Shown one piece after another: positions 1 through 64,000 of a stretch of DNA of 64,000 bases; the stretch's first letter is position 1, and the number at the start of each line of letters is the position of its first letter. The translations under genes and the position numbers were made by a program. The stretch spans positions 5,089,001 to 5,153,000 of the forward strand of contig OY783198.1 of NCBI GenBank assembly GCA_963678675.1. Direction: 5' to 3'. This DNA is from Xiphydria camelus. Taxonomy: Eukaryota > Arthropoda > Insecta > Hymenoptera > Xiphydriidae. The notes below the pieces were generated by a model that worked only from the letters and a program-made list of their open reading frames with translations, searched no databases and was not told the origin of the DNA.

Positions 1-1
1 G

Positions 2-1123
2 AAGCAAGTTCCATTGGGTTCGTTGTTAAAACTTAATTCCAATGATACCAGAGAGTTTATTTGCGGTTGGGGATCAGCAGTCATCAATGTTACAGTAACA
101 TATCCCATCAACAAGATTATATTTAGACAGGTGAATTACCTAGCATCCATGATGGCGTCGATACGAGCATCCTTGCTTTTCATCTGGCAATTTTCCCTTT
201 CCAAGAATCTAGGTCTTTTAGGCATTCAGAGACAGTAGCTTCCCTTCCTGCTCCAAATAATATAATTGTAATTAATGTTCCATTCCTATTCTCCTTAACA
301 GTGCACATTACATAATTTCTTATGCTTCCAAAAGTGAAACATTAAAAAGCGTTTGATCGTATGTGTCAGACATTAGTTCCTTCTTTCTATACGCTTTTTT
401 TATCTCATGCAGATCTTGGAAGGTGTCCCAGCGAGGATGGCTATTCGTCAAATATCTCAGGAAGGGATAAAATTGTTGTATCGAGGAATTATGCCGCCGT
501 TATGCCAGAAAACTCTTTCTCTTAGTATAATGTTCAGTGTCTACGAGGGTTGTAGAAATAGACTGTGTTTATTAACTGGCAGAACAGCTTTGGCTAAAAC
601 AATGGCTGCGAATTTAGCTGGTGCTACTGAAGCACTTTTAACACCATTAGAGAGAGTTCAAACACTGCTACAGGATTGGCGGTATCACAACAAATTTAGA
701 AATACCTCGCATGCTTTTAAATATTTATTAACTAAATACGGCGTGAAGGAGTGCTATCGGGGGGTAGTTCCTATTATTTTTAGAAACGGTTTTTCAAATT
801 TAATGTTTTTTACCCTTAGGGATGAATCAAAGTTATTAATGGAAGGGAAGAATTCGTTATTAGTTAACTTTATCAGTGGCGCGTTGATCGGTGGGGTCAC
901 AAGTACCGTATTTTATCCTATGAATATCATAAAGATACACATGCAATCAAAGGTGGGCGGAGATTTTGAAAAATTTACAGTGGTAGCGCGAGAGATCTAC
1001 GTGTCGAGAAATAGAAATATATCCCACTTTTACAAGGGAGTGCATTTGAATTACATAAGATCTTTCATCAGCTGGGGAGTCATAAATGCAGCTTATGATT
1101 TCCTCAAGGAGATCGTCTTCTAA
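2..1123 (+). CDS. SLC25A51: SLC25A51-type mitochondrial carrier (NAD+ transporter family), 5'-partial
   Basis: Two coding exons, 2-130 (partial, open at the window edge) and 413-1123, join in phase 0 (..FRQ / ILEGVP..) across an intron with GT at 131 and AG at 411-412. About 279 residues are visible; human SLC25A51 is about 297, so only the extreme N terminus is missing. The three mitochondrial-carrier repeats show degenerate Px[DE]xx[KR] signatures: TYPINKIIFRQ, TPLERVQTLLQ and FYPMNIIKIHMQS. Strings typical of SLC25A51/52 are present: LYRGIMPPL, PLERVQTLLQD, YRGVVPIIFRNG, and SWGVINAAYDF near the C terminus. Family members sit in the inner mitochondrial membrane and import NAD+ into the matrix; that role is known for the family and inferred here. 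The stop is TAA at 1121-1123. The next gene starts about 1.4 kb downstream on the same strand. Confidence 0.9.
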
Positions 1124-1291
1124 GGAAAAGCGGATTGTTTGGTTTAGGTGCCATTTTTATTTATACAGCATAGGGGTATTCGAAGACTGCTTTATGATAT
1201 AAGCGAAGCAACAACATTTATAAATGATGTGATACAAATACTTTCTAACATTAGCAAAATTTTGTTAAAACAGGTGGAGAAAGTTATACAA

Positions 1292-1297
1292 AATAAA
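1292..1297 (+). terminator. Candidate polyadenylation signal of the SLC25A51 gene
   Basis: AATAAA lies 169 bases after the carrier stop codon in AT-rich sequence, a plausible 3'-UTR length. It is a motif match only, with no transcript support. Confidence 0.45.
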
Positions 1298-2440
1298 TCT
1301 ATTTAGAATATAGGTAGAGGAGGATGGGGTTACAAGGAAATTGATTTATATTGATCATGAGCACTAATTGAAATTTTTATTAGGATATATTATCGTTCAA
1401 TTGTTTTGATATACGCAATTCGACTTTCAGTAGGCTTTCTTGGATACATACAAAAGCATTTGAACAACCATATATTTGTATCCCTGTTCAAATTGCGCTC
1501 TATACGGTTTCTTGATTAACCTTATTATGATTTCTCTTATTTGTGCATGAGAGACGCACATGATACGCAGACGCAAAGATATTCAATTCTACCCGCGGTC
1601 GTTATTTTGAATGGGTGTGCAGTGATAAAATGTCTCCGGAATTTCTGTAGGGGAAAATTACTCAACTCTGTCAGTAAATAACGAAGAATAGAATTTTTCC
1701 CCACCAATTGAAAGATCTTTGAATTAACAGCGGATTTCATTTCGTAAATTACGCGATCTACAAAAATTGTTAAGAATAGCTTGCAGTACGAATCATGCGC
1801 TGTAATTCTTATTGTGAATATTCTATACGTTATTGTGAAGTGTTTAACACGTTTATAATTTATTTCAGAGTCAATATTTGTTATAGTGGCTAAAAGTTCA
1901 CTTGAAGTGAACGTAGGTATATGTATCGAAAGTAGGCAAAAGATAGTAATTATTATATGCGCTGTAATAAGATATTGAATATGTATAATTATTTAGCCTT
2001 GTCGTGCCGGAAAATACTCTAAAGTCATTCAATTATACGGAATGAGAAAACATGCACACTCGCAAATTCATATTTTACATGTTCGAAAGAATAAATGCCA
2101 TCCACATCTATTTCAAGCCAAGCTTCCGCTAATTCGTTTCATAAATCTTGATTTCGATCCCAAGTTTAATTGCCTATCAAGTATCTATTCATTTACGTTC
2201 AACTTTGTTCGTCGCGGTCTTTTTTGTACCATTTCCGCGCATGTGTTATTGCGCACGGAAGCTTTTCGACTTGCGAAACGCAATAGTCGCGAAACGTGCC
2301 AGAGGATGGCGCACCGTCGCGTATGAAATGTCTGGTCAGTCTCGCGCGATGATTGAAGACGGAGTCGGGGAGCAAGATTAGGACCGATTGATCTTCTGGA
2401 AGCTGGACCGGGAGTCGCGTGCGCGTCCGTCACTCCGAAA
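1298..2440. other. Intergenic stretch between carrier and syntrophin
   Basis: I see no conserved coding exon here. The first part is AT-rich; from about 2200 the sequence becomes CpG-richer, consistent with the promoter and 5' UTR region of the downstream syntrophin gene. Short open frames here show no family signature and overlap one another on both strands. Confidence 0.4.
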
Positions 2441-2545
2441 ATGCGTGTTTCGACGCTTATCGCGGCCAAGAGTGCGCTCAAGACCCGTCTCTACGCGGTG
2501 AGCTATTTCCGGCCGAGGGCTGCATCGAGTTGCAACGCGGAATAA
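2441..2545 (+). promoter_or_regulatory. Upstream ORF or alternative first coding exon of the syntrophin gene
   Basis: An ATG at 2441 opens a 34-codon frame that ends at TAA 2543-2545, just before the in-frame syntrophin start codons. It could be a translation-limiting uORF. Alternatively, GTGAGC at 2498 is a good donor that leaves a phase-0 19-codon piece (2441-2497), which would join in frame to syntrophin exon 2 at 3751 and give an alternative N terminus. The sequence cannot decide between these. Confidence 0.35.
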
Positions 2546-2553
2546 AACGAATA

Positions 2554-5500
2554 ATGAGAATCAACGCGACGAAGATGAGCACTCCGATCGAGGAGAGGAT
2601 CGACCAGAAACTAAAGGTACGTGCGAGAAAGTGTTTTTTTTTTATTTCGTTCTGTTATTGCTTTATTTTTATACCGCGATCTTTGAGATCAATAACTCGA
2701 GGGGTTGGAAGCTCGCCGCTCTCGCGACTGCAGCAGTGAGACTTGCACGCGACTCGTTGCAATTTCCCACGTAAATCGTTGGCGTTTCTTTGAATATTTG
2801 ACGAATTCGAATATAGTGCGAGATACAGAAGTGACGACGATGTAGCTTTTCTGTTTTCGACCGAAGAACGAGCTTCGTTCGTCGCGCGTTCATTTTGACA
2901 GGGCAGTTGGTTGCTGTCAGTGTGCAGTAGGGTTGATCTGTGTACGATCATAATTATACTTTCTTAATTTCGCATACCTAGATTATACTGGCAACTCCTG
3001 GTTTTCAAGCGAGCTTCAAATTTTTTCGTGAATTATTTACTTTGCCCTGTCCTCAGATTTACTTCTTTTCCGATTATCTTATTCATTTTACTAAAGCTGA
3101 TCACGCGTTTCAAGCGCGTATTTTGTAACGTATGTAGGCCATTGGAAGGATTTATTTCCCATTATTGATTTACTCGTTCTATTGTTGGATTACCAGCTAA
3201 TTTTTTAATGCTGATAGGACTAGGGCATATTAGGTATTCTGATCAAAAGACATTGCTCGGCGAGTATACATGACTCGTCGACATTGTACGGATAATTAAT
3301 AACGATTATTTTTTCAGAAGATATTAAGAACCCAGTTCTTTGCGTGAGATAAAATTAAATAACAATTTTGTACATTTATCTGACTAAATTTTGTTCTGAT
3401 AACCATGAAGGATCGTCACAAGGATGAATCTTCATTTAAGTTACATGTAGGTAAAGATTTATTAAAATTTTTCATTAACCAAATGCTTGTTGTGAATTAG
3501 TATGTCGCGAGCCTCTCGTGTTTGAAAACGGACGAAATGCTGTGTTGTTGATTGTTATTAAAGTTGAGAAAAATAGGCTTGATGAAACAATGATACTTTG
3601 TTGTCACTGTTTCGTATTATTCGTGCGATGAGGATTTCTGAGAAGGAATGATAGAAAAAGAAGACGGACATTTGAACTGTGTTTTATGTGCTTTCGAAGC
3701 ATCGCATTCCTTTTAGCGACCGTTGAACTGTTTCGTATTTATTTGAAAAGGTCCGGACGGGGATGGTAACGGTCAGCGATGGCAAAAGTAAGCCGGTACC
3801 TATGCGTTTGCATTTGTCTATGGAAGTCTTGAAGCTTCAGAGAGAAGACTTGGAGGTAAAGTGTGCTTTTCTTTATTCCATTCGTCTACAGCCCTACTGT
3901 TATTTTATTTAATGATATCGCTGCAACTCCAGCCATACACGCGAGATTGATACAGCATGTACGCATGGTGCTGATAATAGAGTACTAATTGTAAAGCTAA
4001 CAACTGTTAAGTTACGCTTCCATTTAACTTTTGTAGGCGTTTGATTAGTTTTGTAATGGTAGCTTTATACGTTCGTATATGGAGTACACAAAATGTATAG
4101 AAGGGAAAAAAAAGAGAAATTATTTTTAGCAGGCAGCAAATCACAATAAACCTCCATTGGATGCTAAAGAGCGAATGGTTCAGATTACAAGGCAAAAAGT
4201 CGGAGGGTTGGGGTTGAGCATAAAGGGTGGCGCCGAGCATAAACTTCCGGTACTAATATCCAGAATCTACAAGGGTCAGGCGGCTGATCAATGTGGTCAG
4301 TTGTTCGTAGGAGATGCAATTATCAAGGGTGAGCGAAATTGATTTTGCACGGATTTCAGAAGCACTAAAACTTATAGTCAAACCGAGATATCGTTTGTCT
4401 AGATCGTTCACGATTTTCCCCCTTGGTTTTTCTCTGAAATACTAAACTAGAACAACAATTCAGTTAGAATTTTCCCATCGAATCGCGCAAATAAAGCGAC
4501 GCGTAACTGAGCGGCGCGACAGCTTCGGTAAAACGCGTTTAAATCTCTGGATGTGGAAACGATATCAGCCAGGAGGACTATTACATTTCGTCCTTTGAAA
4601 CGTGCTCTGACAGTTTTGCAATAGTTGGAAAGACCCCTTTTGTGCTTTGCAGCAGTTGGCTAGAGTTTACTTGTATTTATTTGCCAGGCGTGGGAATGGC
4701 GGTAGTTCTACACATCCCATTGTTATTTCTTTCATTCTTCACGCGTCGTATATTCAATTCAATAAAGTCAAAGTTTGCGATGGGTTTTTGCATTATTATA
4801 TATACGTACACAGGTTTGAAGGCCAATGAAAATAGATTCCATTACTTGTATTGGTTTTACAGTTAATGGGGAATACATAACAGCGTGTAATCACGATGAT
4901 GCCGTTAACATCCTTCGAAATGCTGGCGATCTCGTAGTCCTGACTGTGAAACATTATCGCGCGGCAAAACCATTTTTACAAAAGAACGGTGAGCGAACCG
5001 CAAAGAAATACCTTGCCGCGGAATTTGTAATTCAAATACTTTTGATTTTATAACGCGTTTGCATTTCTTATGTCAATCTCGCAATAGAGAAAGAGGAGAA
5101 ATTAGATAACGTCGCAAATGGTGGCACGGAAGACGGTTGGGTCTCGCCCAGTAGAAGGGCCGGTAGTCCTAGGTGTGGTCATAGCAGGCACAGTTCAAAC
5201 GCGTCATCCGCATCGACGCATGATAAGAAATGGATCGATGTTATTACAGGTGGGCAATCCTTTTGGATTTTTTCGCAGAAACGGGATTTCCATTCTAAAT
5301 GTCATCTCGTTTCAGTACCTTTAATGATGGCGTACGTAACCAGATACATCTTTGGAACTGACAAATTGAGACGAAATGCCTTTGAAGTGCGAGGTCTCAA
5401 TGGAACACGTACGGGGGTGATACATTGCGACGACAGTGCTATTCTCAGCCAGTGGTTGAAGTATATTACGGACAATATCACAGGCCTGACACATTTACAG

Positions 5501-6796
5501 GTGACTTTCATATTTTTTAACAGCTCTTTTGAGGTTCCATTATAATTGATATCATTATAGATAAAGAAACCGCTTTTTGCCGCTTATTTTTCTTTCACAT
5601 CAAAGTATTGTCATTCACGTAACACATTCTCAGACGTTTCATTATCGATTCCTCGAATCAGATGAAGCTGTATAATCGGAATTTCGGAGTAGGCGAACGT
5701 ATAGAATACATGGGGTGGGTTAACGAGGCTGTGAGCAATAGCAATCAACCGTGGCAGAGCTATAGACCTAGATTTCTAGCACTCAAAGGTCCCGACTTGC
5801 TACTCTTTGAAACGCCACCCGTAAGTGTTCTTCACGTATATCACGTAGCAGTAGAGGGGAGAGGCTCGCGGTAGACAATGGCGTTCGCTTCAATAGCGAT
5901 TATCTTTTTATTATGAAGTTGGAGTAAGAGTTTCTATAAGATTTTTTGGAGATCGTGATTGATGGGGACGCTGTTGTATCTCCTCGTTTCTTGATTAATT
6001 AATTGCGATATAAAATTAGATCAATGACACTTTATAATTTGATACTTGCAGTGCAACATCGGAGATTGGTCACGCTGCGCGCTTACTTTCAAAGTCTATC
6101 AAACGATGTTCCGTGTAATGAAGGAATCGGAGAACGTTGACGAGAGGCAACATTGTTTCTTAGTTCAAAGTCCCGGCAAACCGCCTCGATATCTCAGCGT
6201 TGAGACTCGGCAAGAACTTCTAAGGGTCGAAGCAGCGTGGCACACCGCCGTTTGCTCGGCCGTGACTCATCTGAAGGTTAGTTAACATTTCTATGGTTAC
6301 TTTTCATGGCAGTACGGTTTCACAAAATGTTCCGTTTGACGAATACTCGTGTTTCGTTACAGAGTAAAACGTTTCCGGTAACGTCAAACGGCAGAGCTGC
6401 GGCTTTGACTTTGGAGTGGACTCAAGGATTTACGCTCTCCTGCGAGGGTATCGGAGAGAGCGTGTGGAGATATAAGTTTTCGCAATTAAGAGGATCCAGC
6501 GACGACGGGAAGAGCAGACTCAAATTGCATTTTCAAGAACCCGATAGTATCGCTATTGAAACTAAGGTGATTATTTATTTATTCTCTCTAAAGAGTAGGA
6601 ATAAAAAAAATAAGAATGGAATGAAATTTCACACAGGAAGATTGTAAACGGCAACTGTACGATTCGATATCTTTTTTTTTTGTTGCAGGAATTGGAATGC
6701 TCTCAACTGCAAAACTTGCTTTTTTGTATGCACGCTTTTCTCACAGCCAAGGTCGCCGCGGTTGACCCAACGTTTCTGACCACCACAACTCCGTAA
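2554..6796 (+). CDS. Gamma-syntrophin, ten coding exons, complete
   Basis: Adaptor of the dystrophin complex at the membrane cytoskeleton. Exons: 2554-2616 (alternative in-frame ATG 2575), 3751-3855, 4133-4328, 4863-4988, 5088-5249, 5316-5500, 5662-5820, 6052-6276, 6363-6566, 6689-6796. All junctions have GT/AG sites and keep the frame. The product is 503 residues from ATG 2575 or 510 from ATG 2554; human SNTG1 is about 517. A short N-terminal PH1 half (VPMRLHLSMEVLKLQ) precedes a PDZ domain at roughly residues 60-148, with ligand loop GGLGLSIKGGAEH and the helix NHDDAVNILRNAGD. PH2 follows (TRYIFGTDKLRRNAFEVRG, EYMGWV, FLALKGPDLLLFETPP), then the syntrophin-unique end with WRYKFSQLRGSSDDGKS and AFLTAKVAAVDPTFL. 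These strings match gamma- rather than alpha/beta-syntrophins. It ends LTTTTP, with a shorter tail than vertebrate SNTG1. Partner binding is family knowledge. Confidence 0.93.
3751..3855 (+). CDS. Gamma-syntrophin exon 2 (PH1 first half)
   Basis: This 105-nt phase 0-0 exon encodes VRTGMVTVSDG.. to ..LKLQREDLE and aligns with the residues before the PDZ domain in vertebrate SNTG1. The acceptor is AAAAG at 3746-3750 with a weak pyrimidine tract; the donor GTAAAG starts at 3856. Confidence 0.85.
4133..4328 (+). CDS. Gamma-syntrophin exon 3 (PDZ, first part)
   Basis: This 196-nt exon carries the PDZ ligand-binding loop VGGLGLSIKGGAEH. It ends in phase 1 at G4328 before GTGAGC, so the valine of VNGEY is split with exon 4 (4863-4988). 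The acceptor is TTTTTAGCAG, ending at 4132. Confidence 0.88.
5316..5500 (+). CDS. Gamma-syntrophin exon 6 (PH2)
   Basis: The exon starts in phase 1 and ends in phase 0. It encodes the start of the PH2 domain with the strings VTRYIFGTDKL and GVIHCDDSAILSQWLKYI, corresponding to the SNTG1 segment that ends in a WLQAI-like helix. The preceding short intron, 5250-5315, is only 66 nt, within the normal insect range. Confidence 0.9.
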
Positions 6797-6801
6797 ATAA
6801 A

Positions 6802-9800
6802 TCAACTTCTGCGAGGATGACCCGTTGTAGATTTGCAGTAAAGAAGGGTATGTCTCTCTTTTCTTTTTATTTACTTCAAACGAGTCAGAAAATAACATCT
6901 TTGTATCCGTCAATCGAGTGATAAAGAAACGACACGGACTAGTCAATTTTCCAAAAAGAAAAATAATTATTTGGTGATTTTTATAAAATTAAGAGTGGCG
7001 ATTATCTCGAGTGGTTTCCAATTCGAGATATTTCGAGTTCCGTCTGAAAACGGAACTGCGCTAAGCGTAGTCAAAGACGCGATGAAACCTTTTACAAGTT
7101 TTCATTGTCCTTTTTTTTATACGCCAGGAATTGCCCCGCGATTTCGTACATATATTTATATGTAACTCACGCAGTTCATTATTAAAATGCGATAATTTAG
7201 CTGATTTTGATACTCGAGAGGAGATCAGCGCTTTCTCTTCTCGAATATGCGATTGTTCGATTTTGAATCGTTCACACGCGTAAATGTTGATCGAATAAGT
7301 GGTCCATGGGACTGGTTTTGCACACTCGTTCATGATTTTTAAGTCACGCTATTTCGATTTTACATCTTCTTTCGTTGTTCTAATCTGAAAATTTAATGAA
7401 TGTTTGCAAAATTATTAGTATAAATTAACGTAGCTTTTGTGCGTATCAACATTTTGTGATCCGTCGATTCATTTTCACGCCCCTTTCAATGGCGTCCCAG
7501 TAAGAACGAAATTACGGCGCTTCGGGAAGTCAAGTTGTAACTACAACATTAGTATATAATGTATAGTAACAGTAACCCTCCGGAAGTTGCTCGTCGAAGC
7601 ACTAGGGTGGTTCGTTTCCGGTGATTTGACAAATTATTCGATCGAATACGTCTGGTGCCTTAAAAGCCATGAACAAAGAGTGGTTGCAACAGCAGACGCA
7701 ATGGAGTTGTACGTTACGTTGAACAGTAGAGAAGCTGAGCTTTGCTTATCGTAAATTGTTATTTGAAGAAGGAGAAAAAACACTTCAACACGAGCCTTTC
7801 CCGGTTTTATAAAATCACTTCACGACGACCGACGTACGTAATACTTATGTAAAGCCAGTATTAACCTGTCAATAAGATGTAATTTCACAGTTATAGTCGC
7901 ATAGCAATAAAAACTAATGTATAGTTCGACCATGGTAGCTGCTCGTTGAGAAATTTGCTTCATCTCTCCAAGTATTTATTTCTCGCGATCGTGAAAAACT
8001 ATCGTGAAAAAACGAACGAATTAAACTCGTCCACGCGACGGTTTTATATTTCATTTGAATATTATTTATATATATATATATTTTTTTATTTCTTATATTT
8101 AATTTAAAAGAGGGAGAGCTTAAGAAGTTCGTCGGTCTTTACTGTAACAGTATCAATTAAACCTTGTCAATACTCTTCCTAGTTGTAGACGATTAATAGA
8201 TCTTACACATCGCCGACGAAGATTGCAAAAAGCACAGAAATTTTCGAGTAGAATCTCTCTTTAACATCTGCTTGCTTCGCGCGGTCGTGCGGTTCTTCGG
8301 TACTCTAATAGTTATTTAGTCACATCTCCACACGAGTCGAGCAATACGCAATAGAAAGTGCCTATACTCTAACGTAGGAGAAGCGGTCTGCCTTGTGTTT
8401 CTCGCAGTACCTTTCTAGTCTACTCTTTCACGGTGTTGCCATGGTCAAAATATTCGGTAGATGATCTTATCTGAACCAACGCGCAAAAGCTCGTAGTTGT
8501 GCGGTTTATTATTCTTTATCGCTCTTCGGAGGCTTTTTTGCACCTTCTACGCGCTCTACCAATGCTACTCCATTGTCTTTAGAGCTGCAACATCGAGTTT
8601 TTGCGCGCCGCATTTTATCGTGGAAGAATGCGAGAGGGCAAACGAGAAGAAAGTGCGACGAGGAAGAATGAACGCGCGCGCTTGTGTGTATGTCGATGTG
8701 AATAACTTCTAGCGTGATAGAAGACCATTGTAAGTAACATTTAGCGATTGAATTTAATTACGGAAACTTCGTCGCTGCGTTACTGCGAAGCGATTTGCGG
8801 GAGAATTCGTAATCGACGGTGAAATCGCGTCTAAACTGTGAAACCAATCGCGGGTAAACTTCCGAATCGCCTCTCCGTTCCGTAGCGATGCTCTCTCCGT
8901 TTCGCAATTAGATTCGGATCGTCGTTAAGGACTGCACAATTATACTGTATAGGTAGTTTAGTTAGGAAAACGGGATGAGGCTGGGAAAATTCAATTATAA
9001 CGGGAACTGCAGTTCAATTAACCGTTCTTCGCGAATCCTTTGCCACGGCGAGGAAAATGTTTCCGAGTTGTATTTCGATTTTTTTTTGGCTCGTTCCGTA
9101 TTAGGTGATATGAAATAGCTGTACATAATACGCTGTACACACATACACACATATACGATATTCCATACGCCTGAGACGAATTCGCTGAACACTGAGCACG
9201 TTATGTTCCGCCAATGCTTCTTGTAACGTTGGGAAACTCGGATTTCCGAGCTTCGGTTATCGGGTAAAAACGGAAGAGGTCATCCCCGATCATCGCCGCG
9301 ATGTCTGAGAGGCCGGTACTTTGCGCCTTTCCGTCGGGGCTTACGAAATCATCCCAGCTTGCGCGAAGCTGGGACAGACATCGTCTGGATCTTACATTTC
9401 GAAATATAGTTTATCTGTTATAATGTCTATCCCCCCATTGACAATATGTTTCAAAATATATCATTGTTAGAAGTTACAGAACCATCCGACTATTCGCTGC
9501 GACTCGTCGACCCGCTCAGACCATTTCGGTCAGTCCTGTAATCACGATTCCATCTGTCCAAGCACCTGACCCGAACCTGAACCCGCATCTTTATCTTGCA
9601 CCTTTTGCCTGTAAACCTACGACTAATTTGCATCCTGTAAGTAACACCCGATGAACACGTGTACGCATTTCCGGAGGTAAATCCGTGAAGGAATCTGATG
9701 ACAATCTTCTCGGATATACCTATAATTTGTGTTTGAAATATTTTCATTTTTTGTAAGCTGGTTTTGTTGGTTCTCCTCACAGCCAAGTGTGTTTTCGTAG

Positions 9801-11972
9801 TGCCTCCCTTCGCACGCATATGCAGTCAGTCGCCCTGAGATTCATCCTGGAGAATCATCTTCCTTTTCCTATCCTTACGCTTGAGTGCTGCACATGGGCG
9901 GTGAGTACTTTTATCATTACGTTATGATATTGAGAAAATTGCCGAGGGAAAATTTCTCGGATTAAATTAATTCAGGTAAATGTTCTCTCAGTTTATGTAC
10001 GGAGTGATGTAGATTACACGTGTGGTAGTTTCAAAGTAACGTTATTGCCACACTTTCGCGAATCAGATCTATTTGATGAAATGATTAAAAAAAGGGAGAA
10101 CATTCCTCAAGACAGAAAGGAACGAGTGAGCATAAGAATTCTCGGCTCTGTCGTCTTTCTCCTAGTTACAAACGAGCGTCGTCTCGCACACAAACGACAT
10201 TAATTTTTATTGCAATATTTTCCGACCCGGACGTCTCATTAGAGGGACGTCGCCGTCCCGCGGGGGGATGCAACGTCGCTGATTGGTTCTCCCGTTTCAA
10301 CGGGCCAATTACATTGCGTCTAGCTTACCCCGGGACGGTAATAACGCGTCAAAATGAGAATTATCGCCGATAAATCTTCAGAGGGAGGATGAAAAGTCGT
10401 CGAAGGAGAACGTCGGAACGCCGTCGCGATTCGTTCGGTAGAATCGAAGAAAGAGATTCATTCGTCGTAGGTGCAGGGCCGTTTAAAATACTTTTTTCTT
10501 CCCCCCAATTTTCCGAACGTCGTCGGGGGGTAGGGAAAATTAACGAGGGAAGGGCGGTGCGCTTTTTACCGCGAGCTTCGTCCCAAAATTAACTGTCCGC
10601 TTCGGTTTACCGTGACACGGAAAGACTGCTTCGTAGATTGACGTTCCCGGTAAACATCGACGGGGGAGAGGTGCCTGACGAGGGGTAGAAGGAGGGGAAG
10701 TGACGAGAGGTGTACAAAATAAATGTCCTATAAAGGATATTCAGCAGAGATTGACGTTTAACGTAAATAAATCGACAACGCCGACGGGGAGTTTCCACGC
10801 CGGAACGTGTCTTCGATTTTATGCTGGCGTTTGCGCGATTTCGAGAGGGTCTCCGCCATTAGGGGCGCGCAATAGAGAGAGTTACGATCATTAGGGCTAA
10901 TGAGGAAACTAGCCTTCGGAGGGGTACATTCGTTACTAGAATCTAAAGTCCTCGGATTATTGCGCGTCAAAGGGGCTGCTAATCAAGCAACGCTACTACA
11001 CCCCTTTCACCCCGAACACGCGGTGGTGTATCGCGATGTATTCTCTTAATCTCCGAATTAGTAAAAATAACTGAGAATCAGTATATATATATATAGGCAC
11101 TGTGAAATCCCTTTAATATAATTACTAAAGATTACTGAAATCACAGTTACCTTCACTGATTTTCCATGATTTTCACTGATTTACATTAAGAGAGGACATA
11201 CCGGTCAGGGAATTCGACAAAAACCTGGCCGTCTCGTTCGATTTGAAGAACAGACTTTTTGTTCACCGTCGAAAATTGTCCCCTTCTCCGAGTTTTTTTT
11301 GTTCAGCCGATCAATCTAAAAATTCATAATATTCATAGCCTACACGTGTCTCGAGGTTTGCGAATCGCGCGTTTCATAAACGACTCGCGGGCCGAAGATT
11401 GATATACGAGCCGACGGCGCGCTAAAGCGACGCCGGCGGCTGAAAAACCGCAATATCGGATAATTGTGTTTCGCGTTGACGAGGCCGGCGGAACGGGTAA
11501 TGACGAGTGGCGTAAATCGCGAGCGCGTTGACGGCGATTGATAATTAACGAGGGCAAACAGAATTCTCGGACGTATACGCTCTGTTGCTGTATACCTATA
11601 CTTATGCGATATTACATACTGCGTTATTATTTATACAATCCGCGCTGGAGTCTCGGCGAGTGGATTGCTTTCTTTCGGCAGCGGGTATGATCAGGTCCTC
11701 CCGTCCGGTTCGGAAGTCGAGGCGGTGCTATATTATTCTCCAGGGGCAAACGCTTCTTCCGGTGGGGACAACACGCGAGGGTAGCGAGGGAGGGTAGATA
11801 TATATACATATTTGTCGGAAGAAATATAGATATATATTCGCGATTTATCGTGGAATCTTGGGACGTGTGTAGATTTCCCGCCGGGACGTTCGCCGCGGAT
11901 GCGGGTCGAAGGGGATTTCGTGATTTGGAACATTTTTTTTTTCCTTATCAGAGCTCCGAGCGAGAAAGGTCG
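6802..11972. other. Non-coding stretch after syntrophin; no gene seen
   Basis: The part up to about 7.9 kb may be syntrophin 3' UTR. The rest alternates AT-rich and CpG-rich blocks. I see no splice-compatible exon series, no protein-family signature and no tRNA. A short perfect hairpin (CCCAGCTT / AAGCTGGG) lies near 9353-9373. Confidence 0.5.
7906..7911 (+). terminator. Candidate syntrophin polyadenylation signal
   Basis: AATAAA in AT-rich sequence about 1.1 kb after the syntrophin stop. A second AATAAA overlaps the stop codon at 6796-6801 and is too close to act alone. Motif match only. Confidence 0.3.
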
Positions 11973-12256
11973 CACGGAGAAAACGGAACTACACGAATTA
12001 CAGTTTGATTAGCATAAACTAGGATTCCCGCTCGGGAAGCTTTACAGAATTACACAGTAATTTGGTATTTTTCCCGGGGAACCGATAGATATTCGTCTGC
12101 AAACAGATATTATATCTGGTTAAACTAGTAGATATCATGCACACAGTTTGAAACATTAAATGAAAATGTATCTTCTATACAAATTCTTGAAAATAACCTC
12201 GAGTCTCAGCGCCACTGAGTGAAAGAGTAAAAATTGCTTGTTTCTTTTTTCGCGTG
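11973..12256. mobile_element. MITE-like element with CACGGAGAAAA / TTTTTTCGCGTG ends
   Basis: The ends are imperfect inverted repeats of the type seen throughout this window. The right 80 bases (containing CTCGAGTCTCAGCGC and AGTAAAAATTGCT) recur at 29332-29411 next to another element, so this is a repeated family. No coding capacity. Confidence 0.45.
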
Positions 12257-12848
12257 CAGGTACCTACCCAGTTTTTCAAGTAATTGAAAGCCGTCGAAAT
12301 ATCTCGGGCTAACACGATTTTTTCCCTCGTTTTCCCGAGGCGATTAATCGGCCAAAACGTCAAAAATCATGAATTAAAATTTAAAGCGAAAACGCCCGAA
12401 TAAACCCCGTCGATACCCGCGAGTCGCGGGAAAGCTCCCTGCAGTCGACGTCGACGCGAGATTCGAAATAATATTCGCCCGCAGGGGAAACATTTATCGG
12501 TCCTCTCCGGTGATTCGCGGAACTGTCGCTTCTGCGACACGCGGACCGGATTGATCGACCGCGATTTATACATCTGCGATGCGAGAAAAATGTGGAAGTC
12601 GATTCGGATATGGGACGTCGAACGGCGCGTCGAAACGTAAATCCGGAAATCGATGGCGACTGGGAACCATCTGTATGATACTGGACAGTCGCAACGCGGT
12701 GCATCGCTATTGCCTTTATTGCGGAATATCGTAATAAAGAGCATTTTTTTTTTATTACGACGCCGGAACATCGCGAAATCTTCGCGAGATCGATTTAAAA
12801 GCCAGAAATATGTAAAGTGGATCGATAGAAAATTATCTACCAACCCTA

Positions 12849-13054
12849 CACCCAGAGAAAAGTTTATCTGGATACGGACCTGGTAGAAACATTTATTCGC
12901 GATGAATAAGGAATTTATTTGCAATGAGCTTCTACGATGTACTCAAACATTTATTTCATTCAAGTGGATCTTTGTTCGGTATGAAAAAAAAATTCTTATT
13001 TGCGACTGATAAACTTTCTAGTAGGTTGTTAATCAAATAAACTTTTCTCCCAGT
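12849..13054. mobile_element. MITE-like element (CACCCAGAGAAAAGTTTAT ends)
   Basis: The left end CACCCAGAGAAAAGTTTAT and the right end ATAAACTTTTCTCCCAGTT are inverted repeats around an AT-rich core of about 205 bp. The left flank ends in TA. No coding capacity. Confidence 0.5.
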
Positions 13055-13912
13055 TCAGCCACGCTTAATACCAGGCAACCTCTCGTATCCCTTGTATATT
13101 TTATTTTATTATATTTCTTTCATTATCATTACTTTACGCCTCTCTGTGTTTCTTTTACGTTCACTTTCTTATACACTGTGTTCCAGAGCAATAATACATT
13201 TTTTATCCATCCATCCATCTATCCATTCGATGGATCGGATCATTGTAGATCGTCGAAGTAAAACGGATAAGCGCGCTGTACTTCTCATCAGCACTTCTAC
13301 GGGAGAGTATCGATAAGCATTCTTTATATCCTCATTTATTTCTCACCGCGAGCTTCGGTCGTAGATAAGGAAAAAAGAAGCGGGATCAAGGTGAGGGGGG
13401 CGGGAGAGGGATCGACAGAGCGGTCACCGGTAATTCTCCGTCGCCGTCCGATTCGCGCGGAAACTTTCCACGCTCGGCGAACTTTGGAAATTGGAATCGG
13501 AGCGCGAGCCGAAGGGAACGTTAGCGAGACGTCTGATTGTTTGTTTTCGCTCTCGCTGAGACGCCCCGCGGAAGCCCGTGGAAAATCGTCGGACGTGCCA
13601 TTCTCGCGGCGTCGTGGAGAGCGACGAATTATGCCGTGCAAATACCCATATGTGCGTGTATTTGCGCAGTGTAATGCGATCTGCCGACGAATCGATCTCT
13701 GCCATTGAAAATCGACGGGCCGTCAATTCGCGCTGCGTTTTCCCCGCGCGTGGCGCCTCGGATCCGTAGTCGTGACGCGATTCAAGTTCGGGGCGGAATT
13801 AGCGTCGAATTGAAGAAATTATATTCGTAAGCGCGCTTTTGTATCGGATGACAAATTTTCACTGTAACAAAATAACATTGGTAATACGGATTTCAAGATT
13901 TGCGTTTTGATA

Positions 13913-14207
13913 CACGAAAAAAAAAATGATTTTGCAGTCTTAGCAAGACTAGGCTTTGCTGGGAACTTTTTGCTATCGTGATAGAAATATTATCTGTATC
14001 AGCAAGAAGATAATATTCAATAATGGCAAATGTAACTACGATCACGGTGAAATTATCTTCGGTGAAAATATTTGCCATCTCAGCTGATATTTTTATTATT
14101 ATCGCACATATCTTTTGCGCTGGCGCAGATAATATTTTTGTCACGATAGCGAGAAATTCTCAGCAAAACCTAGTTTTGTTGAAACGGCAAAATAATTTTT
14201 TTCCGTG
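13913..14207. mobile_element. MITE family B, copy 1
   Basis: A 295-bp near-palindrome with CACGAAAAAAA and TTTTTTTCCGTG ends, flanked by TA at 13911-13912 and 14208-14209 (2-bp target duplication). The arms share TTTTGCAGTCTTA / GTTTTGTTGAAAC-type subterminal repeats. Copy 2 is at 21203-21474. Non-autonomous, no ORF of note. Confidence 0.75.
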
Positions 14208-17020
14208 TAAGTATAGCCTCACGAGAAATGTGATTTTTGAGATGCATATTCTTCTTGAACTTGTTCGATACTTGCGTCAAACATGCGGCTGCATCGTCGA
14301 TCGTTAATTTTAGCCGCTCCACGCGTATGTACAACGGGAGGGAAATAAAGCGTGACGTCTCACACGGAGCTTTTACCCAGCCGACGCGACGCTCAAATCC
14401 CTTCGATTTACAGTCCGCGTAAAATTACACCTTCCACACGCTCAAAGGCTCCTTCGGGGCGAAAGATTAAGAGCGTCGGCGATGCGAGGAGACCGAAATC
14501 ATCGGGAAGGTGCGAGATGAAAAAAAAGATCGCAATTTTGCTCGCCAAAGTAACGAATCGCTCTGTACGCGTACATTCGGGAACATCCAGTCACGTTCGC
14601 GTCGCCGAGAACATTTCAAAAGCCAAAAGGGCAATATATCACCGACACGTGTCGTGGGTGGGGATACGGATCGCTTTTTTCAAGTAAATTCAATCGCTGG
14701 CAAAGCGTACGTGAGGATAAAGAGGAGAAAGAGAGAGATAGAGTGAGAGGCTATCGATTGAGGCACCTCTTTCCAAGCGACGACGTGTCAATGCGAGACG
14801 CGATCGCTATATTTCCTCGATGGTAATGACAAATAAGGAAGTGCGAGGGAGGGGGCGGAAGAAACGCGTTCGACGCGACATTTTTGTCGTTCACGCTTGA
14901 CGGGGTCGCGCTCGAGTTCCGAACGAGTGACGGGAACTTGTAACGATTTTTTTCAGAGTCCGGAACGCCGCGTGTACTCCTGGCGTCACGGATTCTGTCG
15001 CCAGGGATTGTTTAAAATGTCATTTTTAAGTGTACTTGCCAATGAAAAATGAATTTTCATAGTCGCGTTAGCTACGGTAGTATTTGCTTTGGTTAACGAA
15101 GGCGTGACGATTGATTGGTCATTGGTTAGTACGTTTAAAAATGACATTTCAAAAAGCCACTGGCAACAGAGCTCGTAGCTGCATTTCAAAATATCGTCTT
15201 CCAGCTCAAATGAGGCCGGAAGTAAATGATGAAAAAATAGGTGGGGTGTAAATAATATCGTTCAAATTTGTCGAATCCGCAGTACAAAAAATGAGCGAGA
15301 AGACCGAATCGTAACGCGCAAATCGAAGGGAAATATTCGCGACACGCTTAATCGATACCCACGGGAATTTGCAGATCGGACCGTCGTTGCGCGTCCTCCC
15401 GATTCTAATACCAAATTTGCCGCATAACTCTCTCCGACCTGGCGATAATATAACCGACTCGCGCGGTGGCGGAAAACGCGCGAGAGCGGTAACGCGTTAC
15501 GAACCGTTATCGCCGACGAAATACCCACCCCGTGCCATTCCGACTCCCATTATTTCGAGAGGGGGGGGGGGCGGCGAACGTAAATTATCACATTTACACA
15601 AACGTTCGACGCGTTCTTCCAGCGGGCGGGGGGCGCCCGATAGCAGCCCGCTAATTAACATCGAGGCCCTCCCCCCCCGTAGCGCACGCGAGGTATACCT
15701 ATAGAGCGCGGTGCCGTTAAATTTTGTAACATGGCGCGTTTCCAGCGCACCTGGCAAGCTGTTGCTCGCGTTTGGATATTTCGCCGCGCCTTCGAGCAGG
15801 CGATACGCGCGTGCATGGCGCGGGAGCGCGGTAACGTCGTCTCACCGAGCGCTGTAAGGGAATGTATTAATTTTCACAATATCACGCATTGGATGGATAA
15901 AAGCTTTGTCTGCAATTATATACAATTTAACACAAATCTTTTTCACAGTCTACCTATAGGTATACCCAGGCGCGTGTACGATTAGTCGCGGTTGTCACGG
16001 TGCTCTTGCGCGGCTCTGTTACGCGCACATTAATTATTATATACCCACGCTCAACCCTGTTTCCGCCCGGTCGGTCCGTGCGAAATACGACCGCGACACC
16101 GCGCGGGATTATTGACTCAAAGTCAGTCGTGTACTGTATGTTTCTCGAGTACTCGCGCGCGCGCGTACGCTCCTCTGTGTGGGTTTTCGGGCGTATGAAG
16201 TCGCACAGGCGTAGGCATATCCGCTTAGGCACCGCGGGGGCGACGTTACTCTGAATTTATAGGCGCTCCACAATCTATCAAGAAGACATTTCGCGGGGGT
16301 GTGGGGAGAGATGTAAAGGGTAACGCGCGCGGCAGCGGTAAAGGTGGAGGAGGGAAACGCAGTGAGGGATGAGGCGGGAGAGGGAGGCGTTTGGAATATA
16401 AACGAGGGAATCCTCCTTGGAGGTGGTACGCGAGGGTTTAAGGAAAGAGGCTGGCGGAGGGGGGAATGATTCTCTGGACCGTATAACAAATGACGGAGGC
16501 TCCCGATGATCCATGGGTTGGCTAAATTGTTTTTGCTTTTTCGCCGGTTACATATACCCGTGTCGCGTAATACCCACCCCGCGCGCGCGGACGGTCGAAG
16601 CTCTTCGAAGGGATTTCCAGGCTGAATCGCGGGGGAGACGCGGAGCGCTCTCGCGAACGCCGGAATTCCGCGTATACGGATTAAGAATTCTTTTATAATC
16701 GTGATTGGGGGATTCTAACGATTCGGCGCGAGAAAGGGATGGAAGGTATCTCGGAATTTCTTTACCTTTATTATTGCATTCTCGGTATTTCGTTTTAGCT
16801 TCCGTATCGCGAGCAGATAACCATTTCGGGCGGGGAATGGGTAGGATAACGAGTACAATTACTGGCACTTTAGGCGGACGAAATTGTGCAGCCAGTGGTA
16901 TATCTTTATCTCTCTCTACCTAATACAGTCGTGATCGAAGGGTGCGAATCACTACCGGGGTGCTGACAATTAGACCCGTTACGCTATCTGTACGTACGGA
17001 AAAAAATATTAAGGTGTAGG
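14208..17020. other. CpG-rich non-coding stretch
   Basis: Apart from the palindrome at 14991-15174, this block is GC- and CpG-rich with overlapping open frames on both strands. Residues are Arg/Ser/Pro-biased, the usual product of random CpG-rich DNA. I see no gene. Confidence 0.45.
14991..15174. mobile_element. Short palindromic element
   Basis: Arms of about 40 bp (CTGTCGCCAGGGATTG.. AAAATGTCATTTTTAA on the left, the reverse complement with CACTGGCAACAG on the right) surround a core of about 100 bp. The subfamily ends differ from the CACTGAGA-type elements. The adjacent 15175-15235 recurs inverted at 38690-38770. Confidence 0.55.
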
Positions 17021-17079
17021 GGAGAGTTGCCTATGCTGAACCGGTACCTAAATTGAACCTCCTGGCTATTTTAAGTAAA

Positions 17080-18030
17080 TGAGCATTTCTACTGATTCCA
17101 GAGATCTCGATTTTTGTCAAAACCTTAAGCGCTGATTTAAAAAATCATGCACTTATTGACATACATATATGTCTATTTATTGACTATATCTGAAAGGAAG
17201 TATAAAATATTAACGATTTTATGTACGAGAGAACATTTTTTTTTTCATGGAAAATCATCGATATCTCGGCGATCCTTTAAGATTTTCTCAATAAGTGCAT
17301 GATTTTTGGAATCAGCGCTTACGATTTTGACAAAAATCGAAATCTCTGGAATCGAACTCTCAACGATCCTATCTTATGTATTTTTTCGCGCTGATTACGA
17401 AAATTATAGATATATTGAGGATATCTCAAAGGAAGACCGAGATATCGATGATTTCTGGCAGAAAAATAATTTTTTTATACACAAAATCAGCGTTATTTTA
17501 TATTTCCTTTGAGATTTCGACCGAATAACTGTCATTTTCGGAATCAGCGTAAAAAAATACATAAGATAGGGTGATCCAGAATTCGATTCCAGAGATTTCG
17601 ATTTTTGCGAAAAATCTAAGGCATACCCCTTAGATTTTTCGCAAAAATCGAAATCTCTGGAATCGAATTCTCGACCATCCTATCTTATGTATTTTTTCGC
17701 GCTGATTACGAAAATTATAGATATATCGAGGATATCTCAAAGGAAGACCGAGATATCGATGATTTTCCGCGAAAAAAATAATTTTTGGGTACATGAAATT
17801 ACCGATATCTTATATTTCCTTTGAGATATCGTCAATATATCTGCCATTTTCGGAATCAGCGTGAAAAAATACATCGGATAGGGTGGTCGAGAGATCGATT
17901 TCAGAGATTTCAATTTTCGCGAAAAATTGAGCTCTCGACCATTCTATCTTATGTATTTTTTCGCGCTGATTACGAAAATTACAGATATATCGAGGATATC
18001 TCAAAGGAAGACCGAAATATCGATGATTTT
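17080..18030. repeat. Array of interlocked inverted repeats, block 1
   Basis: Units of about 300 bp alternate in orientation. They carry recurring blocks such as CGATATCTCAAAGGAAGACC, GAATCGAACTCTCGACCATC and TATTTTTTCGCGCTGATTAC, together with their complements. It looks like a satellite-like palindromic array; the same blocks form 25560-26810. No coding signature. Confidence 0.7.
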
Positions 18031-18186
18031 CGAGTTCCGATAGCAGCTGAGATCCAGTCGAGAACCGCGCGAATTATCTTCCACTCCGCGATTACAGACC
18101 ACTCGGAAGATAAACCGAGAAACTCTGTCGAGATCCTTTGAGAAAGAGAAAAAGTTGTGCCGTCGAGAATTTGATTTCAATGAATT

Positions 18187-18377
18187 GCACGCAGAGAGGA
18201 TGAATCAATTGGATCCACTGAAAATGACTTGCGGGGTCGCAAAATTTTTTAATACATCCATTTGACATCCCTTCCTTACAACGATGCGGAGTAGCATATG
18301 ATCGCAAGGAAGAAATATCAGATTAATATGAAATGAGGTTTAATTTTTAGTAGATCTGACTAATTCTCTTTCCCTGT
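18187..18377. mobile_element. MITE family D, degenerate copy
   Basis: Shares the internal blocks GGGGTCGCAA, TTTTTAATACATC, AAGGAAGAAATATC and TTTTTAGTAGATC with the copies at 29080, 44595 and 47464, but the left end is diverged. Confidence 0.55.
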
Positions 18378-18408
18378 ACATACAAGCAGTATTCAATGCA
18401 CTCCAAAA

Positions 18409-18742
18409 GCTGGGTCTTCACTGCGCGAAACTGTCTCGCGAAACTGTTTCGCGAAACTAGTCTCGCCTCGTGTATACTTTGTACTCACCCCGAAACGTGC
18501 TTCGCGAGTATGTTTCGAAGTGAGCCAAACGTGAGTCGGTTTTCGATCGCGCATCAAAGAGCTTCGCCTTCCGAGTGCCGCCAGTGTGAACGTGCACCGT
18601 GTGTTTCGCCGGCACCATTGTCTCGCGCAAACTGGCGGCTCACCTTATTTTCGCCTGGAACCCGAAACGTTTCGTCCCGACACTCGCCGAACATTTTCGC
18701 GAAACAGTTTCGCGAAAGAGTTGCGCGCAGTGAAGACCCGGC
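18409..18742. mobile_element. GC-rich palindromic element
   Basis: A 334-bp element whose ends GCTGGGTCTTCACTGCGCG and CGCGCAGTGAAGACCCGGC are inverted repeats. The arms continue with repeated TTTCGCGAAAC motifs. It differs in composition and ends from the AT-rich families; no transposase. Confidence 0.65.
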
Positions 18743-21169
18743 TAAACACGAGTACAGGCGTTCGTCTCCGCGCGGCCACCCGCCTCGACCATTTCGGGCC
18801 GCGCTGGCGAAACGGCATCGGGCGTGTTACGAGGAGGGCTGGCTGCCCCCGTTGTAGTTCAGGGTGCGTGGGCGACCCTCTTCGACGTCGCCCACGCGAC
18901 CCGCAGCACGCGGCGAGAGCCACGCCGCTTCGAGCAACATCCACCAGTGCGCCGGGGACCACCACCTTGCCGGTTTCCAGGATTTCCCTGTATTCCGATC
19001 TCGACCGCGCGCGGCACGCGTGTCACGCTCCGCGAGAGAAGCCGCCGACATCGACGGGGTGGGACGCGGGAAGAGGAGGGATAGTTCGATGTACCGCGGA
19101 AAACGAAGCGAAATACGAAAACAGTTCGCCGACGGTACGCGCGCAAAGTGGTTCCGAGGCGCCGGAGTGTCTCGGGATTCGTAGATCCGACGTCGTCGCA
19201 CCGCGGAGAATTTCTCGGATCGTCAGATTCGATTTCGGCACCGCGCGCTCTTCGTTGCACGGAATTCCGTCTATCACGCGGCGCGAGAAAAAAAGAGAGC
19301 CGCGGTTCGACAGCTCGAAAACAATAACAGTGGTCGCGCGCTTCGCGGACGGGTTTTTCTCATAGCGGCACGGCTGGAGTGGGGGAGACACGGGCGACGG
19401 CTACCGAATTCCTGTCGGTACGAGTTCGAGGTGCCGAGGGAATGGGATCGGTCGTGGATATATTCTTCGTCTCGTCACGGGGAATGGGAGGCACGCTGTA
19501 ACGTCGAACGGTATCGGTGAGGGTGGGAGCGAGACGCGGAGTGGTGGGAGATTTTGGAAAACGAGGTGGGTCGGATATTTCATCGTGGCTGCATATTTTG
19601 TCGTATGTTTGTTTCCTTTCGCGGTTCGCTAAAGGTAGTTTACGCTGTCGAGATTGAAAAGAGAAGCAATTTGACGCTTACATACTTAGCATTTTAATTC
19701 TTCATAGATTCTATGAAAATACTACTATCAAAATTTGCAATTGTCATCAAGTGTTTGGCTATCAGATCGTTTGATATCTTCTTAACCCAATAAAGCCTGG
19801 GTAATTTTTCTCCTACCAGGGAACAGCTGTTAAATAAACGATTGAAAAATGAGCTGCTTTGACAAATAAATACTTAAAACTTTATATATCAAGATCAACA
19901 TATATAATATCCACGAGATTTCTCATAAAAACGAATTTTTTTTTATCGGCGTTACAAACACACGGTTTTAATTTCGAACGTAACCTCCGTATGATAAATC
20001 ATACGATAGGCTGTATTGGGTTAAGATCATTGATACGTCGTCGGTATTCTTTCGTGAGGAGCGTTTGCGAAGTTCCGATGAATTTTGTTGAATTCCCATT
20101 AAACTTCTGTATAAAGATAATTAAACAAAAAATTGCCGGATACCCGTGACACAATAGACGCACTTCACAGTTCGATCAAAAAATAAAGAACGCATCTCGC
20201 GTCGCGATCGAATCGTACGAATTTACTTCGACTCGACACTCGACAATTTCATTTCCGATTCATGATTAGCGATTTTTCGATGGATATTACAGAGCAACTC
20301 GTTGAGCTCGAGGACCATCGATCCGCGACGGACCTTATCGCCGCGGTGGAAAAGGGAAGCGTCCTCCGAAAAATAAGGGATTAATTTAGCGCCGGGCGGC
20401 GGTGGTACAAAGAGCGCCGGAAAAACGTCGAGGGATTCGGGAAACCGAGGCGACCTCCCTTTGCGGCGTCTTCATCTCGAGATCGGAGGCGGGTAACGAG
20501 GTGAGACTTTTTTTATTTCGTTCTACGTCGACGCGACTGGAAGAGGGGTCGCGGGATACGGGAGGCTGCGGATCGACGGGAGGAATCGAGTACCGCGGGA
20601 GCAGACCGCATCGAGGAGTCGTGGTGCATCGGATGCGGCGGGAGGCTCGTCTTCTTCCTCGGAGATGTGAGTGCATTTTTTTCTTCCCATTTTTCTCGCG
20701 CGTAGCTCTCCGCGTCGCGTGGCCGAAGCTGCGCCGAAGCGTTGACGGAGCTTGCCGCGCGTCCATCTACCGCAGCATCGGAGGATCGCATCGCGAGGAC
20801 TGCAACGATCGTCCGTCGCGGCTTCGGGGGAGCATGGAGGACTATCGCCACGCCTGGAACATCGGAGCGATGCGCGATCTTCTTCCCTTCTACACTTCCG
20901 GTGTCGCGTAGCGGGGCGAAACGGAGCGATGGACGTCATGCGGTGAGTTGGACAAATTATTATCTTTCACCTGGAAACGATTAATTCGGGATTGTCGATG
21001 TTTTATATTCGACGCGTGTATTATACTTTGGAAACGCGGGTGTGTACTGGAGAGAGTACCTATTTCGTTTGAGAAAAGTACTCGAACGGTGAGAAACATC
21101 GGTATCAGATTCTCAATTGAGAACGACTTGAATACCGATCGATTGAACGACGATATCCGGAATACTGCA
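18743..21169. other. CpG-rich stretch with open frames on both strands; no supported gene
   Basis: 18.7-19.6 kb and 20.3-20.95 kb are GC-rich and open in several frames at once, the longest 259 codons. None has a start context, splice partners or recognisable domains. It could be a CpG-rich promoter or non-coding exon; nothing in the sequence shows which. Confidence 0.4.
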
Positions 21170-21661
21170 CACTGAGAAAGCAGTTTATTTATAGTTAATA
21201 TACGCAGAAAAAAATGATTTTGCAGTCTTAACAAAACTTTTGCTATCGTGACGGAAATATTATCCACGGCAGCAAAAGATACGTTCGATAATGGCAAAAG
21301 GAACTGCGATCACGGTGGAATTTTTGTCGGTAAAAATACTTGCTGTTCCTGCAGATATTTTTAATATTATCGGACATATTTTTTATCGCCAGAGATAATA
21401 TTTTTGTCACGATAGCGAGAAATTCTCAGCAGAACCCAGTTTTGTTAAAACTGCAAAATGATTGTTTTTCCGCGTACGTATACTCGATCACGATGAAAAA
21501 ATTTTATTCTTTGGGCCAATGAAATATTCGCGTTACAGCTATTACTCTATTTCTGTTTGAATGAAAGAGACATTCTAAAACACACACAATTAACATATAT
21601 AATATTTACTTGGCCTAATGAAATATATCTTTCGCTATAATTAAATATACATTTATCAGTG
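21170..21661. mobile_element. MITE family A interrupted by a family B element
   Basis: The left end CACTGAGAAAGCAGTTTATTT (21170) and the right part (ATTACTCTATTTCTGTTTGAA, TACTTGGCC, CAGTG at 21657-21661) match the intact family A copy at 57370-57596. Family B DNA (21203-21474) splits them at a TA. The right terminus has lost about 20 bp relative to the 57370 copy. Confidence 0.75.
21203..21474. mobile_element. MITE family B, copy 2 (nested)
   Basis: 272 bp with CGCAGAAAAAAATGATTTTGC and inverted-repeat TTTTTCCGCG ends, flanked by TA on both sides (21201-21202, 21475-21476). Homologous to 13913-14207 and inserted into a family A element. Confidence 0.78.
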
Positions 21662-23168
21662 TACCGGTTAAATTTTAATAGCTTTTAATTGCAATTATCG
21701 TATCGTTTTACCAACTTCGTTTTTGGTGCGAGAGAAACCGAAACCTTTAAAGAATTACATCGTCGCGATCCGCATTCGAAATATGCGACGACGACGGTCC
21801 GGACAACCGGGTCCGAGTTCCCGTAGCGGGTTTACCTCGCGAAATCAATAGCCCGGCACACTATAACCGGTGGTTCCTTTCGGGGGAAAACGGAGCGGCA
21901 AACTAAGCTGGCTCCGGTACTGATGGACTATTTCCTGGGTAATTTCTGCCCCTCGTCGCGGAGCGACCGTAATGATTTCGCGCGTCTATATAGAATGGAT
22001 TTATGGGACGCACACACCGAGTACGTCGAAAGGCGTCTCCGGTGAAATTCCCTTTGTATAAATTTCTTTCCGCGAAGCATCGCTAAAGCGGTGTCGCGTT
22101 CATTTGAGAAACGCCGGCAGAAAATGCCGGGAAATTTGATATGCCGCGTGTATCGAGCGCTGCGTCGCTCCAGTTTTTTTTTAAGATTTCGCAAATTGAA
22201 ACACTCCGCGAAAGACGAGAATAAGGAGAAGGGGAGATGTCGCGATTTTTAAGAGTTCTGGAAATCGGACGTTTTCGCTTGAAAGGAACGCAGACTCGGA
22301 AAGATCCCAACTGTCCGGCATCTCTTTTACTTTCGTACGTTTTTTCCCTCGCACTTTTTTTCCCCGATCGCCTCTTTCTCCCTACTTTTCCTCCCCTTTC
22401 TCTCGGATCTCCTCCGAAGAAAGGTTGTTTCGCTTTTCACGTCGCCCCTTCCATCCAGCGCGGTTTCTCTCGCTCATCAAGCTCAATTTTTTCAACGATT
22501 CGAATACGAGTTATTCGCGGCATCGGCCCTCCTCCTCCTCCCCCACGGGCAATTAAATTCTTTCCTCTCCGAAACCGTCACGTCTGGATACGCACGCGGA
22601 CCACGCGGGAATGTCGGTTGCTCTCGAGAGCGATTCCGAAGACTTTTCGAACGAGGTCGACTAATGAGAAGCGGCTTGAAAGGCAGGACAGCCGCTGAGG
22701 GGGTGGGTGGTTATCGAACAGCCCGCTTTCTCGTCTCCCCGTCCGCGGAATCCTCTCGAAATTGAAGAGACGCGGCGCGCGGGGACGCGAGAACCGCTGA
22801 CGCCGGAATGAAGGGAGCTTACCGACAAAGCACAGAGAGCAGCGCATCTACCCGAAAATCCCGAATAGCGGGAGTGAATAAATAAAATGGCCGGACGGGA
22901 GACCAAAAAAATCCCACGTCTCGAAGCCTGGCGTCCCTCGCGCAAAGCTGCGGACATCGCGAAAGCGTTCACAATCGCCGATATCGCTGCTTTTTTCCCC
23001 CCGCTTCGGGAGCGTTGACTATTGTAGATCCAACCGTCTTTTTTTTTGTTCATATCGTTTCGTTATCGCGGACGGAACGGCGTGGCGATAAATGGGTGAG
23101 GAGCTCGTCTTATCGGCGTTCCAAAATGTTTTACGTGGAAAATTTGAAACTCCAATTGAAGGTGCGCT
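21662..23168. other. Non-coding stretch; nothing recognised
   Basis: Mixed CpG-rich and pyrimidine-rich sequence (CTCCTCCTCC near 22530). Open frames are short and overlapping with no family signature. Confidence 0.4.
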
Positions 23169-23405
23169 GCGAGAAATAACTTGGTTAAAATGACAAAATG
23201 CATTTGGTGTTAAACGAGATTAATTATTCTCACCAAAATACCAAGTCAAACCGAATATTCAGTCGTTCCAACGTAATGTCTAGTTATTCTAATCAGAAAA
23301 TGGTTAGTCTGACCGAACACAGATGGAGAGGATCCATATTTCACCAAACGGTTTGTCTATGGTCTCCATAATTTTAGTTAGGTCGACCAGGTTATTCTTC
23401 TCGGT
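23169..23405. mobile_element. MITE family F, copy 1
   Basis: Ends in GAGAAATAAC and TTATTCTTCTCGGTG. The interior carries AATGCATTTGGT, TAGTTATTCTAA and CACAGATGGAG..CCA blocks shared with 41661-41898 and, less closely, 45560-45793. Confidence 0.65.
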
Positions 23406-24051
23406 GACAGATTTCTCGAATAGAACTTTTATCAGGAATATTTGGATCCCAGAGATTTTTCCTGGCGTCGCGCAAAACGTCCTGATTAGAAATCCGACCG
23501 CGCAAGTTATTCAGCAGTCTCCCCTCGAGGCGGATGCCTTCGTACGTAGCGTGTTTATTACGCGAACGATCGACGAAAATTCGAACGGTCGACGGCAGGG
23601 TTTGCGGATTATTTCAATTATTCGCGCGGTCCAGGCTCGGTCGAATTTGGCGGATCCCCGCTGAAAATGTACGTATACAGTGTTCAACTGGGCGTTATCG
23701 GATTTATTGGCCTGGATATATTCTCCGCATTTTCGACGCGGCGTGATTGAGAGTTTAATAACGATCGACTACGGGGCACTTCTTCCTTTGATCGGCCCTC
23801 CGAGTGCGCCTTTCAGCCCGCGTATCGGTCCATCCATAATAATGCTCTTTGAAATTGCCCCTTTGTCGAGAAAAGGCGGAAAATCTCTCTCTTTCGGGGA
23901 TAGATTTGAATCTTGCGATTACGAAACGCTTCCGTGTCGGACATGTGTGTATGTATGGAAGATGCAGCATTCCATTTAAAGATGATGTAAATTGATACGA
24001 TTCCACTGGAGCCATAATATCAATCGATCGGCGGTATAGAAAGGACCGGCG

Positions 24052-24396
24052 CACAGTTTGGTTTTGTATCGACTTCTGTTTTGATTCACTTATTAATTGA
24101 AAGAAAAGTCAAACATAATCGCAAGGTTGAATTATCCTTGTTGTCGGTACCATATCTATGATTAGACCATGAATGCAGTCGCGATAATTTTTGTTGCATG
24201 GTTATGGTAACAACAAGGTTGAATTTTATAGCAGCAAATTTTATATCCTGGCTGAATTAATCACAAAACTAGATCGAGACGATATCACAGCATGGTAGTG
24301 TCAACGATACAATTATGGAATTATATGGTTGGCGCCAAAATCGACCACGATTTCTGCTTAAATTATGGTTCTTTCAACCAGATTTTTCTCTGAGTG
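24052..24396. mobile_element. MITE-like element
   Basis: AT-rich insert-like block bounded by CACAGTTTGGTT on the left and AACCAGATTTTTCTCTGAGTG on the right, imperfect inverted ends of the same class. The internal AAGGTTGAATT motif occurs twice. Confidence 0.4.
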
Positions 24397-24920
24397 CAGT
24401 ACATACCTACTTTAATTGTTCTGCTCTACTTACGTGACGTTACATCATAAGAGGTCCAATTATATCGAATGTCGATGTCGCTCTACTGTTACATATAGCG
24501 CGAATCTATTTCTCCGGGGGACTTTTCTCTCTCATAAAATTACACACGTTCTCTCCCGCCTCGTCCTCGTCCTCGTCCTCTCCGCGGATGATATTACTCA
24601 AATCCCAGAACGTTATGCCGCGGCATAATGTTCCCGACGGATAACGTCGAGCGCGGTGGCGACACGTGTGTGCTCTACGTATTATTGCATACGCGAATGG
24701 CTCTGTATTCGTACGAAAGTTTCCCCCCCGGTGTGTGTTGGGTATAATATATACCACGAGCGTTCCTCTTCGCGCGAGATTGAGCGGTACCTAATGGGTA
24801 CGATGGATTACGCCGTTACAGGCGGGAAAAGTAAAAGTGCACTGAGAAGAATTCGTAGGTCGCATAGCAATTAGTACAGCTTTGATAGCTATACTTTAAG
24901 GCTATGCGATAGGTTAACTA

Positions 24921-25139
24921 CACTGAGAGAAGAGTTTATTTATAGTTAATAAATTTATACTTGATTATGGGGAGAAAAATATTTTGTCGGGTCAAATAGA
25001 TACATGTTAATCACATTGGAATATCTCTTCCGTTCAAGCCGAAATAGAGGTAACGAAAATTTGCGTGGCTCAAAGAAATATTTTTGTCGCCATAATCAAG
25101 TATGTGTATATTAACTGTAAATAAACTTTTTTCTCGGTG
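24921..25139. mobile_element. MITE family A, intact copy
   Basis: 219 bp from CACTGAGAGAAGAGTTTATTT to AAATAAACTTTTTTCTCGGTG, flanked by TA at 24919-24920 and 25140-25141. The inner arms share ACTTGATTATGG and its complement. Homologous to 57370-57596 and 21170-21661. Confidence 0.8.
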
Positions 25140-25559
25140 TAGACGGGGATCAAAGACGACCGTCTTCCAATCGCGCGTTGTAAAGATACTTACATCACGG
25201 ATCTCGTCCCGCTATTCGTACGGCACATTGTACATGCTCCATCCATCCGTTCGATCGCGCATATAGGGAGGTAGCGTAAATCGCGAAAATCCATTTGCCA
25301 ATATCGATATCGCCGGGTAACGCGGGCTACGCGGGTATTATATCCTGTATTCAGCTTGTAAACCGATTATACGATCCCACAGGAATCGTTTCCATTAGGC
25401 TACAGCGCCTTCCGACAATGCCGATCGGTGTACGGTCCGGATATAGCGGTGATCTCGCTCTTAGGGGAATGGCGCGTTGCACCAGCTGTGGAAAGAAAAT
25501 TATTTACTCTTTTCCATTAACCTTCTTCGATCGAATTCAACTTAGGTCGATATCGACCT

Positions 25560-26810
25560 AATGACCATGATTTTCGTAATCAGCGTGAACGAATATGTGG
25601 AGTAAGGTGAATCAGCGATCGATTCCAGAGATTTGCATTTTAAGCTAAATGTCAAGATTTTCGAAAATATTAAAATCTTCGGAATTGAAGTCTCGACCAC
25701 CCTATCCGATGTATTTTTTGACGCTGATTCCGAAAATCACTATTATATTGATGAAATCTCAAAGGAAGGCCGAGATATCGATGATTTTTCGTGAAAAAAA
25801 TAATTTTTTTCTACACAAAATCGCGGATAACTTATATTTCCTTTACGATATCGACCTAATGACCATGATTTTCGGAATCAGCGTCAAAAATACATCGGAT
25901 AGGGTGGTCGAGAGATCGATTTTAGAGACTTCAATTTTCGCGAAAAATTGAAAAAACTTAAGCTATAGCCTTAGATTTTGACAAAAATCGAAATCTCTGG
26001 AATCGAACTCTCGACCATCCTATCTTATGTATTTTTTCGCGCAGATTACGAAAATTATAGATATATCGAGGATATCTCAAAGGAAGACCGAGATATCGAT
26101 GATTTTTCGTGAAAAAAATAATTTTCGGGTACATGAAATCACCGATATCTTATATTTCCTTTGAGATATCGTCAATATATCTGTCATTTTCGGAATCAGC
26201 GTGAAAAAATACATCGGATAGGGTGGTCGAGAGATCGATTTAAGAGATTTCGATTTTTGCGAAAAATCTAAGGCATACCCCTTAGATTTTGACAAAAATC
26301 GAAATCTCTGGAATCGAACTCTCGACCATCCTATCTTATGTATTTTTTCGTGCTGATTATGAAAATCATGTTCATTAGGTCGATATCGCAAAGGAAATAT
26401 AAGTTATCAGCGATTTTGTGTAGAAAAAAATTATTTTTTTCACGAGAAATCATCGATATCTCGGCCTTCCTTTGAGATTGCATCAATATAATAGTGATTT
26501 TTGGAATCAGCGTCAAAAAATACGTCGGATAGGGTGGTCGAGACTTCAATTTCGAAGATTTAAATTTTTTCAAAAAATTTGACATTTTGCTTAAAATGCA
26601 AATCTCTGGAATCGATCACCGATCCACCTTATTCCATATATTTTTTCACGCTGATTACGAAAGTCATGGTCATTAGGTCGATATCGTAAAGGAAATTCAA
26701 GTTATCAGCGATTTTGTGTAGAAAACAATCATTTTTTCACGAAAAATCATCGATATCTCGGCCTTCCTTTCAGATTTCATCAATACAATAGCAATTTTCG
26801 GAAACCTCAA
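25560..26810. repeat. Array of interlocked inverted repeats, block 2
   Basis: The same building blocks as 17080-18030 (GATATCTCAAAGGAAG, AATCAGCGT.AAAAAATAC, GGATAGGGTGGTCGAGA and complements), repeated about four times in alternating orientation. Strongly self-complementary along its whole length. No gene. Confidence 0.72.
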
Positions 26811-28256
26811 CAAATAGAATGACCGCAAACGTAATATTTGTCCTTCATACGTGATCAAAATGAGGTTAAAACGGTTAGTTAGGAAGTAACTTATCTAATG
26901 ACAATTCTTCTGAAATACTGACGACTCCTTTTCTGCTCTTTACGCACAAGCAAACCAGAGAAAAATAGCACTGCTTCCGTTCACTATCTTGATTATTCGA
27001 AAAAAATGCAAACGACTATCAAGCTATATTCGAGAGGTTGAACCGGACGATGATGCATATTTTTCGGTTAAATCGTTTACACACACGCGTTCGGATATTT
27101 ATTCACTCGAGTTCCCGCGCCGTCCGCGTTTGCCTACCCTCGAACCTTCCGGAAGAGTGACGGCCGCCCGTCGTATTTCCCCGCTCGAAAACAGCCGTCC
27201 CCGGGGATTCGATAAACTCTTCCCGCGCGCGGCACGGGAAAAGACGCACGGCGCGCGCGAATCTCGCGATAGCCGCGCCCGATATACATGCATGGATGGG
27301 TTTGGTGCTTTCGACGTAACACACTCAAACAAATTTGGCCACAACTAGAAAATTATAGTAATTGCAGTGATAATTTTCTTCGCCATAGCAAGAATTCTTG
27401 CTACGCTAGCAATATTTTTCTAGTTGTGTCTGAGGCAGCCAGAAATATAGCTGGATTAGCTAAATACTTTTTTCAGTGTATGTGGGCCTTAACGCGACGC
27501 ATACAGGAACACGTGTACGCTGCACGCTCGGATACCTTCGGATAAGCTTGGATCTCACTCCTACACGCGAGTGGCGTAACCGAGAGCTCGGCAAACATCG
27601 GTCTCCACTTGCATATTGCGTCCGACGCGGAAGCTCGTCGGTCGGAATCTCCGCTCTGTGCGCGCGAGAGCCGTTGCAGTGCTCGGGCGTTTCATCGCCC
27701 GTTTTCGACTCCTCTGCTGGAGGGAGAGAGGCGTTAGGGGGCAGGGGGCAGGGGGCAGGGTACGAGGAAACTGTTCACGGGAAGTTTTAGAGGACCGGCT
27801 GCGTGGGTGGGGTTGAAGTGGTGGACGGCGATAAGGGTGGGAGATCGAGTCGAGGAATTAGATGGGCACGATATACAAGGGAGCGAGCGAGCTCACGTCG
27901 TCCCGTCGACGATCCATCTCGCGGTTGTTTCTCACTTCCTGCAAAAAAGGGCGGAGTCTACCGCGCGGAGGGAAAAATTAACGTTTCGTTGATTTCTGGC
28001 ATCGCGGAATCGCCAGGTAAAATGTGGGTCGAATTCAAGACACTTTTCTTCGGATGTGCGCTGTACCTTGACTTTCTGTCGTACTGCCAGCGGCAGAACA
28101 AAATTATCCGGGTCGCGATCGCGAGCGATATCAAGGCGCTCGCATTTCGGCGCGTATAATTAATTCGCCTCGTCCCGAGCAATTCTATAGGAATGAAATC
28201 TCTGGAAAAATTCGGAGTAAAAATCGTTCATTAATGTATTAAGTATCGAAGATACG
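26811..28256. other. Non-coding stretch around the family C copy
   Basis: The remainder is CpG-rich with a small GGGGGCA tandem repeat near 27740-27765. Open frames lack any recognisable feature. Confidence 0.4.
27322..27478. mobile_element. MITE family C, copy 1
   Basis: 157 bp with CACTCAAACA / TACTTTTTTCAGTG ends and internal hairpin GCAAGAATTCTTGC. The same sequence lies inverted at 34714-34884. Confidence 0.7.
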
Positions 28257-28482
28257 AGACTGAGAGAAAAAATGGTATATTTAATTAAATCTGCGTTTAC
28301 GTGTAGGGGAATGCAAAATTAGTTGCTCCGACCGATAAATCAGCTTATAACGATTAACGGCTATTTGAGGGAAACAGGCTGTAGTCCATTCGAGTCAATT
28401 ATTAGTCCAAGTGACTTGATCTGCATTCCCCTACCTGTAATCGCCGATTTAGTCACATTTACTACATTTTTTTCTCAGAGTG
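28257..28482. mobile_element. MITE-like element containing a nested inverted repeat
   Basis: The outer ends ACTGAGAGAAAAAATG and CATTTTTTTCTCAGAGTG are inverted repeats. Inside, 28303-28433 has its own ends TAGGGGAATGC and GCATTCCCCTA, suggesting a second element inserted in the first. Confidence 0.55.
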
Positions 28483-28857
28483 CAGGAATTCTCGCCACGG
28501 CAAAGAGTGCGGGACGCGCGCGCGAGTCGGTGTTATCGCCCACATATATCGGCTATTTCCTCGCTCCGTTATAGACGCTGTACGAGCGATGCGGGGAGTC
28601 GCGATCGCGATAAGCGACTGCGAGGTCGCAAAGTGGAATGAGATATCGGCCACTTTTGTGTCGAACCGACACGCTTTGTGTCTCTTTTTCTATTTCCTGT
28701 AAAAACGTCGTCGCGTAAGTCGCGTTCGATCGGCTTTCGCGGGAAAAAGTACGCTCCTAATTGATGGCGGTCGGGGAAAATTCTTTCCACGAAAAGGAGA
28801 TCGTAAATTATACTCCTGAATTTGGCGACGAGAAATTTTACGGGACACTCCGCGTGT

Positions 28858-29411
28858 GCAGGGAAAAAACCAGAAATTTTAACCGCTTTATCCAGTAGCG
28901 CTGAGATTCGAGCTCATTTTTAAGAATTTGCACAGAGGAGATATTTCCGTGTGCACGGGGAAAAAAACTATACGAACCACACACAGTTCGATTCGATAGA
29001 AATTTCCGTGCAAACAGATATCAAATAAACTGGTGTCTGTACTGTTGTAAGCGGTGAACAAGAATGTGTCCTCTGTGTACACAGAGAAAAAGAATTAAAT
29101 CTACTGAAAATTACTCGCGCGGTCGCGAGTAACTATTTATCCATATCAATGACATTTTTGAATACACATCAATCAGATATCTCTTCCTCAGAATCACGTG
29201 AAATAGCATGCGATCGAAAAGAAGAAATTCGAATTAATATTGAAAGAAGATCAAATTGATCTAAATAAATAATTACCTGTGTGCGACCCCACAAGTAATT
29301 TTTAGCAGATCCAACCAACCCTTTTTCCGTGTGTACAAATTCTCGAAAATGAGCTCGAGTCTCAGCGCTGCCGAATGAAACAGTAAAAATTGCTGGTTTC
29401 CTCTTTCCGTG
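28858..29411. mobile_element. Composite inverted-repeat element carrying a family D MITE
   Basis: The outer arms (GGGAAAAAACCAGAAATTTT..GCGCTGAGATTCGAGCTC and its approximate complement near 29345-29411) enclose a family D copy at 29080-29331. The right arm is also found at 12175-12256. Confidence 0.55.
29080..29331. mobile_element. MITE family D, copy within a larger element
   Basis: CACAGAGAAAAAGAATTAAAT at the left and CCAACCCTTTTTCCGTG at the right. The arms share TCTACTGAAAATTACT and TAATTTTTAGCAGATC. About 252 bp, TA on the left flank. Confidence 0.7.
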
Positions 29412-30505
29412 AGAGGAACATTGCGAAGCATACCGCCGAACGCAAAAAACGCGGACGGTTACGTCATGGCATCGCGCTCTCAGTGTCCGCTATTTTTTGC
29501 GGGGGACGGGAATTTGAAAACGACGCGGGCGCGACGCGTCCTCCGGCGAGATTCTCGACGCGGGGGCAAATCTCGCACTCCCGGAGAGCGAGGAGCCACG
29601 CGATGTCTCCCTCGGGTCCTCTTTCTCGTGCAACGTTTTCTTTTCGTTGTTCCTCCCCGCGCGAGGGAAGCGGGATTTGGCGGGAGGGCGAAAAAAGGCT
29701 AAGTGATAAATTTCAACATGTCCCGGATGATCGGGGTAAATGAGGGAAAAGGCCGGAGGAGTCAAAGTTTTGACGAGTTGGACGTGGCTCGGAGCTCCTC
29801 TCGCGGAGTTGCCCGCCCCGGTCCTTATATTCCTTCGCGCGGAATCGACGTGGCGCGCGGGGGGGGAGTCCGAATTAATTCTCACGAGAGGGACGCGCGC
29901 GCCTTCTCTCAATTCCCACTCTGCTCCGCGGCTACCCTTTCTCTCCCGCCCGCCACGCGCTGTTATCGCGCCCCGTTGATTTATTTTCCTTCGACGGATC
30001 GATCGCCTTTTGTGGAAGACAATATCGTCGAAGCGATTATTTCTTTGGTACAGACGCGTCGCTCCGTTCCCGTGGAATTCCCCTGGGAAACGTTCCCCGG
30101 GACCTCTCGGTCCTCCCCTTTAAACTCGCTCGAGAGATTCTTGCGGCTTTTCGTTAAGAATTGCGCGCGCTCGAATTCCGTCGCTTCGAGAGAGTCGCGA
30201 TTTTGTCGAGTTCTGGTTCCTCCGACGATTTTTCATTTCGGTTTTTGAGCGCGATGGTGTACGCCGGATTGACAAAGCGTGAGTCGATTAAATGTTTTGA
30301 AATACCTTCTCGGGGAAAAGGGACTAGTAAATAATGTAGGGAGAATTCATGAATTCTTACAGTTATCCCAGAAACAGGGCTAACGAGGGCTCCTCGAGGT
30401 GAAACATTGAAATTTTTAATAGATCACAGCGTACTTTTTATACAGTTCGTAATGGTATGAGCATCAGTTTATTACACGGTAAAACTTACCGATCTCTCGT
30501 TAATA

Positions 30506-30699
30506 CACTGAGACAAAAATTTGCTTGATCGAAATAAATCTATTTTTGGACAGTCCTGAGAGCATGTTTATTGGATTCGAATGAATATCGATTTGATCCA
30601 AATTTACGTCCAATTAATATTCATTCTAGTCGAATAAATGTGTTTTTGCGACTATTTGAAAACACGTTTAATTGACTCTGATAAATTTTGTTCTCAGTG
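30506..30699. mobile_element. MITE-like element
   Basis: CACTGAGACAAAAATTT and AAATTTTGTTCTCAGTG are inverted ends of a 194-bp AT-rich element, TA on the left flank and TG on the right. A (GT)n tract follows at about 30698-30712. Confidence 0.65.
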
Positions 30700-31361
30700 T
30701 GTGTGTGTGTGTCGGATGTTTACAGGTTTTTATCACTACGAACTGTAAAAAATACGCCGTGTCTATTAAAAAATTCAAAATTTCACTTCGAGGAGGCTTT
30801 TTACCGGGATTCACTGTAAACATTATTAATACTTTTTCTCTGTGTACGCACATTCGCGCGGAAATGCGCGCTGCGGCAAACCGGAAGTCGGACCGTCGGA
30901 AAATTCGCGCGCACGAGTTCCGGTCGCGTTATTCCCCGCGTCGAAAGCTCCCCCGTTTCTGCACTTCTTTTCGTTTTCGCCTACGCGCGAAAAAAAGTTT
31001 GCGCGAAACCCAGTCGCGGCGTGAAAACCGCTTCCGCGCGTGATTTGCAATTGAGATCCCGCTTCGAACTTTTCGCGCGAGGCGACGCAGGCGGGAAGAG
31101 CGGATGCACGCGTCGCGCTTTGAAAATTTATTTCGGGGCGAACGCGGGGAGAGAGCGTGTGAATTTTTCGGAACTTTTGAAAAATTCGGCGACTCGCTTG
31201 GATCGTTTTTTTTTCTTCCACCTCGCATACCGTGGATCGACGAAGGATTTGACGGACGTTCGAAAAAATAAACACGACGATCGCGACCTCCTGAATTTCG
31301 ATTTGCTGGGAGGGCACGATTTTTATGGATCGTATACGAAAATAGACAAGATTAACGAAGG

Positions 31362-31725
31362 TTAAAAGTGGAATAGATGCTCCAGTTTCACCTATTCAAC
31401 TTTGAACGCGATTGTCTCAAAATACAATGGAAGTATCCCAAAAATATAAGAGCTTTTTTTTTAGTGAAAATATAGGGAAACATTTTTTATCTGAAATTGT
31501 CTTCGTTAAAAGTGGAATAGATGCTCCAGTTTCCATTCAACTTTGAAGGCGATTATCTCAAAATGCAGTGGAGATGTACGAAAAATGTAAGGTCGCTTTT
31601 TTGCAGTAAAAATACAGAGAAACATTTTTTATTTAAACTTTCGAAATAATCGATTTTAAACCTGCCCTTCAATTGAAGCTTCTACCCCACTTTTACCTTA
31701 TTTACATCTGTGTGTAATAATACCT
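31362..31725. mobile_element. Family G element with an internal tandem duplication
   Basis: The block GTTAAAAGTGGAATAGATGC..CATTTTTTAT is present twice in tandem, followed by a single right end CCCCACTTTTACCTTA. A single-unit relative is at 42487-42709. Confidence 0.6.
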
Positions 31726-33278
31726 TAATAAGTTACGCTTACATCTGTACAGCTCTACGCTCACTGTACCGCGGAATTGACATAACGAATTTGACTAATT
31801 AAGGAAGAGATTAACGATTAACAAAGGCACCGCGGCGATCTAGTTACGCCGCGGTTTTCAACCGTCGTATATAATCAACGACGTCGCAAATTTTTCCGCG
31901 ACACCCGCCTTTTTCCTTTCGTCGAACGAAATCGCGACGTTTTGGGTATACAGATAGCGAGACGGCGATCGATCGCCGAATCGTCATCTCGGCCGTCCTC
32001 TCTTTTTTTTCTCTTCATTTCCTTTCAGAATTCAAAGCGGACGTAAGAATCTTATCGTCGGGCAATTCCACGCGAAGAAATTCATTTCGTTCAATTTCTA
32101 ATCGCGCGGTACACGTCACGATTCGTTTCGTCGATTTTTTTTTATCGCGATTCTCGTATTTTCTCATTCCTCTTCCCCTAAAAAAATTCCTCCTCCTCCT
32201 TCTCGCCCCGTCGAACCTTCCATAATCTTAGCGCAAACACATAGCCGCCAATCCTTCGACCTTTTCACCGTGCGTCGCGTCGTCCCCGATTTCCCTGCTA
32301 ATTGCAATAAGCGGCTCTCTCTCTCTCTCTAACGGAGTCTGATCTCTTTAACGAAGAGCTCAAGCCGATCTCGGACCTTTTCCCTTCGACGCGAGTTGTA
32401 AGAGCTCCCTTCTCCGCTCCCTCCTCGCCCCTTCCTCTCGATCCCTTCGCCCATATCGTCTTCCCCATTCTCCCGCGTCCTCCTCTGGCGACGAGAAACA
32501 AATCACGTCTTAACAATTGCCACTTAACCGGGGCCGGCGGGGTTTCCCGGAGTTCGGCGGGCCGACGGCCGGGCGGATTTTGTTTTTGCGATCCGCTCGG
32601 CCCGGGCTCCACCGTCAACCCCCCCCCCCCCCCGCAGATCAATAGTACCTCTCCGCTACACCTTTCGTCGCGATTCGCGGGGCTGGATGGTCCCCGCATT
32701 CCGACCTTCTCCTCGTCTCCTCCACATCCGCCAGCCGCGCGCCTCCTCCACCTCCACCTCCATCTCCTCCTCCTCCTCCTCCTCTGTCACGAACGGGCGA
32801 TAAATATTTATTCGCCGGCAATAGCGCGCCGAATGGGAAGCCCTTAAAGCAAGGAGACCCACGGCTTCGCTACGGTTTTGGGGATGCGGTATTAACTTAT
32901 GCTCTCTCTCTCTCTCTCTCCGTCGCCGCTCCACGCCAGACCGAACGGGGGTATCGGAATCGTCGACGACGCGCGTTAAACCTCGCGCGTCACCTCGTTC
33001 GGAATCGTTTTTCCGAAGCGGCCGCGGTCGTTCCGAAATGTTATTTGCGTTCGATTCGCCCTTTTCTCTCGGATTCGCGCGAGACGCGCTTATGTGACGT
33101 TCCGAAAAGTGGGCGCGCCTCGTCCGCTATCGGGCAGGACGCTTGGGAAGTAAAATTTATTGTTCTTATGTCACTCGGGCGTCGAAAAATTCTCGTCGAT
33201 ATTCAAATTCTCGAAGCGGCATAGAGCGTGTTGATTTTATAGGGTAATTATTATCATTCAAATTTTGCGAGGTACGCA
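31726..33278. other. Low-complexity rich non-coding stretch
   Basis: Contains (CT)n at about 32315-32330, a C15 run at 32619-32633, a TCC/CTC trinucleotide cluster at 32741-32785 and (CT)n at 32902-32920. Open frames here read as Gly/Glu/Arg or Ser repeats and follow from the microsatellites. Confidence 0.5.
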
Positions 33279-33388
33279 CATTGCGACGGATTCTCTGGCG
33301 TTTCGCTCGTCACGGTCTGACCATTCACTGGCCCATTGCGACGGATTCTCTGGCGTGTCGCTCGCCACGGTCTGACTGTTCACTGGCC
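33279..33388. repeat. 55-bp tandem duplication
   Basis: Two adjacent copies, 33279-33333 and 33334-33388, begin CATTGCGACGGATTCTCTGG and differ at only a few positions. No function visible. Confidence 0.85.
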
Positions 33389-33418
33389 TCAGTCACTTTC
33401 GCGAGTTCGATTTCTGTA

Positions 33419-33672
33419 CACCGAGGGAGAACGTCTTGGTTGAATACGAATCTAATAGACAAATTTATTTGAGATAAATAGGGATTTACTCACGTCAAAC
33501 AAAAGTCTATTTGAATTTGATAGATGTTTTGCGCATGTTTTTAATCGAGTACAAACTTAATAGATCGTCTATCAAATTGAAATAGACTTTTGTTCGATGA
33601 GAATAAATTCCTATTCGACTCCAATGAGTTTTTCCGTTGGGTTCCTGTTCAACCAGACCTTTTCCCTGGGTG
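33419..33672. mobile_element. MITE family I, copy 1
   Basis: CACCGAGGGAGAACG / TTTCCCTGGGTG ends. A long inner inverted repeat carries AAACAAAAGTCTATTTGAATT and its complement. Also at 35266-35521. Confidence 0.68.
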
Positions 33673-33699
33673 CACTATGTATTCAATTTTTTTCCAGGT

Positions 33700-34110
33700 A
33701 CTGTCTCGATCACTGTACTCTTTCGTTTTTTCGTCGAAATGTTCAATTATCTCGTAGTTTTGAGCGCGCAAGTTATGAAATGCTAAATTGACCGCGCGCG
33801 CTTCGTTAACATCCACCACATGTGTACATATCGAGGGTACGGAGCGAAAACTCTGTAAGTGACGAGAAGTTAGTTTCGAAATAATCGCAATTAACAATTT
33901 TATCAACTTAGGTGAGAATTTGTGGACAACAAAATGCATCCCACGACTATTTAATTCAATCAACCTCACAGACGATTTATATAGAGCACACAAAGAAATA
34001 TGCGAAATGAAATGAAGAGTAAATTTTCCAAATTTTTGCCACTTATCGGGTTTTCCCCCTATACCCTCGATATACAAACTCAATTATTTCTCAATCCGCC
34101 CGATCTCAAC
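33700..34110. repeat. Dispersed repeat sharing ends with 37120-37410
   Basis: The left block (TAGTTTTGAGCGCGCAAG..TGAAAT) and the right block (ATATACAAACTCAATT..TC.ATCCGCC) recur at 37160-37410, but the interiors differ. There the middle is a palindrome. Confidence 0.5.
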
Positions 34111-34713
34111 TATTCAACTCGAACTTTTTCGCGTGTGTACGCGACGCAAATACCGCGGCGCGCCCAATCAGTCCGTCGCAAAGCGAATCCTAGAACCAGG
34201 ATCCTTCGCCCAACCCTCTTCCTCGGTCTATCATCTACCCTCGCGGACGTAATAACCCTCCCAGCTCCGTTCGCGGTCGCCCGGGCACTCCGACGACGCT
34301 TCGCTATATTCGCCATCGAGGCGTCGGGTGGCGCGCGCGGTATTTCGACCTTTAATTTAATGACGTTACCGTATGCCTCGTCACAGCCTCGGAGTTAAGG
34401 GGACATCTGCTCCTAAGCCGTTCGTACACACCGGCCACTCAGGGGTGAAGCGAAACCCCCGTCTCTGTATTTTATCGCGTTGCGATTCTCGAAGTGGGAG
34501 GGGGCTGGATCGCGAGAGGTGGCGAGGACGGGGAAGGCGAGCGATAAGGGACGGGGGAGTGGGGTGCAAAAGCGTTACGAGACGTCGAGTCACGTGCCGC
34601 GCGCCGAGACAAAAAGTTCTTCGTCGTTCGCGTCGCCGCGTGAGTAGGGCCGCTGAAAAATTACGGGGAGGACGTTGGGAAACGACACCGGTACTCCTTC
34701 CCTGCCGTCTCCG

Positions 34714-34884
34714 CACTGAAAAAAAATATTTAGCTGATCCAGCTGTACTTTTGGCTGCCTCAGACATTATTTGGTGACAACTAGAAAGATATTGCCAGCG
34801 TAGCACAAGAATTCTTGCTATTGCGAAGAAAATTATCACTGCGATTACTATGATTTTCTAGTTGCGGCCAAATGTTTTTGAGTG
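34714..34884. mobile_element. MITE family C, copy 2 (inverted)
   Basis: CACTGAAAAAAAATATTTAGC and CAAATGTTTTTGAGTG ends, flanked by CG on both sides. About 171 bp, reverse complement of 27322-27478 over most of its length. Confidence 0.72.
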
Positions 34885-35265
34885 CGTTGCTCCGAGAGCC
34901 ATGGGACGAATGCGCAGGTGTGCGGAGGGGGGGGGGGAGTGACGCGTGTCGACGGAGAGATAAGCACCTCTACGCGTTAACCTCCTCCGCGTGCGAGCTC
35001 CTCTTCGTCGATACGTTACGTATTCGCGCTTCTGCGGAATAATTGCTCGTTATCTCGCGTACACTGTCGTAAGCCGGGCGCGTGTACGCTCGTAACGTGG
35101 TGCGAGGAACGCGGGTCTGCGGCGGGGGTGTGATACACCCTTCGAATACGATATACGTACACGGCTACGAATAACGCGATTATCATTCCGCGGCTGTTCG
35201 AGGGCGCGACTCGGGGGAAAAAGTGGATCCGCTCGAATTTTAATGATTCAGCGTGTCGATACCCA

Positions 35266-35521
35266 TGGAAAAGGTTTGATCGAATACGAAGGGGTTTAGT
35301 AGAAAAATTTACTTCAGACGCGAATAGGGATTTATTGGCATTAAACAAAAGTCTATTGGAATTTGACAAATGTTTCATTAGGTTCGTTTACTCGATGAAG
35401 AAGATATTCGAAAGATTTGTCAAATTCAAATAGATTTTTGTTTCATGTGAATAACTTCCTCTATTTATCTCGAATAAATTTTCCATCAGGTTCGTATCCA
35501 ATTAGATCTTTTCTCTCGGTG
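35266..35521. mobile_element. MITE family I, copy 2
   Basis: Shares AAACAAAAGTCTATTGGAATT and AATAGATTTTTGTTTCATG with 33419-33672. The right end TTTTCTCTCGGTG is intact, the left end diverged. TA follows on the right. Confidence 0.6.
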
Positions 35522-35989
35522 TAATAACGCCACCTCCTCGGCAGGGAATTCTTGACAAGATCCCTGAGGGGTCGAGACGTGGCCTTATCTTTCCCGATAG
35601 GAATCCTATGACGTAAGCGTTACATTTCCGGATCATCTCAGTACGATTCCTTACAGAAACCTTACCGAATTCCCGATCAAATTTCTACACGGGTAATTCG
35701 TCGCTTTGATTTTCGTTCAATCGTATTAATCCCTCGAAGGTTGGTCGATTTCGGTAGAAAAGTGACCTCGGTGTGAAAATCGTGTCGTCTCGATTTTATA
35801 CGAAGAAAAAAAAATTCAATCACGCACTCCCACGTAAGAAACGTCGAGTGGCGTATCAACGCGGCCGCGTGCACGTAAAAACGCGATGTCGAGATCTCTC
35901 GTATTCTGTGCTTTTCACGGAAAATCTCTCCCCGACCACCCACTTTTCCCACCCCAACGAGAGAGCCGCTGTAACGTATCGTCATCGAT

Positions 35990-36009
35990 CCCCCCCCCCC
36001 CCCCCCCCC
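35990..36009 (+). repeat. C20 homopolymer
   Basis: Twenty consecutive C residues. A C10 run near 37921 and a G11 run at 34927-34937 lie within 2-3 kb. Probably a length-variable tract. Confidence 0.9.
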
Positions 36010-36648
36010 TTCCATTTTTGCAACCAGACGCCCTTCCGTCCATCTTTCACGTTCCCCATCGACGCGTACCTCGCGCGCACCCCCACACCCCCTTCATCCT
36101 CGGAGGCCGACGAGACGTCGCGCGCGTATACGAAAGAACCGCCGCGTACTTCCGGCCGCGAAGCACCGAAGACCCGAATCGAATCGGCGGGACGGTATAT
36201 GAATAAGCGGCGTCGGGACGCGAGAGGGACGCATCCTTTAGCGGCGCGTTTGAATTACGACGTCATCAGTGCGGGAGACGACGACCGCGCTTGCCAAGAG
36301 CGCCGTGACTAGGGTACACCCTCCTGATGGGCCGGAAATTAGAAAAACGGCGCGGCTGGGAAGCTGAAATTAAAAGCGACTCTCGCGCGCGCCGCGCGGC
36401 TCCCGGGCCGCTATCGACCAGTCCGCAACTCGGACGCGAGGCGGCGCGACGCGCGGTCGAAACTTTCTCGGCAATACCTGAGAGGCTGCGGTGACGGGGC
36501 ATCAGCGACGGAGATAGCGCTAATGAACTGTCGCGGCTCGAACGTAAATAGTTCTCGGGGAAAAAGTGCGGCGCGTGTGGGTTTCCGCTCGTGGATCCGT
36601 ATTTTGACCTCTCTGCTTCGCTTTTACTTCTTTCCACGATCTTCCGTA

Positions 36649-36865
36649 CACGGGGAAAATTGAATGGTAACGATTGCCGTGGCAGAATAATAAGTTGGCG
36701 ACGGCTTCGAAGATATTGTATTGAATAATGTGCAGAATAGTAGTCGTCAGTGTTCGAACGGTCATTGTTGCTGTACTGCACATTGTTCAACACAATATTG
36801 TTGTAAGCTGTCATCGATTTATTATTCTGGCATGGTAATATCGTCACTATTCAATTATCTCCGTG
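36649..36865. mobile_element. MITE-like near-palindrome
   Basis: 217 bp, CACGGGGAAAATTGAATGGT and its imperfect complement ending TTATCTCCGTG. The arms extend inward (GGCAGAATAATAA / TTATTATTCTGGC). TA on the left, TG on the right. Confidence 0.72.
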
Positions 36866-36894
36866 TGTCGTTCCGATTATTACATATACACATA

Positions 36895-37119
36895 CAGAGA
36901 GAAGAATACATTAATCACTGTTATATGATAGATAATAGATTTGACATTTTGGGGAAAGTATTGCATTCGTTGTTTTACCGTATGACAGCGATTGATATAT
37001 GTTTAGTGGAGTTGACTAAATGTATGTCAACTGTTGTCATACGGCAAATCAATAAAGGAAATACTTTCCCCGAAATGTCAAATTTATTATGTAGTGATTA
37101 GTGTACTCTTCTCTCCGTG
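36895..37119. mobile_element. MITE-like near-palindrome
   Basis: 225 bp. Arms CAGAGAGAAGAATACATTAATCACT.. and ..AGTGATTAGTGTACTCTTCTCTCCGTG, with an inner perfect stretch GACATTTTGGGGAAAGTATT and complement. Only 30 bp from the previous element. Confidence 0.72.
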
Positions 37120-37188
37120 TACTCTTTCATTTTTTTCGTAGATATTTTTAATTATCTTATAGCTTTGAGCGCCCAGGCTGTGAAATAC

Positions 37189-37352
37189 ATACGAAGAGCT
37201 TCATTCCAAAACTAACTAAGTCCAAAAAATTAGAAAATGATAATTACTACTTTTTTTATTGCCATTTAATTATGGTATGAATAAAAACGATATTTTGCTC
37301 AATTTTAGTAATTTTGGACTCAGTTAGTTTTGGAATAAAGCTCTTCATACGT
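37189..37352. mobile_element. Palindromic element inserted in a dispersed repeat
   Basis: Arms ATACGAAGAGCTTCATTCC / GGAATAAAGCTCTTCATACG and AAAACTAACT / AGTTAGTTTT surround an AT-rich core. The surrounding 37160-37410 matches the ends of 33700-34110. Confidence 0.6.
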
Positions 37353-38250
37353 ATTTATATATATATATATACAAACTCAATTCTTTTTTGATCCGCCTAA
37401 TTTCGACTATACACACCGCGCCTTGCGTAAAACTAACAAATTCGACGTGTAATAAACGCGTCGCGAAGGGTCGACGTCGTTATAAAATTCGGAAAGGCGG
37501 GACCGCGCGGTCACTCCACATTTTGCGAGTGTCGAATGGACGCGTGGGAGAGATTTAGAATAAAGTTATTTTATTTCAGCATAAATCAGGTCTACATTAG
37601 TGGAAATTTACTTTATCAGGTGTACGCTGTGTCTGTTGAAAAATTCAATTTTTTAACCTCGAGGAGCTCTGTTACCGAGATGCACTGTAAATATTACTAA
37701 TCCTTTTTTTTTCCGTGCGCGGTAATAAATATAGGAAGGGAGGAAATATGATGCGAATTAGCCGAGCGGAGGGGTTGCGACGCTGCCCTCTGTATACCGA
37801 CGCGGCGAGAGAGTGGGGAGGAATTACGCGGGGTTGGATCGGGGTGGCGGTGGGAGACGGGGCCGCGACGGTGGTGCGAGTCGCTCTGATCGTTTTCCGA
37901 TACCGCGACCTGACGACTCCCCCCCCCCCCCTTCGGTATCGCCCGGGAAAAAAGGAAAAATAACGAGAAGTCAATTAAAGTTTCGATATGTCACCGTTTA
38001 ATACGTTTGTGCCATTGGCGAGAATTGCGCGCGGAGCGGCCGTAACCGTTGTACTTTCCCCGCGAACGGTAATCGAATATATTCCGTGGATCGAGTTACG
38101 CGTGCTTTTATACGCGCGGTTTCGGGGCGAGATGGGCGAGTCGCTTGAACGACGACGGCGATAATGATAATTGTTTCAGCGCTCGTTGCACGCGCACGTT
38201 TATTATGGCCGTGTGATATACTTGAAACGTGCAGCGGAATAACGGTTCGC

Positions 38251-38515
38251 ATATCGTCGGCTAAACGTGTTAACCTGCCAACTCCATATTTTACGATTTT
38301 AAGATGTTTTGATACTCGGCAACTTTATGGCTAGACCAGACTAAATAATTTAAATACATTTTGTTTAAAAAAAAGGTTAGACAAATACTGACAACTATTG
38401 TGTTAAAATCCGTTGTCATATAAGAACTTTTGTATTGATCAAGACAGTTTTATTCTCGCTTCTGAAAATCTGACTTCATGTGAGTTGGCAGGTTAACATA
38501 TTTAGCCGACGATAT
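38251..38515. mobile_element. Element with 35-bp terminal inverted repeats
   Basis: ATATCGTCGGCTAAACGTG..TTAACCTGCCAACTC and the complement GAGTTGGCAGGTTAACATA..TTAGCCGACGATAT bound a 265-bp element. There is only one mismatched patch in the arms, so it is young or conserved. No coding capacity. Confidence 0.7.
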
Positions 38516-38689
38516 GTAGCGTTAGAGTCGCGTGCCCACGGGTCGTCGAGTGCATCGCTGCAATTTTAGGTCGTCCTGTGTCCTTTTCCACGAGGATGCA
38601 GACTCGGTTGATGAGATGAGTCGCTTCTCCGGTAATAGGGGTTTCGTGTGATTTTTTAAAACTGTAGATTCGTAAAGCCTAGACAACAT

Positions 38690-38770
38690 TATTTACCCTG
38701 TATTTTCTCATTTTTCATTTCCGGCCTCATCTGTGAGCCGGATAACGATATTTTGAAATACAGCATACGT
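38690..38770. repeat. Dispersed repeat, inverted relative to 15175-15235
   Basis: CATTTCCGGCCTCATCTG..ATTTTGAAATACAG is the approximate complement of 15175-15235. Origin unknown. Confidence 0.5.
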
Positions 38771-41660
38771 CATCGCGCTGCAAGTCTATCTTTTTCGCGT
38801 TCGTTGCTCGACGTAAGCGCGTCTCTCAGGGTTCGTCGATGATGCCATAACTCGGTAGAAATACACGCGGTCTCACCCCTTCATTTTTTCTCTCACTGGC
38901 GAATCATGCGAAGAGCGTACCCACCTGCGCCGAGCAATAAGCGATGTCCCATGAATAACGCTGTCCCCCCGATGTCCGAGAAACTCGAAGCGACGCCGGC
39001 AAAAAGCGTCCCGTCGCGCCGGAAACTAAAACTGAGAGAGGACGCCGTGGTGGCCGGCGGCGGCGGCGGCGGGGCAAGTTAAGCGGGACGGTGCTCAGGG
39101 GTGGCTCAACCCCCGGGTTACAAGCACTCCCAGTGACCCTCCATCAGTAGCACACTTACCGCGAGTGACCCCTCCTCTCTTTTCCTCGTTTTCTCACCCT
39201 CCGTCCGTCGTCCCGACGGAGACACTGGACACCCCAGATTAGTGTATTATTTCTTCTCCGCGATTATACACATCTCCCCCTCCGTTCCGCACGTCTTTCT
39301 CGACGGGCAGGGCTTCGTTTAACCGGGTTTTACGGGGCTTTTTGGCGATATTATCGAATGAACCCCCTCCTTAAAGAGAGACCGGGGTAGCGGTTGATTC
39401 GATAATGTAGCAATATGATATCGTTATTTATTCGCTCGGGTGGGTCCCACGTGAAAATTGTTTCTTCGACCGTTTGGGATCACTACGAGGGTGGGTTTCG
39501 TACGGGATAATGTGCTGTTGAGCCAAGTTCACACATATCGTATGTAATATCCCGTCTACGATAATTTGAGATAAGTTCATTACTACAAAGTGCAGCTGTA
39601 TGTGTCTATCCTGTACATTTTTTTCTTCTAAATTCGCGATAAAATCGTAAAGAAATATGGGAAACGATGTCGTAGAATTAATTGTCCTCATAAAACCATT
39701 TATAGCTCCAATTGTTAGGTAATAATGCGAATGAGTTACGGTATACATCATTTACGTACTTTTATACGAAGTACATACTGGCAAATATTTGTTTCTTTCG
39801 AATCCTCAAAAGATATGAGAAACGACATATCGTATAGAATTAATTTTCTTCATCAAACCATTTAGCACGAAATTTGTCAGGTAATAATGCGAAAAAGCTA
39901 CGACGGTATAATCTTAATACGCGAATACATCACTTACACACTTTCGTCCGAAGTATTGACAGATATTTTTTGCGATATTTCGCAAAAGCACTCGCGAAGT
40001 TTTACACGACGAATTTTCAAAGTACAGATTTTAACGGGTACACCCCTATATAAACGTTATAATAGCCACGAAATCTGGTTTGAAAGCTCCGTTCGAAAGT
40101 TAATCGAGTAACTACATACATAATACGGCTATATAGACGGCTTTTATGTGCCCCCTAAATAAATACACGCGCGATCGAATTCGATATAGGCGCTCATGGG
40201 CTTGGCATACGCGCGCGATATTCGATCGAGAGATGTACCTACTTAATATCGAATCAGGTGTGCGGAGAAAAAAAAAATTATCCAACCCTATCGGGCTTCG
40301 CCTTGAATAAGCATTGTGAAGCGCGCGATCAACCCCCGTTTTGGCGACGCTGTACGAAATTCTGAATAAAATGAATTTTTTCCTTCCAGCCTCTCTTTCT
40401 TTCCGGGTGAATGGCTCGAGCGTCGAACGGCGAGAGGGTCGGATCGGTTTCGTTGTATAAAAATTCCTGGGCCTCCTCGCGAAACGGTTTCCGCGTGACG
40501 GCGTAGCGAGAGAGGGTTGCGGGTGCGTCGCGTGACGATTTGGCAAGGGACCGATGCTATTGCGCGCGGCTGTAACGATTAGTTGTCAGCGTTGGACGAG
40601 TATATACGTTTGCCGGGGGCGGAAAATAATGGGTTTTCTACGAAGTAGAAAATATTCGAGGCCATCGCGATATGTATTTGACGTACCGTGATTTTATCGT
40701 TCAGTCGACGTCGAAGTGACGTCTGGTAATGCGAGTATTACGTTTCATTCTTCGATACCATACGGAAAATCGAGACGTCTCAGATCGACCGGAACTCGAA
40801 CCCTTTTCACGACGCGCTCTCCCCCCTCCCAATTCTTACGAAGGAAGTGAAAAATGGTCGAGACGCGCGAAAGCGCCGCGTCGTGGGGACGTCGACGCTC
40901 TTCCAGAGCCGGAAGTACCGCGAAACGTCGTCGCGTTTACCGGGACGTCCGGGCGGTGATTTCGGCGAAGAGGAACCCGGTGCCCCACTTCCTCTCCTGC
41001 AGCCTCGCCACTTCCTTCCCATAACCATAAGGCCGAGATTAAAGCCTATACAAGGTGACACGCATTCGCGCGGATCCGGCGCGTAATCCGCACGCGCGTG
41101 AGCACCTTCGTACCTTCATAATACCCGCGGTATAACCGTAGCCCGAGAGACTTAATTGAATTTCCTCGTTGTTTCCGGGGAGAATCGTAACCGCGCGGGT
41201 GCACCGGCGCGGAGCGAGAGTGGGCGTTGCTTGACTCGCGCGGATATAGTTGGGATATTCTGGGAGGCATCGAGTATAGCGGGGTGAACAGCAGACGCGC
41301 GAGTCGGAATGGTAATCCAATTTTCCCATTACACTCGCGTTACAACGTTTGGCCGGCCGGGGCGCGCAGGGTTGTTTCGGTGACTGCAGGTGATTCGTCG
41401 ACGCGCGGTCGATAGACGCGCTTACTGCGTACGCGTACGCGGGAGAAAATTGTCGCGATAATTAAATCCAGACGCTCTCTCTCTCTCTCTCGTGCAAGTT
41501 GGAATTTTAATGGGGAATTTTCTTTCTCTTGGAAATATTTGTAGAATGAGATTTTGTTAAAGTCAGAACGGGGAAAGTGGAAGACGAATTTGTTTTTATC
41601 CGCGGATCATTAATTTGCTGCAAGGTTTTGTAGAAAAAAATGGAATTTATCGACTTTCTA
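38771..41660. other. Non-coding stretch; nothing recognised
   Basis: Includes a (GGC)n run near 39054-39073 and (CT)n at 41475-41491. A segment of about 90 bp near 41310-41400 recurs in diverged form at 42050-42150. No coding exon supported. Confidence 0.4.
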
Positions 41661-41898
41661 CACTGGGCAAAAAAATTCGGTTATAATGGCAAAACGCATC
41701 CGGTTAAACGCATTTGGTTATCCTGACCGAAATACCGGTCGGTTGAATCGAATATTTTTTTATTCCAATCGAGTGTTTAATTATTCTAACCAAAAAGCGG
41801 CCGATCTAATCGAACACAGATGGAGGATCTATATTTAACCAAATGGTTTAGTCATCGTCTCCAGGATTTTCGTTAGATTGACCAAGTTATTTTTCTCA
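41661..41898. mobile_element. MITE family F, copy 2
   Basis: CACTGGGCAAAAAAATTCGG on the left, CCAAGTTATTTTTCTCA on the right. The interior matches 23169-23405, including CGAACACAGATGGAG. Confidence 0.65.
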
Positions 41899-42486
41899 AC
41901 ATTTGTACGATGTTCAACGATCAGGGAATTTTTATTTAAAATTTCACAAGGTATACCGCATGCTGTCGAAAGCGCCGAGAGATTATCTATAGCGTTTCAC
42001 ATGCTCACTATATACATTTTACTCCGTATATGTATGTACCAAATACGACAGCCGGAATGGCGATCCAATTTCCCTATTACATCCGCGCTGTTCCAGCCAG
42101 GGCGCGCCGCGAGTGCCGTTGGCCATTTCAATGACTCGTCCTTTGTCACCCGCCAGTCGCTAGGCACCTGTACGTGCCTATCGTACGCATATCTGTACGC
42201 ACAGGGTTGAATGATCGAGCGGCGGAACGAGCGGCCTCTTTTCTCAATAGCTCGCGATGATCGACGAGGGCTTTCCTCGTGAGTGATACTTCCTGTCGGA
42301 GTGGATGACGCCGCGGGGAAGACCAGGTGACTCGATGGTTTTCAGGAACGTTTTTAGTCGGGGTCGCGTGATCGAGTTTGTCGACGAACTTGTCCGATCT
42401 ATCGTGGATAAAGAGTCGAGCATCGAGTATATCGTAGGAGGAGATTCGAGAATCCGGATGGACGGAATTTATCGGATTTTTTGTAT

Positions 42487-42709
42487 GTAGGGTAAACAAA
42501 AAATGGGATGTGCTCCAGTTTCTGTTTAACTTTGAGCGCGATTATTTTAAAACGCAGTGGAGATGTACGAAAAATATAGAGTAGCTTTTTTACAGTAGAA
42601 ATATAGAGACATTTTTTATTTAAACCTCCCTTCGACGTCTGCAATCGATTTTAAGGTAATCGATTTTCGACTTACTCTTCAACCGGGGCGTCTATCCCAC
42701 TTTTACCCT
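42487..42709. mobile_element. Family G element, single copy
   Basis: GTAGGGTAAA..ATGGGAT at the left and ATCCCACTTTTACCCTAC at the right are inverted ends. The interior (GTGCTCCAGTTTC, GCAGTGGAGATGTACGAAAA) matches 31362-31725. Confidence 0.68.
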
Positions 42710-44261
42710 ACATCTGCACTGTAAAGACATGTGTAATTTTAATATATTTTTACATAAAGGTTTTTCTTCCTTTCAATAGGTGATTATGAAAATTAACATA
42801 TTTTCTTACGAAATTGCCCTTATAAATTTCACAACTGGGTATGTTAATTTTCATAATCGCGTATCGGATGAAAACTTTATTCTCAATTGCATTAAATTTA
42901 ATTCAAATTTTTTCACAGCGCGCGCGTATATCAGATGATATCTTTCCATTCGAACCGAAAATTCATCGGTGCTCGCCCTCGCGGGGCTGCGTGAGTCGCG
43001 TGCGAGTCAGAGTCTCGTTCGCGGGGGATTTTCTATGCATCGCGGTGGTCGTCATTAGTCGTCGCCTATCGCGAGCCCCGCGTAGATATATCGGGCGATG
43101 AATTCATCGGCGAAAAAACATTTACGTAATCGGTTCGCGGAACTCGTACGCCGTAATTCCTCGAGGCTTCTACGGTATCGCGGAGCTCGTATTATATACG
43201 TATGATGAAAATATAACACACCTATATACACGGAGAGTCACGAGATTTTCCCACGTAGTCATTCTCCATCAAATCAAATGGCATCGCGATATTATTTCCT
43301 AGCGGGAAGTTCATCGATGTCCCAGGTGGATCGATCCACCCGCGCGTATCCCGCGTAGAAGTGCGCGTAACCGTTTCTCGGACGAAAGCTCGGCGAGAGC
43401 GTTTGCACTTGCTCCTCCCGGGTTTCGGATGTTGCGAGATTCGCGGGAACGCGACGCGGTATGACGACAAACATCGGAGTGAGAGAGAGAGAGAGAGAGA
43501 GAGAGGAAGAGTGGGAGACGGTGAGTAGGGAGAAACGGGAGGAGTACTTGGCCGGGGACGTGCTTCCCTCTTGAGCTTTCCGAGCTTCCGTAATGTAATA
43601 AAGCGAAGTGCTCGGCTATACACTCGGTCAGCTCGGGTCAATCTGCAACGTCGCACGTGTCATCGCTACCGCATGGACGAAATCATCGAACAGCTTCAGA
43701 GGCTGAAAAAGTTACGGCTTCCGAGCTTTAGGCGGATGAAAACCGCGGTGCACGGGGAAAAATAGTTTAGAATCCTTTGCCGTCACACGACCGGTTCGCG
43801 TCGTCGTCAGATTTTTGATTACGTCATCGACGATACACATATGTTACACATATCACCCACTTGATATGTAATTGTATCAGAAGTAGTTCTGTGAGAAGCG
43901 CAGTTGAATTCGGAATATCGCATTTCCGTGGTCAGGTGGTTCAAGTACCATCGGCGCTCGCGAATACACGGGGTATCCTTAATTTAATCAGTATACCGCC
44001 TCACCGTTCGACCCCCTCTAAAATCACTCAGTCGCGCGTCATGACGTTAAGCCGGGACAACCCTTTCATTCCGGTTTACAACGCCGGGTTCATTGCGCCT
44101 CGCGCGCGACGCGCTGTTCACCTTACGTCACGTGTACGTGTACACAACGCGACGCGGAGGTATCGAGGCTCTCGATAATCGAGCGACGCGTTAATTAAGC
44201 CCCGTCGCGCGTCGATAGCGGAATCCATTTGCCTCGCCGCCGCGGAAATGTCCGCGATCTA
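42710..44261. other. Non-coding stretch with (GA)n
   Basis: A small inverted repeat (ATTATGAAAATTAACATA / TATGTTAATTTTCATAAT) lies at 42782-42856 and (GA)n at 43480-43506. No supported gene. Confidence 0.45.
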
Positions 44262-44560
44262 CGCCGTGAGAAATAATTGCCGGTACCAAACAAGTGTTTT
44301 CTTCGATCAAAACGACACGATGCAATCTCAGAATCACAAGTCATGGTTTTCTTCGCGCGAAAAAATAGTCGACGGGCTCGAGTAATTGTTTGCTTTTGCG
44401 CAGAAAGAATTTCTTGTTCCCGCGACGATAATTATTCTTGAATGTTAAGAATAATATATATTCTTCGATCGCAAGACACTGCATTTTAAAAAATTTGCAA
44501 CATCATATGTTTCCGATTCGAGAAAGATCTCTTTGACGCTGGCAATTATTTCTCTCAGTG
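44262..44560. mobile_element. MITE family O, copy 1
   Basis: 299 bp with GTGAGAAATAATTGCCGG and GGCAATTATTTCTCTCAGTG ends, flanked by TA on both sides (44260-44261, 44561-44562). Homologous to 59590-59886 (shared CATGGTTTTCTTCG, GAGTAATTGTTTG). Confidence 0.75.
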
Positions 44561-44594
44561 TACTCTCTCGTCCGCACGCGCCTAGGTATGCATG

Positions 44595-45095
44595 CACAGA
44601 GAAAAAAAAGAATTAGTCGGACCTACTGATAATTACTTGTGGGGTAGCAATTATCTATTTACATCAATAAAATTGTTTAGCACATCAATCTGATATCTTT
44701 TCCTTGCAACCATGCGAAATCGTATGTCATCGCAACGAAGAAATATCTGATTAATATGAAAAGAGACGTAATTGATCTGAATAAATAATTACTCGCAAGT
44801 AATTGAAGGGTTTCTTTCAAAAAGCACATTTGTCAAAAATGCAATTTTTGTAGTATTGGCAGTAATGCCTACTCTTTCATTACATCTAACCGCGCGTATA
44901 CGAATTTATTTCTCCCAAAAACTGAACTAATACTAATGTAGTTTTCTAACTATTGCTGAAATTTGCTTTTTTTATCATAAATTCTTAGGAAGATAGGTGG
45001 TTTTTTGTTGTCCTCGAAAATTTCATTTTTTTTTGACAAATACCGTTTTTGAAAGAAACCCTTCAATTTTTAGTAGATCCAACTTTTCCTCTGTG
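44595..45095. mobile_element. MITE family D, copy carrying a second element
   Basis: CACAGAGAAAAAAAAGAATTAG at the left, CCAACTTTTCCTCTGTG at the right. It is 501 bp instead of about 250 because 44805-45064 is an insertion. Confidence 0.75.
44805..45064. mobile_element. Nested element with AATT target duplication
   Basis: 260 bp bounded by GAAGGGTTTCTTTCAAAAA and its exact complement, flanked by AATT at 44801-44804 and 45065-45068. The uninterrupted family D copies read AAGTAATTTTTAG at this point, so the empty site is known and the 4-bp duplication is real. Confidence 0.8.
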
Positions 45096-45559
45096 CAGTT
45101 ACTTGTGTCCCACCCATCTCGCCTCTCTTTCGTTCTCGCATCGTCAGCCACGAATTAGCGTATAACCGTTCCGCGGGACGCTTCGGTATTCAACGCGTTT
45201 CGCCTTTCCGTCGGCGACGGGACTCCTCGACATGCCACCGACGTCGACGCGGGCCCCTCGACGCAACCCAGATACAGTCCCGCGAGCGCGGTTCATCTCG
45301 TAAACGTCGGCGCATCCACTTCAATTTGCATTTCGAGCCCTCGTAGGGGCGCAGCAGCCGCGGACTCTCGATGAAATAACGGCTCGGTTGCATCCGTGCA
45401 GCGCGGGTGCTTACTTTGCGTACGCGTAGGCAGGATGCGGAGAGCGCATTTCGAGGGTACTTCGATAACGTGTATCTCGTTAAAGGGAGATTACACATCG
45501 TGACAGTTCCGATTTTTTTTTAATTATAGGTACTTCCCATTGTATATTGAGAACAAATA

Positions 45560-45793
45560 TTATAACTGGGTAAATTTAATCGAAATCGTGAAAATGATGA
45601 CCAATTTTTGGTGAAATATGAAAAATTGACCAGTTTTTTGTTAGAATAACTAATCGTTTGGTGGGAATGACGAAACATTTGGTTGGAATAACTTGATATT
45701 CGGTTCAACTGAGCACTAGGTATTCGGTTAGAATAACTAAACGCGTTTAACTAGACGCGATTTGTCATTTCAACTTAATTATTTTTCTCGGTG
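45560..45793. mobile_element. MITE family F-like element
   Basis: Right end ATTATTTTTCTCGGTG followed by TA. The interior carries repeated GGTTGGAATAACT / TTCGGTTAGAATAACTAA blocks related to 23169-23405 in inverted sense. Confidence 0.5.
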
Positions 45794-47140
45794 TAGTTTT
45801 TCTCGCTTCCGCGAGACGCGTCGTCTCGCGGCAGCGAAGACTCGCTCGCTCCCTCGCATCGGGCAGTCAGCGAGTCGACAACTCGAAATTTTTCCCCGAC
45901 GACGTGATTTATGACGCGGTTATACGAGACGTTATTTTCCGCGCCGTGGTCCGCATCATGGTTTCGTTGAATGCTCCCGATCTCATAAAAGAACATCGGG
46001 GGCTCGGTGGCGATTTTTACGTTAAAAAGCGTGAACGAAGGGAGGGGGTGGAAAGGAATTTCTTATACCGCGTCAATTTGTCAACATCCTTCCTTGGTAC
46101 ATTTATACGGAACTCGTCTCGGGTTTCGCGCTCGATAGCGATTCTTCCCACGACGACGACGACGACGAGGTGAACCGAGAGAAAAATCCTTAATTTCTGT
46201 ATAAATTCTTCGGAGTGCTCGCTCGGGATGACCGAGAATTTCTGGAAAATTTCAGAACGATGCGATAAAGAATTCGCCCACTCGTCCCTCTGCCACCGCA
46301 AAAATCCAGCGCGCCGATAAATCGATCTCGCTTCCGCTATCCCACGCGCCGACGCTCCGCCGCAGGCGCGCGTTAATTGCTCGACTGACAGGTGAAACTC
46401 ATATCCCATCGCGCGAGACAAATATCCCCGGCGTTACGAGAGGCACCGAACGTGACCTCAACGCAGTTGCGGTCTCATTACGTGCACGCATCACGAACCG
46501 ACCTAAATAACGAGATTTATCTCGCGCAACCCGGCCACCTTATTAAATTCTGTTCGCAACGCTTTAGCGGGGTCGAAGAGGAGGGGTGAGCCTCGTTCGC
46601 ACGCGCCGCGCGACGCGATTTCTTTCGAATTTAATCGCGAAATCTCTCGGAAATCGCGTGACGCGTGCTCTTCTTCGTCTCTTTAAAATGCGACGGTTAA
46701 CGAGAATTTATTTGCTCGTCGGATTCTCGTATATTCGGTCATTTGTTATTTTTTTTTTCTCTCCCTCTCGACTCGATTACGATTTTATTTCGCGGAGATT
46801 CGGAGAGGCTGTTCCCTGCGTGTTTTCATTTTATGCGACAGAGTTTTTATTCGCTTCGGCGTTGTCGAAACGAAGCTCGTTGATTTTATCACGCTCAAAA
46901 TATGCTCTTCGGTGGGAGAGCGCGGTCACCGATCGGATTTGCGATTGGCTCGGTGGTCAAATTGGCGGCCGGTGAATTAAAGCGTTGGGATAATTGCTTC
47001 GGCGATTTATTGGGAGGTGAGGTAAAGAATACAAAAAAGCTCGCGCGCGGATCAGTAAAAAATTATATAGAGACGCGAGAATCTTTTCCATTCACAGAAG
47101 ATTAATGAATTTCTGCGACATTTCGGTATACCTACTTATA
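45794..47140. other. Non-coding stretch; nothing recognised
   Basis: CpG-rich, with (CGA)n near 46152-46170. Open frames on both strands lack features. Confidence 0.4.
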
Positions 47141-47352
47141 CATCGAGACAAAAATTTCCAAACCATAACCTCTTAACAGCCAACTAAATATATAATTATC
47201 TCGACAAACATGTAGTCTGAGTAAGTAAAATTTAGTTGAGGTAATCGGATACTCAGCTGCTCCAACTAAATATTTGTTCAAATAACTGTATTTTTATTCG
47301 GTCGCCAGTCATTTTAAAACTTAGTTGAATTAACGTTTTTTTTTTCTCGGTG
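47141..47352. mobile_element. MITE-like element
   Basis: CATCGAGACAAAAATTT and the GTTTTTTTTTTCTCGGTG right end, flanked by TA on both sides. Internal CCAACTAAATAT / ACTTAGTTG repeats. 212 bp. Confidence 0.6.
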
Positions 47353-47463
47353 TAATTAAGACTGTATTTTTCCACTGTTCGTCTGACAAAAACTTTTATC
47401 GAAACAGACAAACACGGATTGACCTAACAAAGCAGTTAAGTCAAATTGATTGACATCTGAGAA

Positions 47464-47711
47464 CAGAGAAAAAGAATTAGTCGAATTTACTGAAAATTAC
47501 TCGTGGAGTCGCAAGTAATTATCAATTTATATCAATGAAATTTTTTAATACGTCAATTTGATATCTCTTCTTTAGAATCATGCGAAATAGTATGTGATTG
47601 CAAGGAAGAAATATCTGATTAATATGAAAACAAAATTTCATTAATCTAAATGAATAATTACTTGCGGTCCCGCAAATAATTTTTGGTAGATCCAACGAAC
47701 TTTTTCCTCTG
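47464..47711. mobile_element. MITE family D, intact copy
   Basis: CAGAGAAAAAGAATTAGTCG to CTTTTTCCTCTG, 248 bp, interior without the 260-bp insertion seen at 44805-45064. TA follows on the right. Confidence 0.7.
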
Positions 47712-49398
47712 TATACCAGCAGAATGAATTACATCGAATGAAACGAAAAAAATTTAGTTATTCCGACTATGTACAGTCCAACAAAACACACAATGGTTAG
47801 TTTCACGAAATTTGACCTTCAACCCAAACAATTCAGTTTGAACAACTGAATTTTATTCTCAGTTTAGTTTCGAAAAGAGAATCAACGATTCGCGCGATGG
47901 AATTCGGGTCAACGTCGAGTGTGTTTCGCACCGTGGACACTCGTACACGTTACACCTGGATATAACACCGTTCTGGGAATGGCTGGCAATTTATTCGCGG
48001 CAAACTGGTCGAGTTATCTGTCGACGTGCAGCGACGCTCCGGATTAGAGGGGAACGGCGAAGGAAGCGGGGGAAGAACATGCAAATCTACACGTCCTCTA
48101 TGGGGATGCCCCGGTGTACACGGCGGTAATGTACTCCCCGAATTTTTCATTTTTAACTGCGCGCAATTTTCGCCGCGGTCGACCTTAATACCAGCAATTA
48201 ATATTTATGATTCTTAATTGGGGCATCTATGCGTAAGAGGCAAGGCGGCTGATCGAATCCGTTATAATTGCTTCGTACTTACATTCGCAACGGCAATCAG
48301 TTTAAAAATGGGACACGCAAATTTTACCTCGAAAGGGAATATTTCATTCGCTCTTCGAACTCGATTATTCATTTTATCTCCTTCTCTCTCTCTCTATTTT
48401 CTTTTACTCACTTTTATTTATTTTACTTACCTTTACGTTCTATCAAAATTACTCGGTTTTACTATTTACTCGTTCTTGTCTACCATTTATATTTTCGCCA
48501 TATTATCGTTACTCCTCGCTCCTCTACCGTTTATTTTTACCTATTTTTTACTTAGTTTTGCTATTTACTTGTTCCTGTCTCCCATTTATTCTCGCCATAT
48601 TATTGTTGTCATTTTTTTTCGCCTTTCTCTTTGCGCTCTCAGGAGACACCTGTTTTAGAGCCTACTCGATAAAACGCATCTTCTTTTCCTTCTTTCTCTC
48701 TGTCCTGTACTCGTAACTCGTAGCAGCATATTCGCACGTATACATATGAAGCAGCACCGACGCCGGAGTCGGCGAGGGGACATGCCTTCGATCCCTCCAG
48801 CCACGACAGTCGAAGCACAGCGCGGCATTTCGTCGCCCACCCCCGCTCATAAAACCGAAAGCTCGTAACCTGCGACTAGGTATACCCATAAAGATTAAAG
48901 TCCGTCGCGTTCGCTCCTCTTTCCGTCGGTTGCAGCGGATCGCGTTAATTCATCGCGCGCGTTAAAATTCCCCGGCGGTATCGGAGTAGCCGCGGGTGAA
49001 AATGTCGACATTCAATGATCATCGCTGTTTATGAGGGGAAAAAGTGTAGACGAAAGAAGAAACGAGAAGCGGCCGTCGAGGCGCGAGACCGAGGAGGCGT
49101 TATGAATTTAAATCGCGCGTCATTGGCGCGCCGTATTCATTGCGCCTTCGGACCGATATTCCGTTTAAGAGTTTACGACTTAATACGGAAATAAGGGACT
49201 TCCCCTTCGCGCTTCCCTCTCTTCTTCCGTCGTATCGGGAGAGTACTTCGTTCGGGTGGATTTTTTTGATCTTCTTTTTCGTCGTCTTCTGCTTCCTCAT
49301 TTTCCTTGCCTCTTGAGAGGTACAAATTTTGCAAGGCAGTGACACTCGTTATCGAATCTGTTTCGGACAAAATCTTGCAAGCTTTACATTGGAAACTG
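47712..49398. other. Non-coding stretch; nothing recognised
   Basis: A possible diverged MITE lies near 47720-47865 (GTTATTCCGAC.. / ..TTCTCAG). 48360-48640 is a pyrimidine- and AT-rich tract that reads as hydrophobic in two frames but has no other gene evidence. Confidence 0.4.
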
Positions 49399-49591
49399 CA
49401 CCGAGAGAAAAGTTCTAGTTATCCTAGCAATACTTATTTTTATTTCAGCTATACGTATAGTTACATCAGCAAAAAATGTATCACTCTTGTTATTATTTGG
49501 TATTCCTACACTGTATTACCTATACCGTACATTCAACCTCACTTGTTGTTAGCTCTAAAAAAAAGTGTGACTATAAATTTCTTTCAGCGTG
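49399..49591. mobile_element. MITE-like element
   Basis: CACCGAGAGAAAAGTTC and TTTCTTTCAGCGTG are diverged inverted ends around an AT-rich core of about 190 bp. Confidence 0.45.
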
Positions 49592-49687
49592 CGGAGAGAA
49601 AAATGAGTATATCTTGCTCTCTTTTTATTCACCTCCCTTTACGAAGGGGAGAACAAATGTTCAGTCGTTTCTATTTCATCTTACACC

Positions 49688-49911
49688 TGCGGAAAACGCT
49701 CTCTTCGTAGTCACCGCGCGCTGCGAAGGGTTTCGCGATATTATCGACAACGGAGCCTTTATCACGCGGGTGTGATTGGTAGGGAAACCAGGCGGAAGGG
49801 AATATGAGAAGTACAACCTTTGCATATCATTGGGTATATTGTATGGAAGCTAATATTTTAATTTTGGTCAATGTTCAAATGTTTCGTAGCATCGCTAAAT
49901 CGAACAGAATC
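49688..49911 (-). other. 3' flank / 3' UTR of the proline-rich precursor gene, duplicated at 61149
   Basis: About 220 bp immediately downstream of the stop codon match 61149-61373 with few differences (for example TTTGCATATCATTGGGTATA in both). No AATAAA is seen; a GATAAA at about 49755-49760 (- strand) is a possible weak poly(A) signal. The duplication shows that both loci share the same gene end. Confidence 0.7.
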
Positions 49912-50532
49912 TCAATGATGTGCCGGCGCCGGCAGCGGCACTGGCGGCGAATGCGGCCTATGCTGCGGCGGCGGCGGCGGCGGCGGTGGCAGCGAATGCG
50001 GATTTTTCGCGTTTTCTAGCGCAACTGCCACAATCTGTCTCGCCTCGTTGCGCGCGATTTGCCTCATTCTATCCGCGTCTTTTTCGGCCATTTTTTTCAC
50101 CTGTTCCGCCTCGGCAAACAATTCGTGGGCCCCCTGGCGCGCCGAGTTCATGATGTCCTTCCCCTCGGCCTTTACACTGTCCAGCATCTTTTGAACATCG
50201 GCCATCATGAGCTCTCTCATTCGCGCCACATCGGCTTCGGCGGCTTTCATCAACCTCGCCGACTCGTTGTCGGCGGATATCTTCTGCTTGTCCGCCTCCT
50301 CTCTCGCCCATTTCATCAAGATCTTCGCGTTATCCTGCTCGGCCTTCGTTACGTTTCTCACGTGTTGGTTCACAATGTGCATGATTCTCCTCGCTTCGTG
50401 TTGTGTGTCTCTCGAGATGTTCGACGCCACGGCGTTCATGGACATCTCCATTCTGGTAATGATATCTAACAGGACGTCCAAGTTACGGATCGCCGCGACT
50501 TCTGCGGCGTCTAAGCCGACGGACGGGTTCAG
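49912..50532 (-). CDS. Gene A last exon: long Ala/charged helix and Pro-His tail
   Basis: 207 codons including TGA. The acceptor GTCGAATTTCAG before 50532 gives LNPSVGLDAAEVAAIRN in phase 0. An upstream open stretch to 50574 exists only because the intron end is open. About 165 residues follow that are rich in Ala, Glu, Lys, Arg, Met and Asp (for example LMKAAEADVARMRELM, KKMAEKDADRMRQIARN) with no proline, predicting a long amphipathic helix or coiled coil. Then NPHSLPPPPPPPP and HSPPVPLPAPAHH. No family recognised; the Ala-rich helix is loosely reminiscent of hymenopteran coiled-coil silks, a weak resemblance. Confidence 0.75.
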   Translation of the reverse strand: MNPSVGLDAAEVAAIRNLDVLLDIITRMEMSMNAVASNISRDTQHEARRIMHIVNQHVRNVTKAEQDNAKILMKWAREEADKQKISADNESARLMKAAEADVARMRELMMADVQKMLDSVKAEGKDIMNSARQGAHELFAEAEQVKKMAEKDADRMRQIARNEARQIVAVALENAKNPHSLPPPPPPPPQHRPHSPPVPLPAPAHH

Positions 50533-53500
50533 CTGAAATTCGACAGGAAGGACGAAGTCTTTAAAGCCGGTCATACACGAAACGGTATACCTGACAGGGA
50601 AAAAATATATAAATTATAGAGATTTTTTTCCGGTCGCCTGTACGGATAGGGATGTCTGCACGTTTTGTCACATACCATATATGAGGCTAAACTTACTCGT
50701 CAGGAAAGAAACTCAAATCACCGTTATCTCATTATCAATGAACTTTTGGCCTATATCGATATAAGACTTTATCGCAGATGAAAACATAATCTTGAAGAAA
50801 GTATTATACAAATATGAGCTAAAATATCATAGGTAACGAGTAGGAATAGTGTGATTGAAGTTTCTTTCTTAAGTAATTACCAAGTGTCTGTAACAAAATA
50901 AATCGCTCCCCTCCGGTAGCGAATCCCGATCGAGCGATCGTTCGCTTGGATAAACAACTCGCGCTCGGCTGTTGTTTATTCGCTCGAACGATCGCTTACT
51001 TGATTGCCCGATCTCGATCAAATTGAAGGACGGTCTGCAAACACTCGTGGTTGCAGACGTTCCGTCGTTCCTCCAATCTCATGCGGATGCTGGGTTGTCA
51101 TTGCGCCCCCGTTGAAGTTCGACAGAGAGAGGAGGATGGCTTTGAATCTCAAAAATCATTTTTAAACTTACTTGCACTCGTTTGATTCATGATCGTATCG
51201 TTTGAGCGATCATTTATTTTGCAAGGAATTTATACACGTTTATATAAGATTGCGTTTAAGCGACATTTGCCAATACATCTGGTCATTGTTATATTGAAAC
51301 GAACGATTAGTACAGTCGATTGGCCGGGGAACCAGGTACAGGTCTGAACGCAGGATTCATAACATTCGCCTGCAGTCCCGCGCATCTTAGATTCGAGCAT
51401 GGCTGAAATTCGACACAGAAAGGAGGAAAGTTTAATTGAAAAATCTTCCTAACGACTTTCGTTCGGTTTCGTTTGTAACGAATACACGCGCGTTTCAAAA
51501 ATGGTATCTGGACGATGTTCGTTGACAGATTCGGTTATCGTTATCGAAACGAATGGTCACTTACTTGATAGGCCGGCAGACATGGCGGTTCACTGCATAA
51601 TAAATTCCGCTGACGTCCGATTAGTTGAGCGAGTGAAGCCCGGTTGATAAATCTCGAACGCGGCACCTGTCGAAAGGAGGAATGCGTTGAGTCTCGAGTT
51701 TCTTGAGGTAATGTGAGTGAATCTAGTTGTTTCACTAGACAGACAAATCTGTGCTTACCGTCCAACACCACTCGATTGTGACACGACACTAGATGCCCGG
51801 TTACATTACCGGCGAACAAATATCTTGCCTCTGGGAGGTCATGATCGTCACATTCTTTTATTTAAACAGGCGCGAACTGGAATAGCTACTGGCTGCTTAA
51901 TGCCGGTACACTTGATTAAATTTCAAAATGCATTTACCCGAGAAGGGTTTTATCGATTGTCGTTGGTAAGCTCATAAAAGAGCCAATATTTTGCGACGAA
52001 TGTGTTCTATCACGTGTAACACTGTACACGATGAAAAATTCTGCGGTGCGGACCTGTATAGATAAGTTTTGGTGTTAGATAACAATGGCACAAGACTGAA
52101 CGACACCACACACACAGATATGGTAAATATATCTCTGCACAGGTGAAATGGTGTTAAAAATTTGCACCACTTTGTTTACCGTGTACGCCAATTGATACAG
52201 AATCTTCTGAAACGGATATATGTATAACCCCACCAATTTGGGCACTCTCTCTCCCGATTGATGGATTCTCGAATTTTCACTTTTTCGAAGTGATGGTAAC
52301 AACGAATCTCGAAAACCGCCCGAACAAATGTCCACTTTCTGCGTAAAAGGACGTGGGACAACGAGAAACGAATCATCGAGTATCCTCCCGAAAGTTCACC
52401 CTAAGATACTGGAGTCCTCGAAAAAAAAAAGAAATTTCCCCGCTCAATCGATTATCGATTTTATTGCATAAATGAACGCGGAGTATCGAGGAATGAATTG
52501 TCGAGCATCCCTTGAAATTGCACCGAAAGTTATCGGAGTTCTTGGAAAAAAAATTTGCCCGAGCGCGGATAGCAATTTTATCGTATGAGTGGACGCGGAG
52601 TATCGAGGAATGAGTCGTCGAGCATCCTTTCGAGGCTCCACCGAAGGATTTACGAGTTCCAAAAAGAAAAAAAAACCGCTCGAGCGAATGATAATTCTTT
52701 TTCATAAATGGACGTAGGGTAAACTAGCTAGATTCGCTCGTATTGCTCAGCTATGCTCGTCTCCATAAAAGTTATATTCCCGACGAGCGCAGACATTCTA
52801 TCCCTGAGAGTACGCGGCTCTAAAATTACATCTGGACAATATCGATCGACAGATTCGGTTGTTGTTATCGGAGCGAATGATCGCTTACCTGATTGGCCAA
52901 TGAGATGGCTGGTCGATTGATTGGTTGTTGCATCGCAGGACGTCTGATTTGGTTAACGGGCGGTTGTCTCCCGAGCATCAGACTCGGCTGCTGTTGAGAG
53001 ACGATAAAAAGAAGGAATGCCTTGAGTTTTCAATTTTTAAAGTTTGCTCACGCCCATTGAATAACGATTTTTAATCGTATACGCGAGTTCTCGTTCGTTC
53101 GACATTGATTTTGTACGCGTTCGTAAAATTACATCTGGATGACATTTGCCGATTGATTTGGCTATTTTTATCGAAGCAAATGCTGTTATTTACCTGGTTG
53201 GTTACGCCGATCCGAGGTCCGACCGATTGAGCATACGGTTGCATGAACGGTTGAGCGGGTCGACCGAACTGATAGGCGTACGGTTGTTGAGAGTACGGCC
53301 GAGCGATACTATTCATTGGCTGTCTTATGGCACTTTGCTGAAGCTTGATACAAAAAGGAGAAATGCATCGTCTCAGATTTGTTAACTTTACTTGCTCCCT
53401 TTCGGCAATGCATTTCGACAGTAGTGCTAGAGTGATCGTCTAATATATCGCTGAGTTAATGCAGAACTAGTCTATGTCTATTGTACTCTTCGTGACATAG

Positions 53501-56500
53501 AATAGTTTTGCACTAACCCTGCGATATACATATGATGTATATTATGAGTTTACATGCATAGTAAAGTTATGTCTATGCGACACTCGCGAACTTATTTGAT
53601 TAGTCATGCACTTACTTGAGATACTCGTGGTACGGCAGATGCGGGTGCAGGGGGCGACGCAGGGGGCGACGCAGGGGGCGACGCAGGGGGCAACTCAGAG
53701 GACGATGCAGGGGGCGACTCAGGGGGCGACGCAGGGGGCGACGCAGGGGGCGACGCAGGGGGCGACGCAGGGGGCAACTCAGAGGACGATGCAGGGGATG
53801 ACTCAGGGGGCGACGCAGGGGGCAACTCAGAGGACGATGCAGGGGGCGACGCAGGGGGCGACGCAGGGGGCGACGCAGGGGGCGACGCAGGGGGCAACTC
53901 AGAGGACGATGCAGGGGATGACTCAGGGGGCGACGCAGGGGGCGACGCAGGGGGCAACTCAGAGGACGATGCAGGGGGCGACGCAGGGGGCGACGCAGGG
54001 GGCGACGCAGGGGGCGACGCAGGGGGCAACTCAGAGGACGATGCAGGGGGCGACGCAGGGGGCAACTCAGAGGACGATGCAGGGGGCGACGCAGGGGGCG
54101 ACGCAGGGGGCGACGCAGGGGGCGACGCAGGGGGAAACTCAGAGGGCGACACAGGGGGCGACGCAGGGGGCGACGCAGGGGGCAACTCAGAGGACGATGC
54201 AGGGGGCGACGCAGGGGGCGACGCAGGGAGCGACGCAGGGGCAGATGCATCATCCTCTTCAGCTAGAGCTTCCCGTCTAGGTCTATCTCCTGGTAGAGGT
54301 AGAGGTGCAGGCAAAGGTAGTGGCGGAGGAGGGGGTACCTCGCGTTTAATCAACTACGCATAGTAAATAACGTACGGCGCGCTTAGTAAATTACGCATAG
54401 TAAAGTCACACCTATGCGACATCCATGCGACATTCGCGAACTTATTTGATTATTATTGGCGAAGTCAATGAGCACTTACTTCAGGGGTCCCAGGTCCTTG
54501 AGCTTCCCGTTTTGGAATAGGTCCACGTGGAGCTGAAGGCTTAGGGGTTGGCGGAGGAGGGGGTCTGGCTTCGCGCTTAGTCAACTACGCATAGTAAAAA
54601 ACGTAGGTCGCGCTTAGTAAATTACGCATAGTAAAGTCACACCTATGCGACACCTATGCGACACTCGCGAACTTATTTGATTATTATTGGCGAAGTCAAT
54701 GAGCACTTACTTCAGGGGTCCCAGGTCCTTGAGCTTCCCGTTTTGGAATAGGTCCACGTGGAGCTGAAGGCTTAGGGGTTGGCGGAGGAGGGGGTCTGGC
54801 TTCTCGCTTAGTCAACTACGCATAGTAAAAAACGTAGGTCGCGCTTAGTAAATTACGCATTAGTAAATTACGCATAGTAAAGTCACACCTATGCGACACC
54901 TATGCGACACTCGCGAACTTATTTGATTATTATTGTCGAAGTCAAATGAGCACTTATACTTTAGATGTTGGTAATACGGGAGGTATGGCTACAGGGAGCA
55001 ACCCAGGGGCAGGTGCCTGTTTAGCTGGAGCTTCCCGTTTGGGTCTATTTCCTGGTAGAAGACGAGGTACAGGCAAAGGTAGTCGCGTAAGAAGGGGTAC
55101 CTCGCGTTTAGTCAACTACACACATAGTAAATAACGTACGGCGCGCTTAGTAAATTACGCATTAGTAAATTACGCATAGTAAAGTCACACCTATGCGACA
55201 CCTATGCGACACTCGTGAACTTATTTGATTATTATTGTTGAAGTCAATGAGCACTTACTTCAGGGGTCCCAGGTCCTTGAGCTTCCCGTTTTGGAATAGG
55301 TCCACGTGGAGCTGAAGGCTTAGGGGTTGGCGGAGGAGGGGGTCTGGCTTCTCGCTTAGTCAACTACGCATAGTAAAAACGTAGGGCGCGCTTAGTAAAT
55401 GACGAATTAGTAAATTACGCATAGTAAAGTCATACTTATGCGACACCTATGCGACACTCGTGAACTTATTTGATTATTATTGTCGAAGTCATTGAGCACT
55501 TACTTCAGGGGTCCCAGGTCCTTGAGCATCCAGTTTTGGAATAGGTCCACGTGGAGCTGAAGGCTTAGGGGTTGGCGGAGGAGGAGGTCTGGCTTCTCGC
55601 TTAGTCAACTACGCATAGTAAAAACGTAGGGCGCGCTTAGTAAATTACGAATTAGTAAATTACGCATAGTAAAGTCATACGTATGCGACACCTATGCGAT
55701 ACTCGTGAACTTATTTAATTATTATTGTCGAAGTCAATGAGCACTTACTTCAGGGTTCCCAGGTCCTTGAGCTTCTCGTTTTGGAATAGGTCCACGTGGA
55801 GCTGAAGGCTTAGGGGTTGGCGGAGGAGGATCTCTGGCGTCGCGCTTAGTCAACTACGCATAGTAAAAAACGTAGGGCGCGCTTAGTAAATTACGCATTA
55901 GTAAATTACGCATAGTAAAGTCACACCTATGCGACACCTATGCGATACTCGTGAACTTATTTAATTATTATTGTCGAAGTCAATGAGCACTTACTTCAGG
56001 GTTCCCAGGTCCTTGAGCTTCTCGTTTTGGAATAGGTCCACGTGGAGCTGAAGGCTTAGGGGTTGGCGGAGGAGGATCTCTGGCGTCGCGCTTAGTCAAC
56101 TACGCATAGTAAAAAACGTAGGGCGCGCTTAGTAAATTACGCATTAGTAAATTACGCATAGTAAAGTCACACCTATGCGACACCTATGCGACACTCGTGA
56201 ACTTATTTGATTATTATTGTCGAAGTCAATGAGCACTTACTTCAGGGGTCCCAGGTCCTTGAGCTTCCCGTTTTGGAATAGGTCCACGTGGAGCTGAAGG
56301 CTTAGGGGTTGGCGGAGGAGGGGGTCTGGCTTCTCGCTTAGTCAACTACGCATAGTAAAAACGTAGGGCGCGCTTAGAAAATTACGAATTAGTAAATTAC
56401 GCATAGTAAAGTCATACCTATGCGACACCTATGCGATACTCGTGAACTTATTTAATTATTATTGTCGAAGTCAATGAGCACTTACTTCAGGGTTCCCAGG

Positions 56501-57175
56501 TCCTTGAGCTTCTCGTTTTGGAATAGGTCCACGTGGAGCTGAAGGCTTAGGGGTTGGCGGAGGAGGATCTCTGGCGTCGCGCTTAGTCAACTACGCATAG
56601 TAAAAAACGTAGGGCGCGCTTAGTAAATTACGCATTAGTAAATTACGCATAGTAAAGTCACACCTATGCGACACCTATGCGACACTCGTGAACTTTTTTG
56701 ATTATTATTGTCGAAGTCAATGAGCACTTACTTCAGGGGTCCCAGGTCCTTGAGCTTCCCGTTTTGGAATAGGTCCACGTGGAGCTGAAGGCTTAGGGGT
56801 TGGCGGTGGAGGGGGTCTGGCTTCGCGCTTAGTCAACTACGCATAGTAAAAAACATAGGGCGCGCTTAGTAAATTACGCATTAGTAAATTACGCATAGTA
56901 AAGTCACACCTATGCGACACCTATGCGACACTCGCGAACTTATTTGATTATTATTGTCGAAGTCAATGAGCACTTACTTGAGATTCTTGTGATACGGCAG
57001 GTGCGGGTGTACCCAAAGGGTACTCACCTCCTCTCACACGTTCATTGGCGCGCTTGGAAACAGTTTTTATGATGTGTGGGGCATCGACTGGCGTTTCAGC
57101 ACTGCCAAACGGCAGCACCGCTACAGTCAGAACTGACACGATCCCAAGAAAAACGACGCGAAACTTCATTGTCAC
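49912..57175 (-). CDS. Secreted proline-rich tandem-exon precursor (gene A), unrecognised family
   Basis: Exons in coding order: 57175-56978; 96-nt units 56827-56732, 56581-56486, 56336-56241, 56090-55995, 55844-55749, 55599-55504, 55354-55259; 55100-54960 (141 nt); 96-nt units 54806-54711, 54575-54480; 54338-53616 (723 nt); 53337-53194; 52990-52889; 51666-51565; 50532-49912. Every internal exon starts and ends in phase 0, giving about 964 residues. Order: signal peptide, a Lys-Arg propeptide site, repeated Pro-rich units of the form R(E/D)AR-PPPP..PKREAQGPG-(T/N)PE, an A-S-P-P minisatellite region, Gln/Pro-rich segments, then a long Ala/charged helix and a Pro-His tail. No known domain is recognised. 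Dibasic sites between Pro-rich units recall apidaecin-type precursors, but a structural secreted protein is also possible. The exon model is inferred from splice signals and repeat periodicity. Confidence 0.75.
51000..51110 (-). pseudogene. Decayed exon copy in gene A
   Basis: The donor CAA|GTAAGC and the pyrimidine tract CCTCCTCTCTCTGTCGAACTTC match sister exons. The acceptor AG is now AAC and the 37-codon frame contains one TGA near its end. It is a duplicated exon that has lost function. Confidence 0.6.
51307..51402 (-). CDS. Alternative terminal exon or dying exon copy of gene A
   Basis: A proper acceptor (TTTCCTCCTTTCTGTGTCGAATTTCAG) precedes 31 codons starting PCSNLRCAGLQANV and ending PANRLY before TAA at 51307. 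Where sister exons have CAG|GTAAG, this copy has CGACTG, so the donor is lost and the frame runs into a stop. If used, it would give a shorter protein without the C-terminal helix; otherwise it is skipped. Confidence 0.45.
   Translation of the reverse strand, partial: PCSNLRCAGLQANVMNPAFRPVPGSPANRLY
51565..51666 (-). CDS. Gene A exon with a CxxxxC motif (34 codons)
   Basis: 102 nt, phase 0-0, acceptor TTCCTCCTTTCGACAG, donor CAA|GTAAGT. Encodes VPRSRFINRASLAQLIGRQR then NLLCSEPPCLPAYQ. The two cysteines are unusual in this otherwise almost cysteine-free protein. Confidence 0.68.
52376..52730. repeat. Three tandem units of about 118 bp in a gene A intron
   Basis: Each carries GTCGAGCATCC-like, CACCGAAAG-like, an A-run, CGCTCGAGCG-like and GGACGCGGAGTATCGAGGAAT-like blocks in the same order. 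Intronic, no coding role seen. Confidence 0.65.
52889..52990 (-). CDS. Gene A Gln/Pro-rich exon (34 codons)
   Basis: 102 nt, phase 0-0, acceptor TTCCTTCTTTTTATCGTC..ACAG, donor CAG|GTAAGC. Encodes QPSLMLGRQPPVNQIRRPAM and ends ISLANQ; it contains an Arg-Arg. Intron flanks match those of 51565-51666. Confidence 0.7.
53194..53337 (-). CDS. Gene A Gln/Pro/Tyr-rich exon (48 codons)
   Basis: A 144-nt phase 0-0 exon with a good acceptor (TTTCTCCTTTTTGTATC..TTCAG) and donor CAG|GTAAAT. Encodes QSAIRQPMNSIARPYSQQPY and further Gln/Pro/Tyr repeats, ending GVTNQ. No known domain. The flanking introns resemble those of the next two exons, so these exons are themselves duplicated copies. Confidence 0.7.
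53616..54338 (-). CDS. Gene A giant repeat exon (241 codons), A-S-P-P minisatellite
   Basis: Starts like the long-type exons (VPPPPPLPLPAPLP.. GDRPRREALAEEDDAS) with an Arg-Arg site. It then expands a 12-bp unit encoding Ala-Ser-Pro-Pro about fifty times, with a regularly interspersed variant ASSSELPP, before ending ASAVPRVSQ at CAA|GTAAGT. The acceptor is CGCGAG before 54338. Length is a multiple of three and no stop occurs in this frame. Low complexity makes alternative frames open as well, but only this one matches the splice phases. Confidence 0.78.
53640..54245 (+). repeat. 12-bp G-rich minisatellite (CGACGCAGGGGG)
   Basis: About 50 units, each with a G5 run on the + strand, and a 24-bp variant (CAACTCAGAGGACGATGCAG) at intervals, producing a higher-order pattern. 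It lies entirely within the coding exon 53616-54338 of the minus strand. Confidence 0.92.
54480..56827 (-). repeat. Tandem array of nine 96-nt exons and one 141-nt exon with their introns
   Basis: Unit period is about 245 bp, exon and intron together, and copies are nearly identical even in the introns. Each 96-nt exon starts after GACTAAG with CGC or CGA (Arg) and ends GAA|GTAAGTGCTC. Canonical units encode REARPPPPPTPKPSAPRGPIP then KREAQGPGTPE. Units 56486-56581, 55995-56090 and 55749-55844 begin RDARDPPPP and end GNPE. Unit 55504-55599 has Lys-Leu-Asp in place of Lys-Arg-Glu, losing the dibasic site. Introns contain doubled motifs (TAGTAAATTACGCAT, ACCTATGCGAC) and a second upstream copy of the CTAAG|CGCG acceptor. 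Confidence 0.82.
54960..55100 (-). CDS. Gene A long-type repeat exon (47 codons)
   Basis: Encodes VPLLTRLPLP.. GNRPKREAPAKQAPAPG.. PPVLPTSK. It belongs to the long type that dominates the second locus. Its donor reads AAA|GTATAAGTG: two bases (TA) are inserted in the usual GTAAGTG, so the 5' splice site is weakened. Without splicing here the frame stops two codons on. Confidence 0.75.
56978..57175 (-). CDS. Gene A exon 1: signal peptide and propeptide
   Basis: 66 codons. MTMKFRVVFLGIVSVLTVAV is followed by LPFGSA, a classic signal peptide with basic start, hydrophobic core and an A-x-A-like cut before ETPVD. A Lys-Arg at residues 41-42 (TVSKR / ANERV) is a likely proprotein-convertase site. 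The exon ends with VSQESQ at CAA|GTAAGT in phase 0, matching the phase of all downstream exons. A second good donor, GTGAGT at 57027, lies inside the exon but would shift the frame. Confidence 0.8.
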
Positions 57176-57213
57176 TACTCGTAGATTCGTTGACGAATGG
57201 TTGAATCTACTGC

Positions 57214-57248
57214 TGACACCCGCTACTAGGTCTCCTTTCGTTTATATA
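57214..57248 (-). promoter_or_regulatory. Core promoter of gene A (TATA box and initiator)
   Basis: On the minus strand TATATAAA (57248-57241) is followed about 34 bases later by TCAG (57216-57213), an initiator-like start, and then about 40 bases to the ATG at 57175. This supports 57175 as the true translation start. An imperfect palindrome (ACGGATC / GATCCGT) lies upstream near 57277-57313. Confidence 0.55.
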
Positions 57249-57369
57249 CGTTTTTGTACGTACTGGAAAACTCGTGGATCACGGATCTCAATAAAATCGT
57301 CACGATCCGTAATCGTGCGCCGGGGTTGTATTGAATAACGATCGCCTTGCGTTGTTATCGTCGGAAGTA

Positions 57370-57596
57370 CACTGAGAAAACAGTTTATTTATACTTAAGA
57401 TATATATACTTGATTATGGCGAAAGAAATATTTTTTTGGGCCGAGCAAATATTCTTTAGCTAATACTCTATTTCTGTTTGAATGAAGGAGACATTCTAAT
57501 AATTAACATAGATTTACTTGGCCCTGTAAAATATTTCTCTCTTTCGCCATAATCAAGTACACATTTATTAGCTACAAATAAACTCTTTTCTCAGTG
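57370..57596. mobile_element. MITE family A, intact copy upstream of gene A
   Basis: 227 bp, CACTGAGAAAACAGTTTATTT to AATAAACTCTTTTCTCAGTG. TA on the left flank, TG on the right. Sits about 120 bp upstream of the gene A TATA box. Confidence 0.78.
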
Positions 57597-58084
57597 TGCG
57601 GATATAGTTTACGTAATTCGAATGATTCGCTAAGCTCGGTGATAAAGGTGAACTTTGCGAAATTTCGTATGATACTCTTCGCGCAATGGGATACATCTAC
57701 TTGTAGTTTTTATTCATTACGCCGCGAGGGGAAACAATGATGTTGCGCAAACTAAGCGACGATGCGCGTCGACTTAACGCATTTGATTCTTGGGTAAAGC
57801 ATTTAATAAATGCAATGATTTTTTTTTAACAATAATTATATATTTTCATGGTTCAGAGCTGACGGTCGAAGCGGAAGTGCTCGAATGTGAGCTATCACAT
57901 ACGAAAATATAGAATTATCGTTGAAAGGAAAAAAAGGAGTTTATGAATAAATATTAAGAAATGAATGAACAATATATTAAGAACTAAAAGCATAAAAAAT
58001 ATAGATGTAGTATCAACAAATGAAAGTAATATATTCGCAAATCACTTTCCTTTTGCTCTTCTCGAAAAGTTTCGATGTTTCCTG
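57597..58084. other. Intergenic; nothing recognised
   Basis: AT-rich sequence between two MITEs; no exon or motif supported. Confidence 0.4.
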
Positions 58085-58304
58085 CACCGGGAAAAATAAT
58101 TAGCAATGTTAACCAAACTTTGAAAATATTTTAATTGGGACGACAACATTTTTGATTGCGACAAATAAATGTTAGTTGTAGCAACGTCGTGTTTTTATAA
58201 TGTTCGGTCGTGGCAAGCAAACATTTGTCGTCGTAATAAAAATATTTCGTTGTTCCCGTATCAAGCAAAACTTGGTTAACATCAATTATCATTTTTTCTC
58301 AGTG
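58085..58304. mobile_element. MITE-like element
   Basis: 220 bp, CACCGGGAAAAATAATTAGC and its approximate complement ending TTTTTTCTCAGTG. The interior has complementary ACATTT..TCG blocks. TA follows on the right. Confidence 0.65.
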
Positions 58305-59589
58305 TATAACGACCACTTTCCCACTTTTTTTGTCCTGTTGTATTTCACGTTCAACACTGAATCCCCGAAAGTGTCTCGCAATTGTCCCGGCGAATTCCTA
58401 ACTCGTCGAACTCCTGCGAAGTTTCAACTGGGGCAAAGAGGCGATCGTCGGACTTCCCATCTGTGGAACATCATCGTCGCGTACATCGACGATTTTTATT
58501 ACTTCTTTCTCGCCGTCGAGTTATTTGTTCTCATGGTAAAAACGACGTCGGTATTCAGCAGCGCGTCGATCCCCGTTGGGCGACTCGGAAGCACTTAAAA
58601 TTTTAGCCATTATTCGCGCGACGTGATGATAGACGAAGAAAAAACATCGGTATTTCTCGTTTTTCGGTGGGATTTTTATTATTTCCTCGGGTATTGCCGT
58701 CGTCGATTGTGTGTTTTCAGACGTCCCTCCGAACATCGACCTTCGATTTTACCCAACGACCAATTCGTGACGACATCGAGCCACGGAGAGTGTTGCGACG
58801 TAAAAATCATTTTATTTTATCAGCGACGTTAAGAGACGTATTTATGACCGAGTCGTGATGGACATGATCGCGCGACACTTTATTTCTCACGATTCGCACG
58901 ACGCGACAATTTCTGAAAATTCGCCGCGTGAGCTCGTCTTGATATCTGTAGCGCGCGACGACATCCGGCTGTAAATATCGATAATATCTAGGGGATACGC
59001 GGCGACCGGAAACGGATTTCTCTCTTCCCCCTGCTCTCGAAGCTCGCGGCCGCTATACGAAGTCGTGGTGCTCTTAAATCGCTGGTTCGAAGAAAAAAAG
59101 GACAAGTTTTGCTCCCTTATATCGTCTTTATTACGCGCGATATAGGACGCCGACGGCGATTTACGACACGCGGACCGTTATACGCCCCGCCTTCCCTCGA
59201 ACGCGAAAGCACGGAGGTTCTCTCTCTCGCGGCTGAACCCGCGTCGCGAGATTACGACGGCGATAATATTTGCAGGCTAAGACTTCTCGGTGTAGATTGC
59301 GGACTCGAGTTTCTTGAGGTTTCGCTCGAGCGAGACGCGCGTTCCGTCGGGGCTCTGACGCCTTACGTCTTCGTACGGTCTTTCAGGAATTCGCAAGGAT
59401 CTCCGGCTTGTTGACTCTTATAAAGGATGCAAGCTTTTACACATGCCGGTATATCGAGTCGCATGTATTCTTCCGCATGATTGAATAAGATGGCACGAAA
59501 GATGACTCAGAAATTTCAGTTGTTATTTTTTTATTGCTTAATTTTACGCTTAATCTTGGCTGCTCATTCTCGTTACGATTATTTTTCTA

Positions 59590-59886
59590 CACAGAGAGAA
59601 ATAATTGCTGGTACTAAAAAAAATATCTTCTTAAATCAAAAATATGACATAATTCGAGGACCAAGCAATGGTTTTCTTCGTGCAACAAAATATTTAATAG
59701 GCTCCGAGTAATTGTTTGTTTCTTTTTTCGCACAGGAAGAATCTCTTGTCCCAACGAAGATACTCTTGAATTAGGAATACATATTCTTCGACCAAGAAAC
59801 TTTATTCTTAAAGATGTTTAAGATCCATGTGTTCTTGATTCGAGAAATATTTTGTTGACACCAGCAGTTAATTATTTCTCTCGGTG
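59590..59886. mobile_element. MITE family O, copy 2
   Basis: 297 bp with CACAGAGAGAAATAATTGCTGG and CCAGCAGTTAATTATTTCTCTCGGTG-type ends, TA on both flanks. Homologous to 44262-44560. Confidence 0.78.
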
Positions 59887-61148
59887 TACTTTCACTCTTT
59901 TATCGAGAGAGGGAGGATATATATCTTCTTTATTTTATTTGGCCGATGAGATTTATGTTTCCCATTATCCCGTGTCCTCAGGGAAACATCAATTTTCAGG
60001 ACATTAATGAACGCAACTCTCTCTCTCTTTCTCTTCCGCGAGCTTCCGTTCCGCATACAAACAAGGGACTGTGTGTCACTGTCTCCGCGAGACGCCGCGA
60101 TGTCCACCCCTTTCGCGGGGGCGCGCGGGACTTCCTCCTCGCCCCCCGCAAACGTCGTCTTCGGATCGTGCTCGAGAGTCGATCAACCCTTGGATTACGC
60201 GGTGAGGAAGAGGGCCCATCTTTCAACGTCCCCAGTGCCGCCGTCGATCGCCGCATTATCGGAAATGATGACCGTAATTTTTTAAGATCGACAATACAAA
60301 AAATACTAAGAGTTATTACGGAGCCATTCGAGTCGTTCCTTTCGGGCTCAGGATAAAGTTAGCCCAAGTTCGCACTTTCTCAATTTCACAGGAATTACGC
60401 ATATATACGGATATACATATACGCGCATCTCGAGCCTCGAGGAAATCGAGGTCGATCGATCGTCGCGAGAGAATACTTCCCACGGCATCCCTCGAACGCT
60501 GCACATCCTCATGCGGAGTCCCACCCCTTCGCGCGGTCGAAAGATACGACGAGAACTCGCGGCAGAAGTGAATAAACAAACTTTTCGCCTCGCGCGTCCC
60601 CGTTTTTCCCTCATTTTTTCGTCCTCCCCTTCCGCGGGAAAGTTCCTCCGCGCAGGGGCGGCACCCCCGTCCGGTCGTCCCCAAATTAAATTCTACGCCA
60701 TCCGTAGGGTTTACGACAGTTTCAGTGTCATTTCATTATGAACTTTCGAAGATTACTCTTCAGTTTGTTTTTAACGGCGTAATAGTCCCCCGGTGTAACT
60801 TCGTTACCGCTCTCACCCCCGCCCTCCGTGGAGTTTCACCCGACAGCGTTCCAATCGCTTTCGGGGCGATCGTTTAACGCGAGGCACGCGCCGCCGCGCC
60901 GCCGCGCCGTCCGGCGCCCGTGGATCGAAACGGACGCGCGATCGATCGCGATAATTGCCTCGAGACGATCGCCCGTTGCGGGGCGCCAGGGAGAGTTGCG
61001 TTTCCTGGTCGTTTCCCCCGGGGTTGCGCTTTATCGTGCCGCGGAAGCTTAGCGCTGATAGGTATACGGGCTGAAATCCGCGCAACGAGGGCAGAAGGCA
61101 TGAACAGAGTTGCGTTCGTATCGCGGTGCACACGGCGTGCGATCGATG
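59887..61148. other. Intergenic CpG-rich stretch between gene A and gene B
   Basis: Open in several frames on both strands by composition. I see no splice-compatible exon or family motif. Confidence 0.4.
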
Positions 61149-61373
61149 ACCTGCGGAAAACGCGCTCTTCGTAGTCACCGTGCGTTGTGAAGGGTTTCGC
61201 GATACTATCGACAATGGAGCTTTTATCACGCGGGTGTGATTGGTAGGGAAACCAAGCGGAAGGGAAATGAAGTACAACCTTTGCATATCATTGGGTATAT
61301 TGTATGGACGCTAACATTTTAATTTTTATCAATGTTCAAATGCTTTTGTAGCATCGCTAAATTGAACAGAATC
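61149..61373 (-). other. 3' flank of gene B, copy of 49688-49911
   Basis: Nearly collinear with the region after the gene A stop codon. Shows that the two loci arose by duplication including the gene end. Confidence 0.72.
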
Positions 61374-61484
61374 TCAATGATGTGGCGGCGGCGGCGGTGG
61401 CTGCGAATGCGGATGTATCGCGTTTTGTCTATCTCCTGGTAGAGGTGCAGGCAAACGTGGTGGCGGAGGAGGGAGTGCGGCGCG
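61374..61484 (-). CDS. Gene B last exon: repeat exon fused to the gene A tail
   Basis: Encodes RAALPPPPPRLPAPLPGDR, as in long-type repeat exons, then QNAIHPHSQPPPPPPHH and TGA, which matches the end of gene A (ENAKNPHSLPPPPPP..AHH). The junction falls at about 61421-61428, where both parents share AAACG. The fusion removes the Lys-Arg site and the whole helical domain but stays in frame. Confidence 0.75.
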   Translation of the reverse strand, partial: RAALPPPPPRLPAPLPGDRQNAIHPHSQPPPPPPHH

Positions 61485-64000
61485 CTTAGTCAACTACGCA
61501 TAGTAAATAACGTACGGCGCGCTTAGCAAATTACGCATTAGTAAATTACACATAGTAAAGTTACACCTATGCGACACCTATGCGACACTCGCGAACTTAT
61601 TTGATTATTATTGTCGAAGTCAATGAGCACTTACTTGAGATGTTGGTAATACGTGAGGTATGTCTACAGGGAGCAACCCAGGGGCAGGTGCCGGTTTAGC
61701 TTGAGCTTCCCGTTTGGGTCTATCTCCTGGTAGAGGTGCAGGCAAAAGTGGTGGCGGAGGAGGGGGTACCTCGCGTTTATTCAACTACGCATAGTAAATA
61801 ACGTACGACGCACTTAGTAAATTACGCATAGTAAGGTCACACCTATGCGACACTCGCGGACTTATTTGATTATTATTGTCGAAGTCAATGAGCACTTACT
61901 AGAGGTAATGGTAATACGGGAGGTAGGGTTACACCAAGCAACTCAGGGGCAGGTGCCGGTTTAGCTTGAGCTTCCCGTTTGGGTCTATCTCCTGGTAGAG
62001 GTGCAGGCAAAAGTGGTGGCGGAGGAGGGGGTACCTCGCGTTTATTCAACTACGCATAGTGAATAACGTGCGGCGCACTTAGTAAATTACGCATAGTAAG
62101 GTCACACCTATGCGACACTCGCGGACTTATTTGATTATTATTGTCGAAGTCAATGAGCACTTACTAGAGGTAATGGTAATACGGGAGGTATGTCTACAGG
62201 GAGCAACCCAGGGGCAGGTGCCGGTTTAGCTTGAGCTTCCCGTTTGGGTCTATCTCCTGGTAGAGGTGCAGGCAAAAGTGGTGGCGGAGGAGGGGGTACC
62301 TCGCGTTTATTCAACTACGCATAGTAAATAACGTACGGCGCACTTAGTAAATTACGCATAGTAAGGTCACACCTATGCGACACTCGCGGACTTATTTGAT
62401 TATTATTGTCGAAGTCAATGAGCACTTACAGGTGATGGTAATACGGGAGGTACGGTTACAGGAAGCAACTCAGGGGCAGGTGCCGGTTTAGCTTGAGCTT
62501 CCCGTTTGGGTCTATCTCCTGGTAGAGGTGCAGGCAAAAGTGGTGGCGGAGGAGGGGGTACCTCGCGTTTATTCAACTACGCATAGTAAATAACGTACGG
62601 CGCACTAAGTAAATTACGCATAGTAAGGTCACACCTATGCGACACTCGCGGACTTATTTGATTATTATTGTCGAAGTCAATGAGCACTTACTAGAGGTAA
62701 TGGTAATACGGGAGGTAGGGTTACACCAAGCAACTCAGAGGCAGGTGCCGGTTTAGCTTGAGCTTCCCGTTTGGGTCTATCTCCTGACGGAGGTGGATGC
62801 ACATGGAGTGCAGGCACAGGTGGTGGCGGAGGATGGTGTATGGCGCGCTTAGTAAGCTACGCATAGTAAATAACGTATGGCGCGCTTAGTAAAATACGCA
62901 TATTAAATTATGCATAGTAAAGTCACACCTATGCGACACCTATGCGACACTCGCGAACTTATTTGATTATTATTGACGAAGTCAATGAGCACTTACTTGA
63001 AATGCTGGTGGTGGGCGTAAGCCAAGTCTGGGTCCAATGCCTGGTGGTGGTGCAGGGAAAGGTGGTGGCGGAGGAGGGCGTGCGGCGCGCTTAGTAAGCT
63101 ACGCATAGTAAATAACGTATGGCGCGCTTAGTAAATTACGCATTGGTAAATTACGCATATTAAATTACGCATAGTAAAGTCACACCTATGCGACACTCGT
63201 GAATTTATTTAATAATTATTGTCGAAGTCAATGAGCACTTACTTCAGGGTTCCCAGGTCCTTGAGCTTCTCGTTTTGGAATAGGTCCACGTGGAGCTGAA
63301 GGCTTAGGGGTTGGCGGAGGAGGAGGTCTGGCTTCTCGCTTAGTCAACTACGCATAGTAAAAACGTAAGGCGCGCTTAGTAAATTACGAATTAGTAAATT
63401 ACGCATAGTAAAGTCATACCTATGCGACACCTATGCGATACTCGTGAACTTATTTAATTATTATTGTCTAAGTCAATGAGCACTTACTTCAGGGTTCCCA
63501 GGTCCTTGAGCTTCTCGTTTTGGAATAGGTCCACGGGGAGCTGAAGGCTTAGGGGTTGGCGGAGGAGGAGGTCTGGCTTCTCGCTTAGTCAACTACGCAT
63601 AGTAAAAACGTAGGGCGCGCTTAGTAAATTACGAATTAGTAAATTACGCATAGTAAAGTCATACCTATGCGACACCTATGCGACACTCGTGAACTTATTT
63701 AATTATTATTGTTGAAGTCAATGAGCACTTACTTCAGGGGTCCCAGGTCCTTGAGCTTCCCGTTTTTGATGAGGTCCTGGTGGAGGTGTAGGCGTAGGGG
63801 TTGGCGGAGGAGGATCTCTGGCGTCGCGCTTAGTCAATTACGCATAGTAAAAAACGTAGGTCGCGCTTAGTAAATTAGGCATTAGTAAATTACGCATAGT
63901 AAAGTCACACCTATGCGACACCTATGCGATACTCGTGAACTTATTTGATTATTATTGTTGAAGTCAATGAGCACTTACTCGATGTCTTTTTGTAGGGGGA
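61374..64000 (-). CDS. Second proline-rich tandem-exon precursor (gene B), 5'-partial
   Basis: Exons in coding order: 64000-63979 (partial, ..PPTKRHR), 63828-63733, 63583-63488, 63338-63243 (96 nt each), 63089-62997 (93), 62847-62692 (156), 62561-62430 (132), 62299-62165, 62034-61900, 61769-61635 (135 each), 61484-61374 (last). All are phase 0-0 with the same GTAAGTGCTC donors as gene A. The 135-nt units encode VPPPPPPLLPAPLPGDRP, then KREAQAKPAPAPG, then LLPV..PPVLP. After Lys-Arg the residues read as X-Ala/X-Pro pairs (EA-QA-KP-AP-AP), the pattern trimmed by dipeptidyl peptidases in apidaecin and melittin precursors. The first exon and signal peptide lie beyond the window. It has no long C-terminal helix. 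Function is inferred only. Confidence 0.72.
62997..63089 (-). CDS. Gene B divergent repeat exon (31 codons)
   Basis: RAARPPPPPPFPAPPPGIGP then RLGLRPPPAFQ. It keeps phase and splice sites but has no dibasic site and no Glu-Ala pair, so it would not be released as a separate unit. Confidence 0.7.

Follow-up and report, generated by a model that had tools for sequence, protein, structure and literature searches.

Two predicted genes, which lie in tandem on the minus strand and are termed here gene A and gene B, may well code for secreted precursors, from which many small, probably antibacterial peptides would be released in the apidaecin fashion. This reading is drawn from the DNA letters and is held with middling confidence. 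The window, meaning the whole stretch of DNA analysed, has a length of 64,000 nucleotides, and its end cuts the tandem sister gene B, of which only 22 nt of exon 1 lie within the window. The original prediction of a secreted proline-rich precursor produced by tandem exon duplication agrees with the sequence, and the signal-peptide exon, the ten phase 0-0 repeat exons and the large last exon that it described are readable at 49912-57169 of the minus strand. It had taken all ten repeats as nearly identical. This holds for nine of them, each of 105 nt (mean pairwise identity 96%), while the tenth (55115-54960) is a longer divergent unit. A second divergent exon (54353-53616) comes after the ten, and the array of gene A comprises the nine near-identical and the two divergent exons. 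The complete gene A model runs from 57169 to 49912 and consists of 16 exons, which are stop-free over 999 residues and separated exclusively by phase 0 introns. The features of gene A are the following.

57241..57248, minus strand: TATA-type box TATATAAA, about 75 nt 5′ of the gene A ATG; the equivalent place in gene B reads TATATAAG
56978..57169, minus strand: exon 1, predicted 24-residue signal peptide MKFRVVFLGIVSVLTVAVLPFGSA (from hydropathy and gene B identity) and a pro-segment with one KR
56732..56836, minus strand: exon 2, class I unit LTKREARPPPPPTPKPSAPRGPIPKREAQGPGTPE
56486..56590, minus strand: exon 3, class I unit, KRDARD variant
56241..56345, minus strand: exon 4, class I unit
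55995..56099, minus strand: exon 5, class I unit, KRDARD variant
55749..55853, minus strand: exon 6, class I unit, KRDARD variant
55504..55608, minus strand: exon 7, class I unit without the second dibasic site (KLDA)
55259..55363, minus strand: exon 8, class I unit
54960..55115, minus strand: exon 9, divergent, class II-like, KREV and KREA, with the hand-assigned donor GTATAAGTG (GTATAAG)
54711..54815, minus strand: exon 10, class I unit
54480..54584, minus strand: exon 11, class I unit
53616..54353, minus strand: exon 12, divergent, KREV and RREA sites followed by 12-nt PPAS/SSEL repeats of mucin-like composition that span about 200 residues
53194..53337, minus strand: exon 13, Q/P/R-rich; its intron resembles the array introns (0/500 shuffles)
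52889..52990, minus strand: exon 14, Q/P/R-rich; its intron resembles the array introns (0/500 shuffles)
51565..51666, minus strand: exon 15; its intron resembles that of exon 14 (0/500 shuffles), not the array introns directly (37/500)
51307..51402, minus strand: decayed sister exon outside the model; donor missing, frame running into a stop
51000..51110, minus strand: decayed sister exon outside the model; acceptor AG missing, in-frame stop
49912..50532, minus strand: last exon of 206 residues, predicted to be helical and ending in a poly-Pro tail and stop; a genome search gave a single match

The predicted open frame of the repeat exons is more than chance. Over genes A and B, none of the 25 exons contains an in-frame stop and each has a stop in at least one alternative frame. 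The length is divisible by 3 in all 21 array exons as opposed to 10 of the 21 introns. Both observations favor the main reading. Beyond the array, the three Q/P/R-rich open exons 13 to 15 are compatible with the gene A chain, to which the two decayed exons also appear to belong. The 37/500 for exon 15 and further shuffle counts speak against a single clean series: for the intron of exon 14 they are 8/500 with the intron that follows the second decayed exon and 17/500 with the place of the first, and for the intron that follows the second decayed exon they are 127/500 with an array intron and 454/500 with the exon 15 intron. The acceptor of the last exon resembles both decayed exons at that place (6 and 0 of 1000 shuffles) and is unlike those of exons 13, 14 and 15 (601, 567 and 186 of 1000), and since this likeness is confined to the decayed exons, the position of the last exon in the chain depends on its decayed neighbors.

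Gene B shares with gene A the promoter, the signal peptide, the units and the 3′ end, and its predicted features are as follows.

63979..64000, minus strand: final 22 nt of exon 1; the remainder, with signal peptide MKFHIVFLGIVSVLTVAVLPFGSA, lies outside the window (L005 1146-979)
63733..63837, minus strand: exon 2, class I unit; TAA stands at the usual acceptor, and that 9 nt further downstream is intact
63488..63592, minus strand: exon 3, class I unit
63243..63347, minus strand: exon 4, class I unit
62997..63098, minus strand: exon 5, divergent unit with KRAA, without second dibasic site
62692..62856, minus strand: exon 6, divergent unit with KRAI and KREA
62430..62576, minus strand: exon 7, class II unit LNKREVPPPPPPLLPAPLPGDRPKREAQAKPAPAPELLPVTVPPVLPSP
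62165..62314, minus strand: exon 8, class II unit
61900..62049, minus strand: exon 9, class II unit
61635..61784, minus strand: exon 10, class II unit
61374..61493, minus strand: last exon with KRAA, without second dibasic site, and stop

The signal peptides of the two genes are 96% identical (69/72 nt) and the upstream DNA 92%, and the 3′ end and 3′ flank of gene B (61412-61148) can be aligned to 49956-49684 of gene A. For the pro-segment, from the signal peptide to the first intron, the alignment of A and B is no better than that of shuffles. A leader that is kept next to a pro-segment that has diverged is the pattern expected of a secreted product with a conserved leader and changing cargo. 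A poly-Pro tail is present in both genes; gene B has neither the helical nor the PPAS exon, yet it carries KR units.

The number of cleavage signals depends on the choice of the splice acceptor. The common acceptor, present in 20 of the 21 array exons of both genes, lies upstream of a second AG (found in 15/21) at a distance of 9 nt, and the acceptor sequence that joins exon 1 to the units in the model ends directly at the exon with TTTACTATGCGTAG. Use of the upstream acceptor adds L-T-K-R and thus provides two dibasic sites per class I unit, which then reads LTKR-EARPPPPPTPKPSAPRGPIP-KR-EAQGPGTPE and, in its common form, bears two Lys-Arg-Glu/Asp-Ala signals. The earlier count of one Lys-Arg signal per unit has to be given up, and its assignment of Lys-Arg-Glu-Ala to nine of ten exons is correct for the downstream site, where the remaining exon has KLDA. 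The first site shows Lys-Arg in 21/21 array exons, the upstream acceptor being lost in exon 2 of gene B, and the second dibasic site is found in 18/21. The KR/RR dibasic sites number 24 in the gene A protein and 19 in gene B, and 19 and 11 of these, respectively, are followed by EA or DA. Two KR[ED]A motifs per 35-residue unit arose in only 1 of 200,000 residue shuffles. Against the main reading, only 12 of the 21 array exons have EA or DA after the Lys-Arg of the first site, and the other 9 have EV, AA or AI.

Under the proposed mechanism, the predicted signal peptide would take the chain into the secretory pathway, where a protease of the Kex2 or furin type would cleave after KR and a carboxypeptidase would trim the KR. 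A dipeptidyl peptidase may be expected to strip the leading EA or DA, and its trimming should stop at R-P-P or R-D-P. Each class I unit would then yield RPPPPPTPKPSAPRGPIP, a peptide of 18 residues with a net charge of +3, 10 prolines and the C-terminus SAPRGPIP, together with the acidic companion QGPGTPELT. From the four class II units of gene B, peptides with a net charge of -1 are predicted; these are not cationic and speak against the main reading. A peptide of net +2 would come from the divergent exon 9 of gene A, and a separate product from the PPAS and helical end of this gene. The dose may be set by tandem exon duplication and homogenization. No exact NF-kB-like site was found in the 2 kb upstream of gene A, where the one-mismatch counts are close to expectation, a further point against the main reading.

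The homogenization is visible in the introns. Introns and exons show like identity, 96% each within gene A and, in the comparison of A with B, 93.8% and 93.5%. Introns as conserved as exons indicate a recent homogenization of the array rather than an excess of exon conservation, and they count against the main reading. Among the 12 class I units, the variable sites are distributed over the codon positions as 4, 7 and 8. In a DNA search of the 357-Mb genome all 22 matches fell at one locus, and no dispersed copies of the units were seen.

The closest described plan is that of the apidaecin of Apis species such as A. mellifera, in which a leader is followed by one 28-residue unit per exon (84 nt in Apis cerana) and the unit number differs between haplotypes. 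The apidaecin-type logic proposed originally is supported by the sequence; the contrast drawn at that time, that the units here are separate exons, does not stand, for such units are also published for the honey bee. The exon-per-unit plan is already known and is not new; what is new here is the sequence, the presence of two series of peptides in each unit, and the linkage to the PPAS-repeat exon and the helical exon. The locus and Apis apidaecin have in common a leader followed by one near-identical unit per exon (here by splice-site prediction) in variable number, the dibasic site with an acidic E-A spacer, and an 18-residue cationic proline-rich product (here predicted). The locus differs in its spacer, which is a single EA and not EAEPEAEP, in its unit of 105 instead of 84 nt with two different peptides, in the additional PPAS and helical exons, and in the tandem arrangement of two predicted genes. 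The predicted peptides of the locus are not apidaecins. Type II proline-rich antimicrobial peptides (PrAMPs) inhibit bacteria by trapping the release factor on the terminating ribosome. Their C-terminus PRPPHPRL is not on the class I peptide, PRPPHPR is absent from the gene A protein, and the Pro-Arg-Pro motif of type I PrAMPs (oncocin and pyrrhocoricin type) is absent from the gene A protein and the window exons of gene B. In a published ribosome study, the 6 of 26 new peptides without ribosome effect were those deviating from apidaecin, which counts against the main reading.

Neither predicted protein has a Pfam match to the abaecin family (PF08026). The glycine-rich domain of hymenoptaecin is likewise absent from both, which are proline-rich and without Pfam match. 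The nasonin-6 of Nasonia also has duplicated exons with one repeat each, but the nasonins are defensin-like, with phase 1 introns and without processing signals. The nabaecins of Nasonia show exon shuffling at phase-0 introns in a hymenopteran antimicrobial gene; unlike the locus, they combine a single unit each of abaecin and navitripenicin. The hymenoptaecin precursor of Camponotus floridanus resembles the locus in its RR/KR-flanked repeats with an EAEP spacer, and endoprotease, carboxypeptidase and dipeptidyl peptidase steps were proposed for it (PMC3415428), whereas its repeats lie in a single exon and its domains are glycine-rich and of 97 residues. E/D-A or E/D-P dipeptides after dibasic sites have been proposed as a processing signal in both apidaecin and ant hymenoptaecin (PMC3415428). 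A review (PMC11678341) ascribes the Pro-Arg-Pro motif to some PrAMPs only and gives natural PrAMPs a proline content of 14-49%, a range exceeded by the class I peptide (10/18). According to the same source, the proline-rich precursors of Galleria mellonella and Riptortus are likewise multi-peptide, and one gene of G. mellonella encodes two proline-rich peptides and an anionic peptide (PMC11678341).

The locus was termed undescribed at the outset, and this is true of the sequence as searched. Protein searches with the last exon and with a 416-residue join of exon 1, two class I units, exon 9, one class II unit and the last exon, as had been suggested, retrieved no relative at E up to 0.01 from a database that includes many hymenopteran proteomes; these searches require shared 5-residue words and limit the subject length to 0.55-1.75 times that of the query. 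The control query SLC25A51 retrieved 261 proteins at E up to 1e-20, and the organisms among the 120 of 261 matches listed were all Hymenoptera, as far as recognized. The nearest kin of the window species reached at best 77% (BLASTP) among the matches listed and 74% over the tree columns. With no close kin in the database and a fast-changing peptide, the missing relatives are weak evidence of novelty. At E up to 1, no Pfam family matched the whole predicted A and B proteins; NCBIfam gave no match for exon 1 and three units, and PDB none for a 33-residue unit; six peptide strings of the locus were not found in the literature searched. For the last exon, ERp29 was the best Pfam match at only E 0.058, under the cut-off, and the NCBIfam match to Scy (E 8.8e-06, 23.5 bits against a cut-off of 1040) was taken as coiled-coil likeness. 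The apidaecin model PF00807 had a single match in the species' own genome (E 0.94, 18.9 bits against 23.1) in a frame that contains a stop; it was put down to chance, under-cut-off matches occurring in 3 of 14 control genomes, and the list of open reading frames around it showed nothing precursor-like by eye. Viral contigs gave three pattern matches, none related to the last exon, and no exact match to one of the intron motifs.

Three other explanations have been weighed against antibacterial precursors. It is somewhat unlikely that the genes encode a secreted structural material (silk, glue, an egg coat or a mucin-like protein), one long protein in which KR is incidental or sets only the length. 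Such a product would suit the PPAS and helical exons, which have no counterpart in the apidaecin genes of the literature consulted and in this respect count against the main reading, with the roughly 200 residues of PPAS/SSEL repeats in exon 12 and a last exon predicted as two long helices (9-38 and 41-176; single-sequence model, best of five with mean pLDDT 77.9 and pTM 0.36, the others 61.6-65.2); the poly-Pro tails of both genes and the equal homogenization of exons and introns also agree with it. A structural protein has, however, no need of E/D-A after 19 of 24 gene A dibasic sites, and gene B keeps its KR units without the helical and PPAS exons. Apart from these explanations, a further and rather doubtful reading is a peptide system of its own, without apidaecin descent, in which exon duplication at one locus would produce many copies of a two-peptide cassette (cationic proline-rich and acidic QGPG), combined with mucin-like and helical modules, and splicing at the pair of acceptors 9 nt apart would turn the first cleavage site of a unit on or off.

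The strong difference between the pro-segments of A and B would fit a venom or salivary multi-peptide precursor, processed at KR and by dipeptidyl peptidase and directed at a host or prey instead of bacteria, but no family at all was found when both predicted proteins were scanned against the whole of Pfam, and this explanation is regarded as distinctly improbable. Least credible is that the tandem array is decaying or not expressed and that its open frame is a side effect of the recent duplication of a single coding exon. The equal exon and intron identity, the two decayed exons in A, the lost acceptor in B and the single KL site are what it predicts; against it, the eight distinct lengths of the array exons are all multiples of 3 while the introns show all three remainders, both genes are open throughout and retain the upstream DNA, signal peptide and 3′ end, and a frame free of stops at the composition of the last exon arose in only 5 of 20,000 shuffles.

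In a one-gene tree, which does not settle its own place, the window species did not fall among bees, ants and vespid wasps. If the antibacterial precursors are real, the exon-per-peptide polyprotein plan extends to a hymenopteran that stands apart from these in that tree, with a peptide that lacks the apidaecin pharmacophore, and either the plan outlasted the sequence or it originated twice. The predicted class I peptide is a ready candidate for synthesis.

Gene A is predicted on the minus strand as 16 exons, all in phase 0, which together encode 999 residues in one uninterrupted frame; its start codon is at 57169 and its stop codon at 49912. The original prediction of a signal-peptide exon leading into a chain of repeat exons is confirmed and extended to this full set, to a tandem sister, gene B, and to a second KR-EA signal. 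The features of the two genes are as follows.

Minus strand: gene A exon 1, MKFRVVFLGIVSVLTVAVLPFGSA, then a pro-segment with KR.
Minus strand: gene A array, nine near-identical 105-nt exons, interrupted by a single divergent exon of 156 nt.
53616-54353, minus strand: 738-nt exon of gene A, which passes into PPAS/SSEL repeats (the PPAS exon).
Minus strand, after the 738-nt exon: three Q/P/R-rich exons, then the 621-nt last exon of gene A (predicted to be helical; below, the helical exon).
Minus strand: gene B, exon 1 mostly outside the window (1146-979 of L005, a stretch with its own numbering), end at 61374.

The hydrophobic run of gene A exon 1, where mean hydropathy peaks at 2.5 (11-residue span), is followed by small residues, an ending typical of signal peptides, and the exon is predicted to encode one. 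The start codon is preceded, at a distance of about 75 nt, by a TATA-type box. Two further exons, from 51402 and 51110, look like members of the same series, but each lacks a splice site and carries a stop, and these decayed exons were excluded from the gene model.

Gene B encodes 485 residues when its exon 2 is read from the downstream acceptor. The two genes are 92% identical over about 430 nt of upstream DNA (408 aligned, 51 gapped positions), identical at 69 of 72 nt of the signal peptide and 95% identical in intron 1, and their 3′ ends and flanks can be aligned. The pro-segments of A and B do not align beyond shuffles (score -30; mean -37 and maximum -7 in 300 shuffles). Gene B contains both the common 105-nt class I units and class II units, and neither a PPAS exon nor a helical exon. 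In the species' own genome, a search with the DNA of exon 1, intron 1 and the first unit returned at least 22 matches, and all those found lie within C22:5142573-5153233. The last exon of gene A has at least one protein match in this genome and, in a DNA search, at least three weak matches besides itself, one of which is the gene B tail. Weak matches to its end at G000:C1:40377635-40377705 (E 4.7e-8) and C22:4540555-4540603 (E 5.7e-7) are probably poly-proline coding sequence.

The reading of the units depends on the acceptor. Near its start, each of the 21 exons in the A and B arrays has two AGs, 9 nt apart. The upstream acceptor, mostly TTTACTATGCGTAG|, is present in 20/21 and was chosen for reading the units; the downstream AG is present in 15, and the six without it are all class II-type. 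With the upstream acceptor the class I unit becomes LTKREARPPPPPTPKPSAPRGPIPKREAQGPGTPE, which holds two KR-EA signals, so that the single signal per unit described originally stands and a second is added to it. The first-site Lys-Arg occurs in all 21 array exons, and the residues after it are EA/DA in 12 exons, every one of class I, EV in six, AA in two and AI in one; a second dibasic site occurs in 18/21. The sole exon without the upstream acceptor is gene B exon 2, which has TAA there. If read from the downstream AG, it would lose the first KR, and the exon 1/2 junction would still supply a dibasic site as KRHRR-DA, a single case and possibly chance. By eye, the acceptor region recurs inside introns of both arrays (e.g. 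56837-56977) as TTTACTATGCGTAA and TTTACTAATGCGTAA, where TAA replaces TAG, a pattern that might reflect silenced decoy acceptors.

Whether these open frames reflect coding or chance was judged from several counts. Frame 0 is stop-free in 25/25 exons examined, and frames 1 and 2 contain stops except for one frame in one exon. Array exon lengths are multiples of three in 21/21; array intron lengths fall 10, 4 and 7 into 0, 1 and 2 mod 3. The search was for phase-0 exons, and the gapless alternation of exon and intron means that it missed no unit. When the composition of the last exon was shuffled 20,000 times, 5 shuffles left the frame free of stops. Openness is little evidence of coding in the PPAS repeat (49.6 copies of 12 nt), since long open frames run there on both strands. 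Gene A has 24 KR/RR sites, 19 with EA or DA next; these 19 [KR]R[ED]A occurrences in the 416-residue array compare with at most two in 5,000 residue shuffles. Because array copies are not independent, the fair test is the single unit, in which two sites arose in 1 of 200,000 residue shuffles. The array is under homogenisation, and its exons are conserved no more than its introns: within gene A, exons and introns alike show 95.9% pairwise identity, and between A and B the figures are 93.5% for exons and 93.8% for introns. Variable sites in the 12 class I units number 4, 7 and 8 at codon positions 1, 2 and 3.

The unity of gene A was examined through similarity outside the coding units. The introns that follow exons 13 and 14 resemble array introns (0/500 shuffles each), and that of exon 15 resembles that of exon 14 (0/500); a direct comparison of the exon 15 intron with the array shows no such similarity (37/500). 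The acceptor region of the last exon is similar to that of either decayed exon (6/1000 and 0/1000 shuffles) and shows no resemblance to those of exons 13, 14 and 15 (601, 567 and 186 of 1000). Exons 2-15 therefore look like a single duplication series, to which the last exon appears more weakly tied.

For apidaecin and ant hymenoptaecin, part of PMC3415428 proposes three processing steps: dibasic cleavage, carboxypeptidase trimming and, last, removal of E/D-A/P dipeptides. Processed in this way, a class I unit would yield RPPPPPTPKPSAPRGPIP (+3) and QGPGTPELT (-1); gene A holds five exact copies of RPPPPPTPKPSAPRGPIP, three of DARD type and one fused through a KL site. The four class II units of gene B would give EVPPPPPPLLPAPLPGDRP and a companion of 26–27 residues, net -1 each, and gene A exon 9 one +2 and one +1 peptide. 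On sequence grounds, class I is the portion that resembles a cationic proline-rich antimicrobial peptide, and by analogy the precursor likely works like that of apidaecin.

The apidaecin gene plan is described in a passage of Evans et al. 2006 (PMC1847501), and units of 84 nt are given for A. cerana in a portion of PMC2617784. Excerpts of PMC11549390 count 71 peptides, most ending PRPPHPRL, across 45 species of bees and wasps, and report that, of the 26 new ones tested, 20 stall ribosomes at stop codons. For Nasonia antimicrobial genes, part of PMC2853521 describes exon duplication as well as exon shuffling in phase 0. The original interpretation is partly supported, and its claim of a novel exon structure is not supported, because the plan is already known from apidaecin; within the searches made, both the sequence and the set of modules are new, and six strings from array units had no occurrence in the literature searched. 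The C-terminus that defines apidaecin was sought in the predicted peptide and is absent, so the predicted peptides are not classed as apidaecin.

Several features surround the locus. A 248-residue plus-strand open frame at 377-1120 belongs to SLC25A51 (mitochondrial NAD carrier) and matches Hymenoptera, at best 77% among the matches listed (Cephus, Camponotus). A tree built from the window and 30 of the 120 listed proteins gives the window no supported sister and places it outside the four chalcidoid rows and, with moderate support, outside the group of ants, bees and vespids. Plus-strand open frames at 5054-5545 and 6282-6644 look like syntrophin exons; the latter matches Syntrophin_4th (E 8.5e-10), the former a PH domain slightly below cut-off. 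Upstream of the gene A TATA box, at 57369-57597, lies a short element whose ends are inverted (CACTGAGAAA / TTTCTCAGTG); gene B has a similar element upstream (L005 ~1370-1600), and the same termini have single matches at 21169, 30691 and 58295. The element resembles a MITE-type insertion predating the A/B duplication. A 311-312-bp tandem satellite flanks the locus on both sides (25673-26803 and 4654-5250 of L006, another stretch outside the window), the two being alike by eye.
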